Assembly: GCA_947652605.1 (NCBI GenBank)
Contig: OX393577.1
Location: 6,634,868 to 6,698,867 of the forward strand
Direction of reading: 5' to 3'
DNA: 64,000 bases
Source: Elmis aenea
Lineage: Eukaryota; Arthropoda; Insecta; Coleoptera; Elmidae
The translations under genes were made by a program, and so were the position numbers. Numbering within the stretch: position 1 is the stretch's first letter; each line of letters opens with the position of its first letter. Under the pieces are notes generated by a model, which worked only from the letters and a program-made list of their open reading frames with translations, did no database searches and was not told where the DNA came from. Of the stretch, positions 1 through 64,000 are shown in pieces.

Positions 1-129
1 TTAACATAGCTAATAACAACAGATAAAGTTGCAGATACCAAGACTAAAAATAAGTAATATACTCGTATATGTTAATTGCATCACAGGTAGCTTTCGAAAT
101 GTGCAGTTCTGGTATTGCAAAAGTCTTTA

Positions 130-870
130 GCCGCGTACTCACTTTGCGAGGCTGCCTCGCGAGGCAGCCTCGCGAGCCAAGCCTCGCAGCGTGTGGACGT
201 GCCTCGCGGTAAGCGGAGCGCGCTCACCGCCTCGCGCGAGGCAGGCTCGACCCGAGCCACCGATTGTCGGTTTTTCTGTTATGCTCAAAGGCGCCTCGAC
301 ATACATGCCGCGACTAGTCAGGACGTGTTAAAAACGGTTACATCGAGCACTCGTGTTAACGTTGCATTTTTTACGAATGAAATTGTCAACTTTTTATAAT
401 ACGATAACTTAAATAATATTGTACATATTTTATTTGATTTCAAATGACACTCACTTAATAAGACCTTCTGTCCTCTTATTTATGATGTCTATAAAGTATT
501 ACTTTTTTACTCGTTTCTGCAAATATTCCTATTTTGGTGTGACAATTAAGGGTTCATTATTAAAAGATACCTATGTCTCTAATTAAAGAATTTCCACTTT
601 CAAACCGTTTGTAATATAATTCTTTAACCCACCAACGTTTCCGTTTTCGTGGTTTTTCCTCTAATAAATGATAAATAAAAATAAAACTTGCTGCTGCCGT
701 ACGAACGTTTTCTGCCATTGCCTCGACCGTTCTAATTTTGGCTCGATGTATTTTGTATCTTGGGCTGACTCGGCTCTCGCGCCAACCTCGCACCCACATT
801 CCAGCCACGGCTCGCGAGGCTGCCTCGCGAGGCCGCCTCGCGAGGCAGCCTCGCAAAGTGAGTACGCGGC
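130..870. mobile_element. TIR transposon with CCTCGCGAGG subterminal palindromes
   Basis: Both ends carry the same inverted sequence: GCCGCGTACTCACTTTGCGA on the left and its reverse complement on the right, flanked by TA on each side (128-129, 871-872). Just inside both ends are repeats of the palindrome CCTCGCGAGG, giving GC-rich islands in an AT-rich background. The interior (about 300-780) is AT-rich and has no convincing transposase. It reads as a non-autonomous DNA transposon with a TA target duplication, and the palindromes are candidate transposase-binding sites. The superfamily is not identified. Confidence 0.75.
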
Positions 871-1617
871 TATACATTCTGTATGTAATTACTAAGCTGC
901 ATTATTAAAAAAGTATTTTTTTATTGATTCTATTTAAGGTGAGATCTGAATGGTAAAAATACGTTTTGTGTACGAAACATATTGCTTCACGAAAAACTTT
1001 AAACATTTGCTTAAAATATTCGAGTTTTCATATTTTTGAACTTTAGTGTTGATCGGAGGAGTAGTAATTATTTATTTAAGTACCTAGTTTTAAATAAAAT
1101 ACTGTTATCAAAATATTATTCATTAGCAAATACTCATCAATAACAAATAGAACACTCCCAAAAGTTGATTGCCTGATCATTTATTAACGTGAACTATATA
1201 ACACTTGAATAATAACATTGTTCAAATTGGCTTAGCCTGTTTGTAAATATAAACAAAATATTTTTATTCCCCTTCGTCTTCAATCAACAGATAAGCATTA
1301 AAACCGTAAGTCGTTTGTTGTGGTTACTCGTATAATTGTGCAGTAGTTAATTTCTTTGATTGCAAGTTGGTTTTATTGTTGTAGGTATGTTTTGATGTTG
1401 CCGATGACCTTATTATTTTATCATTTGCCAACATTATTTTATTATATTTTGACTCGTATAACTTAACCCGGTTTTAATATTTATTGATATTTGTTATTGT
1501 TGCTGTGAAATAACTTATTTGATTTCGTAGAAGTGTTTTATAATAAGCTTGACTGCTTTATTTTTACGTTCGCAGCTGCAAGAAAAAAATCGTTTATGAT
1601 TTTTAAATTAGCGTATA
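871..1617. other. AT-rich DNA, no gene seen
   Basis: No conserved reading frame, splice-flanked exon or repeat structure was seen. If the bab-like gene is transcribed from the left, this is intronic sequence upstream of its alternative terminal exon. Confidence 0.5.
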
Positions 1618-2308
1618 CAGGGTGCCCATTTTTCTAACCTCTTGTATGGGTAACTCCGTTAATATTAAATCTCCAGAAACGTTTAAATTAGCAAATTTGT
1701 GCAGAATTTAAAGGGAAATCTGATGCCATTTTCAAATTTGACCCACGTCATCAACTTTTTGAAATATTTTCAAAAAACTGGTCGAGTTTTTCAAACTTGA
1801 ATAATTCCTGCATATGAGCTAGAACAAAAATAACAATTGGCTCACAGATATTTTTTCGTAGATTTTAAATTAATTAACCAAGTTTTCATAGCACTCTCGA
1901 TTTCCGAGTTATAACACAAACTTGCGTTTTTTTAAATGGAAGCCATAGTTGGTTGTGGCCTTATTAAAAATGTTTTTTCCTCGTTTCAATGATATAAGGT
2001 TTGTTATACTTTTCTCTTGTAGGTTTTGTTTTTTAACCAAAAATCATTTTACATATTCACGGCCTACTAATAGATGGGAGTTATCCCGTGTTGATGTTTT
2101 TTTTTCGATGTGACATTGAAGAGTTTGAAAAAATCGATATTTTTCAGTTGTTTTCAAAATATTTCAAAAAGTTGATGACGTAGGTCAAATTTGAAAATGG
2201 CATCAGATTTTCCTTTAAATGCTGCACAAATTTGCTAATTTAAACGTTTCTGTATCTCCAATATTAACAAAGTTACCCATACAACAGTTTAGAAAAATGA
2301 GCACCCTA
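1618..2308. mobile_element. Foldback MITE, CAGGGTG-type ends
   Basis: The left end (CAGGGTGCCCATTTTTCTAA) and right end are near-complementary over about 165 bp; both arms contain a TTTAAATTAGCAAATTTGTG block and a CATCAACTTTTTGAAATATT block. TA dinucleotides flank the element. The core shares a 'ccatagttgg' segment with the families at 26649 and 61805. There is no coding capacity. The element ends about 70 bp before the bab-like alternative terminal exon. Confidence 0.8.
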
Positions 2309-2380
2309 TATGAATATGGATAATTTTTTGTTAGCGGATGGATTGGCTTAATTTTGCACGTTTTGTTTTTGTTTGGTTAG

Positions 2381-2805
2381 ATTTCCCGAGCTTAAAGCTA
2401 AAAACCCCGACATGGACTCAAGAGCAACTAAAAGAAGCAATCGACGCTGTAGTGAGACAGAAAATGCGTTTCACTCAGGCATCCTTACGTTATGGAATTC
2501 CCAAGGGAACTCTTTATGATAATATCCTGGGAAAAACTAAGCGCATGGCCGTGCTTGAAGAAGCAGGTTTGACGCCAATCGAAGAGGCCGCCGTGTTAGA
2601 ATTTTGCTGTGATGTATCTGTATCTCCTTATAATAGACGCACAAAAAAATCCCTGCAGTCCGTTTTGGGTTTCGTTGAAAAATTAAGACGCAATAGAGAT
2701 CCAGAATTCATGTTCACAGGGCTATCTGGCTTTAGATGGTGGTGGGCATTTTGCAAAAAGCACAGCATAGTTTCGCTATATTATGATAACGGGTCGACTT
2801 TTTAG
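2381..2805 (+). CDS. bab: Alternative terminal exon: psq-like HTH plus CENP-B-like helical domain
   Basis: The acceptor is strong (TTTTTGTTTGGTTAG at 2366-2380), and the exon opens in phase 1 and ends at TAG 2803-2805, giving about 140 aa. A psq/HTH motif starts about ten residues in (TWTQEQLKEAIDAVV...FTQASLRYGIPKGTLYDNI). A second region follows, with NRRTKKSLQSVLGFVEKLRR and then FRWWWAFCKKHSIVSL, which resembles the tandem HTH of CENP-B/Tigger-like DNA-binding regions. The protein ends shortly after. An in-frame ATG at 2338 lies in the intron and is probably not used. Conserved codons and splice phase argue for a real exon. Which BTB gene it belongs to is inferred from position and phase. 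Confidence 0.7.
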
Positions 2806-5800
2806 GGAAACGCGAATCATTTTAAGGTATTTGGCGTCAACAATACCTTACGTTAAACATAGATAATTAGGTTTGAATTAAACAAACTGGTGAATTCAAA
2901 TACTTCCATTGCGAAGCAAATTTTCTATTATCGTTATTACTGATTACGATATTTCCAATTTAAGTGTTTAAGAAATCATGTTATTAATTGTTAATAAAGT
3001 AATATTATCGTTTGCGCAAATTTGTACATAATGTTATGTATATAATAAGTTTCACTGAATTCATCAGCACATTTCTATTGTAATAATCTTAGAATATGGT
3101 CGACTGTTGTATAAATTAGAATCATTTCGCTCTGATGACATAATCGCTGTTGTATAAATTTTCCTTAACAAAGCGAGACATCCAATGAGGCTGATTTTAA
3201 AGTGATAATTCTCAAAACTGCTTAAATATTAATAAAAATACTGTATTCCCCATTTTTCAATGATTCGTTGATATATTTTTTCGAGTTTTATCTACAAATG
3301 TCCAATAACTTTGTAACCTGAAAGACTGATGACTCCTTGAAAATTATTTTCTTTATTAAGTCGATACAATTAAGTTTTTCATACAACATAACCTATAAAC
3401 GTGTACAACAACCCAGTATTCATTAATTAATTATTATTATTTAAACCCTCAATCAGTTAAAAAACGTTTTATTAGTTTACAAAAATTATAGCAAATTCAA
3501 TACTCAGTTTTGCATATTATGTACATTTAAGTGTTTTAAAACTTTCGCCCTATGTATCGAGAAAGTATTGTTTTAGTTAAAAGAATTACTTTGAAAATTG
3601 TTATTTAAAATTAAATTATTATTTTCTTGTCTTACATGTCTATGTCAAAAAATAATAATTTAAGTTACTTATTGTTGTCACTTATATTTTTGTTATAATG
3701 TTTTTTAACATCAATTAATTATTACAGTGAAATTGTACATATTTAGGATGTAAAAAAAATCGTTAACTATATACTTTACTAAATTAAATTTCCATTAAGT
3801 AGTTTAAAAAATATAGTTGTAAAAACAATCATATTATTGGGCCATCTTTTCAAGCAGGCATTGTTTGGTAATTTTTAAACATTTATTAATTTAATTTTTT
3901 CCGAAATTTGTGTACACATTAGCTTAAAAAATTATTAAAAGGGCATGAAATTCTCTTATCGAAACTTTTTTAAATTGTATTTTAATTAAAATTCAAGTAA
4001 ACACACTCAATTTTTAAGTTGTTTTTTTATAGAATTCCAGTTTTTGATACTGGTTCATTTGTTAAGTTCTTTTTTGATACACAAATCGTTGTATGAGCTG
4101 TATTAATTATATTGATTGGCCATTACCTTTGTTTTTCTTTTAAAAAAAAAAAGTGAATCGACGGTTAAACCTGTGTCAACTTTTTCATAACTGTTGACCA
4201 ATTTCGTAATGTTTTTGACAACTACCATAACAATGCCTTTAGTATTTGATGCTCTTAAAAAAACATTCCTGCCGCTTTTTGCAATCCTGTTTTTTTAGTT
4301 TAATAACAATTTGCATCTTTTGTCGATGTTATATTATTAATAACATGTTTTGTTTGATGCGATGTATATTTATGCATCCAATTACATATCTAATAACGCA
4401 TGCACGTTTTGCCATGTGTGTATATCGTTGACATGCAAAGGTTGTATTATATGTTCGGTTACATTTATTATTTTTATATTCATTTATTTATTTTTGTTGT
4501 AATATTATCGATAGCTATTAAAAAAGAATTCCATGTAAGAATGAGCAACTGAGTTGTTATTTATACGATTTGAATTTATCTGTAAATGCTTGTACTGCTG
4601 AATATTGATATTATTTTTAACAATTTTTGTGGTAGCTTATTGCAATAGTAATAACAAATAGAGTTAAGTTATTGGATAATATACCGATACACATGTTGGT
4701 ACATAAATAAAGCTTACGTGATAGAATGCGATAATTTTTTTATAGGTTCTGTTTTTGAATAACTTCAGTTTAATTGTTATTTTCTCACAAATATTACAAC
4801 ACCAATTTATAGCGATATTAATCAGCAATAATGCAACATCTATTGTTACTCAAATTTTAAACAAAAATTGTTACTAGTATAGCGGTTTTCTTTTTTATGT
4901 AAAATATTGATTTAGTTAAGATTTATTAATACTTATTGTAAGCGTTATGTTAAGGTTTTTGTTTAATTTTCATTGTGTCAATACATATTTGTAACTATTT
5001 TTTCAAATAAAAGATTTGCATAATAGTTTCCTTTTATCTTCACAGGTGTCGTGCTACGTTCTGCTGTTTCTTACATAAAATCATAACATAATCTTCGTAT
5101 TACAGTTTATATCTTAGTTCATTTAAGTGGCCAATTCATTTTATTACGTTTTTGTATTAACCCCTGTCAGGCAGTCGTAAATTAATAATACAATAGCCAT
5201 TTTAATAAAATATTTATTATTATTGAACTTTTTTACAACGTCTAACACAAACAATGAATAATTAATTTATAATAAGTAATAAATTACAAATTAAATATAT
5301 TCTCAGAACATAGATTGTGATATTACGTGCGCAATAAATTTGTGTGGTAACATATTTAACGTTAAATAATTTATCAAAACAACCTACTCTGATCGACGAA
5401 GATTTTCTTGTTCACGTTAAATTCCGATACATCTTCGCATACCATTTTTTAATTTATTTTGCTAAATGTAATTGTCTTATAATTTTTGTTTCAGGTCATG
5501 GATTTATATGGTAAACAAATGTTTCATAAAAATTTATATATTTAATGTAACTTAATATCTTTAGTTATATTTATTGTTAAGTCTAAGTTCAATACAGATC
5601 ATATTTTATAAGCAATACATTACATATTTCAAAGTTCTCCTAAATATTTAAAAAAACATACCTTATCGATTCGAAACGATCAAATGTTAACATTCAAGCC
5701 ATTAATATCTGAAACATTCAAATATGGAATGTTCATGTCTGGAAAATGCACTCTTAAATATTTTAAATTATTATAAAAATAATAAAAATCTATCAATAAC

Positions 5801-8800
5801 GTTAAAAATAAATGCTGTACGATAAAAAACCTTTAACTTTACTAAATATAAATTCACAAATAGCAGCCTCTGAAAATGATTTATTTTCTTCAAAGAAAAC
5901 CTCAAATACTTATTTTTGGTTACTAAAATCTTTGTACCGGTGGCCGTAATGTACGCCTATAAGATGTGACGTATACTGGCGCTTAAAATCAGTACTAATT
6001 TTGTCATTTTCTTTTTCAAGCAGACAGTTACCAATACCAACTACAGTCCATGTGGCAGAAGTGTTGGAATACGAATCAGAGTCTCGTTCATAATCTGCGA
6101 TTCCGCGAGAGGGGACCTCTAAAGTCGTGGCGACCGGAAACAATGGCAGAGGCCATATTTTCAGTGTTAAAAGAAGGCTTATCTCTATCCCAGGCTGCAA
6201 GAAAATATGATATTCCATATCCCACATTCGTACTTTATGCCAATAGAGTGCATAATATGTTGGGTCCATCAGCTGATGGTGGTTCAGGTAAGTTTTATCA
6301 GTTTTATTGTTTTTCAAACTGTTCCGGCGCACATGTACACATTATTTACTACTCAAGTAAACTTACCATCAGGGAGCTTAAGCCCAAATGATGGGTAAAC
6401 AATACACTAACCAACCACTTAGTTGTAATTTATCTACCGAAATACATACGCGACAACCTTTAGTTTGTGGAAGTCGCTAAAATACCGGATTTAGACCAAG
6501 GGGTGGCAAAATTTTGATACACATTTCTATGACTATGACAAAAAAGCGAGTGGTTAATCTGTGCGCGCTGAAATCCAAATTTGGCCAAAAAGGCACTATT
6601 CGATTCACAAAGGCGTGCATCATGCGTGATGGAATTTCTATACTTTTGAATGAAACAGTGATTTTTAGCCTCGAGTACAATTTTATCATTATTTACCTGA
6701 AAACGTCTTTTGTATGTTCACAAAATAAAAGCTACATAAAACCTTAATTTGACGGATTTCGGAGATCATTATACAATCCAATGTAGACATTACCCAAGTT
6801 TTGTGACGTTTGGTACATCCTCGTATTATAGATATAGGGCGTCCCAAATTCGTGGTTCAACATGAGGGTCTTGCTTATCTTAAGAGCTACGAAGAGTCGG
6901 ATTAATGGCGGCAAAGTTACGTAATTTGGTGCTGAATAAGAATCTGAAATTAAGTCGGAAGTTATTCAGAATTAACTTTTAAAAAAATAATTTGGTTTTC
7001 CATTGCATTATTTCAAATTTTAAGAGGCACTGATTAAGCTAAAAACACTTATTTGTGCACTGATATGTCGTCCGTTGTGGGCCATCATTAACTTCGTTAT
7101 TCCTTATTGGTGCCATATTGGATTTTTGCAACAACAAAAAAGTTGTTCTAACAATGCTCACAAGGGAGGGTCATGATATATTGTCGCTAGAATCTGATCA
7201 AGGCTGTGTTTATTGCATCAAAAACATCAAAACTAAATGTTTTGCTGAGTTATACGTGCCACTGGCCATTTCCTTCCGAAAAATAGGGGAAAAACTGAAA
7301 ATTTGAATGATAAAGGTAATTTTTGCGATCGCGTTGGCCATGAAACCGTCAGAGATAAAATCGAAATTCTTCTATTTACCAATTCGCGCATCCATTGCAA
7401 GTAAAATAGTGCAAAGTTTTTGAAAATATCTTAAACGGTTCCCCGTAGAAAAACGTGAAAAACGAGGCCCTTGAAAAAAACTGTTTCCCCTATGTCCTAT
7501 GTTAAAGGCCCATGCAAGTCGCTTGTCAAATCATAGCGCGTTTGCAGGGGTTTCGTTTTTGGCGTTTTTCTCCGGAACCGTTTAAGATTTTTTTTTAAAC
7601 TTTGCACCATTTTACTTGCAAAGGATGCGCGAATTGGCAAATAAAGAAAAATTGATTTTATCTCTGAGGTTTTCATGGCCAACGCGATCGCAAAAATTAA
7701 CTTTATTATTCAACTTTTCAGTTTTTCTCCTATTTTTTTCAAAGCAAATGGCCAGTGGCACGTATAACTCTGGAAAACATTTACTTTTGTTGTTCTTGAT
7801 GCAATAAATACAGCCTTCATCAGATTCTAGCGACAACATATCGTGACCTTCCCTGGTCATTGCAATAATATAAGCCTACTGTTGAAACTTGAAAAATAAT
7901 CGGAAAAATGCACAAAAGTCGATTTTTTTAATCGAAACAACATCGCCATAGTAAACAAAACGAATTTGAAATGTATCAAAATTAATATAAAAGTGGTCAA
8001 ATGATGCTCTGTGGTTGTGTTTGAACAATTTAATAGTACAGTATTTACCATGATTTTATGGTAAGAATAACGCCCATCAGTAGCTAAATAGGACAATATT
8101 ATTCTGTGGTTTTAGACAACTACTTACCCCACATTTTACCCAAATTTGTAGCTCTCACGATAAGAGATATCCTCATGTAGCCTGAAATTGGTCCACCGTG
8201 TATATTGTTTTTTTCTTGTTGCTAACAACCGTTATTTATTTTCATGTATTTCACAAAGCATTATATTATAAGGTACTTACCTATAATTAACTTTAGTTCT
8301 TAACATAAAAATAACTGATTGTATTGTGCTTCAAAGTTTGTAAATTGTTGTTTAACGGACTTCTGGTTTTGCATAGAAGCTATTTCCTCTAAATTGAGGT
8401 TTGATTGTTACATGATTTCATGGAAAAAATATAAGGTCAAAAATTATTATTAAACTGATATATTATTTTAAGTATCTAATCAACATGAACACAAACCATA
8501 TTTTATACATATTTGTAAAATATTGTTTAGAACGCGGCCAAAAATATATTCACCAACTCTCTCCTATACGAAACAAATTCAAGCATTGCCCGTTTCACCT
8601 CAGAACATTTTTAAATGACTACGCTTGAGGGTAAAAATTTGTCTATTGAAATTGCCCTCTGTTTTGCAGCAGTATATTTTCGCCACCGTTGTCCGGTCGA
8701 GATTCTATCACCACAGCTCGGTCAAATTACCTTCACACCACGCGGCTTCTCTACCGCACGACTGACATTGCCGTGTTGTTAACGGGATCACCGTGCGAAA

Positions 8801-11638
8801 GGACCCATTTAACCAATTTATCTCAACAAATCGCGCGGTAAATTTACCGGTCGTGAAATAGCCGCGGTGTGAAAAACGCTAGCAAGAAACTGCCCGTGTC
8901 ATAATACCAATATTGTATTCGATGTACATTTATTACAACGTGAATTATCTTAAAACCTTAATAGTACTATCCTTTTGATATTTTATTGTCAAACACATTA
9001 AACAGAGCTCTCGCCTACCTCATTATGGAACATAGATAGTTCTTTAGAAACAGTAGACATGACATGTAAAAAAATCAAATATTTTGTTATGGGTCTAATA
9101 ATTGTTTTCCCAAATGACATTGTGCACCACATCCATACAGCCTATTAAAGTTAGAAAATTTTTCTCATTGTTAACAATTTATTTTAGATTTGAGGCCTAA
9201 GGGCAGAGGACGACCACAACGCATATTGCTAGGTGTTTGGCCCGATGATCACATAAAAGGAGTTATAAGAGCCGTCGTTTTCCGAGACTCTCATCACATC
9301 AAAGAAGAACCTCACATGGGCTACCCAAGAATGCATGTAAGTATACATAATTATTTTGTACACTAAAAGTTCTTCAACAGAATCCAAAGTGAAACTGATT
9401 TTTTAGTTCAGTTTATTTATGCATTAAATTTAATCCTATTCTGCTTAAATGAGTCTGTAAAAAAATATGTTATTCCAAAATATTTTACGGTAATATTTCT
9501 GAAAACAAAATTTTGTTGTTTCTTGGCAACCTTTGTTGCATTAACTTTTTTTTATATTTTGAAAAAGTCTTGAATAGTTTATTTTAAATAGTTTAGTTTC
9601 TTCATTTCAAATTAATTTATAAATTCGTGGTAGTGAATAAAAACAATGAAAGCTTGTAGCAAACATTTTAGGGTTTTTAAAACTAAACAAAGTAGTTTTT
9701 TGCACTTAAATTTCAAAAACTTTCACTTATGCAAGGGCAAGGGTGTTGCTTTTATAGCCTACTGATGCTCGACATGTTTTAAATAAACTAATTAGAACAA
9801 AATGCTATCTGATTCTGCTTCAAACCAAATTAGTGCCATTTGAAAAACGCTTGTAATTTAGCTCAAAATTTGAAATATATTTTTATTACATTTTATGCTT
9901 ATGCCATTTAATAATATGTTAGAGGTCTTACAAGATAAACTGAACCGCGAAATGCGCAAAGAGAGGGGATGAAGGTTGAAATGTAGCCCTTTCTAAAAAC
10001 GTTATATGATTATAAGGTTATAACCCCGTTGTTGAAATAGTTGTACGTTTGTAGGTGGAGCAGTAATTAACATTTTAGACGAGTTTTGGTTTCTGCTTCA
10101 CAGTTCAGTTTATCTCGAAAGACCTCTAGATTGGTTGGTGTTATTTTTGAAAACAAAAGAGATATTGCAGTGGCGTAGCTAGAGGGGGGCGGACCGCCCC
10201 GGGCGACATTTTTAGTCTACCCAAATGGGGTAAAAATTAAAATCGCAGGGGTAATGAAGGATCAGTAAGCAGATACAATAATCAGTACCGGCACTAGCGC
10301 TAGTCCCAATTAAAAATTTATTAAAAAAAGGAATTCTTATCGAAGTTAGGGGATAAAACCGCCTAGTCGACCTGGCTACACTGAAAACCTTTTTTTCTTG
10401 TTTTTTTAAGTTAAATTTTAGGCCGAAATATGGTGTTACTTTTTTTGGAATTTATGTGAATTTAATGTTCATATTAATATTGTTATTCTTTTTGTAATTT
10501 TGCTAAATATATTATGTATGTGTTCCTTTACCAATCAGTGAAAGTTTTTACCCTAATTAAACATAATTTCGTGGGGGGGGGTGCCGATCTGATTAAAAAA
10601 ATTAAAATCAGGAAAGTTTCTGCCGTAAAACTGTAATTTTGGATGATGGTAAAGTACTCTACATCTACATCATCTAACTTTTCATTAAGTTTGAACATGA
10701 AAAATTAAAAACATCGTTTGCGGCGCATTTTATCTTCCCCCACTTTTTTGTGTCGATCTCTGCTTGCTTTTGGAAAAATCAAGAGTTGGCAACCCTTATT
10801 TACAGGGGCGAAAAATTCAGGGACCGCCCCGGGCGGCACAAACTCTAGCTACGCCACTGGATATTGGAGATGGTAATAATCTCCAGTCTCCAGCACACTT
10901 GTTTGGACAATATTTACAAATCCATTAGTACTTTTTCTTTAAAGTAAAAAAAGGGACCCTCTCTTAAAAATGTTCTTCCCGTGTCACTGTTGTATGTGTA
11001 CTATCCATTATGTCGATTTGCAGGATGGTGTTGGAATTCCTTCAAACTACCCAAACAGTTCATGTAGTAATGGCTCAGAACCTACAGTTTCTCCTGGAGC
11101 GGCCGCTGCAGCAGCAGTAGCAGCTGTAGCACAAGGACTTAGACAACAAATGTGCAGCATGATGGCTGCAGCACAACACCAAAGCTCATCCCACGATACG
11201 AATCTCGTAAACTCGTTAACACTAGCCAGCCACTGTGGTAGCGCATCCATGACAAGTAATGGCGCTCCTTCCATGAACATGAGTCACATTGCGTCGATGC
11301 GTATAGCAAGCCCGGCCGGCAGCGTTCAAGACTTGAGAATAAGTCCTGCAGGATCAGGTCTCGAGAGTCCATTGTCATCACCGCTTGGTCTAACCATCAC
11401 CAACGCAATGGAGCCGTCTGCCCTTAATTTAGGAATGGGGAATAACGTCGACGTTGCTAGCATTGGAGTATCAGGAATGACTTACAAGCCTACTAGACCG
11501 TTTACGTCACCTAGACCCGAGAATCTCTTCCAAGAAGATATAGATGAATTGGTGAAACCTATGCATACATCTCAACGTTCGAAAGACTCCATGGCGTCCA
11601 TTAAAATGGAGCCGTTAACAGAGTGCCGTGGCGAATGA
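2381..11638 (+). CDS. bab: Bric-a-brac-like BTB/pipsqueak transcription factor, 3' exons with two alternative endings
   Basis: Nuclear DNA-binding regulator. Known for the family: Bab proteins join an N-terminal BTB/POZ dimerisation domain to a conserved pipsqueak (psq) helix-turn-helix plus AT-hook, bind A/T-rich DNA, and pattern limbs, ovary and abdomen in flies. Seen here: two endings on the plus strand. Ending 1 is one terminal exon (2381-2805) with a psq-like motif and a second helical domain. Ending 2 joins 6021-6287 (psq), 9188-9336 (AT-hook GRGRP) and 11024-11638 (Ala-rich tail, stop). The three joins have consensus splice sites and keep frame: GGTTCAG|GTAAG to TTTTAG|AT, and CAT|GTAAGT to TTGCAG|GAT. 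Exons 2381 and 6021 both start in phase 1, so one upstream donor could feed either. The BTB exons must lie left of the window. The bab assignment rests on the psq/AT-hook pair; another BTB-psq paralogue is possible. Confidence 0.65.
2806..6020 (+). other. Probable 3' UTR of the short form, then intron
   Basis: Very AT-rich, without coding exons. Polyadenylation signals AATAAA occur near 2993, 4707 and 5006-5011; the last is followed by T-rich sequence, so the short isoform may end there. The rest (about 5050-6020) would be intron for the long isoform. No repeat with clear ends was seen. Confidence 0.35.
6021..6287 (+). CDS. bab: Bab-like exon encoding the pipsqueak motif
   Basis: The acceptor is TTTTCTTTTTCAAG at 6020 or the adjacent CAG at 6023; both give phase 1. 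The donor is TTCAG|GTAAGT at 6287/6288. The psq motif is read in full (SWRPETMAEAIFSVLKEG, then LSLSQAARKYDIPYPTFVLY), followed by ANRVHNMLGPSADGGS. This is the first half of the Bab conserved domain. The upstream 27 or so residues are less certain because the exact acceptor is unproven. Confidence 0.8.
6836..8203. mobile_element. 1.37-kb inverted-repeat element in a bab-like intron
   Basis: The two halves are reverse complements over most of their length. Examples are 7170-7190 with 7830-7850 (gtcgctagaatctgatcaagg and its complement), the GCGATCGCGTTGGCCATGAAA block on both sides, and outer arms with CATGAGG followed by CTTATC near both ends (6860s and 8170s). Arms are about 80-90% alike. 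Short ORFs inside are mirror images of each other and have no transposase motif. It is a foldback/MITE-like element; the extreme ends are diverged, so the boundaries are approximate. Confidence 0.65.
9188..9336 (+). CDS. bab: Bab-like exon encoding the AT-hook part
   Basis: The acceptor is TTTATTTTAG at 9187 and the donor CAT|GTAAGT at 9336/9337. It encodes (D)LRPKGRGRPQRILLGVWPD then IKGVIRAVVFRDSHHIKEEP. GRGRP is the AT-hook core, which in Bab follows psq directly and contacts the minor groove. The exon is 149 nt and moves from phase 1 to phase 0, fitting both neighbours. Confidence 0.8.
9920..10128. mobile_element. Short MITE, AGAGGTCTT ends
   Basis: Imperfect terminal inverted repeats of about 30 bp: left AGAGGTCTTACAAGATAAAC, right complement AGAGGTCTTTCGAGATAAAC, both continuing into CTGAAC. 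About 210 bp long, without coding capacity, flanked by TA. It lies in the bab-like intron. Confidence 0.65.
10168..10859. mobile_element. hAT-type non-autonomous element with target duplication
   Basis: It begins CAGTGGCGTAGCTAGAG and ends with the complement, with a GACCGCCCCGGGCG block just inside both ends. The 7-bp sequence GATATTG occurs directly on both sides (10161-10167 and 10860-10866), a target-site duplication close to the 8 bp usual for hAT. The interior is AT-rich with no recognisable transposase. Confidence 0.85.
11024..11638 (+). CDS. bab: Bab-like last coding exon, Ala-rich and Ser-rich tail
   Basis: The acceptor is TCGATTTGCAG at 11023 (phase 0) and the stop TGA is at 11636-11638, so 204 codons are read. 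The order is a Ser/Asn-rich start, a polyalanine tract (SPGAAAAAAVAAVAQGLRQQ), Met/Ser-rich low-complexity sequence, SPAGS repeats, and an acidic end (FQEDIDELVKPM) with a IKMEPL motif near the C-terminus. The IKMEP sequence matches the psi-K-x-E SUMO consensus. Ala-rich tracts are common in homeotic-type regulators and often repress. Low complexity makes paralogue assignment uncertain. Confidence 0.75.
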   Translation, partial: DGVGIPSNYPNSSCSNGSEPTVSPGAAAAAAVAAVAQGLRQQMCSMMAAAQHQSSSHDTNLVNSLTLASHCGSASMTSNGAPSMNMSHIASMRIASPAGSVQDLRISPAGSGLESPLSSPLGLTITNAMEPSALNLGMGNNVDVASIGVSGMTYKPTRPFTSPRPENLFQEDIDELVKPMHTSQRSKDSMASIKMEPLTECRGE

Positions 11639-14480
11639 ACTGAGGCAGTGTTGCAGTGCAATGTGATACGTTATTATTAGTTTCAAAAATTAAATAGATA
11701 TAAACTTTGTCAAATTTATATCTATTTGATGCGCCGTTTTTAATTTTAATGTTATAAATTATCAAAATTCTAGTGAGTAGCTTGTTCGGACGATTTTATA
11801 TTTATCTAGAAGCCAAAGTTTCGGCCAGTTTATAAAAGACTGTTGTGTATAAGAATATTAATGTTCTAAATTCAAAATTTAGAATCAATATTTTCATTAT
11901 TATATAAACAAAAGCGTACTTGATAGTTCTTTAAGTATCACGTGAGACTACATCACATTCGAAGGGAACTGATAACTGACATTCCCCATTCGCTCTACGA
12001 CAATCCAAATATTACATCACCAACATTGTATGTGTCTTGCCCATATCCGTGACTCAATCCATGCGCAAAAAAAAAACTGCGTGCACTTTAGAACTCTTCT
12101 TAATTTATATTATTAGAAATTGCGTAGAAAACGATTAGATTTTTATTTTATACAGGGTGGTTCAAAAAAACAAGCATTTTTGTAAACTAAATATTTTGCT
12201 AAGGATAATTGAACATGAAAAGCAATTTTGTTTGAATTAATTATTAACATACAGCAGAAAATTAATGAAAAATTTGTTTATTATTCATAATTTGCATTTT
12301 TTTTTATATAAAGTTTTTTGCAAGTTTGTAATCTGGTTAAATTTTTTTTTTTTAAACTAGACAGAAAATGTTTAAATAGTTTATTTGTCTTTTTTCTGCT
12401 CAAAATTTTGATTTAAAATGCTTTTGTTTTTTAAAGCACCCTGTGACATATGATGGCCATAAAATTTATAAAGACAAAGTTAATGAAATTGTTACGTTTC
12501 TTACTTCGAATTTGAACCAAAGTGTAATATTACTTAAAAAAGTTTAGTTTTTGTAGGATAAATTGTTTATTTTCTTCATTGTGGAAAACACGTTTATTTA
12601 TTTTCGCCATTAAAACAGGAATAAACGTTATGTAAAAATTTTTAATGCATTAATTATGTATTGCGGTATTGTACCAAAGTCATTCATAGCCTAAAAATAT
12701 GAACATGTACAAACTTTAACCTGTTGTAATGTATACTATAGACAGTTTAATGAGCTCCAATGTCGCTGAAAATTGTCAGTGCAATATGATATTCCGTTAT
12801 TACTTAAGATGTTATTTTTGGTGTTCGACCTTTTTTTAGTTTTAATATATAAATGAGGATGGTCAGTGATTATCAGTATTTTAGCTGGTCTCGTTAAATT
12901 ATTTTAATTTATTTAGACTATTAGTAACATTTATTATTGTAATTATTTGCTGAAAATGTATTATATAGGTATTTAATAGGTTGTAAACAAAATAATGACA
13001 TATCAGGATGTCCAACCTTTCATGATGTATTCTACCAGTCATTATGGAGCTACTTCAATTAATTACCAATATTAATATTTTGAAAAAAAATTACAATGTT
13101 TGAGTAATATTAATTTGCAAAAGTTTTAAATATTATTAATTTATCAAGAAAATGTTCTGCGGTCCGCAAACGCGATACAAGTCAAAGGCTGGACATAGCT
13201 GATTTATTTTCCTTTTGCATTGTAAAAATGTATAATTTGAGATATTTTGAGTTACAGCTAATAGCCGTTCTAATATCACAGTATATTTGAAATAATTAAG
13301 TAACAAAATAATTTGTAACAGCGACGATTATAATTAGTCACACACTTTAAAATCCGTTATTTACGAAGTTTGTAGCAATGCCAAATGTATCATATATGTT
13401 ACAGTGTAGCAACAAGAATAGGAATATATAGATGTCGTGTATGTACAAAGTTTAGTGCAACTGCCTCAAGAATTTACATCATTCTGTTCAGCAGGTAAAT
13501 TATACAGATGCGATCTAAAACACAAAGTAGCACATTGAAAATTTTGCAACCGTTGTTCTCAGATAGTATATAGATGGTTAAAATCACTGAGCCAACATAA
13601 AAATTATTTTTGTGATTTGTTTAGATTATAGAGTATGGAAATAATGTACAAAATTTATATAAAACTTGTAAATGTAGAAAAAATTATTACGATTTAAATA
13701 AAATTATAAATGCCTTCCTGCCATTTTAGGGTATACCACGCTTGTTTGACTTTATGCGAAATGTACGTTTAAGAAGTGATATTAAAATTTTCGAAAGTGG
13801 CCTTTGACCTTACGTATTAAATTTTACATTACGCAAATTATGAAATTTCCAAAAACTGTCTGTATTACTTTACGAAGTATTCGATGTAGTGTTTATGTTT
13901 TCTGACTAGGCTCCATGTGTTCAAAAGTTGAGTAGAAAGTGCCTTCCAAACTATGACCACTTATGTCATCCAAGTTACTAAATTTTAACAAAATTGTGCA
14001 TTTTGATGTGTTTTTTAGTATGGTACAACCCTGAATGGCATGTTCTTTTTCATATCTCTGTAAATTACATTTATATAACTTTAGTATATAAGCAAGTGAT
14101 GTAAAATTGGCATCTCTAGATTTTTTAGATAAGTAATTATACAAAATTCAGGTTCGAAGCTTTATTTTTAATGTATACTATTATAGAACATATATAGTTC
14201 GATGTTAGTGCAAAATATAATCTAGAATAACCTATTAGCCTCTTTAGTCAGTATGCAATAATTATCGGTACAGTTGTGCTACTCGTAGAAACAGTCTGAA
14301 ATTACATGCAATGGCCCAGTTGTACTGTACGCATTTGTAAGTCATTATATGTGCAGTCTGTTACATTATTTTGTTTTTATATAATTTATTGATGAAACTT
14401 TCTTTTGAATTCTTTATGCAGTTAATGTACATTATTTTATGTCTGTATGGTAAATAAGAATAAATTATAATATTTAAACT
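11639..14480 (+). other. Probable 3' UTR of the bab-like gene
   Basis: No further coding exon is seen. AATAAA signals occur at about 13697 and 14460, the second followed by AT-rich sequence, so a 2-2.8 kb 3' UTR is plausible. It would contain the MITE at 12153-12443, whose arms could form a hairpin in the transcript. The end point is not proven. Confidence 0.4.
12153..12443. mobile_element. CAGGGTG-type MITE
   Basis: Left end CAGGGTGGTTCAAAAAAACA; the right end complement is CAGGGTGCTTTAAAAAACAA, and both continue into AAGCATTTT. About 290 bp long with no ORF. It sits in the presumed 3' UTR of the bab-like gene. Confidence 0.65.
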
Positions 14481-15432
14481 ATTAGCGATTTGCATATGAC
14501 CTCTTCACTTATTTAATAACTCTAAGCAGTTACTTCAAAATAGCTTAATTATAAATAAACTACGTATTAGCAATTTCATTTGTTTCTTATACTTAGAAGT
14601 GTTTGTTAATCATTAATAATTAATTGAAATGTAAATTATTTGCTGCTTTAAAATTACCACACAATTAAAGATATTCAATTTCACAACAAATGAACATATT
14701 TTTAACCAAACGTCCCACACCACATTCAAATTACGTGTGATCAGATGCTTAATAATTGAATTTTAATAAAATAAAATTTGTTTGCCACCTGCCAGGCAAA
14801 TTTAAGAGGCAATAATTATGTGATAATATGTAACCATACAGAGGACAAAAACAGCTACAAAAGGTCAGCTCTACATTAATTTTGTTGTCACTAATTTGGG
14901 ATTGAAATTTTGTTGTTGCAAATAGGTCCTCATTTCAAATTTAAATTTAGCGCAGCCATGGCAGCCAATCTAATTTCAGTTAATTTAACTGCGCCATGTT
15001 GGTGCAGTATGTCAAAATCTCTCTGTTGATTTGTGTTGCAGGTGATTGATTGGGGATGTAGCATGTTAAATCGAATATTAAGGGTAATTAAGGTAGTTTT
15101 TATCTATTCTAATGTAATATCTTTATTTTGAAAGCATGCACAAAGAAGTAATCAAAATATTTTGCGTTATAATAACGTGGGAAATATCGCCATATAATTT
15201 AAAGAGCATCCTATTTCAGAATTTGCTAACATAGACAAATATTCCCTTATTTAGCAGTTTTCTTAAAAGTACTTGATTATCTTTAGCTTTTGATGCGTCT
15301 TTCTCACATTAAATTGTTATAGTTGCATAACCTCTTTTTTGACACATTAAAAATTGGTTAGTCCTATTTTGAGAGTTTTACAGTTAATTTCAGTAACAAG
15401 TTAAGGTAAAAATTGATTTGTTTTATTTATAG
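14481..15432. other. Intergenic / 5' region of the MAGUK gene
   Basis: No coding exon was recognised. The start codon of the MAGUK gene lies two bases after an acceptor (TTTATAG at 15432), so at least one non-coding 5' exon should lie upstream. A possible donor is at 15041 (TGTTGCAG|GTGATT), but I cannot define a transcription start. Confidence 0.35.
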
Positions 15433-15482
15433 AATGACAGCTGAGGTTATGGCTAACGGAACTAAAGAAAAATGGGATCCAG
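15433..15482 (+). CDS. metro: metro exon 1 (start codon exon)
   Basis: Acceptor TATAG|A, ATG at 15434, then [16 protein letters not shown] and donor CCAG|GTGAGC. It ends in phase 1 and joins GCA at exon 2. A second in-frame ATG lies at 15449. Confidence 0.75.
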
Positions 15483-18400
15483 GTGAGCCGCATGCTTAGA
15501 ACGAATGGTAGTGTTTTGCCTAGATATGTCAATGGCAGGATATAAAGTTTTAAGATTCTGTGATCTCTGCTTCAGCATTTGTATTCAAATAAAGCTAAAT
15601 TCATGTTAAATATTCTATTTTCGTGTACATTACTTGAACATTTTTTGGTTTTTTATTAAAGGTCATAGCTTTTTACAAATTGTGTAAAGCAAGTTAATTC
15701 AAAGTAACTGCAGCATCTTTTTTAATACTGACAAATACTGATGCAGTCAAAAAATGAAATGCTTAAGTGGAGGTCCAGCCAATTTTTTGTTTTGTTTTTG
15801 TTGCTTTTATGTGTAGCATGGAATTTGTGACTAATATAATTTTTTCCTTGGTAACATTTGTGTTAAAGTCGATCAGTATTTTAACTACTATAATTTTGTT
15901 GGTACTGTTTTTAGAATATTGATTTATTGACTTAATTTTTAGCGTTTAATTAACAAATAGGTTTTTTTTGTTAGATTTACTAGTTATAACAGTCATGAAT
16001 TCGAAGGTTTTTTTTTTTTATTTTCCCAAGTTTAGTTTTAAAAAAATGTAATAAATACCAGTTGTAAAGATAATGCTTTATTTATTATAACAATTTATTC
16101 ATTTCTACTATATCATTTATTTTTTGTGGTATTTTTCACTTAGGTTCTCATTATTTTGAATACACAATTTGTTTTAGTAGAATTATGTATATGAGAGGTT
16201 AATGATGTAATTTTGATGTACATTTAGTACATTTTTAGTAATTGCTTGCACTGTTATTACAATGTTGTTAACCACTCATACTCTTTGTGTACCTTGCTAT
16301 TATTTATTATATTTTTGTTTTATTGATATTTATATTTTTATGGCTGTGTTGAAGTTTCTTAATAAAGCGTTGATCTTTTGTTTTTGTTTTCTTTATTGTG
16401 CTAACATTTGTTTTTACTCTCCTTGAATATTGCGTTTGACGAGCATGGTGTTATTAATTGAAATATCTGCAAAATTAGTATCGTTGTATTGTATTTAGCA
16501 CTATCGCGTCTCCTCACTTCTCTTCACCAAGCCAGCGAACTGCCATCGACAGATGAGGAACTTGGGTTTTTAAGTAATTTGCTCCAGTCGAAAGAACTTC
16601 ATGCCTTAGTCAATGTTCACAATAAGATAATCAGTAATGGCGCTAGTGATAAGTTTTTTCCGATATTGTCTACTTCGATGCACGTTATGTTGGATGTTCT
16701 TGACGTACTGGCACCTAGAACACATGTTTCGGAGGATTGTAAAGAATTGTTTTTCCTACTTCAGAAGCCACATGTGCAGGTATAACTGGTGTTATGTTAA
16801 TAATACAGGGTGAGGGGCATCACTTATGACACCCCCACTTATTTTGTTATTGGAAAGAATTATCAAAAAAAGTTTCAAATAAAAGTTGTTTGATACAGTA
16901 TTTTCCAAAATATTTTCATGTTAAATTTTTGTTTTCTTTGGTTTTTTAGGAGTTACGATACCATATTTGTTTTTTTAATGGAACCATACATATTTTTTTA
17001 TACGGTTTGAAAGACATTTTCTTTCCCTTTTCAATGCACTAAAACTTTTATACCCTTACATAACAACATTTTTTAAAAAATCGCAAGCAAAAAAATTTCT
17101 ATGATAGTAGACACTGCGTTGTTTTGTTTAACATTGATCATAAATTAATTAGTAGGCTTTGCAGAAAGAAAACAAAACAAATGCATGTAAGGTCACAATT
17201 TGATCATAGTTTAGCGATTTTGTGTTTAGTACTTTTTTAATTAACTAATAATAAATAAAACAAAAATTTGACATGAAAATATTTTGGGAAATACTGTATC
17301 AAACAACTTTTATTTGAAACGTTTTTTGATAATTCTTTCCAATAACAAAATAAGTGGGGGTGTCATAAGTGATGCCCCACCCTGTATAATGTAATAAGGC
17401 GTATTTATATTGAAACATAGATATGTGTTATCGATATTAGCTATAATACATATACAATGCTAATTTTACATTAGTTTTTTCTTCAAGCTAAAAAAAAAGT
17501 ACTAGCCAACTAGATGAAAAGTAAATAAAAAAACGTTATTTAGGCCATAACTGAATAGACAGTTACCGAAAAAATCATTTAAAGAATGAAAAAATACTAT
17601 AAGTAAAAAACTTGCAACCAAAAAATGAAAAGTTGATTTTTCAGATTTTATGAAAATGGTTTCAGATATTGTTAATCGTCACTGCCAATTTTAAATTTGG
17701 AAATGAGCCTGTTAGTCATTCTTCAATTTGAATTGGCATGTTTTTAAAATCGATGAATCTAGAGTGTCATATGAATTTTGAAACCGGTTTTAGACCATGC
17801 ACCAACTTTTATCAAAAATTAAGTTTTTTGAGATATCGATAATAAAAACTTTTCCATTTGTTGCAAACTTTTTTAATGGTGCTATACATAAAACCCCTTT
17901 TTTTGTGTTTAATATTCTATTTCACTTAATTATTGAGGTGGTTAATTTACAATTGCAAACAAATTAATATTAAGCTTCAAAATTGATATCAAAACCAAAA
18001 GATTTTAAGTAATTAAAATTTAAAATATTACCCCTAAAAAAGTCGTAACATTTTTGTGTTACATGAATCAATTAAAGATGTAATAAATTTTTTTGTGTTC
18101 AGGCAATAATATTCTAGTTGTCTTGGCAGTTTTTTATTTACCCAATATGGATTTTTTACAGTTTGCTAAAGAAATTAATATTCTTTTAATAACAAAGTTA
18201 TTCTTAATTACTTAAGTCCACATTGCAAACATATAATTATGTTTGAATTTATTTTCTCATGAGAATTTACAGATACCATTGGTTTCAAAAGTACTTAATT
18301 AATTTTATTATAAATTATTGTATTTAAAGTAATATTTTTATTAATTTAGGGATTATTGTGCTCTCATGATGCTGTAGCACAAAAAGATTACTATCCACAT

Positions 18401-21400
18401 CTTCCTGATATTCCATTAGAAGTAGATGAGGATGAAGAAACCATCAAGATAGTTCAGCTTGTAAAAAGCAATGAACCACTGGTATGTATCACCTAAGTTT
18501 TATCCGTGACTTATGCAGCTATTTATAGTAATAAATTAGTTAGCAAATTATTGAATACAAAACAAACAGAACTGCATTAATAAAAACCCATACTAAAAGT
18601 AGATATACAATTTTTTCTTTGCTTGCAAAGTCTGGCGCTCTAAGTCCTGAGCCTATTGTTGTAAGTATTTAAGAGATTAAACCTTTTTCTTCATCTTCGA
18701 CTTCTTTGCTTTAATCCATCTCCACTCAGCACTTAATATTAATTCACGCTTTCCCCATTTGACAAAAGTTAGGCAATTTTATGATAATATTTTGTTAATT
18801 AAATTAGGGAGCAACCATAAAAACCGACGAAGAAACTGGCAAAATTGTGATAGCTAGAGTTATGCATGGAGGAGCAGCCGACCGTTCTGGCTTAATCCAT
18901 GTGGGCGATGAAGTAGTGGAAGTAAACGGTATTAATGTTGAGGGAAAAACACCAACAGACGTTTTGACTATATTGGTGAGGAAGTTTCTCCCTGGTGTTA
19001 AAATGAGGAGTTAAATTTTTGCATCTTTGCAGCAAAATTCTGAAGGAACGATTACATTTAAATTAGTCCCAGCTGACGGTAAATCGAGTACGAGGGAAAG
19101 CAAAGTCAGAGTAAGAGCTCATTTCGATTACTGTGCCATAAGTGACCCCTACATTCCTTGTAAAGAAGCTGGACTTGATTTTCAAAAAGGAGATGTGTTG
19201 CATTTAGTTTCCCAAGACGATGCTTACTGGTAAGAAATTTGTGTTTGTTGGTTGCTTATGGGCTAATAAAATTGGCTATGTTGCTCGTTATCCTTTAATT
19301 TATGGTAAAAAAAGCTTTTTTAATTTTGTTTTGGCACATATGGAGCTTTTCCCTGTAAGGCTAAATAGCTATGGTGATCGTTCTTGTTATTCTTAAACAG
19401 TTACATCAGTTTCTTTTCAATTGCAGTGCCCTATAATGTATTCTTCCATTGTTGAAATGGAAATGAAAAACGAAATCGTTTGTTAAGGCATTGGACAGTC
19501 TAGTTTAGTGGTATTTAAAATGATCTGCAAATTGCTTTTGGTTTACGTGATTCTGTGGCCATCTGCAAAAATTGCTAATCTGAGAAATACCAGTAAATTG
19601 TTTTAATCCAGCTAGTGTTTTCCCTGCATTTAAACAACTTATACACAACTTGTTTTTAAATTTCTGTAGTTTCAGTTTGAAATTGTATTGTAATACACCA
19701 AGGTACACAGGGTCGGATTTATTTAAAAAAAAACAGCTTAATAAACTATACCTCTCATGACAAGAGGAAATACCTCCCTATAGACTTATTAGCAAAAAAA
19801 TCTCAGGTCAAAATGTAAAAAAGACATGAAGAACCTCTTGAAATGTAGTGCCACAATGAACCTAAATCCGGTTCTGTTTAATACATATAAAATAAAAGCA
19901 CTGTAGCTGCATTACACCTAAATAATTTGATTGTTCCAACTACACAGTTTTACCCACAAAATGTTCCTACTAAAGTAGTACCCCTGGTAAAGTACAAAAA
20001 AATCGGCATATTGAAGTGAATCCGTATTGTTATTTACAAAATAAGTAAACCTAATTTTAAAAGTCTATAAATGTAGCTCTAGTGATTTCAGGTTCATATA
20101 TAAATGCTTCTAAATGAAGATAAATTTAGACCCTTAATAGGGTATCTGCATCTTAAACATATTTATAAAGTATTCTGAAAGGTACTTTGTAATAGTGGTA
20201 TTCGTTTTTTTAATAGTGATGACGATGAAAAATATTGCATTAAAAACAGTTTCTTCCATAAATAATAATTAATTTTTCTAAATTCAGCAACAGAATTATT
20301 TGAATTTTATCTGTATTGCACCTTAGGAGTACCACATTTTTCGACAAATTTGTCCACTGCAGTTTTGTAATAATAAGTATTTTAATTTGTCATGTTAACA
20401 AAATAAGTAAATACAAATAATTTAATATTACGTCTGTATCACAGGAAGAAATACAGGGTGTCCCACAAGGTATGCCTTCGCTAATTTTTGCATAAATCGA
20501 ATGTTTAGGTCCTAAATAAAACATTTCTAGCAATTTTTTTTTTTTTAATGTGTCGCTTCATATACAGGGTATCCCAGTTATCGTGAACAGCATGGGTATC
20601 TCATAAAAGGTTAGAGATACAAAGTTGGTTAAATGGGTCAAAATGATCTATAATTTAAAAGCTGTTTTATGGAGAAAAAAAAATGAATCGTTTTTGATTT
20701 TTGCTTACAACTTGCTTATTAGAAATCACACTCAAAATATTTCTAAAAATTATTGTAGCACATTTTTGTGTAGATTTGAAATTTGTCAACAAATTTTACC
20801 TATATTCATTCGTTTTTGTTTTTTAACATCATCTTTCTTATTTTAAATACGGCTGATGTTAAAATAACAAAAACAAATGAAGATGGGTAAAATTTATTGA
20901 CACGTTTCAAATCTATGCAAGAAGTGCTTCAATAATATCGAAAAATATTTTGAGTGTGATTTCAAATAAGCAAGTTAAAAACAAAAATCAAAAACCTTAT
21001 GTGTTTTGTTTTTTAGCAATAGCGCATAAACGATCAATTGTTTTCAAGATTTTTTTCATGGAGCAGTTGCTCTTAAATTATATACCATTTTGACCCATTT
21101 AACCAACTCTGTATCTCTTACCATTTACGAGACCCCCATGCTGTTCAGTTTACCAGGGACACCCTTTTAAAAAAACATAATTTTTGTTGTTGCTAAAGAC
21201 ATTTTATTTAGGTCCTTAACATTCGATTTATGCAAAAATTAGCGAAAGCATACCTTGTGGAACACCCTGTATAAACAATCAGATATATTTAATTTGGCTG
21301 TAATCAAAAATGTATTTATTGTACAGTCCGTTTTATATAAAACTTAATTATTTGTTTCTAGTCTAATAAAGTGCTTCTGCCTTTTTATAAAATGTATCGC

Positions 21401-24400
21401 AGTCCATGTGCCTATAAGCCTGTATCTATTTCATTCCCATTTGAAAATATTTAGAAATTCAAGTAGATGAAATATGTATCTCTCCCATTTTTGTGTATGT
21501 AAATGTGTACTATGAACTATACAGGAGTTGTGTAGTCGGGGAAGGAGATCTTTGGAGTTGATACACCTCCCTTAAAAAAAAGTAGCTTATGGTGTTGTTT
21601 AGTTCTAATTTCGTCCTTTAATTTTGTGACTGAAGGTGTTAACAGTTTTGCATATTTGGTACATGCATTTAAAAATAAGCTTGTGTTGTCTTCAAAATAG
21701 ACTTTTGTACTATTAAAAATTAGTACCTCTGTATCTACACTACTGCTCTGTGGTTTTTATTTTTTTTGTGTACAAGTAATCTATTACTGTATTGTACTAT
21801 TCTAGTTTGTGTACAAACCCTAATTAACTCGTATTCTTACTGTGTATTGTATTTTATTTTAATTTTGTGTGGCATATTACTTCAGTAGTCTACTCTTTGT
21901 ATTAAGTATTTGAAACTTTTTTAATAAACTGCATAATCACTCTTAAAACTTTGCAAACTTTTTTCTCCTTCTGGAATCCTTATAGTTTTTGGCACACACC
22001 TCTAAATTAATTCTTAGTGGAAAAAAAGTTTAAAATATGTAGCATATAAAACACTAGCTGATGTGGATGAGCAATATTATTTTAGTTTTAAAAACTTGTA
22101 GTGTCGTTAGTGTAGAGCTTTTGTTGCACTCTTTAGAAGTTATTTTTTTAAATCATTTAGTTTCCGAATTCTACTTTTCTTGTGCTCTTAAAATGCTTTA
22201 ATTATTAAGATTTTTGTTTTAGCCACTGGAGTGCGTTCAGGAATTCGAAACTGGTGTGCTGTGTATCAAAAACCTCGAATGCATTGCGTTCATAAATTCC
22301 TTTGGTGTGCACATAATATGCACATTTTACACCCCACCTGGGACTGGTGTGTGGGTGTGCGCACCGGTTGATACACTACAAGGCATGCACCAACACCAGT
22401 TTCGAATTCCTGAACACACTCCTGTTGTAGTTAAAGTAACTCGGAAATGATTTGTTAGAGGCGCTTTGCTAAATGCTGCCTAGTAGTTTTGCTGGCTTGC
22501 TGTGTGAATTTTGTGTAAATTGCAATATTTAGCATATTTTTAAAAACATTCATTATTAGTTTCACCTTTTTTTAATTTTAATCGCCTAAAAACAATTAAA
22601 TTGTTTATGCAGGGCCAGATTTACGTATAGGCCATGTACATCTGGGCCTAGGGCCCCACAATTTTGGGGTTCTGAAGAGGCTTGGTGTTACTTAAAATCA
22701 AAGAGTTATTTTAATATTAATAATTTTCACGGTTTGCGGGACCCATTTTACCTTTTCAGCCCAGGGGCCCATGAAAACCTTAACCTGGTACTGTGTTCAT
22801 GAAGTTGGTAAAACTGATTGGAGTCTAGCTTTAAAAATTATCTAAGAATCATCGATATTGTTTAACTTTAATTTTAGTTGTTTTTAATTTAAATTTCTAG
22901 GTCAGTGTTTTCCAAACTTTCGCCATCTGGGTACCCCTTCTATAATTTTCTTAACACTGAGTACCCATCGTTGAAAAACAATTAAAATAATAAACGAAAA
23001 ATAAAATTTATTCATAATAAAATACAAGTAAAATAAATAAAAGTTATATCATAAATAACATTCATTATAATCGCGTACCTCCACCAAACTCTTCCCGTAC
23101 CCCCAGTGGTACGCTTAACACACATTGGGAAACACTGTTCTAGATAATTACAAAAATGTCCAGTGTTCCAAAGGTGTTCTGAACTCATATGCAAATAAAG
23201 AAAATATTGTTATTGCTTTGAAATAATTGGTTGAAAAATTCTTTAAGGAATTAGTTAGCAATAATTATTATTTTAGGTGGCAAGCACGTAAAGAAGGCGA
23301 TCGAAATATGCGGGCAGGTCTTATACCTAGTAGGGCGTTACAGGAAAGAAGAATCATACACGAAAGAGCTCAAGTACCTAAAGAAAACGAGGAGGGTAAG
23401 ACCGAGTTTTAAAAAAAAAAAATTTCCAACCTGCTTTGTGTGTTGCTGATCGCATGTTGTGTTTTTTTCTTTGTAACAAGGAAAGGAATCTCAATTCTTG
23501 TTGTGCAAAAAAATTAAATTTTAGGCTTCGACACGACTAACTAGGCCACTGGGGCCATAGGGCTGTGCTCTGTTTCAGCTTTACCTGTGCTAACCTGCAG
23601 TCAGTCCCCGAAATCCCCTAGTTGTGCCTCCAAACCTAAAACTAAAAAGATTATGTATGACACAGCGGAAAATGATGACTTTGACCGTGAGCAAATTGCC
23701 ACCTATGAAGAAGTTGCCAAACTGTACCCTCGTCCAGGCATATATAGACCGCTCATACTCATTGGAGCCCCAGGAGTGGGACGTAATGAATTAAAGAGAC
23801 GCCTTATTGCCACCAATCCTGATAAATACAAAACTCCAACACCTTGTAAGTATATTTTTTTGTAGAATGTGATCACATACTATGGTTTAGCATGACTGTA
23901 CAGTGTGTTCAAAAGGTTTGGAATATGCTGTATATCTCAGTAAATATCCACTTTAGGGAAAAATGTTTTGAATAAAAGTTGTTTGGTACTTACTTTTCCA
24001 CCATAAGACAAAATTTAAATATTTTTTTTTCGAATAACAAGTGCAATGAAAAACAATTGAATTTTTTAAATGACAAGATACCCCTACATTATACTTATTT
24101 GATGGAGAATTTTTTTCTCTTTTCAATGATGTAAGTAAAGCTTTAGTACCCTTACTTAAGCAACTTTTTGAGAAAAACGCAATTTTAATTGTTTAGTATT
24201 CATTTCTAACAAAAACAAAAGAACTAAAATTTTTTGACGAAATCCACAATAAGTGTTCAAACTGTGAACCATTGGCAAAGATAAACTCGGTTTTTAAACC
24301 TGTTAATAACATTCCCAACCATTTCAGCTGTAATAGACCTCATCTCTTTTCTAATACGACCTTTTAAATTTTCGATATTCTCCGGCCTCTTAGCATAAAC

Positions 24401-26140
24401 TTTGTTTTTAAGGTGACCCCATCATTGAAAAGAGAAAAAAAAACTGTCAAATGAGTATAATGTAGGGGTATCTTGGTCATTTATAAAAATTTAATTGTTT
24501 TTCATTGCGCTTTTGTTATTCGAAAAACAAAATTTAATTTTGTCTTATGGTGGAAAACAAAGTACGAAACAACTTTTATTCAAAACATTTTCCCCTAAAG
24601 TGGATATTTACCGAGATATATAGCATATTCTAATTCCATACCTTTTGGACACACACTGTATACTAAGTGTAAAAGTGTTGTAATTAGTGAAGCATGTCTT
24701 AGTAATAGTACTGAAGTCGTTGCTAAATTTTGAAAAAAAGGCATACAATCTGCACATTTAACTGATTCTTCAACTAGTAGTTTCTGAAATATCCTAGGGG
24801 CTAAGTTCTTTTGGTCATACTTTAAAAAGAATAAAAAAATATACCGTTTTTTTTAATGTTATCAAAAGTGCAAATGGTTTAAAATAGTGAACATCTTTGT
24901 TGTTTACTACTTTATCAAAGATACAACTAAAAGTTTGTAATTGGACAAGCGTGTTCATTTGTTTTGTTTCACCAGACAATCTAGAATTATTAAGTATTAA
25001 CCAATCAGGATTCAGGAATCATGCATCAGGCAAATATTGTAAAACAATGGCGTAGGCAGGATGCTTCCATGGGGGGGTTAATCCGGTTAATAAACGTAAA
25101 ATGAGCTGAGTAATTTTTTATTAGGTCTCTTGAAGTTTTTTAATGGCAGGATGTTTGATGGTTTCATCATGGGGTAGGTTAATAAATGCCAAAAAGAGCT
25201 GAGGACCTTTTTTTAGAACAAAATTTACAGTTCTCTGGCCCTAGATCGACTTATTGCAAACCTATGGGGGGGTTCTGACCCCCCTAACACCTAACCTAAC
25301 CTAACCTGACCCCCCTAACACCCCTTGCCTATGCCACTGTTGTAAAATAACGCTTGGTGCTTAAGACTATTGTAATCTCATAGAATTTTGGCATTTTTAG
25401 AACTGCAGAAACAATCATTTTAAATATTTAAACCACCTATTTTTATTTTTTGATAACTGAAGTAACCCCCATTGGCATGATTAAAGCCTCCAAGTTTATA
25501 AAATGAAAAGAACTTTTAATTAATTTGTCTGTAAAACAAATTTTGTTTATGTTTTATAGATACATCGAGACCAATGAAACCGGGCGAAGTCAACGGAAAA
25601 GAATATTATTTTGTTACCCGAGAAAAAATGGAAGAAGATGTTGAAGCAAGTAAATTTTTAGAATTCGGCGAATATAAGGGAAACTTGTACGGTACATCGT
25701 CAGAAAGTGTGAAAGCTTTAGTGAATTCTGGTTATGTCTGTATACTTAATCCTCATTACCAAGCCTTAAAAATGTTGAGAATCCCTCAACTTAAACCGTA
25801 TATAGTTTATATAAAGCCACCTCCTTTGGATATACTAAAGGAGACGAGGAATGCCGTTCATGCCCGATCTACCTTTGATGTTAATAATTCAAGAGGTTTT
25901 ACGGTAAAAATATTGAACCCATACCACCACGAAATGTATTTCTAAATACATCCATTGTTGCAGGATGAAGAATTTACTGATATAATGAAAGCTTCAGAAC
26001 GCATAGAATTTCTGTACAGTCACTTTTTCGACGACACCATTGTTAATGAAGACTTGGCAATTGCATTTAGTCATCTTGTTGTTGCTGCCACTCGTGTAGA
26101 ATCTGAACCACTGTGGGTGCCTGCTTCTTGGGTTCAGTGA
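15434..26140 (+). CDS. metro: MAGUK scaffold, MPP7 / menage-a-trois type (L27-PDZ-SH3-GUK)
   Basis: Membrane-associated scaffold without enzyme activity. Known for the family: MPP7 and Drosophila Metro pair through L27 domains with Lin-7 and Dlg-type MAGUKs at junctions and synapses. Nine exons join as 15434-15482, 16499-16779, 18350-18481, 18808-18975, 19033-19229, 23277-23395, 23579-23845, 25560-25903, 25964-26140. They total 1734 nt, 577 aa plus stop, close to the vertebrate MPP7 length, and every junction is GT-AG and in frame. Domains: L27 about 17-130, PDZ about 141-222 ([20 protein letters not shown]), SH3 about 235-305 ([31 protein letters not shown]), hook about 306-370, GUK about 371-567 ending WVPASWVQ. 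The P-loop is degenerate (GAPGVGRNE, no Lys), as expected for a non-catalytic [20 protein letters not shown] favours MPP3/MPP7 over varicose or stardust. Confidence 0.9.
16499..16779 (+). CDS. metro: metro exon 2 (L27 region)
   Basis: Acceptor GTATTTAG at 16498, donor GTGCAG|GTATAA at 16779/16780. It encodes [20 protein letters not shown] through [10 protein letters not shown]: helical L27 sequence with [13 protein letters not shown], covering one L27 unit and the start of the next. Confidence 0.88.
16805..17384. mobile_element. CAGGGTG-type MITE in metro intron 2
   Basis: Near-perfect terminal inverted repeats of more than 50 bp: left CAGGGTGAGGGGCATCACTT; the right complement is CAGGGTGGGGCATCACTTAT, and both continue into GACACCCCCACTTATTTTG. 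TA flanks each side (16803-16804, 17385-17386). About 580 bp long with no transposase. Confidence 0.9.
17400..18349. other. Remainder of metro intron 2
   Basis: AT-rich intron with no exon, repeat ends or RNA gene that I can recognise. Confidence 0.5.
18350..18481 (+). CDS. metro: metro exon 3 (end of L27, start of PDZ)
   Basis: Acceptor TTAATTTAG, donor CCACTG|GTATGT. It encodes [20 protein letters not shown], an acidic linker, and [13 protein letters not shown]. It ends exactly before the PDZ carboxylate-binding loop. Confidence 0.9.
18631..18660 (+). CDS. metro: Candidate 30-nt cassette microexon in the metro PDZ
   Basis: TCTGGCGCTCTAAGTCCTGA plus ten further bases encodes [10 protein letters not shown], ten codons in phase 0. 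It is bracketed by TTTTTTCTTTGCTTGCAAAG and by a near-perfect donor, GTAAGTATTT. It lies in the 326-bp intron between exons 3 and 4, both of whose edges are phase 0, so inclusion keeps the frame and adds ten residues (587 aa in total). Inclusion would separate NEPL from GATI, the loop that receives the ligand carboxylate. Codon content and both splice sites support it; no transcript evidence is available. Confidence 0.6.
18808..18975 (+). CDS. metro: metro exon 4 (PDZ core)
   Basis: Acceptor TTAAATTAG, donor ATATTG|GTGAGG, 56 codons in phase 0. It encodes [40 protein letters not shown] and [11 protein letters not shown]. The following intron is only 57 bp. Confidence 0.93.
19033..19229 (+). 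CDS. metro: metro exon 5 (PDZ end and SH3)
   Basis: Acceptor CATCTTTGCAG, donor TACTG|GTAAGA inside a Trp codon. It encodes [17 protein letters not shown], then the SH3 with ALYDY-like AHFDY and [20 protein letters not shown]. Confidence 0.93.
19300..20453. other. metro intron 5, left part
   Basis: AT-rich intron with no exon. A weak hAT-like repeat at 19708-19876 is listed separately. Confidence 0.45.
19708..19876. mobile_element. Possible short hAT-type MITE
   Basis: Left end CAGGGTCGGATTTA and right end TAAATCCGGTTCTG are complementary with two mismatches. About 170 bp long. No clear 8-bp duplication, so support is moderate. Confidence 0.45.
20454..21269. mobile_element. CAGGGTG-type MITE containing a second MITE
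   Basis: Outer arms: CAGGGTGTCCCACAAGGTAT on the left and its complement with CCTTGTGGAACACCCTG on the right, about 100 bp of near-complementary sequence (AATTTTTGCATAAATCGAAT in both arms). Between them, 20575-21165 has its own terminal inverted repeat (CAGGGTATCCCAGTTATCGT, with CATGCTGTTCAGTTTACCAG on the other side). One element therefore appears inserted in another of the same broad type, in metro intron 5. Confidence 0.85.
20575..21165. mobile_element. Inner nested MITE
   Basis: Arms share GGTCAAAATGAT.. / ..CATTTTGACC, AACCAACTCTGTATCTC-type sequence and CAGCATGGG. The ends are CAGGGTATCCC and GGGACACCCT. There is no transposase. The longer frame at 20625-20846 is only arm sequence. 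Confidence 0.75.
22228..22422. mobile_element. 195-bp MITE with EcoRI-palindrome TIRs
   Basis: Terminal inverted repeats of about 28 bp: GGAGTGCGTTCAGGAATTCG on the left and CGAATTCCTGAACACACTCC on the right, each continuing with AAACTGGTG or its complement. It lies in metro intron 5. No transposase and no clear target duplication. A 64-codon frame inside is not a gene. Confidence 0.75.
22610..22793. mobile_element. hAT-type MITE with 8-bp duplication
   Basis: Starts CAGGGCCAGATTTACG and ends CTTAACCTGGTACTG; a GGGCCC-rich segment lies near each end. Flanks are TGTTTATG (22602-22609) and TGTTCATG (22794-22801), an 8-bp duplication with one change. About 184 bp long. Confidence 0.7.
22903..23137. 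mobile_element. hAT-type MITE with 8-bp duplication
   Basis: Starts CAGTGTTTTCCAAACTTT and ends with the complementary TTGGGAAACACTG; GGGTACCCC or GTACCCCCAG lies inside each end. Flanks are TTCTAGGT (22895-22902) and TTCTAGAT (23138-23145), one mismatch. 235 bp long, 139 bp before metro exon 6. Confidence 0.8.
23277..23395 (+). CDS. metro: metro exon 6 (SH3 end and hook)
   Basis: Acceptor TATTATTTTAG, donor GAGG|GTAAGA. It completes the split Trp and encodes [20 protein letters not shown], then a charged hook ([19 protein letters not shown]). Confidence 0.92.
23579..23845 (+). CDS. metro: metro exon 7 (hook and GUK start)
   Basis: The acceptor GCTCTGTTTCAG at 23578 is the one that fits the phase-1 donor of exon 6; the later CAG at 23600 would break frame. 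The donor is CACCTT|GTAAGT. It encodes a Ser/Pro-rich stretch ([12 protein letters not shown]), a basic patch (KPKTKK), [20 protein letters not shown] and the degenerate P-loop [14 protein letters not shown]. Confidence 0.9.
23901..24658. mobile_element. Deleted Tc1/mariner-type transposon with transposase remnant
   Basis: TA-flanked terminal inverted repeats of more than 50 bp (left CAGTGTGTTCAAAAGGTTTG; right complement CAGTGTGTGTCCAAAAGGTA; both contain CTTTAGGG near 55 bp). The centre holds an antisense fragment of a DDE transposase. It sits in metro intron 7. It links the inverted-repeat MITE style of this window to the Tc1/mariner superfamily. Confidence 0.9.
24257..24421 (-). pseudogene. 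C-terminal fragment of a Tc1/mariner-like transposase
   Basis: The minus strand reads 54 codons to a stop: [35 protein letters not shown] and [13 protein letters not shown]. This is the characteristic end of Tc1/mariner-like DDE transposases (WGxLKxxVY...P.....L..RI......I....V......R...C). The N-terminal and catalytic parts are missing. Confidence 0.88.
25045..25339. mobile_element. hAT-type element with 8-bp duplication
   Basis: Starts CAATGGCGTAGGCA and ends TGCCTATGCCACTG. The exact 8-bp direct repeat TTGTAAAA flanks it (25037-25044, 25340-25347). A related copy in the opposite orientation is at 61545-61799. The right end contains a short CCTAA tandem. Confidence 0.88.
25560..25903 (+). 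CDS. metro: metro exon 8 (GUK)
   Basis: Acceptor TATGTTTTATAG, donor TTTACG|GTAAAA (weaker than the others). It begins by completing Tyr and encodes [40 protein letters not shown] and [20 protein letters not shown]. The TSR and [10 protein letters not shown] motifs are GUK hallmarks. Reading through the donor would stop 14 codons later. Confidence 0.92.
25964..26140 (+). CDS. metro: metro exon 9 (GUK end, stop)
   Basis: Acceptor CATTGTTGCAG after a 60-bp intron. It encodes [20 protein letters not shown] through [18 protein letters not shown] and WVPASWVQ, then TGA. The WVP.SW ending is typical of p55-type MAGUKs. Confidence 0.92.
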   Translation, partial: DEEFTDIMKASERIEFLYSHFFDDTIVNEDLAIAFSHLVVAATRVESEPLWVPASWVQ

Positions 26141-26648
26141 TTCATGGATTTTTTAATGTTTTGTTTTGTATTTCTTATAGTTTTTGAAGGAAGAGGTAAG
26201 TTTAAAATAATATACATGCCAAAGCCTGGTAAGCTATATTTTATCTTGTAATTTTTAAACTCAGAGCAATCTATTTTATATTAAGGTGAAATTTATTGAT
26301 ACCGATGGTTACCAAGATTTTCTTTTGTTATATTGTAATGATAGTTCGAGAGAATTGTGATTTATTCAGTATTTATCATAGACAATATTAAAACATTTCT
26401 ATTTATCTAGAAAAACAAATGAATGTTTTCCTCCAAAACTCAGTATCTTTTGTTTATAATTATTCATATCAAAATAAGCAATATTCTTCATCTTTGAATA
26501 TTTGAAAATGAATTACACTAATCAGCCACAGAAATGATTATTAATGTAATTCACCATTTTTGCAATTCTATCACCGCATAATAAGTTACTAATAATGATT
26601 TAAACTGTACTGTTGCATAATTTGAAACAATACGTTTTTGTTATTATA

Positions 26649-27260
26649 CAGGGTGGTCCAAATTCGATGGGAATACATGACTATCTCGCTTAATATTCAA
26701 GATAGAGAAACGGTTAAATTATCAAAAACGTGCAGTTTTTTGAGACAAACTCAGAACAGTTCTCAAAATTATTCTATCATTTCCGGTTTATGAGTTATTG
26801 GAAAAAAGTGTTTTTTTGGTCATATTGATAATGTGTCATATCTCCGTTATCGTTCTAAATATCGAAAAAATTTATAAAGATCATAGATTTGATATGGGAA
26901 AAAAATAAGGAATTTAAATAGGTCATAGCCAACTATAGCTTCCATATAAAAAAAAAGGTAAGTTTGTCATAACTTTTTAACGACGAAAGTAATTTTTTTT
27001 TAGTGAAATCGAATTTAACATAAAAATATCTAAAAATATTCTTCATAAATTTTTTCGATATTTACAACAATAACGGAGATGTGACACATTATGAATATGA
27101 CAAAAAACACGTTTTTTTCCAATAACTCAGAAACCGGAAATGATAGAATATTTTTGAAAACGGTTCTGAGTTTTTCTCAAAAAACTGCATATTTTTGATA
27201 CCTCAACCGTTTCTCTATCTTGAATATTAAGCGAGATACCCATTGAATTTGGACCACCCT
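26649..27260. mobile_element. CAGGGTG-type MITE, family A
   Basis: Left end CAGGGTGGTCCAAATTCGAT; the right arm is the complement (AATTTGGACCACCCT). Arms share GCTTAATATTCAAGATAGAG and AATAACGGAGAT-type segments. A second, longer member of this family is at 61805-62985. About 612 bp long, no transposase. Confidence 0.88.
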
Positions 27261-28522
27261 TTACACAACAAAAAAATCTCATAATTAAAAGCTGTGTTTG
27301 GCAAACATAATTAACACTTTTAAATATTTTTTGCTGAATATATCATAAACCATCCTACTATCGAACAGTTTAAAAACTTGTTATATTTTAAAATAGTTAA
27401 GATACGAACATTTTTAATTATATTTTGTTAGTTACTTAATAAATATGACAGTACTATTATTCTTTAGGTATTTAAATTATTAAACAGTGTATTTAGAAAT
27501 ATCATAAGACTGAAACATCAATTTCTATTTTAAGTTATCTTTAAATAATTTATTTTTCAAGTAACAGAGAACTAATAGATCTTACAAGTAATATCTAAAC
27601 TATGGCTTCAAATGCATAATAATAAATATATAAAAATAACAAGTTTATAAAAGTTGAAATAAATAAAATTAAATAGTTGTTCAACAACATAACTTTGTTA
27701 TCCAATCTTAGTACTAGAAATAAGTTAATTCAAGAGTCCATTGAATATTGTGCCCAAAATCACCTTTCATTGATTGCAGTTTTGCCACTGCATCAGGATC
27801 GGCTGGACGTTTTTCAGGGCCTCGGGCAAAAGTTGTTAATGGAGCCCCAAAATATTTGCAAACAATTTTTTTTTTCAAAAAATCAAATAATTTTATGAAT
27901 CTATCTATGATTAAAAACCGACATCTGAGCTGGCCCTGCACTGCATACAATCTCAATAATATCAACATGTTGAGTAACTTTTTGAATTGTTTAAAACATT
28001 TTGTCTTATCATCACCTGTGCAAATTACAGAATTTTCAGGTTTAGCTATAAATTATTATAAATTAATAATTTTGTAATTATACAAATTTAGCTAATAATA
28101 TTTATTGAGTAATCAACTACTACATAGCTAAATTATACAAAGAATTGATATTAGCTTAGCCACAATATACTAACAAAAGTTTTTAATGCCATACAAATTA
28201 TCGCAGTAGACTTGCTTCAAAAAGGTTTTTTAATGCCACCTTGTAATTGTTATAAACAATTGTAGGGAAAACTTACTCCGTAAATAAAACTTTTTAAATA
28301 ATTAGTGTAAAATAAATTCAAGTAAATCATCGAACTAATTTTTTCTTTGGTTTAATTAATGCATTTATATTATAACAAGCTTTCTAAATACACTGTTTTA
28401 ATAAATAATAATATTAGCTATAGTCTCTATAGTACATTATCGTCTTAATGATGTAATTCTTAAGAAAATTTAATTGTGTATGAACACATTGTCTCTTGTT
28501 AAATCATTTAAAACCCTCTATA

Positions 28523-29147
28523 CAGGGTGTGTAAAAATTGGCAGAAGCGCTACACGTGGCGATGTTCTTTGTAAAATTCTAAGTAGAAAATCTTAATACG
28601 AAAATATTGTACCATGCTTGCTGTGTCTGCAAGAGGTCCTCAAAGTTTTGACATTTAGTCCTTTAATAAGCGTTATTATTTAATACTTGCAAATGAAAAA
28701 GCTGCAATTTGGAATAAAAATAAATTTCGAATAGTATTTTTTCCTAGATATTGTGTTCTTCGTTTCAAAAATTGGTGTTGAAAATATGTAAATCACTGAT
28801 TTGAATGAAAATAATACATATGGCAACATTGTCATTAGCTGTCATCTCTGTTTTTCTCGTAATTAGGTCTAGTTTCTGTTTTACGATACCCAAAAGTTTG
28901 CAGCTTTGTTTACGAACTGAAGGCTTTCAGTTCAAACAAAAATTGTAAATACCTAAGTAAAAATTGCTGATAAAAATATGTCCAAACGCAAGTCAATGTA
29001 TGCAATGTTGCCAATTTTTTTTTTCTTTAAATGGTTCCTGAGGCCATAGGAAGCAAGGTACAACATTTTTGTATCAAGATTTTCGACTTGGAATTTTACG
29101 GAGAACATCGTCACGTGTAGCTCTTCCGCCAATTTTTACACACCCTG
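28523..29147. mobile_element. CAGGGTG-type MITE, family B
   Basis: Left end CAGGGTGTGTAAAAATTGGC; right end CCAATTTTTACACACCCTG. Arms share ACGTG(G/A)CGATGTTC-type sequence and the AAGCATGG/CAAGGTAC region. TA flanks. About 625 bp long, no transposase; the frame at 29074-29259 is arm sequence. Confidence 0.88.
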
Positions 29148-30972
29148 TATATGATTTATAAGGTATGCTTCGCTGAATGCATTCTAAGAAGTGAAAAATA
29201 TTATTGAAATGGCTAGGCAATAGTGAAATTTTAATATCAGTGTAAATGTAAAGAACCAATCACTTTTATTTCAGCCTCCTCTATCACTTAAAACTGTGTT
29301 TTTTTTTGTGAAACTTCCAATTCATTTTAAATTACATTATCAAACAGTGATTTTGGCTTGCCAAAATGTGTACAAAATTGTTTGTTGTTTATTAATTTTA
29401 CTTTCTATTTCAACATTTATGTGCGAAGTCCAATATTAATTGTAATTTAGCCAATCAGACTAGTAATTTTACTTGAATGGTTTGCTGCTCATTGGAATTA
29501 CAACATTAGAGTTATATTTAATGATGGAAAATCTTAATTGAAAATGGTTATAGCATATAAAATTTAAATACATAAGAACATAAGCAATAACAATCTCAAA
29601 TTTACTTAATTTCAAACAGATCTGGAAACAGATTACATTACTCAATGCTTTTAAAAAAAATTATAAATTCTTATTCAAGTGCTTGTGGGGGAAAAATTAC
29701 ATTTTAAAACATATTTATTTTTTTACATCTCAAAACAATTTAATTTTTGAAGTTTTAATTTTAATTTTTCATGATGCTAGATTTCCTTTTTTGTTCGAAA
29801 GTTATAGGTACACAATAAAGCTGTAGTAAAAGTATTATTTTAGCATATAACCAAAGAATTTATTACTTGTACTTCTTATTGTTTAGTTAATTGCCTAGCC
29901 TCATTTGTAAAAATTGTTTAATAACTAAAAATTTTTACCTGTTGACTATTTTCAGGGATTTGCCTATTGTAAGTAAAAATTGATTATATGTACTTGTTGA
30001 TTTATTATTAAAGCAATTAGGATAATAATTAGATAACTATAAGTTGTTATTCTGTTTAGATTTAATCCTGTTTTAGATATTTAGATGTGAACACTGCCAT
30101 TTCATACTTAAATTCTAAATTGATGTTTGCTAGATAATGAAATTTTGGCCAAACTCATAACATTGAATAAATAAATATTTAGTTATTTCATTATTGGATT
30201 TTTAAATCCCACTTTTTAAATGTTAATCACGTGTTCATTATTATACTGTATTAATTATTTGCAGATAACTGGAATTTTAATTTAAGTAGTTTATAAGTAG
30301 CTATGGACTGTTACAATTTTTGTTAACATATCAATTTCGTTACTCAGAAATTGTCCCGTACTATAAAAAGTTGCTAAGTGTTAAATTAAAATGTCCTGTT
30401 GCGAAAATTGACAATTAAAAATGTATGCTAATATTTGTAGTGTGTGGGTGTCAAAGATATCAAGTATCACTTTATAGGTAACAAAACCCACCCTTTGCTA
30501 TTAATAATAATTGGTTGGGTTTATTTTGCACATGTGCATCACATACTGCAATTGCATATCACCGGTTTATAAACTTTGTCCTAAACAACCTAAAAATAGA
30601 GTGATTTTTGGCAAATTTGTACCCACAATGTCAACAATTTATGTAGCAATTCATAGCTAACGGTTATTTGCCTGTATAAACAATAAGATTCAGTGCAATG
30701 CTGTAAATAGTGTGGATTAATTGTAATATAGTAAAAAATAAAGCAGTTTCCATTTGATGTGTTGTTTTATTTAATGCCTATAAATAAACTGAATTTTTTT
30801 ATTCTTATTTGTTTCGTCATTCCTTTAAAGTCTTTCATATTCATCTTGGCACGAAAACCCACATTTTAGTTCAAAAATTCATGCCTATGACATCACAATT
30901 GATCACATACTAGATCCTGATACTTCAATAAAATTTCTCTTCTACGAAATCATACAAGCAAATTTTCTGTTT

Positions 30973-31462
30973 GAGGTACCAGGATCACAGAAATGCGAAG
31001 AGGTTAAATCCGCTACGTCGCAGTATCATAACAACCGCGAGTTTTGATTCAAAAGTTGGACCAAAATATTAGCAAGGGTATTAGGATCACAGGAGTTGCA
31101 TGAGATTGTTTGCAACGCTAACGCCACAAATGGGACCTGCAAATGTTCTGTTTTGAGGTGAGCTACCAGGATCACAGAAATGCGAAGAAGTTAATAACTC
31201 TGCTACGTCGCAGTATCATTACAACTAACTTATGAATTTTGATCCAAAAATTGGACTGAAATATTAGGATCACAGGAGTTGCATGGGATTGTTTGTAATG
31301 CTACTCAGGGGCCTGGCCCTGGTGGTGAATAGCCCAACTAGATTTTTTGGACAATTCTCTGCAATTTTGAAAACATCTTTGCAGTTTACTTTTGAGTTGA
31401 GGTACCAGGATCACAGAAATACGAAGAGGTTAAATCTGCTACGTCGCAGTATCATAACAACC
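30973..31462. repeat. Three-copy diverged tandem repeat
   Basis: A module with TACCAGGATCACAGAAAT, GCGAAGA and CTACGTCGCAGTATCAT occurs at about 30977, 31164 and 31403 (periods about 187 and 240). A second element, AGGATCACAGGAGTTGCATG, appears between copies (31083, 31264). The last interval carries an extra GC-rich segment (GGGGCCTGGCCCTGGTGGTG). It lies 370 bp left of the large satellite and is unrelated to it in sequence. Confidence 0.8.
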
Positions 31463-31834
31463 TCATAGATCTTATGCGTTGAGTGTTGCATATGATGAAA
31501 TAAAAACACAAAATACTGTAATATTTTTATTATTTCAAAAAAGCTAACAAACATAAAGAACCAATAATTTTGAAGTAAAGTCACAACTAATGACACTTAT
31601 AATTATCATACGGTTAGATGTTACGCTGGGAATGCATTATTAAATGTAACAGTAATAACTACATTATCAGCATTTCTACTTTTGTAAAAATTATAATTAT
31701 TACAGCGCAATCACAATAAAATCAAAATCAGTGAAAATATTAAAATTGCACGTGTTTTTTACATCCAAGTTTGCACTGATTTTTGTAAAATATTAATAAA
31801 CAATAACTTAAATACAACTGTTACAATTTTATTA

Positions 31835-34800
31835 TTAGCCCTCAAATAAGTTTTTAATTTTTCGTGAAAAATGGGAAAAGTGCAAAGACTATAGCCTTTG
31901 CACTTTTCCCATTTTTGACCAAAATATCGATTTTCTTAAAACTAATGCAAATGGCTTCTCACTTCTTAAACTTGTCATTTATGGCCTAATTAATGATTAT
32001 TAGCCCTCGAATACCTTTTTTAATTTTTCGTGAAAAATGGGAAAAGTGCAAAGACTATAGCCTTTGCACTTTTCCCATTTTTGACCAAAATATCGATTTT
32101 CTTAAAACTAATGCAAATGACTTCTCACTTCTTAAACATGTCATTTATGGCCTAATTAATGATTATAGCCCTCGAATAACTTTTTTAATTCTTCGTGAAA
32201 AATGGGAAAAGTGCAAAGACTATAGCCTTTGCACTTTTCCCATTTTTGACCAAAATATCGATTTTCTTAAAACTAATGCAAATGGCTTCTCACTTCTTAA
32301 ACATGTCATTTATGGCCTAATTAATGATTATAGCCCTCGAATAACTTTTTTAATTTTTCGTGAAAAATGGGAAAAGTGCAAAGACTATAGCCTTTGCACT
32401 TTTCCCATTTTTGACCAAAATATCGATTTTCTTAAAACTAATGCAAATGGCTTCTCACTTCTTAAACATGTCATTTATGGCCTAATTAATGATTATAGCC
32501 CTCGAATAACTTCTTTAATTTTTCGTGAAAAATGGGAAAAGTGCAAAGGCTATAGTCTTTGCACTTTTCCCATTTTTGACCATAATATCGATTTTCTTAA
32601 AACTAATGCAAATGGCTTCTCACTTCTTAAACATGTCATTTATGGCCTAATTAATGATTATAGCCCTCGAATAACTTTTTTAATTTTTCGTGAAAAATGG
32701 GAAAAGTGCAAAGACTATATCGATTTTCTTAAAACTAATGCAAATGGCTTCTCACTTCTTATACATGTCATTTATGGCCGAATTAATGATTATTAGCCCT
32801 CAAATAACTTTTTTAATTTTTCGTGAAAAATGGGAAAAGTGCAAAGACTATAGCCTTTGCACTTTTCCCATTTTTGACCAAAATATCGATTTTCTTAAAA
32901 CTAATGCAAATGGCTTCTCACTTCTTAAACATGTCATTTATGGCCTAATTAATGATTATAGCCCTCGAATAACTTTTTTAATTTTTCGTGAAAAATGGGA
33001 AAAGTGCAAAGGCTATAGTCTTTGCACTTTTCCCATTTTTGACCAAAATATCGATTTTCTTAAAACTAATGCAAATGGCTTCTCACTTCTTAAACATGTC
33101 ATTTATGGCCTAATTAATGATTATAGCCCTCGAATAACTTTTTTAATTTTTCGTGAAAAATGGGAAAAGTGCAAAGACTATAGCCTTTGCACTTTTCCCA
33201 TTTTTGACCAAAATATCGATTTTCTTAAAACTAATGCAAATGGCTTCTCACTTCTTAAACATGTCATTTATGGCCTAATTAATGATTATAGCCCTCGAAT
33301 AACTTTTTTAATTTTTCGTGAAAAATGGGAAAAGTGCAAAGACTATAGCCTTTGCACTTTTCCCATTTTTGACCAAAATATCGATTTTCTTAAAACTAAT
33401 GCAAATGGCTTCTCACTTCTTAAACATGTCATTTATGGCCTAATTAATGATTATAGCCCTCGAATAACTTTTTTAATTTTTCGTGAAAAATGGGAAAAGT
33501 GCAAAGACTATAGCCTTTGCACTTTTCCCATTTTTGACCAAAATATCGATTTTCTTAAAACTAATGCAAATGGCTTCTCACTTCTTAAACATGTCATTTA
33601 TGGCCTAATTAATGATTATAGCCCTCGAATGACTTTTTTAATTTTTCGTGAAAAATGGGAAAAGTGCAAAGACTATAGCCTTTGCACTTTTCCCATTTTT
33701 GACCAAAATATCGATTTTCTTAAAACTAATGCAAATGGCTTCTCACTTCTTAAACATGTCATTTATGGCCTAATTAATGATTAATAGCCCTCGAATAACT
33801 TTTTTAATTTTTCGTGAAAAATGGGAAAAGTGCAAAGACTATAGCCTTTGCACTTTTCCCATTTTTGACCAAAATATCGATTTTCTTAAAACTAATGCAA
33901 ATGTCTTCTCACTTCTTAAACATGTCATTTATGGCCTAATTAATGATTATAGCCCTCGAATAACTTTTTTAATTTTTCGTGAAAAATGGGAAAAGTGCAA
34001 AGACTATAGCCTTTGCACTTTTCCCATTTTTGACCAAAATATCGATTTTCTTAAAACTAATGCAAATGGCTTCTCACTTCTTAAACATGTCATTTATGGC
34101 CTAATTAATGATTATAGCCCTCGAATAACTTTTTTAATTTTTCGTGAAAAATGGGAAAAGTGCAAAGACTATAGCCTTTGCACTTTTCCCATTTTTGACC
34201 AAAATATCGATTTTCTTAAAACTAATGCAAATGGCTTCTCACTTCTTAAACATGTCATTTATGGCCTAATTAATGATTATAGCCCTCGATTTTTAATTTT
34301 TCGTGAAAAATGGGAAAAGTGCAAAGACTATAGCCTTTGCACTTTTCCCATTTTTGACCAAAATATCGATTTTCTTAAAACTAATGCAAATGGCTTCTCA
34401 CTTCTTAAACATGTCATTTATGGCCTAATTAATGATTATAGCCCTCGAATAACTTTTTTAATTTTTCGTGAAAAATGGGAAAAGTGCAAAGACTATAGCC
34501 TTTGCACTTTTCCCATTTTTGACCAAAATATCGATTTTCTTAAAACTAATGCAAATGGCTTCTCACTTCTTAAACATGTCATTTATGGCCTAATTAATGA
34601 TTATAGCCCTCGAATAACTTTTTTAATTTTTCGTGAAAAATGGGAAAAGTGCAAAGGCTATAGTCTTTGCACTTTTCCCATTTTTGACCAAAATATCGAT
34701 TTTCGTAAAACTAATGCAAATGGCTTCTCACTTCTTAAACATGTCATTTATGGCCTAATTAATGATTATAGCCCTCGAATGACTTTTTTAATTTTTCGTG

Positions 34801-37800
34801 AAAAATGGGAAAAGTGCAAAGACTATAGCCTTTGCACTTTTCCCATTTTTGACCAAAATATCGATTTTCTTAAAACTAATGCAAATGGCTTCTCACTTCT
34901 TAAACATGTCATTTATGGCCTAATTAATGATTATAGCCCTCGAATAACTTTTTTAATTTTTCGTGAAAAATGGGAAAAGTGCAAAGACTATAGCCTTTGC
35001 ACTTTTCCCATTTTTGACCAAAATATCGATTTTCTTAAAACTAATGCAAATGGCTTCTCACTTCTTAAACATGTCATTTATGGCCTAATTAATGATTATA
35101 GCCCTCGAATAACTTTTTTAATTTTTCGTGAAAAATGGGAAAAGTGCAAAGGCTATAGTCTTTGCACTTTTCCCATTTTTGACCAAAATATCGATTTTCG
35201 TAAAACTAATGCAAATGGCTTCTCACTTCTTAAACATGTCATTTATGGCCTAATTAATGATTATAGCCCTCGAATGACTTTTTTAATTTTTCGTGAAAAA
35301 TGGGAAAAGTGCAAAGACTATAGCCTTTGCACTTTTCCCATTTTTGACCAAAATATCGATTTTCTTAAAACTAATGCAAATGGCTTCTCACTTCTTAAAC
35401 ATGTCATTTATGGCCTAATTAATGATTATAGCCCTCGAATAACTTTTTTAATTTTTCGTGAAAAATGGGAAAAGTGCAAAGGCTATAGTCTTTGCACTTT
35501 TCCCATTTTTGACCAAAATATCGATTTTCTTAAAACTAATGCAAATGGCTTCTCACTTCTTAAACATGTCATTTATGGCCTAATTAATGATTATAGCCCT
35601 CGAATGACTTTTTTAATTTTTCGTGAAAAATGGGAAAAGTGCAAAGACTATAGCCTTTGCACTTTTCCCATTTTTGACCAAAATATCGATTTTCTTAAAA
35701 CTAATGCAAATGGCTTCTCACTTCTTAAACATGTCATTTATGGCCTAATTAATGATTATAGCCCTCGAATAACTTTTTTAATTTTTCGTGAAAAATGGGA
35801 AAAGTGCAAAGACTATAGCCTTTGCACTTTTCCCATTTTTGACCAAAATATCGATTTTCTTAAAACTAATGCAAATGGCTTCTCACTTCTTAAACATGTC
35901 ATTTATGGCCTAATTAATGATTATAGCCCTCGAATAACTTTTTTAATTTTTCGTGAAAAATGGGAAAAGTGCAAAGGCTATAGTCTTTGCACTTTTCCCA
36001 TTTTTGACCAAAATATCGATTTTCTTAAAACTAATGCAAATGGCTTCTCACTTCTTAAACATGTCATTTATGGCCTAATTAATGATTATAGCCCTCGAAT
36101 AACTTTTTTAATTTTTCGTGAAAAATGGGAAAAGTGCAAAGACTATAGCCTTTGCACTTTTCCCATTTTTGACCAAAATATCGATTTTCTTAAAACTAAT
36201 GCAAATGGCTTCTCACTTCTTAAACATGTCATTTATGGCCTAATTAATGATTATAGCCCTCGAATAACTTTTTTAATTTTTCGTGAAAAATGGGAAAAGT
36301 GCAAAGACTATAGCCTTTGCACTTTTCCCATTTTTGACCAAAATATCGATTTTCTTAAAACTAATGCAAATGGCTTCTCACTTCTTAAACATGTCATTTA
36401 TGGCCTAATTAATGATTATAGCCCTCGATTTTTAATTTTTCGTGAAAAATGGGAAAAGTGCAAAGACTATAGCCTTTGCACTTTTCCCATTTTTGACCAA
36501 AATATCGATTTTCTTAAAACTAATGCAAATGGCTTCTCACTTCTTAAACATGTCATTTATGGCCTAATTAATGATTATAGCCCTCGAATAACTTTTTTAA
36601 TTTTTCGTGAAAAATGGGAAAAGTGCAAAGACTATAGCCTTTGCACTTTTCCCATTTTTGACCAAAATATCGATTTTCTTAAAACTAATGCAAATGGCTT
36701 CTCACTTCTTATACATGTCATTTATGGCCGAATTAATGATTATTAGCCCTCAAATAACTTTTTTAATTTTTCGTGAAAAATGGGAAAAGTGCAAAGACTA
36801 TATAGCCTTTGCACTTTTCCCATTTTTGACCAAAATATCGATTTTCTTAAAACTAATGCAAATGGCTTCTCACTTCTTAAACATGTCATTTATGGCCTAA
36901 TTAATGATTAATAGCCCTCGAATAACTTTTTTAATTTTTCGTGAAAAATGGGAAAAGTGCAAAGACTATAGCCTTTGCACTTTTCCCATTTTTGACCAAA
37001 ATATCGATTTTCGTAAAACTAATGCAAATGGCTTCTCACTTCTTAAACATGTCATTTATGGCCTAATTAATGATTATAGCCCTCGAATGACTTTTTTAAT
37101 TTTTCGTGAAAAATGGGAAAAGTGCAAAGACTATAGCCTTTGCACTTTTCCCATTTTTGACCAAAATATCGATTTTCTTAAAACTAATGCAAATGGCTTC
37201 TCACTTCTTAAACATGTCATTTATGGCCTAATTAATGATTATAGCCCTCGAATAACTTTTTTAATTTTTCGTGAAAAATGGGAAAAGTGCAAAGACTATA
37301 GCCTTTGCACTTTTCCCATTTTTGACCAAAATATCGATTTTCTTAAAACTAATGCAAATGGCTTCTCACTTCTTAAACATGTCATTTATGGCCTAATTAA
37401 TGATTATAGCCCTCGAATAACTTTTTTAATTTTTCGTGAAAAATGGGAAAAGTGCAAAGACTATAGCCTTTGCACTTTTCCCATTTTTGACCAAAATATC
37501 GATTTTCTTAAAACTAATGCAAATGGCTTCTCACTTCTTAAACATGTCATTTATGGCCTAATTAATGATTATAGCCCTCGAATAACTTTTTTAATTTTTC
37601 GTGAAAAATGGGAAAAGTGCAAAGACTATAGCCTTTGCACTTTTCCCATTTTTGACCAAAATATCGATTTTCTTAAAACTAATGCAAATGGCTTCTCACT
37701 TCTTAAACATGTCATTTATGGCCTAATTAATGATTATAGCCCTCGAATGACTTTTTTAATTTTTCGTGAAAAATGGGAAAAGTGCAAAGACTATAGCCTT

Positions 37801-40800
37801 TGCACTTTTCCCATTTTTGACCAAAATATCGATTTTCTTAAAACTAATGCAAATGGCTTCTCACTTCTTAAACATGTCATTTATGGCCTAATTAATGATT
37901 ATAGCCCTCGAATAACTTTTTTAATTTTTCGTGAAAAATGGGAAAAGTGCAAAGACTATAGCCTTTGCACTTTTCCCATTTTTGACCAAAATATCGATTT
38001 TCTTAAAACTAATGCAAATGCTCACTTCTTAAACATGTCATTTATGGCCTAATTAATGATTAATAGCCCTCGAATAACTTTTTTAATTTTTCGTGAAAAA
38101 TGGGAAAAGTGCAAAGACTATAGCCTTTGCACTTTTCCCATTTTTGACCAAAATATCGATTTTCTTAAAACTAATGCAAATGGCTTCTCACTTCTTAAAC
38201 ATGTCATTTATGGCCTAATTAATGATTATAGCCCTCGAATAACTTTTTTAATTTTTCGTGAAAAATGGGAAAAGTGCAAAGGCTATAAGTCTTTGCACTT
38301 TTCCCATTTTTGACCAAAATATCGATTTTCTTAAAACTAATGCAAATGGCTTCTCACTTCTTAAACATGTCATTTATGGCCTAATTAATGATTATAGCCC
38401 TCGAATAACTTTTTTAATTTTTCGTGAAAAATGGGAAAAGTGCAAAGGCTATAGTCTTTGCACTTTTCCCATTTTTGACCAAAATATCGATTTTCTTAAA
38501 ACTAATGCAAATGGCTTCTCACTTCTTAAACATGTCATTTATGGCCTAATTAATGATTATAGCCCTCGAATAACTTTTTTAATTTTTCGTGAAAAATGGG
38601 AAAAGTGCAAAGACTTATAGCCTTTGCACTTTTCCCATTTTTGACCAAAATATCGATTTTCTTAAAACTAATGCAAATGGCTTCTCACTTCTTAAACATG
38701 TCATTTATGGCCTAATTAATGATTATAGCCCTGGAATAACTTTTTTAATTTTTCGTGAAAAATGGGAAAAGTGCAAAGACTATAGCCTTTGCACTTTTCC
38801 CATTTTTGACCAAAATATCGATTTTCTTAAAACTAATGCAAATGGCTTCTCACTTCTTAAACATGTCATTTATGGCCTAATTAATGATTATAGCCCTCGA
38901 ATAACTTTTTTAATTTTTCGTGAAAAATGGGAAAAGTGCAAAGACTATAGCCTTTGCACTTTTCCCATTTTTGACCATAATATCGATTTTCTTAAAACTA
39001 ATGCAAATGGCTTCTCACTTCTTAAACATGTCATTTATGGCCTAATTAATGATTATAGCCCTCGAATAACTTTTTTAATTTTTCGTGAAAAATGGGAAAA
39101 GTGCAAAGACTATAGCCTTTGCACTTTTCCCATTTTTGACCATAATATCGATTTTCTTAAAACTAATGCAAATGGCTTCTCACTTCTTATACATGTCATT
39201 TATGGCCGAATTAATGATTATTAGCCCTCAAATAACTTTTTTAATTTTTCGTGAAAAATGGGAAAAGTGCAAAGACTATAGCCTTTGCACTTTTCCCATT
39301 TTTGACCAAAATATCGATTTTCTTAAAACTAATGCAAATGGCTTCTCACTTCTTAAACATGTCATTTATGGCCTAATTAATGATTATAGCCCTCGAATAA
39401 CTTTTTTAATTTTTCGTGAAAAATGGGAAAAGTGCAAAGACTATAGCCTTTGCACTTTTCCCATTTTTGACCAAAATATCGATTTTCTTAAAACTAATGC
39501 AAATGGCTTCTCACTTCTTAAACATGTCATTTATGGCCTAATTAATGATTATAGCCCTCGAATAACTTTTTTAATTTTTCGTGAAAAATGGGAAAAGTGC
39601 AAAGACTATAGCCTTTGCACTTTTCCCATTTTTGACCAAAATATCGATTTTCTTAAAACTAATGCAAATGGCTTCTCACTTCTTAAACATGTCATTTATG
39701 GCCTAATTAATGATTATAGCCCTCGAATGACTTTTTTAATTTTTCGTGAAAAATGGGAAAAGTGCAAAGACTATAGCCTTTGCACTTTTCCCATTTTTGA
39801 CCAAAATATCGATTTTCTTAAAACTAATGCAAATGGCTTCTCACTTCTTAAACATGTCATTTATGGCCTAATTAATGATTATAGCCCTTAAATAACTTTT
39901 TTAATTTTTCGTGAAAAATGGGAAAAGTGCAAAGACTATAGCCTTTGCACTTTTCCCATTTTTGACCAAAATATCGATTTTCTTAAAACTAATGCAAATG
40001 GCTTCTCACTTCTTAAACATGTCATTTATGGCCTAATTAATGATTATAGCCCTCGAATAACTTTTTTAATTTTTCGTGAAAAATGGGAAAAGTGCAAAGA
40101 CTATAGCCTTTGCACTTTTCCCATTTTTGACCATAATATCGATTTTCTTAAAACTAATGCAAATGGCTTCTCACTTCTTAAACATGTCATTTATGGCCTA
40201 ATTAATGATTATAGCCCTCGAATGACTTTTTTAATTTTTCGTGAAAAATGGGAAAAGTGCAAAGACTATAGCCTTTGCACTTTTCCCATTTTTGACCAAA
40301 ATATCGATTTTCTTAAAACTAATGCAAATGGCTTCTCATTTCTTAAACATATCATTTATGGCCTAATTAATGATTATAGCCCTCGAATAACTTTTTTAAT
40401 TTTTCGTGAAAAATGGGAAAAGTGCAAAGACTATAGCCTTTGCACTTTTCCCATTTTTGACCATAATATCGATTTTCTTAAAACTAATGCAAATGGCTTC
40501 TCACTTCTTATACATGTCATTTATGGCCGAATTAATGATTATAGCCCTCGAATAACTTTTTTAATTTTTCGTGAAAAATGGGAAAAGTGCAAAGACTATA
40601 GCCTTTGCACTTTTCCCATTTTTGACCAAAATATCGATTTTCTTAAAACTAATGCAAATGGCTTCTCATTTCTTAAACATATCATTTATGGCCTAATTAA
40701 TGATTATAGCCCTCGAATAACTTTTTTAATTTTTCGTGAAAAATGGGAAAAGTGCAAAGACTATAGCCTTTGCACTTTTCCCATTTTTGACCAAAATATC

Positions 40801-43800
40801 GATTTTCTTAAAACTAATGCAAATGGCTTCTCACTTCTTAAACATGTCATTTATGGCCTAATTAATGATTATAGCCCTCGAATAACTTTTTTAATTTTTC
40901 GTGAAAAATGGGAAAAGTGCAAAGACTATAGCCTTTGCACTTTTCCCATTTTTGACCATAATATCGATTTTCTTAAAACTAATGCAAATGGCTTCTCACT
41001 TCTTAAACATGTCATTTATGGCCTAATTAATGATTATAGCCCTCGAATAACTTTTTTAATTTTTCGTGAAAAATGGGAAAAGTGCAAAGACTATAGCCTT
41101 TGCACTTTTCCCATTTTTGACCATAATATCGATTTTCTTAAAACTAATGCAAATGGCTTCTCACTTCTTATACATGTCATTTATGGCCGAATTAATGATT
41201 ATTAGCCCTCAAATAACTTTTTTAATTTTTCGTGAAAAATGGGAAAAGTGCAAAGACTATAGCCTTTGCACTTTTCCCATTTTTGACCATAATATCGATT
41301 TTCTTAAAACTAATGCAAATGGCTTCTCACTTCTTAAACATGTCATTTATGGCCTAATTAATGATTATAGCCCTCGAATAACTTTTTTAATTTTTCGTGA
41401 AAAATGGGAAAAGTGCAAAGACTATAGCCTTTGCACTTTTCCCATTTTTGACCATAATATCGATTTTCTTAAAACTAATGCAAATGGCTTCTCACTTCTT
41501 ATACATGTCATTTATGGCCGAATTAATGATTATTAGCCCTCAAATAACTTTTTTAATTTTTCGTGAAAAATGGGAAAAGTGCAAAGACTATAGCCTTTGC
41601 ACTTTTCCCATTTTTGACCAAAATATCGATTTTCTTAAAACTAATGCAAATGGCTTCTCATTTCTTAAACATGTCATTTATGGCCTAATTAATGATTATA
41701 GCCCTCGAATAACTTTTTTAATTTTTCGTGAAAAATGGGAAAAGTGCAAAGACTATAGCCTTTGCACTTTTCCCATTTTTGACCAAAATATCGATTTTCT
41801 TAAAACTAATGCAAATGGCTTCTCACTTCTTAAACATGTCATTTATGGCCTAATTAATGATTATAGCCCTCGAATAACTTTTTTAATTTTTCGTGAAAAA
41901 TGGGAAAAGTGCAAAGACTATAGCCTTTGCACTTTTCCCATTTTTGACCATAATATCGATTTTCTTAAAACTAATGCAAATGGCTTCTCACTTCTTATAC
42001 ATGTCATTTATGGCCGAATTAATGATTATTAGCCCTCAAATAACTTTTTTAATTTTTCGTGAAAAATGGGAAAAGTGCAAAGACTATAGCCTTTGCACTT
42101 TTCCCATTTTTGACCAAAATATCGATTTTCTTAAAACTAATGCAAATGGCTTCTCACTTCTTAAACATGTCATTTATGGCCTAATTAATGATTATAGCCC
42201 TCGAATAACTTTTTTAATTTTTCGTGAAAAATGGGAAAAGTGCAAAGACTATAGCCTTTGCACTTTTCCCATTTTTGACCAAAATATCGATTTTCTTAAA
42301 ACTAATGCAAATGGCTTCTCATTTCTTAAACATGTCATTTATGGCCTAATTAATGATTATAGCCCTCGAATAACTTTTTTAATTTTTCGTGAAAAATGGG
42401 AAAAGTGCAAAGACTATAGCCTTTGCACTTTTCCCATTTTTGACCAAAATATCGATTTTCTTAAAACTAATGCAAATGGCTTCTCACTTCTTAAACATGT
42501 CATTTATGGCCTAATTAATGATTATAGCCCTCGAATAACTTTTTTAATTTTTCGTGAAAAATGGGAAAAGTGCAAAGACTATAGCCTTTGCACTTTTCCC
42601 ATTTTTGACCAAAATATCGATTTTCTTAAAACTAATGCAAATGGCTTCTCACTGCTTAAACATGTCATTTATGGCCTAATTAATGATTATAGCCCTCGAA
42701 TAACTTTTTTAATTTTTCGTGAAAAATGGGAAAAGTGCAAAGACTATAGCCTTTGCACTTTTCCCATTTTTGACCAAAATATCGATTTTCTTAAAACTAA
42801 TGCAAATGGCTTCTCACTTCTTAAACATGTCATTTATGGCCTAATTAATGATTATAGCCCTCGAATGACTTTTTTAATTTTTCGTGAAAAATGGGAAAAG
42901 TGCAAAGACTATAGCCTTTGCACTTTTCCCATTTTTGACCAAAATATCGATTTTCTTAAAACTAATGCAAATGGCTTCTCATTTCTTAAACATGTCATTT
43001 ATGGCCTAATTAATGATTATAGCCCTCGAATAACTTTTTTAATTTTTCGTGAAAAATGGGAAAAGTGCAAAGACTATAGCCTTTGCACTTTTCCCATTTT
43101 TGACCAAAATATCGATTTTCTTAAAACTAATGCAAATGGCTTCTCATTTCTTAAACATGTCATTTATGGCCTAATTAATGATTATAGCCCTCGAATAACT
43201 TTTTTAATTTTTCGTGAAAAATGGGAAAAGTGCAAAGACTATAGCCTTTGCACTTTTCCCATTTTTGACCAAAATATCGATTTTCTTAAAACTAATGCAA
43301 ATGGCTTCTCACTTCTTAAACATGTCATTTATGGCCTAATTAATGATTATAGCCCTCGAATAACTTTTTTAATTTTTCGTGAAAAATGGGAAAAGTGCAA
43401 AGACTATAGCCTTTGCACTTTTCCCATTTTTGACCATAATATCGATTTTCTTAAAACTAATGCAAATGGCTTCTCACTTCTTATACATGTCATTTATGGC
43501 CGAATTAATGATTATTAGCCCTCAAATAACTTTTTTAATTTTTCGTGAAAAATGGGAAAAGTGCAAAGACTATAGCCTTTGCACTTTTCCCATTTTTGAC
43601 CAAAATATCGATTTTCTTAAAACTAATGCAAATGGCTTCTCACTTCTTAAACATGTCATTTATGGCCTAATTAATGATTATAGCCCTCGAATAACTTTTT
43701 TAATTTTTCGTGAAAAATGGGAAAAGTGCAAAGACTATAGCCTTTGCACTTTTCCCATTTTTGACCAAAATATCGATTTTCTTAAAACTAATGCAAATGG

Positions 43801-46264
43801 CTTCTCACTTCTTAAACATGTCATTTATGGCCTAATTAATGATTATAGCCCTCGAATAACTTTTTTAATTTTTCGTGAAAAATGGGAAAAGTGCAAAGGC
43901 TATAGTCTTTGCACTTTTCCCATTTTTGACCAAAATATCGATTTTCTTAAAACTAATGCAAATGGCTTCTCACTTCTTAAACATGTCATTTATGGCCTAA
44001 TTAATGATTATAGCCCTCGAATGACTTTTTTAATTTTTCGTGAAAAATGGGAAAAGTGCAAAGACTATAGCCTTTGCACTTTTCCCATTTTTGACCAAAA
44101 TATCGATTTTCTTAAAACTAATGCAAATGGCTTCTCACTTCTTAAACATGTCATTTATGGCCTAATTAATGATTATAGCCCTCGAATAACTTTTTTAATT
44201 TTTCGTGAAAAATGGGAAAAGTGCAAAGACTATAGCCTTTGCACTTTTCCCATTTTTGACCAAAATATCGATTTTCTTAAAACTAATGCAAATGGCTTCT
44301 CACTTCTTAAACATGTCATTTATGGCCTAATTAATGATTATAGCCCTCGAATAACTTTTTTAATTTTTCGTGAAAAATGGGAAAAGTGCAAAGACTATAG
44401 CCTTTGCACTTTTCCCATTTTTGACCAAAATATCGATTTTCTTAAAACTAATGCAAATGGCTTCTCACTTCTTAAACATGTCATTTATGGCCTAATTAAT
44501 GATTATAGCCCTCGAATAACTTTTTTAATTTTTCGTGAAAAATGGGAAAAGTGCAAAGGCTATAAGTCTTTGCACTTTTCCCATTTTTGACCAAAATATC
44601 GATTTTCTTAAAACTAATGCAAATGTCTTCTCACTTCTTAAACATGTCATTTATGGCCTAATTAATGATTATAGCCCTCGAATAACTTTTTTAATTTTTC
44701 GTGAAAAATGGGAAAAGTGCAAAGACTATAGCCTTTGCACTTTTCCCATTTTTGACCAAAATATCGATTTTCTTAAAACTAATGCAAATGGCTTCTCACT
44801 TCTTAAACATGTCATTTATGGCCTAATTAATGATTATAGCCCTCGAATAACTTTTTTAATTTTTCGTGAAAAATGGGAAAAGTGCAAAGACTATAGCCTT
44901 TGCACTTTTCCCATTTTTGACCAAAATATCGATTTTCTTAAAACTAATGCAAATGGCTTCTCACTTCTTAAACATGTCATTTATGGCCTAATTAATGATT
45001 ATAGCCCTTAAATAACTTTTTTAATTTTTCGTGAAAAATGGGAAAAGTGCAAAGACTATAGCCTTTGCACTTTTCCCATTTTTGACCAAAATATCGATTT
45101 TCTTAAAACTAATGCAAATGGCTTCTCACTTCTTAAACATGTCATTTATGGCCTAATTAATGATTATAGCCCTCGAATAACTTTTTTAATTTTTCGTGAA
45201 AAATGGGAAAAGTGCAAAGACTATAGCCTTTGCACTTTTCCCATTTTTGACCAAAATATCGATTTTCCTAAAACTAATGCAAATGGCTTCTCACTTCTTA
45301 AACATGTCATTTATGGCCTAATTAATGATTATAGCCCTCGAATAACTTTTTTAATTTTTCGTGAAAAATGGGAAAAGTGCAAAGACTATAGCCTTTGCAC
45401 TTTTCCCATTTTTGACCAAAATATCGATTTTCTTAAAACTAATGCAAATGGCTTCTCACTTCTTAAACATGTCATTTATGGCCTAATTAATGATTATAGC
45501 CCTCGAATAACTTTTTTAATTTTTCGTGAAAAATGGGAAAAGTGCAAAGACTATAGCCTTTGCACTTTTCCCATTTTTGACCAAAATATCGATTTTCCTA
45601 AAACTAATGCAAATGGCTTCTCACTTCTTAAACATGTCATTTATGGCCTAATTAATGATTATAGCCCTCGAATAACTTTTTTAATTTTTCGTGAAAAATG
45701 GGAAAAGTGCAAAGACTATAATAGCCTTTGCACTTTTCCCATTTTTGACCAAAATATCGATTTTCTTAAAACTAATGCAAATGGCTTCTCACTTCTTAAA
45801 CATGTCATTTATGGCCTAATTAATGATTATAGCCCTCGAATAACTTTTTTAATTTTTCGTGAAAAATGGGAAAAGTGCAAAGACTATAGCCTTTGCACTT
45901 TTCCCATTTTTGACCAAAATATCGATTTTCTTAAAACTAATGCAAATGGCTTCTCACTTCTTAAACATGTCATTTATGGCCTAATTAATGATTATAGCCC
46001 TCGAATAACTTTTTTAATTTTTCGTGAAAAATGGGAAAAGTGCAAAGACTATAGCCTTTGCACTTTTCCCATTTTTGACCAAAATATCGATTTTCTTAAA
46101 ACTAATGCAAATGGCTTCTCACTTCTTAAACATGTCATTTATGGCCTAATTAATGATTATAGCCCTCGAATAACTTTTTTAATTTTTCGTGAAAAATGGG
46201 AAAAGTGCAAAGACTATAGCCTTTGCACTTTTCCCATTTTTGACCAAAATATCGATTTTCTTAC
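31835..46264. repeat. 165-bp hairpin satellite, about 87 tandem copies
   Basis: The unit runs from GATTATAGCCCTCGAATAAC to GGCCTAATTAAT with a period of exactly 165 bp; for example, the GATTA junctions are at 32161 and 32326. Copies are almost identical inside the array. The first copy is more diverged and the array breaks off within a unit at the right edge. Each normal unit contains a perfect 21-bp inverted repeat (32198-32218 with 32227-32247) around an 8-nt loop ACTATAGC. Allowing two mismatches, the stem grows to about 29 bp. Variants: inverted loop, loop indels, a unit lacking one hairpin arm (32710s), 6-bp deletions (34287, 36427), and a linked block TTATACATG...GGCCGAATT...TTAGCCCTCAAATA. 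The long open frames across the array arise because 165 is 55 codons with no stop in that frame. I see no evidence of a protein. Confidence 0.97.
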
Positions 46265-46402
46265 ATGAAATATCCTGTTTTATAAAAATTTGCGTCTTTT
46301 TACTGTCATTTTTGCAAAATTATTTGTTAATTCCTAAACATCCATTTTCTCAGCCATTTGAGCTTGAATGTTTCGTTTTTATGTATCTTTAAAGGCTTAC
46401 TA
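46265..46402. other. Spacer between satellite and LTR element
   Basis: About 140 bp of unique AT-rich sequence. No feature seen. Confidence 0.5.
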
Positions 46403-46406
46403 CGTT

Positions 46407-46759
46407 TGAAGTGCGCCACTGTGTAATGAGTGAGTGGGGGAGAACAAATGGACGGGTTTGTGAAGGAAGAAGGGAGTGAGTCAAGCCGACTGAGGGCTAG
46501 ACCTAGGCGGCGAAGTTGGTACGTAAACTTAAAAGACAGGGGTCAAGTTTACGTTAACTGAAATATTAAGAAGATTGTATTTAAGTGGTTAGTTATATCA
46601 CCGAGTTATAGGCTACCAGTAGCCTAGTTGTTAATCGAAACGTGTAGTTTAACTTGTTTGAATAAAGCTTGTGTTTAACGGTGTGTCATTTCCATCAGTT
46701 GTCGGCATTATTACCATCATTATTATACGCCCACGACCCATATTAATAAGAGCTCAGCA
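46407..46759 (+). repeat. 5' LTR
   Basis: 353 bp, TG...CA ends. It contains a polyadenylation signal (GAATAAAGC near 46661) followed by GTGTGTCATTT. Compared with the 3' LTR it has 14 extra bases after CCTAGGC (about 46508-46521). Confidence 0.93.
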
Positions 46760-46761
46760 TT

Positions 46762-46776
46762 TGGTGCCCAACGTGA
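46762..46776 (+). other. Primer binding site candidate
   Basis: TGGTGCCCAACGTGA lies 2 bp inside the 5' LTR, where a tRNA primer-binding site is expected. The TGG start matches the CCA end of a tRNA. The tRNA species is not assigned. Confidence 0.65.
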
Positions 46777-47070
46777 CGCAGTGCGAATCCTTATACAACG
46801 AAATCACCGAGCATCGACGGCGGCATCTTTAAAGGACGCCGGCAGAAGCGAGGTGTACGAGAACTCGGGGAAGTACCGGCCGTACACACAACGTCAGAAG
46901 TCAACGCGCCGTGGTGGAAACAAGTTTTATCTGCGCCGATAAGCAAGTCGGCATTACAAGTTGGTATCGCTAGTAGTACGCAGTATTGATATTTTTGTAT
47001 TGCTATTTATTAAGTAATACGTAGTTATAAGGTATTATAAGTGGTAGCGTTAAATATAACGCCCGTAAAA

Positions 47071-48315
47071 ATGCCTAAACGTAGGGAAAAAAGTGTGGAT
47101 GATAAGGTAGAAGATAACTTTGATAGCAAGTGGCAGGCAATAATGTTTAAATTGGCTGAAGGGATGATTGTGATGCAAGATAATATAAATAAGTTGAGTG
47201 AAAATGTTGTAAGGCTGACGGATGCGAAAGAAGCAAGCGCAGCAGTTAGAAATGACGAGAACAATTCATCTGCATCCTGTAACGATAAGGGAGCGCGGAA
47301 AGATAAGCATTATATTGGATTGTGGCAGAAGTTGGGGGGTCAAAACATAATTTTTTACCCCAACGGAAGCGTACATCCAATGGCATTTTTAAACAAATTA
47401 ACTAATACATTAGATGAGGCTGGCGTTCCAGAATCCCGCCGAGTGAATTTAGCTATAAATAGCCTCAGAGGTTCCGCAGCGGACTGGGCGGGAGTGATGG
47501 AATACTCTTTCGGGACATATGATGGATTCTGTGAATCTTTTAAAAATAGGTACTGGGGGGTACAGGAGGAACGGGAGTTGGTGTTTGAAATTAAGAATGG
47601 TCAATACAAGGGGGGTAACAAGGCTGACTATTTTTTAAAAATAATATATCAGGCAAAATTTTTATCGGACGGGTTATCAGAGGAAAAATTGATCGAGTAC
47701 CTATCGTATCATTATCCTGCAGAAGTTAAACGAGGAATAGTGTCTTTAGGAGGTAAGGGAGTTGATGAGGTGGAAAAATATTTAAGAAAATTGGATTCCG
47801 TGACGTCGCCGGAATGCAGAAAGGAAGGTGAGGGCTGGCATAGACGTAATTATAGGGAAAATAATATGACGAGACCGCGACCTGAAAGGGGCGAAGAAAG
47901 ACGTGAAATGAATGTAAGAGTTGAAGGCCGCGAAACGGAAGCTCGGGATGAAAGGGGACGACGGGGCGAAACGGGTATAAACATGGTCACTAAATTTAAC
48001 GTGAGCACAGAAGATTTATTGAGTGAGGTAGAAGATGTAGAAGATATAGTAAAGAACAAGTTGGTATTTCCGAGATTGAATGCTATGGTGTTCAAAAAGG
48101 AGGTCGAAATTTTAATTGACTCGGGTAGTCAGGTGTCTGCGGAACGGGCGGAAATACAAAAGTTCTTTTTGTTATATGAAGGGCCTTATTTCATAAAACA
48201 AATCGCGGGGCCGAACTCCTACGTGGTGCAGGATGAGAGAGGAATTGTTTTGAATAATCAAAATATCGTAAATTTAAAAAAATATATAAAGCCCACGACT
48301 GAAGTGGTCGGTTAA
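47071..48315 (+). CDS. gag: Gag polyprotein fused in frame to an integrase C-terminal tail
   Basis: 414 codons from ATG 47071 (the frame is open further upstream, but this is the first ATG) to TAA. Order: charged N-terminal region with a likely coiled coil (about 1-60); a capsid-like domain about 80-250 (ADWAGVMEYSF, FKNRYWG...ELVFEIKNGQY, LSYHYPAEVKRG); an Arg/Glu-rich region (RPRPERGEERREMNVR), perhaps nucleic-acid binding in place of a zinc knuckle; the start of an aspartic protease (ILIDSGSQVS near 347-356); then an abrupt change to gypsy integrase C-terminal sequence (LLYEGPYFIKQIAGPNSYVV) and stop. Most of pol is missing between them, but the frame is kept. Gag would form particles that package the RNA; this copy cannot replicate alone. 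Confidence 0.85.
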   Translation: MPKRREKSVDDKVEDNFDSKWQAIMFKLAEGMIVMQDNINKLSENVVRLTDAKEASAAVRNDENNSSASCNDKGARKDKHYIGLWQKLGGQNIIFYPNGSVHPMAFLNKLTNTLDEAGVPESRRVNLAINSLRGSAADWAGVMEYSFGTYDGFCESFKNRYWGVQEERELVFEIKNGQYKGGNKADYFLKIIYQAKFLSDGLSEEKLIEYLSYHYPAEVKRGIVSLGGKGVDEVEKYLRKLDSVTSPECRKEGEGWHRRNYRENNMTRPRPERGEERREMNVRVEGRETEARDERGRRGETGINMVTKFNVSTEDLLSEVEDVEDIVKNKLVFPRLNAMVFKKEVEILIDSGSQVSAERAEIQKFFLLYEGPYFIKQIAGPNSYVVQDERGIVLNNQNIVNLKKYIKPTTEVVG

Positions 48316-48383
48316 TAAGTGTATATCCGTCAGTTATAAAAAAAAAAAATGTATTAAAATTAAGTAGAATTAGTTTTAATTTT

Positions 48384-48396
48384 AATAGGGGGGTGA
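48384..48396 (+). other. Polypurine tract
   Basis: AATAGGGGGGTGA directly precedes the 3' LTR, the usual site for plus-strand priming. Confidence 0.75.
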
Positions 48397-48735
48397 TGAA
48401 GTGCGCCACTGTGTAATGAGTGAGTGGGGGAGAACAAATGGACGGGTTTGTGAAGGAAGAAGGGAGTGAGTCAAGCCGACTGAGGGCTAGACCTAGGCGT
48501 AAACTTAAAAGACAGGGGTCAAGTTTACGTTAACTGAAATATTAAGAAGATTGTATTTAAGTGGTTAGTTATATCACCGAGTTATAGGCTACCAGTAGCC
48601 TAGTTGTTAATCGAAACGTGTAGTTTAACTTGTTTGAATAAAGCTTGTGTTTAACGGTGTGTCATTTCCATCAGTTGTCGGCATTATTACCATCATTATT
48701 ATACGCCCACGACCCATATTAATAAGAGCTCAGCA
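48397..48735 (+). repeat. 3' LTR
   Basis: 339 bp, same ends as the 5' LTR and nearly identical, but with 14 bases missing after CCTAGGC (about 48498). Followed by CGTT. Confidence 0.93.
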
Positions 48736-48739
48736 CGTT

Positions 48740-50640
48740 CTTCATATATGTTTTTACAGGGGCAAAAATCACAATCAGTTTCTATTTTCTTTTTACTATC
48801 GCCATACGTAGTATGAAGAAAGTATTGTATATATCAAAGTTTAAATATGTAAGTCTACTTCAGCAGAATATCTAAGGGCCCCATAGGGCTTCGCGCCCCC
48901 ATGCGATGGTATTACCTTGCATACCCCTGATTAATAAAGTTTGCACGGGCTCGATGTATTTATTACATGAACACGCTATTCACGGGTAAAATTCTAAAAA
49001 TAATCCTTACGAATAACATGCAGTAACAGATAAGAGCCGATAGTGATAAAGCGCGTTCAGGTGTTGAGAGTTGGAGGGAAAACAAATGTTTGTAGCTGAT
49101 AAAAGCTCACGTTCAAGATAAAATAGCTTTATAGAGTAAAGTTACATATGCCGTTCGCTCTATCTTGTCAATGGACTTTGCCTTGTCCTAGTCGCATCGG
49201 AATGTAGCACAGGGACTCCTCCTGTCACTCCTATAACAAATAATGAATGGTGTTTTCCAGTGGGCGACATCACAATGAAAAATTAGGGTTACAGGCTTAC
49301 AGGGTGTGTTTCACGTTTATAAAAATACATTAAAAACACTTTTACGAATACACCTATTATTTTATGAAAGTATTAGCGAATTTACATTTTATGTGGCCCG
49401 GTCTAGTGGTGTGTAGAATCTTCGTTTTTCCTTCCTGAAGTATAGCCATAATAGACTGACCTTCGCCTTTTCAATTACTCGTATCAATAACAGGATTTAC
49501 CTACTCAAAGAAGTTTTCTTGATCAAAAATTTGCGTTCTATTTGACACTGATCTAATTATTCACATTTTTCTTCATTATGCAATGGTTTTCACTTAATGA
49601 TCCAAATATGTTGTTAATAAAAATCGCAGTTCGATACTATAAAATAAAAATATATTTCTAAAGTATATTAACTATTGCATGTAAAAAGATAACACAGAAA
49701 AATCGAGGCCCCAAAAACTATTCTTCAGGGAAAAGTAGGATAACGTCCAATCTCAACTGAAAGTAGGTGATACAGTCGTTGAAGGCAAAAAGGATTACAT
49801 TAAGGTCCAATGTTACGAGACTAATACCATGAGACAAAACAAGGTTACATTTCACAAATATGCTACCGTCCGATATTCGTTTGGACGTTAGTTAAAAAAA
49901 AATAAAAACCTATTTCAAAAAAATAAATTGCAACTTTTACACAAACTGTAAATCGAATGTAATCAGAATTATACTTTATAAAGCAAATTATAGACACCTC
50001 AGTCTCTATATTTTCAAATTGATTCGCTACAAGTTTTTACTATGATTACAAACAGAAAATTAAAGGGTTGAGATTTCACGAACTGCATAAAGTGCTAAAC
50101 GTATTTTGACCTAATAGGATTACAATCAAAAATTGCTCTGAATAAAGTTTTGTATCTGCATTGTTTCACTTTGTCCTAGTTTCTGAAGCATGCAGAACTT
50201 CCTTTGTTTTTGTAATTTAAACTTCAGTATCAGATTTTTTGTTGATGCTTTTATTTGATTCACTATTCAAATTTAATTGCATTTCGTTATTTGAAACTTA
50301 TACGATTTAAAAATAGCGTAGTGCGTTGTATAAATAACACTTCAATTCGTTATTGTAATTTCATATTAGGTTTAAGCTGATTTATTAAAAATAAAAAATA
50401 CGATTCATATTTCAAAGATTTTATTTTGAGTATCTTAAAAGCTTCAAGCAATTTATTTTCGGAGTACTTGCAAAATAATTGTTAATGGCGGTATCAATTT
50501 TCTCATCAGCCAAAACCTTTTACCGCACAATTTTCATTTAAAACAATGTTTATTAGGTTTTTTGTTTATTTTAATGAGTACCTTTTAAATTTAAGACCAC
50601 CTTTTTTGAACAATCTGTGTATAAAAAACAACTGCATTAA
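48740..50640. other. No gene recognised
   Basis: AT-rich sequence. A single CAGGGTGTGTTTCACG end at about 49301 lacks a partner and may be a truncated MITE. A short GC-rich segment (GGGCCCCATAGGGCTTCGCG, 48876) was not assigned. Confidence 0.4.
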
Positions 50641-50644
50641 AGAT

Positions 50645-51880
50645 TATTTTATTTAGTCATGTAGTCCTTCTACTGTTAGATGTAAGACTGTTAAGTTGTG
50701 CTGATTTTTTTCCATGTTTTTCTGTCTTCTGCTAGCTCTCCATTTATTTGATGTTTCTATCCGCTGCTGCTTTTTTAACTTCGTCTTGCCAGGTTTTTCT
50801 GTCTACCTCTTTTGTTTTTTCCCTGTGATCTTGCTTCATAGGCTTTTCTGGTTAATCTTTCTTCATTCATTCTATAAATGTAGTTTTTCCATTTATCTTC
50901 CAGTTCTTTTTCTTCTTTATGTTCATCGAACTTTCTGTTTATTATCTCTTGGTATTTGTTTCTTACTATTAGATCTTTTAATGTATGGCTCTGTATTTTC
51001 TCCTTTGCTATTTTTCTTCTTTTGTCCAGTTTTCCTTTTTTTTTGTTTTTATTTCCATTTTTTATAAATGATGGTCACTACCGATTTATTAATGACCATA
51101 CTTCCTCATTTATCAGTTTTATTTTCACTATCAGTATTCTTTCGTTTATATATTTTTCTTCTACTATATCTGTCATTCTTTTTCGTTCTATTATTAATCC
51201 TATCCATCCCTTATGGATTTTAATCAAAACTTTCCTTCTTTTTAGTTTCTGTTGTTCCTAGAATCTCTACTTTATGTTTCCTTATTTCTTCTTTTCCTTT
51301 CATGCTTCTGGTATTCCGAGTACCTATTGTCATTTTGTTTTTCTTATCTCTATTTTAATATAATTTTTAATATCTCGTGCTCTGATTGCTATCTGTTTTT
51401 CCTTATCCATGTCCGTTTTCGGGTTGGGTTTGTGCCATTTGTTTCGTAACTTGTTTTCTGTACGTAGTTTTTGGGGTCTGTGTTTTTTGCTGTAGCTCCT
51501 CTTTCTCTTTATTCCATAGCCAGATGTGATCATATACGATTAGTTTAGGTAAGCTACTCTGACTCTTTTGCCCTTTTTGTTTCTTTTTATGCCTCTTCTC
51601 TGATTTGTCTTTGTATTTTTCGTTCTTTTACTGTTAGGTCATTGTGTATGTAAACGTTTTTGCCTTTTAATCTGCTCTTATTCTGCATTATCTTTATATT
51701 ATCCTCCCATTTACTTATCGTTGCTATTGTCATATTTTTGCCATATTTTTGACCCACATACATCTGTTTGATTTATCTACTTTGACTCCTAAATTTTGAT
51801 CTAGAAATTTTTCCATACCTGCTGTCCCGTTACTTTTATCAAATTTTGCTCCCTTTATGACAATGTTATATTAAATAAAC
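50645..51880 (-). mobile_element. Degraded non-LTR retrotransposon (ORF1-like, endonuclease and C-terminal pieces)
   Basis: Read on the minus strand, from right to left: an ORF1-like piece (GKNVYIHNDLTVKERKIQRQ, 51600s), an endonuclease-like piece (WIGLIIERKRM, then EEKYINERILIVKIKLINEE, about 51240-51060), and the C-terminal tail of the polyprotein (RLTRKAYEARSQGKNKRGR, TWQDEVKKAAADRNIK-like, about 50860-50730). Each is broken by stops and frameshifts. The reverse-transcriptase region is absent, so the copy is internally deleted. The apparent plus-strand frames here are its T-rich complement. Clade not assigned. Confidence 0.7.
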
Positions 51881-53730
51881 ATATCGAGATAAATAGCAAA
51901 TAGTAGGTAAAAGCAGATTTGATCACTTAAAAAAACAATGCGAAATAGATCCAATAGGAAAACGGTTGCCAAACAGAACGACAATTGAACACTGTTTTAT
52001 GAAAGCGAAACACTACACTCGTAAAAACAGCGATGAATTAATCTAATATGAGGAAGAGACTACCAGAAATACCACGTGGAGATGAAGAGATACTCTAGAA
52101 GAAAACAACCAATGCCTAAGAAACGAAATAACAAGAGAAGAAACGAAAATAATCATTTACAAGTGTTTCCATTATACAACGTATTTGTTTCGTGTTTAAG
52201 AAAGTTAATTGGAGGAAATAACTCGCTTATTTTGAATAGTCTAGGAAGATAGCGTGACAACATATTACCAAGTTTTAATATATTTACATGATTCGGTGTT
52301 ATGATAAGTTAAATTTCTTTTTTGTAGACGCGATCCTTTTCAATAGCTGGAAATTGCACTCAAACACGCAATATTAGTGTTTCAGCATTAACTTCTGGTA
52401 TCTGTCGGCATTTTTACTTTCGCGCAATTCATTATGCGCACGACATTGTCAATTGCTAAAGATAGATTGATTACGTAAATTGACTTTGAGGGAGTTAATA
52501 ACGAACAAAAGTAAATGGGGATGTTTATTTTACTACGTGTAAATATGTCGATAAACTTGTCAATATGAAAATAACACAAGGCGAAATGAGACAAAGATAA
52601 TCAGAGAATCAAATGGATTATTGCAGCACTGCAGTAGCAAAATGCAGTTTTTTTTTAACGTTGTATCTATCGGTTGGTTTTTCAAGTGGTGCATTTTCAA
52701 TAGAAGCAGATAATAGTAATTTTGTAGCGGGAATAGTATATAATAGACTTCAAATTATAAAGTAACAAAAATATCCACCAAAATCTAATTATGAACCAAG
52801 AGTTTTTTAACATTGAACTTGGCGCATGCGTATGTTTACGATACACTTCTGCATCACGCACCATGTGTTAGTTTCGCGGGCTGAATCTAAATATACGATT
52901 GATTTTCGGTGTGCTTGTCAGTGATTAATTAAAACTAACACTTGTGTTCACTCAGCATGTAAAATTCTGTAAAAAAGGTAATATAAAAGTAGTTTTTTTA
53001 ATGTACAAAATTGCGTCTTATATTGCTTCTTCTCCGTGCGTAATTTTTTATTGTACAAACAAATACACCACACAAATAAATGTTACTTCCATTAAATTTC
53101 TTGTTGTGGCCGACTGATACATTTAAAACAATATCAGTGTGACTTGCAACAGCTGTCTGGTGATCAATTTTAATTTTTAAATGTTACAAGAAAATTGTAT
53201 CTACAAGTATTTGCTGGCTTATTTGTCGCACAGAAATAATTTTGTTGTTACACAAATACATGTGAACACTCACGTGATCCTGAACGAAACAAATGCGACA
53301 CAAAACGTGATCCTTCAAATTAAGTCATAGGTACGCAGTTTAAGTGATGGACATTAGATATTTTGCTTATTTTCTGGTTCAAAATGATTTTTTACTCCAA
53401 TCAAGAGTATGTAATGTAATAATGGGAGACAGTGAATTTGTGACAAAAAAGAACGTAACAAACATTTAAACTTTAAAGTAGACATTTTAAAATCTTGCCA
53501 ATGTAATTTTTTGAGCTTATGATAATATCTGATAGGAGTTAAATAGTCATTAGTTTCTATAGTAAATAACTTTTATACCCGCGTATATCAATATACACGT
53601 ACTTAAATTGAAATAATATAGGTAGTAAAGTATTTTATTGCTACATACTTAAATTTCGGTGTAATTTACATATCTTTAATAAATATTGACTAGAACCTGA
53701 GAATTAAATTAAAACGGTCCTCACATAATT
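51881..53730. other. No gene recognised; possible 5' exon
   Basis: Mostly AT-rich. Around 52850-52975 the composition changes, with a CpG-containing stretch, an ATATAC at 52891, TCAGT at 52918-52922 (an insect initiator-like sequence about 30 bp later), and a possible donor AAAAAAG|GTAATA at 52979. This could be an untranslated first exon of a plus-strand gene, but the evidence is thin. Confidence 0.25.
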
Positions 53731-53734
53731 ACTG

Positions 53735-54965
53735 GTTATCTTCATCACCATCATCATTGTCCTCTTTTACCCGTAGGCAGGTGTCGAGGATTGTTCCTTC
53801 ATATTACTTTCCCCAAACCCCTTTCGGTCCCTGGCCAGCAACCTTGCTTCCTCCATGATTTTCCTCTGCGTTTTGGCATCTCCACTACGCTGTTGTTCCA
53901 GGTTCTAGTTTGTATCCTTCTGTTTATGCCTATTTTTCTGGCTTCCCATATTTTCTTAACCTGTTTTGTGTTGTCCGTTCATATTAAATGGCCTGTTCAC
54001 TTTAATTTCTTTTCCTCTATTTTACTTTTCAGTGGCTTCATTTTAAGTTTTTCTCTTGTGCGTTCGTTTCTTATTTTATCTGCTCTTCTTGCCCCTACCA
54101 CCTTTCTTAAGTACCGCATTTCTGCAGCCTGTAATCTTTCTCTCGTCCTTTATTTATAACCCAATTCTCAGCCCTATATTCTTATGTACATTGTATCGTA
54201 ATCTGTTATTTAAGTTTCTCTTGATATCTCTTTTTTTATTAAGAAAATTTTTGTATATCGCGTTGTATGTCCTTGTTGCTGTGTTTAACCCATTTCTTTT
54301 TTCCTTTTCTTGTGTACATTTACTATTTAGGTATAATTATTCCACGATACTTAAATTGATCTACCTGCTCTAACATTTCTTCTCCAAGTCTAATGTTGAT
54401 TTTCTTTTCTTTATTGGAGATAGCCATTACCTTAGTTTTCTCCTTATTGACTATTTTGTTGTAATCCTTCATCATATCAACCCACACATTAATAATCATT
54501 TTAAGTTCTTTTTCGTTTTTACCTACCAGCACCGCATCATCCGCGAATACACAAACTTGTACTTTGACTTGTTGTAGATCGTGAAATCCTATTGTATACT
54601 TTGTCGTTTGATTCCAGCTTTGTTTTATCACTTCATCAATGAGACTTATAAACAGTAGCGGGCTTAATATTCCTCCTTGTCGTACTCCATGTTTATTTAC
54701 GATATGTCCTGACTCCTGAGGTTTGGTAGACTTTTGACTGTCTCCAATGTAGCATTTGCTTATTTATTCTTCAAGGCGTTTCATATTTTCTCTCTGTTTA
54801 CCGCATCGAATGCCTTCTCCAATCTCCATGTCTATAAATCCTAAATACACATTTTCTTTCTTCCTTAAGAGTTTTTACTGTAATTACCTGTATCGTGAAT
54901 ATATGGTAATGTAGACCATGAGCTGGTCTAAAGCCGCTTTGTTCATCAGCTAATTGTGTCTCTAC
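53735..54965 (-). mobile_element. 5'-truncated non-LTR retrotransposon with reverse transcriptase remnant
   Basis: On the minus strand: ADEQSGFRPAHGLHYHIFTI near 54950, an RT block with VRQGGILSPLLFISLIDEVI near 54690-54630, the catalytic FADDAVLVG motif, then the C-terminal region (EMRYLRKVVGARRADKIRNE, SKIEEKKLKWTGHL, near 54130-54000) and a 3' end of ATGATG-type triplets (53745-53765). Several frameshifts and stops break it. It looks like the same family as the remnants at 50645 and 56710. Confidence 0.82.
54323..54631 (-). pseudogene. Reverse transcriptase fragment (FADD box)
   Basis: An open stretch of about 100 codons contains FADDAVLVGKNEKELKMIIN, where F-A-D-D is the RT catalytic motif, then KTKVMAISN and EMLEQVDQFKYRGIII (thumb-side motif, usually EYLG). 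It is the longest intact piece of the dead element at 53735-54965. Confidence 0.85.
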
Positions 54966-55019
54966 TATATTTCTTACTTTATTTTCAATAATGCTTTCAT
55001 AAACTTTAAGTGCAGTACG

Positions 55020-56700
55020 TAATAGTGATATATATTATGTCAACAATAATAACAACAAATATAACTTCAAAATAAACATAAAAATGTTTCCCCTTATTTT
55101 TTGCTTTAGATTTTAGAACATTATAAGTTTTTAAGACAAAATTAGAAAATCACTAAAACAATATTGTACTCCTATTAAATAATCTCTACAGTAAAACAAT
55201 CGTATATAAGAAATTATTGACAAATAGGAGGCAATTTATAAAATTAGGTGCATTAAACAAAACAAAATACAGTAATGAAACAAATAATTAAATAAAATAG
55301 ATAATATAGTATTTCTAGAACACTTTTTTAATACAAGAAAATTAATTAACAAAATTCCTCATTAACTAAGTCATGCACCTAACAGTAGAATGGCTTAGGA
55401 CTAAATCAAAAAAATAAAATATTAAATAAATGGACAAACACGTGATTCAAGAACTACTCTTGAGAATATTAAAATATTGCTTGGACAGAGACGACAGCAG
55501 CGCTTAGAAACAAATTGGAAATTTTTTAAATAAATATTCAATTAGATTTTCATTAAATCAATATCGTAGATAACGAACAAGTTTTAGGTGAACGTCGTAG
55601 TAAAAGCATTCAGAATAATGTATAATGGAAAACTTTTGCTACTAATGAAATAATTAAAAGTCGGGACACTGCTATCGTACAAAATTTGAAAAAAAGTATA
55701 AAAGTAGAAACAACAAAAAGTAAGTTAGTGTGATTTGATCATCGTAATCATCTGTAAATTTTGAAATAAATCGTTTACCGGTTTACAAATAAAACCACCG
55801 ATTGAAAATCAAATTAATTACGGCATAATTTTGGGTTATAATAAAAAAAAACATTTACTGAAATTCTCGTGGGGAAAATTTCACTTAACTTCCAACTGGG
55901 AATTATCTCATATTCTGTTTTTCAATAGTGCTGTGCCTCTACTTTCGCATATTCGAACATTTCGTTAAAAACTTGGTACAATAATAAATTACTAGAATGT
56001 ATTTGTTTAAAAAAATTGCTTTGTAATTTAAAAAAAATGGTTTAGCTAAGTTGGCTTCTCCAATTTTGTTACATTGTTGAGTTTTTAAGCAATTCATTTA
56101 TTATTAGGTATAGTTTATAAAAGTCACTCATCGTTTTTATAAAATTCTCCTGTCGAAAGACTTTTTAAGACTCTCTCCTCTTAGTTTTACTTATTATCTG
56201 CCTAAAAAGGATCAATGATTTTCAATTTAGTGTACTTGTATGCTCCAGTTTTGTGTTTCCAAATAATTCAACTAGAAGGATATGTTAATTCAATTGTTAT
56301 TGTACCAACTCAATAAAGGTTTTACTTGTGCAGTTTATGAAACATAATGTATTATTCGTTTTATTTTAATTATTGAATTTTACCTAGTTTTTTAAAATAG
56401 AAACTCTAATTTTTAATGAACTCTAGCAAGGCCTAGGACATCAAGATATTATTTTATGTACGACACTCACATGTTTAGGAGCTCTAGTACTTTGAAATTA
56501 CTTGATTTCCGGCAACTTACATTTTCCAATTTTTCGAAAACATATTGCCATTTTAAAAAAATCTGCTCATTGTTAATTATCCTAAGGAGAGAGAATTTGA
56601 TGTAGAATTCGAATATACAAGTACCTTTTCAAAATGATAAGTTGAAAACTTAATCGATAATACTTATTCTTTATGATGTGATAACTGAGCCTGACGCATG
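55020..56700. other. No gene recognised
   Basis: Very AT-rich. No exon, inverted-repeat element or RNA gene was identified. Confidence 0.45.
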
Positions 56701-56970
56701 TTACATTATTATTATTTATTATTTAGTCATGAGTCCTTCTACTGCAAGGTGTAGGACTGTTGAGTTGTGTTGTGCTGACTTTTTTTCATGTTTTTCTGTC
56801 TTGTGCTAGCCTTTTATGCCTTTCCATTTGATGTTTATATCCGTTGCTGCTTTTTTAACTTCGTCTTGACTAGTTTTTCTCGGTCAACCTCTTTTGTTTT
56901 TTCCTGTGGTCTTGCTTCGTAAGCTTTTCTGGTTAACCTTCCTTCTTTCTTCCTATAAATGTGTCCCAAC

Positions 56971-57827
56971 TAGGGTTTCTTTCCCGGGATCCCGGGATCC
57001 CGGGTTCCCGGGATTCCGGTCCATTTTAAGCTATTTTATATTTCCCGGGAAATGCTTTTTGTCCCGGGAATTCCCGGGATTTTAAAAAAGTGTTATTTTC
57101 GTTTATTTTGTGCTAAGATCTTTGTAATACTATCATAACTTATCAGAATTTTATACTTAAAATATCTTTACTAACAGTAAATTATGGAAAAAATTTATTT
57201 TTATTTCAAAATAATTTTTCTCTTTCAGTATGGCGCAAAGAAGCCCGGTCTACATGACAAAGTTAATATCTTCAAAATACTTTTACAGTTTTATTTTTGT
57301 GTACTCTGATAATTCAAAGCAAAATAGCTTATAAATGAAATTTTATTGATGAGAACGATGTTTCTTTGGTGCTAGATGCTCTTAAGACAATTTCACCTAC
57401 GTCAATAGAGACTGAGAGAGCATTTTATGCAGCAGGACTTTTTCTTATAAATTAAGAAAAATACTAATTGACTGAAGCACAGATCACCTTTGTTTTCTTA
57501 AATCACATTACAAATATTCATTGTAAAAATTATATTATTGTATTCATAAATATGAAATTGCAATATAAAGGGTATAATTCCCAAATGTATGATTCTCTCA
57601 CCAATATTATTGAATTATTTATAATAATCATGGAGCAAAATGTATTACATATATGACTTGGAGTTGTTTTTAAGTAATAAACCGTTCCCTTAATTTTTTG
57701 GGTTATTTATTTAAAAATATATTGACATAATTTATTACATCCCGGGATCCCGGGAAATCCCGGGACAAAGGCCGATTTCTTCCCGGAATCCCGGGACAAG
57801 CAAAATGGTCAAATATGAGAAACCCTA
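56971..57827. mobile_element. hAT element with CCCGGGATCCCGGG subterminal repeats
   Basis: Starts TAGGGTTTCTTTCCCGGG and ends AATATGAGAAACCCTA. The exact 8-bp duplication GTCCCAAC flanks it (56963-56970, 57828-57835). Clusters of CCCGGGA/TCCCGGG motifs lie inside both ends, a layout typical of transposase-binding subterminal repeats. The interior keeps a short C-terminal transposase piece. It is inserted in a non-LTR remnant, so it is the younger of the two. Confidence 0.92.
57348..57455 (+). pseudogene. hAT transposase C-terminal (dimerisation) remnant
   Basis: 35 codons read DENDVSLVLDALKTISPTSI then ETERAFYAAGLFLIN and stop. This matches the hAT C-terminal dimerisation motif (L..IP.TS..SER.FS.AG). 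The rest of the transposase has been deleted or has decayed. Confidence 0.8.
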
Positions 57828-57870
57828 GTCCCAACCATCCCAGCTGTCTTTCTTGTCGGTCCCATTTTTT

Positions 57871-59515
57871 GTTTTACATTTTTTTTTTTACATAAAGACC
57901 GAAATTTTCGTATTAAAAGAAATTATATTTTTTTCAGTGTATGTATCGTGTTTTAAACTAAAATTAAAATATAACCCTTTTAAACAAAATTGTTAATTAT
58001 TTAAGCAATAATAACAATGATGCATTAATGTTTATGAATAATTTTTGTAAAATTGTATGAAATATAGTGGCTGTAGACCAAAATTGCAGTTAATAATTTG
58101 AAGAGTTTTCGTGGCTCTTTCAACACTCTGCATGTTGCGTGACTGCTCGACTTCGTTTAGGGTTCTATGTAATCTTCATAAGTGCGTGTTTTCAATAAAG
58201 TTAGAACATTTATTGTGTCACTGTAAACGAATAAGCATTTCCCCAATCCATTATATAACCTCGATACTCAATACCTTTTGAATTTTCAAAGTCGTTCGGT
58301 TTCGTATAGAATGTTTGCTTTGTTTAATTTAATTTACACCTACCATTATTGTTTAATGCATTAAAACGACAAAAAATTAAATTTATACAGGGTGTACCGC
58401 AAAAAGATTAATATAGCTTTACAATTTGTTCTTGGGATCATTTTGTCGAAAGGTTCTTAAAACTAGACTATAGTTTGCCAAGAAAATAAATTAGTAACCG
58501 ATTATATGTGTAATTTGTGCCTTATTTCCATTTAATTTAAAGTTGTATTAATGGAGATGGCATTAGTAAAGTATTCAGGCGAAACGGAAAGAAAAAAGGG
58601 GTGTTTGATTTCGTTTACACTTTGTATAATTTTTAAAGTTTTTTGAAGCTGATGAAAAATTTGCACATAAATCATCCATAAACAATTATTTGCATCCATA
58701 GACAATGTTCGCTAGAAATAAAACTGCCTGTTACCTGTCTTTTGAAAATTAATAGCTAAGTTTGTATGAAGCATATGGTGTAACCGTTTACATTTTTTGA
58801 CACACATAAAATAAACTCATGATTTATTCATTTTTCTTACGGAGTTTGGCAATACTAGAATAAAACGTATGAATTTGCCTCAGATTTTTTTCCAATGATT
58901 CGCGATGTGACTTTTTTTTTTGTTGGATACCGTAGAATTCTATTATACGCTAAGAAACTCTAAATATCTTGCACCAAAACCAAAATGTAAACTGTCAGGT
59001 CTTTATTATGATAGAAACAAAACTACTCGAAATAGACATCAAGCGAACGTAGTTAACATTCTTGTTTATGTGGAGACCTTCCTTGGAAAAACAAATAAGT
59101 TGCGTAATAACATTAACAGCTTCGATTTTGTTTTCAAATCTTTGCTATAAATACAAACATGTTATTTTTGTCTGCATGTTTTCTATTATTGTGCACGTGA
59201 TTGTTGCAGTTATTAAATGTTTTGCTATTTTTGTTGTTGTACGAACTTTGTTGTCATTTTAAATGAAAATCTATCTGCTATGATATATATTAATTAATAC
59301 ACGTGGAAAATTAAATACATATCTTTTACTACCTTAAAAAGGAATAACACTATTCAATTGGCAGTAATATAACTTAAAATACAAGTACAATTCTTCGATA
59401 AAAACTTTCTTTTACCGTTTAGTTAATACATACATTGTATTCAACTTTTATGGATATGTATTTAGCTGTACCACTTGCATTTTCCTATTCGTACATTCAT
59501 TGGATTCCCTTAAGG
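57871..59515. other. No gene recognised
   Basis: AT-rich. One unpaired MITE end, CAGGGTGTACCGC, lies at 58388 with no partner found. The open frame at 58920-59150 shows no recognisable domain. Confidence 0.4.
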
Positions 59516-59773
59516 CAGTGGTTTCCAATATTTTTGTGCCACCGCCCCTTTTTCATAAAAAAAAAAATGCGCCCCCCTCACTGATTTCATATTTACTGTT
59601 AGATATAATAATTATTTATTGGGCTACAAAACAATATTTCAGGTTTTGTATAAATAGAGTTCTTTTTGTTTGTCTGTATTCAAAAATGATATTTTGGTAA
59701 CAGCTGCGCCCCCCCCCCAATAGTCTCGTGCCCCCTAGGGGTACCTACGCGCCCCACAGGTTGGAAACCACTG
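59516..59773. mobile_element. hAT-type MITE with CCTTAAGG duplication
   Basis: Starts CAGTGGTTTCCAA and ends TTGGAAACCACTG. The exact 8-bp direct repeat CCTTAAGG flanks it (59508-59515, 59774-59781). Internal CGCCCC-rich segments. 258 bp, non-coding. Confidence 0.93.
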
Positions 59774-59781
59774 CCTTAAGG

Positions 59782-60950
59782 TATACAGTGGCTATAATCG
59801 GGGGTGCAGCGGATGCGCTTGACACGAGCTAAGGGGGCCCATAGGATGCAAACAACTTATTTTTTAATTATTTTTCCTCTGAACCACCTAGTGGTCAATT
59901 ACACTTCGCATTCACCATAAGGCGAAAACTTTATGCTTCTTTTTCTTCTCCTCAAACTCTTTTTGCTTTTCCAAGCGTCGGAGAGGGGTTTCGTTTTACA
60001 AGCATGCGCTGTTCATAACTAACGTGAGCTCTGGTAGCTATGCATCGCCCTCCCAATCCCATTTAGTACTGGATTCTTAAGGTTTTTACCCTTGCGATGC
60101 GCACATTTCTATGAACCCAATAGACGCAAATGTCATTTACACTTAGGCCAGTAGTGAAAACGTACCAACAACGGCTAATACTGGCCAATACATTTATTAG
60201 TACATAATTCACGCATGCGAATAAACCAGTTCATGTACTTATTGGTTTTAAATCGCTTGTTAGAACAAACCTATAATGAATCATTTCAAAGTATTGGTTT
60301 ATTTTAGTTTTTATAACTTCTTGCATTTTATAACTGAAACAGTTTGTCGATTTATTTGCTGTCAAATTTTGCCGAAACCAATCTTGTAATTTATTCAAAA
60401 AGAGTTGCAGCTAAAAATATTTGTGTTATTTTTGAAATCAGTGTATCGATTAATACACCTCCATAATTATAAACAAACACGTAAAGCTATGGAATTTATT
60501 GCAGCACTTTGCTGTATTTTTAGCGCCTATAGGTCGGACCTTAACGTAAAAATTCTCAAGCGAAATTCATACAGTCACTTAAATGTTGTTCATTTATATT
60601 TATAAATTCGCAATAATTCGAGAGTCCATATTCTTAATTGCTTTTAGCGTTCCACCTAAAATTAATAGACGAAGTTGGCCGTTAGACTCCCAACTCAGCT
60701 GTAAAAGCTTTGACCCAGAAACCCTTTAAGAGAAGTATCTAAGTCAACATGACCCAAAACATTGACGGCTTCAAAATTCTCAAAGAGAACCATCCATGAG
60801 TTGCTATCTATAAGTTAATTAGTACTTGTTTACTTCATGTATGTGGATGTCATTAATGTAATGCTTCAATGATAGGGGAAATTTAATAAGCAAAGCGTGG
60901 TAAGCTAACAAATTAATAGCGCAGGTAGCGTGTTAAGCTTTGGAGGTCAC
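59782..60950. other. No gene recognised
   Basis: Mixed-composition sequence without exon or repeat ends that I can support. Confidence 0.4.
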
Positions 60951-60954
60951 AGCT

Positions 60955-61103
60955 TTTGCAAAGCTCTCAGTTCGCAAGTTACTGGTGGGTCGTTCAGCAC
61001 TAGACACTGTTAAGTGACGCGGGTTGCGGTATAATCACGTTAATTTATTGTAACAATCGTCATCGAAAGTTTTACATTTTATTAACTTTTAGCAGGTTAA
61101 AGG
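60955..61103 (+). other. Possible untranslated first exon
   Basis: A higher-GC stretch with TCAGTT (60967) and TTCAGCA (60993) initiator-like sequences, ending at a possible donor TTAGCAG|GTTAAAG (about 61096). It lies 300 bp before a strong acceptor and start codon. Proposed only from position and composition. Confidence 0.3.
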
Positions 61104-61404
61104 TTCGTTATTTTCTTGTTTTAAAGTATATAATTCGTATTTTCACTTGGTTTTATTAAAGTGACCAAGTAATCATTTGTTTATTAAAAAAAAGTTTGCC
61201 TAAGTTATGTTTTTTCCCTCATTTTTATTCGTAAGCATGTGATTTTTTACCAATCACGAAGCAGCGCGAAGCTATGAAACTGTTTAGGATTAAAATAGAT
61301 AAAAAACACAACTAAACAGATTTAATTTAAGTAATTAAATTGTTTTTTATTTGTTTTTATTACTCTAAACTTCGTGTTAACATTAGTATATTTTTTGTTT
61401 GCAG

Positions 61405-61482
61405 AAATTAAAAAGAAAATCAAATTATATGGCGATGGTGATTACTAGAAATGGATTCGTGGTTCATCCCACCATAAAAGAG
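61405..61482 (+). CDS. Probable first coding exon of an unidentified gene
   Basis: Acceptor TTTTTTGTTTGCAG at 61404 and donor AAAGAG|GTAAAT at 61482/61483 bracket 78 bp. ATG at 61429 opens 18 codons, MAMVITRNGFVVHPTIKE, ending in phase 0. The peptide has no stop, is bounded by good splice signals and has balanced codons, unlike the surrounding AT-rich DNA. The rest of the gene must lie right of the window. I do not recognise the protein; it could also be a chance exon. Confidence 0.5.
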
Positions 61483-61544
61483 GTAAATCTTTTTTTTTTT
61501 AATTAACATATTATAGGAATTAGTTATAATTAAGTACAGAATGG

Positions 61545-61799
61545 CAGTGACGTAGACAGGGGGTATTAGGAGGGGCCAGAACCCCCCCATAGGTCCGCAA
61601 GAAGTCGTTATAGAGCTGAAAAACTGTAAATTTTGTGGTAAAAAAAAGGTCTTCGGCTATTTTTACCGTTTATTAAACCCCCCATGATGAAACCACCAAA
61701 CATCTTGCTGCTAAAAAACTTAAAAAGAAAGTGGTGACCTAAAAAAATAGGCCCTCGGCTCTTTTTGAGTTTATTAACCCCCCCTATGGAAGCATCCGG
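61545..61799. mobile_element. Truncated hAT-type element, inverted relative of 25045-25339
   Basis: Starts CAGTGACGTAGACAGG and runs through GGTTTCATCATGG and CCATAGGTCCGC blocks that match the 25045 element in reverse complement. The far end is missing where the next MITE begins (about 61800). Confidence 0.75.
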
Positions 61800-61804
61800 C
61801 AGAG

Positions 61805-62985
61805 TAATCCAAATTCGATGGGATTGCATGGGTATCTCGGTTAATAATTAAGATAGAAAAAACGGTTAAATTACCAAAAATGTGCAGTTTTTTGAGACAA
61901 ACTCAGAACAGTTCTCAATAATATTTTATCATTTTCGGTCTTTGAGTTATTAGAAAAAAAGTGTTTTTTTGATCAAATTAATAATGTGTCATATCTCCGT
62001 TATTGTTGTTAATGTCGAAAAAATTTATGAGGATTAATTTTAGATAGTATTATGTTAAATTTGAATATACTAAAAAAAAGAAGTTTTTACGCTCGCCCTT
62101 AAAAAGTTATCACACACTTACCTTTTAATTGGAAGCTATAGTTGGCTATGGCCTGTTTAGATTCCTTATTTTTATCTCATTCCAAATATATAAAGGTTGA
62201 TGTAGTTATTTTTAATAATGCGCAAGTTACGAACGTTTTTTAGTTTTTTTTTTTTGTAAAGGAAAACATGGGCTGTGAAAATAAAAAAGTTACAAAAGTC
62301 TTTTAATTAGTTGTTGAGATAAACATGATAAATATTTGAACACAAGATAAACAACAATATAGTCAGAATCAGCAGTTATGTACTCCTAGTATAATTGTTG
62401 TTTATATAATGTTTAAATATTTATAATGTTTATCTCAACGACAAATTAAAAAAATCATTGTAACCTATACCACATGAAATTGAAAAGGTCTGACATCTTG
62501 TTTTGTTTTTGTTTTCACAGCTTCTGTTTTTTTTACAAAAAGAAAAACTAAAAAACCTTTGTAACTTGCGCAATATTGAAAATAACTGTATCAACTCTTA
62601 TATATTCGGAATAAGGGAAAAATAAAAAAGTTAAAAGGGTCATAGCCAACTATAGCTTCTATTTAAAAAAAGGTAATTGTGTATCATAACTTTTTAACGG
62701 CGAGCTTAATTTTTTTTTATTAATATAATTAAATTTACATAAAAATACCTAAAAATAATCCCTATAATTTTTTTCGATATTTACTACAATAACGGAGATA
62801 TGATACATTATTAATATGACAAAAATAACATTCTTCTAATAACTTAAAAAGCGGAATTGATAAAATATTTTTTAAACGGTTCTGTTTGTTTTAAAAAAAC
62901 TGCACATTTTTGGTAATTTAACCATTTCTCTATCTTGAATATTAAGCGAGATACCCATGTAATACCATCGAATTTGGACCACCCT
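61805..62985. mobile_element. CAGGGTG-type MITE, family A, long palindromic form
   Basis: The right end is intact (GGACCACCCTG at 62985); the left end has lost its first bases (AATCCAAATTCGATGGG). The arms match the 26649 element, but the centre (62190-62610) holds an extra inverted repeat (GCGCAAGTTACGAACG with GTAACTTGCGC; GTTGAGATAAACAT with ATGTTTATCTCAAC), so nearly the whole 1.18 kb folds on itself about 62375. Confidence 0.85.
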
Positions 62986-62989
62986 GTAC

Positions 62990-64000
62990 TTATTGTAAGA
63001 GCACTGATTATTTTCCCAATTTTCATCATTTTCTTGTTTTAACTATTTAAAATTAAAGAGACGTGTCCATGAAATAATATATTCTGGTCAGAAAATTATT
63101 TGAGGAAAAAGTTTGCGAAAAATGTAACTGTATAAAAATAGCTTCCTTTATCCAAAATGCAAAAATATGTTTCGGTGAAACCGGAGATGATGTAAAAGTT
63201 TGCGTATGTTCAGAACATCAGGTATTAATGCAAATATAACATGTTTAAAATTTGGTTAGTTTAAATAAAAAACTAAAGAAATAAATGGGGGTGAGTCTGA
63301 TTTAATTTACATGGGGTATATAAATTTTGAAAGTAAAAAAAACCATTTTAATACTTTGTTTGATGTATTGAGAAGTGAAGTATTTTCTGTAAAACAAACA
63401 AATGCTCTTGTATGTGGTAGTTCTTTTTGGTTTTATAATCTTATGGGTAAAAATGTCTTGTACATTTTTTCTTGTCTATAAATGACATATTTTAAATTTT
63501 TTTTCTGTAATTCAACTTAGTCATACACTGTTTTGGCTATTGTTTAGCTACTTAGTAAAAATAAAATAAATTAAATCAGCAATAGCATTTAAAGTTCTTT
63601 TAAATCTCCACCTGTACAATATTTTTTTTAAGTTTTGCAAATTTAAATTTAATATTTAATACGATTATTTATTTTATTAGAAGTTATATTTCTAAAATAA
63701 TAGCAACAGTCTAAAAATAATATTGAAATTGCAGCGACGAAATATCAAATGTGGCATAACTAATTAAAAATAAAAATTGTTCCGGTAATGACAAAATTTA
63801 AATTACTGTAGCGACGTTTTTCCAAGAAGGTGCATTAGTTTTTTTAAACATAAAATTTTAAATTAACATTCTCACAATTTTGATGCCGAACTGATAAACT
63901 CGTAGACGGATAAATATGTAAGTGTCACAACACAACCTGTTTAATGCATTAAAATGATTAATTAAAACCCCGGTTTGAAAACTTAGTACCTACAAATATA
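62990..64000. other. No gene recognised (likely intron)
   Basis: AT-rich. If the exon at 61405 is real, this is its downstream intron. No exon seen. Confidence 0.4.

Follow-up and report, generated by a model that had tools for sequence, protein, structure and literature searches.

A satellite array in the window analysed here (the whole stretch of 64,000 nucleotides) contains a palindrome whose loop occurs in two forms, one being the reverse complement of the other. The question raised by this locus is whether the loop was inverted in place between its arms, or whether the second form was reached through separate substitutions or was retained or imported from related arrays.

The palindrome array and its two loop forms

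The array, delimited by TRF, is composed of near-identical 165-bp units arranged head-to-tail and has related arrays at other loci, as in a tandem satellite DNA family; the interval assigned to it in an earlier note on this DNA, 32198..44580, lies inside the real array, which is wider (Table 1). Each unit carries a 50-bp palindrome, formed by 21-bp arms around an 8-base centre. Unit extraction yielded 87 intact palindromes, while the unit at anchor 32581 has a 33-bp shortfall, with part of the loop and the right arm gone. The arms are perfect over 21 bp in all intact copies, and none of the 42 arm columns is variable in the window array. DNA folding gave -23 and -23.6 kcal/mol for window palindromes, versus -6.2 and -7.9 kcal/mol for two related units; the 50-bp palindrome would fold as a hairpin or a cruciform.

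The loop is of the A..C type (AC) in 77 of the intact palindromes and of the G..T type (GT) in the other ten, which comprise eight GCTATAGT and two GCTATAAGT; exact counts in the window are 74 for AAAGACTATAGCCTTT and 8 for AAAGGCTATAGTCTTT. The earlier description of about ten units with an exactly reverse-complementary centre, two of them with an extra A, is thus accurate, and the positions listed are correct to within 3 bases. Indeed, ACTATAGC and GCTATAGT form an exact reverse-complement pair and so do ACTTATAGC and GCTATAAGT, a second loop allele that is also present as a mirror pair; all stand between perfect inverted repeats able to fold, the setting of a loop inversion (microinversion). 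Loops with only one of the two changes are absent from the 87 intact palindromes, and the one-change forms AAAGACTATAGTCTTT and AAAGGCTATAGCCTTT both gave an exact count of zero in the window. The claim that the two bases always change together holds in the window but fails in related arrays, where single-change loops are common.

Table 1. Features of the satellite array, in window coordinates; plain GT loops are located by their AAAGGCTATAGTCTTT match and those with an extra A by their AAAGGCTATAAGTCTTT match.
Feature	Position	Strand	Basis
Satellite array, 165-bp unit, 87 intact palindromes and one unit with a 33-bp shortfall	31831..46263	+	TRF, unit extraction
Example palindrome, usual orientation: arms AAAAATGGGAAAAGTGCAAAG / CTTTGCACTTTTCCCATTTTT around ACTATAGC	32198..32247	+	exact match; DNA fold -23 kcal/mol, z -9.6
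Palindrome, opposite orientation, loop GCTATAGT, arms as at 32198 (GT 16-mer starts at 32545)	32528..32577	+	exact match, fold
GT loop	33008..33023	+	exact match
GT loop; with the next, FRKT unit, an arrangement seen again 495 bp on (3-unit step)	34653..34668	+	
GT loop; second copy of the arrangement at 34653	35148..35163	+	
GT loop	35478..35493	+	exact match
GT loop	35973..35988	+	exact match
GT loop with extra A, GCTATAAGT, exact reverse complement of ACTTATAGC	38278..38294	+	
GT loop	38444..38459	+	exact match
AC loop with extra T, ACTTATAGC; its reverse complement lies two units away at 38278	38609..38625	+	
GT loop	43895..43910	+	exact match
GT loop with extra A, GCTATAAGT	44555..44571	+	

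Loop states in related arrays

A sister array shares the arms of the window array. None of its 84 units with perfect arms has a GT loop, which argues that flipping is not frequent, and neither a GT loop nor GCTATAGT occurs among its 154 parsed loops. Two other asymmetric loops, ACTTAGC and ACTATTATAGC, are present there, and no inverted version of them was seen in that array. Arm invariance was rejected as a general feature, since 14 of 42 arm columns are variable in the sister array.

Genome-wide, the oriented left arm of the window palindrome is followed by AC in 139 copies, GT in 499, GC in two and AT in one, so that mixed forms make up 3 of 641. The idea that GT is private to the window was discarded on these counts: the "flipped" loop is the commoner one, and all 139 AC copies are accounted for by the window array (74) and the sister array (65). 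This distribution favours a reading in which the ten units keep an ancestral GT loop or gained it by conversion, AC being the newcomer in the two arrays. Loci L015 and L017, which carry GT with a GTGC...GCAC core, point the same way, as does the tree built on unit flanks, in which the nearest clade is GT (with weak support, 89/43, and a midpoint root). Conversely, GCTATAGT is missing from the parsed sister loops, the window's own long arms flank GT on both sides, which would reduce an imported tract to only about 24 bp, and AC must still have come from GT by inversion or by two substitutions. Retention or import is therefore considered improbable.

Single-base intermediates were at one point thought to be absent everywhere, and this too was rejected. 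ACTATAGT has 782 copies genome-wide and was seen in L009, L010 and L011; A..T or G..C loops occur also in L012, L013, L036 and L037. Units with a single change, which by the earlier note would count against a flip, are thus missing from the window but found elsewhere in this satellite family. The sampled flanks of symmetric loops are identical to those of AC units in L010 and of a GT unit in L009, and GCTATAAC is found in one of 159 sister units. The shortage of symmetric loops extends to arrays with a GTGC left side and short right arms (L033, L034); it may thus reflect plain descent and not an instability of perfect palindromes.

Origin and spread of the GT loop

Only two bases of the loop are informative, CTATAG being its own reverse complement, and a single transition separates either loop, AC or GT, from a perfect palindrome, ACTATAGT or GCTATAGC. 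An inversion and a pair of mirrored point mutations would therefore leave the same sequence, and coupled changes alone are no proof of the former; with symmetric loops existing in relatives, two bases are too few to exclude separate substitutions. Such a route would start from a symmetric ancestor, either ACTATAGT or GCTATAGC after a fold-back copy, later lost from the array: AC would follow from a G>A change on the left, and GT from the mirror C>T change on the right, caused by that lesion on the opposite strand. The one-step distance, the shared flanks in L009 and L010, the abundance of ACTATAGT and the single sister unit with GCTATAAC are all in agreement with this route, and GCTATAGC is also what fold-back copying from a left half of L034 type would yield. 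The route requires two events plus the loss of the ancestor, however, and no symmetric 8-base loop exists among the 87 loops of the window or the 154 parsed loops of the sister array; genome-wide, such loops make up 3 of the 641 copies that have the left arm of the window. Mirrored mutations are a candidate, albeit a less likely one than inversion.

From the mirror forms between invariant arms we infer, tentatively, that one or a few inversions of the loop, followed by copying, produced the GT units; this reading is favoured over mirrored mutations and over retained or imported GT, its chance of being right being close to even. The assertion that flipping best explains the data was too strong; inversion is possible and slightly favoured, given the perfect arms, the fold of -23 kcal/mol and the lack of mixed loops in the window. 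The pair GCTATAAGT/ACTTATAGC was rejected as decisive proof and is weak evidence, because GCTATAAGT also arises in the GT arrays L012, L013, L033 and L034. Weighing against inversion are the symmetric one-step loops of the family, namely ACTATAGT, the G..C loops and the solitary GCTATAAC of the sister array. In its favour count two fold-back signs: a 25-bp match between the right half of the window palindrome and a left half of L034 type read in reverse complement, and a reversal of the L035 array exactly at the hairpin (units on the + strand at 1943-2748 and on the - strand at 2749-3032), L035 being one of 22 loci checked for array direction. Judged from these sequences, the hairpin has acted as a fold-back point in the satellite family, although the L035 reversal could also be due to a secondary fusion of two arrays.

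The loop centre would have undergone one or a few in-place inversions in the window array, most probably by a replication fork that switched template strand inside the arms or by resolution of an extruded cruciform; the inverted unit would then have spread to about ten places by way of unequal exchange or conversion, the processes that keep the array homogeneous. A more far-reaching and decidedly speculative version, in which the satellite arrays would serve as a natural record of what the hairpin does, holds that the window cruciform is, or was, active, flipping the loop while fold-back correction keeps the arms invariant; the sister arms would have drifted with their loops unflipped, and in L035 the hairpin would have turned the whole array.

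Polymerases tend to fold back at such hairpins, and a loop inverted during amplification or consensus calling would be an artefact of the library or the assembly. GT is however common to linked copies (GT with FRKT twice, the extra-A version twice) and common elsewhere in the same assembly, and the sister array should have been affected too; an artefact is accordingly very improbable.

Regarding the spread of the favoured inversion, the flipped form had been described on different unit backgrounds. This is correct downstream, where loop state occurs in all four combinations with the column-2 marker (DHN; 27 bp) and likewise with FRKT, the marker in column 16 (41 bp), and less so upstream, where the plain haplotype is borne by nine of the ten flipped units but by 48 of all 86 units (hypergeometric, 0.02); the latter fits a single origin by any mechanism. 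GT units are clustered in the array (p 0.024), and the GT and FRKT arrangement is present twice. In the flank-only tree AC and GT units are intermixed, some with identical flanks; no one branch holds all ten GT units, as a single clade would demand, but many flanks are identical. On this tree, with recombination evident, GT needs 4 changes, of which starred branches force 2. Of the two proposed alternatives, recurrence or spread by conversion, the signs of copying fit the second, and recurrence is at most a candidate, the sister array being without GT.

Comparison with known loop inversions

Plastids, rRNA genes and primate genomes already provide examples of hairpin loop inversion. In chloroplast non-coding DNA of the trnH-psbA type, the excerpted text of one report describes loops that occur in both orientations, even inside one species, and are bounded by inverted repeats of 18 bp or more; they are termed highly homoplasious in Paeonia (PMC2903610). 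The likeness to the present loop is limited by size, since the inverted segment there is mostly 25-27 bp and unmistakable, versus two informative bases here, and by context, a nuclear tandem array with many side-by-side copies of one palindrome (PMC2903610). For rRNA and microRNA hairpins, a partial text attributes loop inversions to template switching (PMC8794818); as proposed here, a short and partly self-complementary loop is inverted in place with no footprint in the stem, and stem changes arise through fold-back copying. Unlike satellite units, those are RNA genes on a species tree, with polarity taken from ancestral reconstruction (PMC8794818). Human-chimpanzee microinversions, in the sections available of that study, are mostly exact reverse complements between inverted repeats of 3-75 nt; the segments measure 17-33 nt, in comparison to 8 here, and only inversions above 15 nt were kept, as shorter ones are hard to ascertain (PMC8755829).

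A literature search for six unit motifs returned no printed match, and "satellite DNA" and "microinversion" did not occur together in any of the 12 papers listed, out of 182 with at least 3 of 4 terms, an absence in print that is not thereby proven. A palindrome with two mirrored substitutions mimics an inversion exactly, which calls for caution; if the inversion is confirmed, a tandem array would provide dozens of adjacent copies of one stem-loop, and the rate of flipping versus copying would be measurable in a single molecule. Also comparable are insect satellites with dyad symmetry inside the unit, such as those of Tribolium madens, for which the excerpted source contains no description of a change in loop orientation between units (PMC13081366). 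Their dyads differ from the present one in size, being shorter than 10 bp, some 300 bp long or tens of kb long; like it, they are inverted repeats with the potential to form hairpins or cruciforms, and their arrays reverse direction, as L035 does here (PMC13081366).

Loop orientations in the window array

In the satellite array of the window (C2:6634868-6698867 of a 516-Mb genome), anchoring gave 87 units, and 87 intact palindromes were parsed, one of them before the first anchor; a shortfall of 33 bp leaves the unit anchored at 32581 without its right arm and part of its loop. The arms are perfect over 21 bp in all 87 palindromes (AAAAATGGGAAAAGTGCAAAG and its complement) and enclose a centre of eight bases, slightly longer in five of the 87. 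Folded as single-stranded DNA, an AC example (left A, right C in the loop) and a GT example reached -23.0 and -23.6 kcal/mol, with none of 200 shuffles as good; two related units with weaker stems gave -6.2 and -7.9 kcal/mol, stabilities matched by 16 and by 0 of 200 shuffles, respectively.

Features of the window
Feature	Window position	Strand	Basis
Tandem array, 165-bp unit	31831-46263		tandem-repeat detection
Frames with L27 and guanylate-kinase domains	16462-25942	+	domain search
Two frames with pipsqueak helix-turn-helix domains	2335-2802 and 5999-6388		domain search
Reverse transcriptase fragment, RVT_1	54326-54763	-	domain search

The loop is of the AC type in 77 of the 87 palindromes (74 ACTATAGC and one each of ACTATATAGC, ACTTATAGC and ACTATAATAGC) and of the GT type in 10 (8 GCTATAGT and 2 GCTATAAGT), and no G..C or A..T loop is found among the 87; the counts and positions of the flipped loops in the earlier note are correct, and it is very improbable that the GT loops are an artefact. 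Because CTATAG, the inner part of the loop, reads the same on both strands, an inversion is visible in two bases only. By sequence comparison, a single transition separates ACTATAGC from either of ACTATAGT and GCTATAGC, the same is true of GCTATAGT, and the two steps linking AC and GT loops to these symmetric loops are mirror images of each other; therefore, two independent mirrored substitutions would also give coupled changes. The coupled pair had been considered best explained by flipping: an inversion of the loop is still the reading that we favour, albeit tentatively, and mirrored substitutions from a symmetric loop, its main rival, are possible if rather doubtful and give the same picture. 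The feature behaves like a hairpin loop inversion, but two informative bases are too few to assign it to that class.

Loop state and a marker 27 bp downstream occur in all four combinations, as do loop state and another marker 41 bp downstream, and the same holds for seven further marker pairs, 9-65 bp apart. The upstream haplotype is of the plain variant in 9 of 10 GT units vs 48 of 86 overall (p = 0.02), GT units cluster within the array (p = 0.024), and the arrangement of a GT unit with a unit of the FRKT variant recurs after 495 bp, a third FRKT unit following an AC unit. In a tree built on the flanks without the loop (96 sampled rows, at most 5 per array and state, ten for window GT units), the window and a second array of its subfamily, the sister array, form one clade (support 100/100), the window GT units are spread over more than one branch, and AC and GT share identical rows. 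These marker, clustering and tree data fit one or few origins plus copying.

Loop states in related loci

Genome-wide, the core AAAGACTATAGCCTTT has 4301 and 4642 matches on the two strands, and the symmetric AAAGACTATAGTCTTT occurs 782 times. Counting oriented units whose left arm is exactly GAAAAATGGGAAAAGTGCAAAG gave 139 AC, 499 GT, 2 GC and 1 AT, mixed loops being 3 of 641; the AC units are the 74 of the window and 65 of the sister array (C2:9.261-9.288 Mb). GT thus outnumbers AC among units with this arm, and AC is confined to two arrays separated by 2.6 Mb. The window GT loops may also have been retained or imported, which we regard as unlikely. Among the loci examined, AC and GT occur together in the window only (an odd unit of L035 being considered separately).

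Related loci comprised 29 regions and eight short loci, mostly taken from the places listed first on contig C1 and so not a random sample; L001-L008 fall inside L009 and L010 and were excluded from the counts.

Loop states of related loci, oriented by both flanks
Locus	Units
L009	AT 9, GT 1
L010	AT 15, AC 7
L011	GT 38, AT 5
L012	GT 32, GC 1
L013	GT 28, GC 1
L014	GT 23
L022	GT 24
L033	GT 8
L034	GT 39
L036	GT 2, AT 1, GC 1, TT 1
L037	GT 5, GC 1
L015-L018, L021, L023, L035	few GT units each
L019	one AC
L020, L029	one unit each, orientation not assignable

A differently filtered table, without L036 and L037, differs somewhat (e.g. L010 AT 12, L011 GT 40, L034 GT 47), and its opposite-strand rows for L009, L017, L018 and L035 look like units counted twice. 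The earlier statement that no unit carries a single change holds in the window (0 of 87) but not in the relatives, where AT and GC loops are present, some of these one-change units being identical in their flanks to AC or GT units in the flank-only tree (L010, L009). Reverse-complementing the 24-base L010 core GTACAAAGACTATAGCCTTTGCAC gives exactly the L033/L034 core GTGCAAAGGCTATAGTCTTTGTAC, so an outer base pair of the arm, too, occurs in either orientation, depending on the array.

Possible fold-back and array reversal

Over 25 bp, the window right half TAGCCTTTGCACTTTTCCCATTTTT matches the left half of an L034-type unit exactly when read as its reverse complement; two mismatches each are seen in this comparison for the L010 and L012 types, and the right half of L034 itself is unlike that of the window. 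A single fold-back copy would account for the longer arm and the two T>C differences together, and we infer an L034-type ancestor for it; the neighbouring clade in the flank-only tree is weakly supported (89/43). Such a copy would in addition give rise to a symmetric GCTATAGC loop, a point in favour of mirrored substitutions.

The units of L035 (C2:5.8155 Mb) keep a forward direction as far as base 2748 and are reversed over 2749-3032; they turn at the right-hand edge of the palindrome core (AAAGACTATAAGCCTTT at 2730), and part of the right arm is missing. This shows that the hairpin can act as an array turning point, although a later fusion of two arrays might also have produced the reversal. 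Of the 22 sequences whose unit direction was examined, one showed a reversal at the hairpin; L021 also holds both directions, about 7.6 kb apart.

Variation in the sister array, and neighbouring sequences

Alignment of 86 window units showed no variation in the 42 arm columns, vs 24 variable columns among the 115 others of the consensus (Fisher 0.0003), and 7 variable columns among the 13 of the loop; the corresponding figures for the sister array are 14 of 42 (arms), 26 of 116 (other columns) and 15 of 16 (loop). The comparison is post hoc, uses non-independent repeat units and counts each column of a multi-base deletion singly. The sister-array loop is a mutation hot spot (15/16 columns vs 40/158 others). 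Its 160 anchors gave 154 parsed loops of widely varying length: 85 ACTATAGC, 19 ACTTAGC, 12 ACTATTATAGC, 8 ACTATATAGC, 7 ACTTATAGC and ten rarer kinds, with no GCTATAGT among the 154. One loop is GCTATAAC, the left one-change form plus another change, and five are AAAAAGTCT, with a T-type right half. Arms are perfect in 84 of 159 aligned sister units, and none of these 84 carries a GT loop; were flipping frequent with this stem, some of them should.

Five sister units (9265622, 9271788, 9278946, 9282771 and 9285761) have, in place of the loop, an A run and then AGTCTTT, whose right half is of the T type, in an array otherwise AC. Across L030-L032, the loci of this array (C2:9261261-9287749), the loop texts measure 9 to 18 bases when parsed, with many TA steps. 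A short repeat with AGGATCACAGAAAT and GAGGTTAA adjoins both arrays, at about 31400-31450 in the window and in the right flank of the sister array (L032), where it returns every ~90-185 bp.

The L27 and guanylate-kinase frames probably represent exons of a MAGUK-type gene close to the window array. Pipsqueak helix-turn-helix domains commonly occur in BTB factors of insects or in pogo-type transposons, and the RVT_1 fragment is a retroelement remnant.
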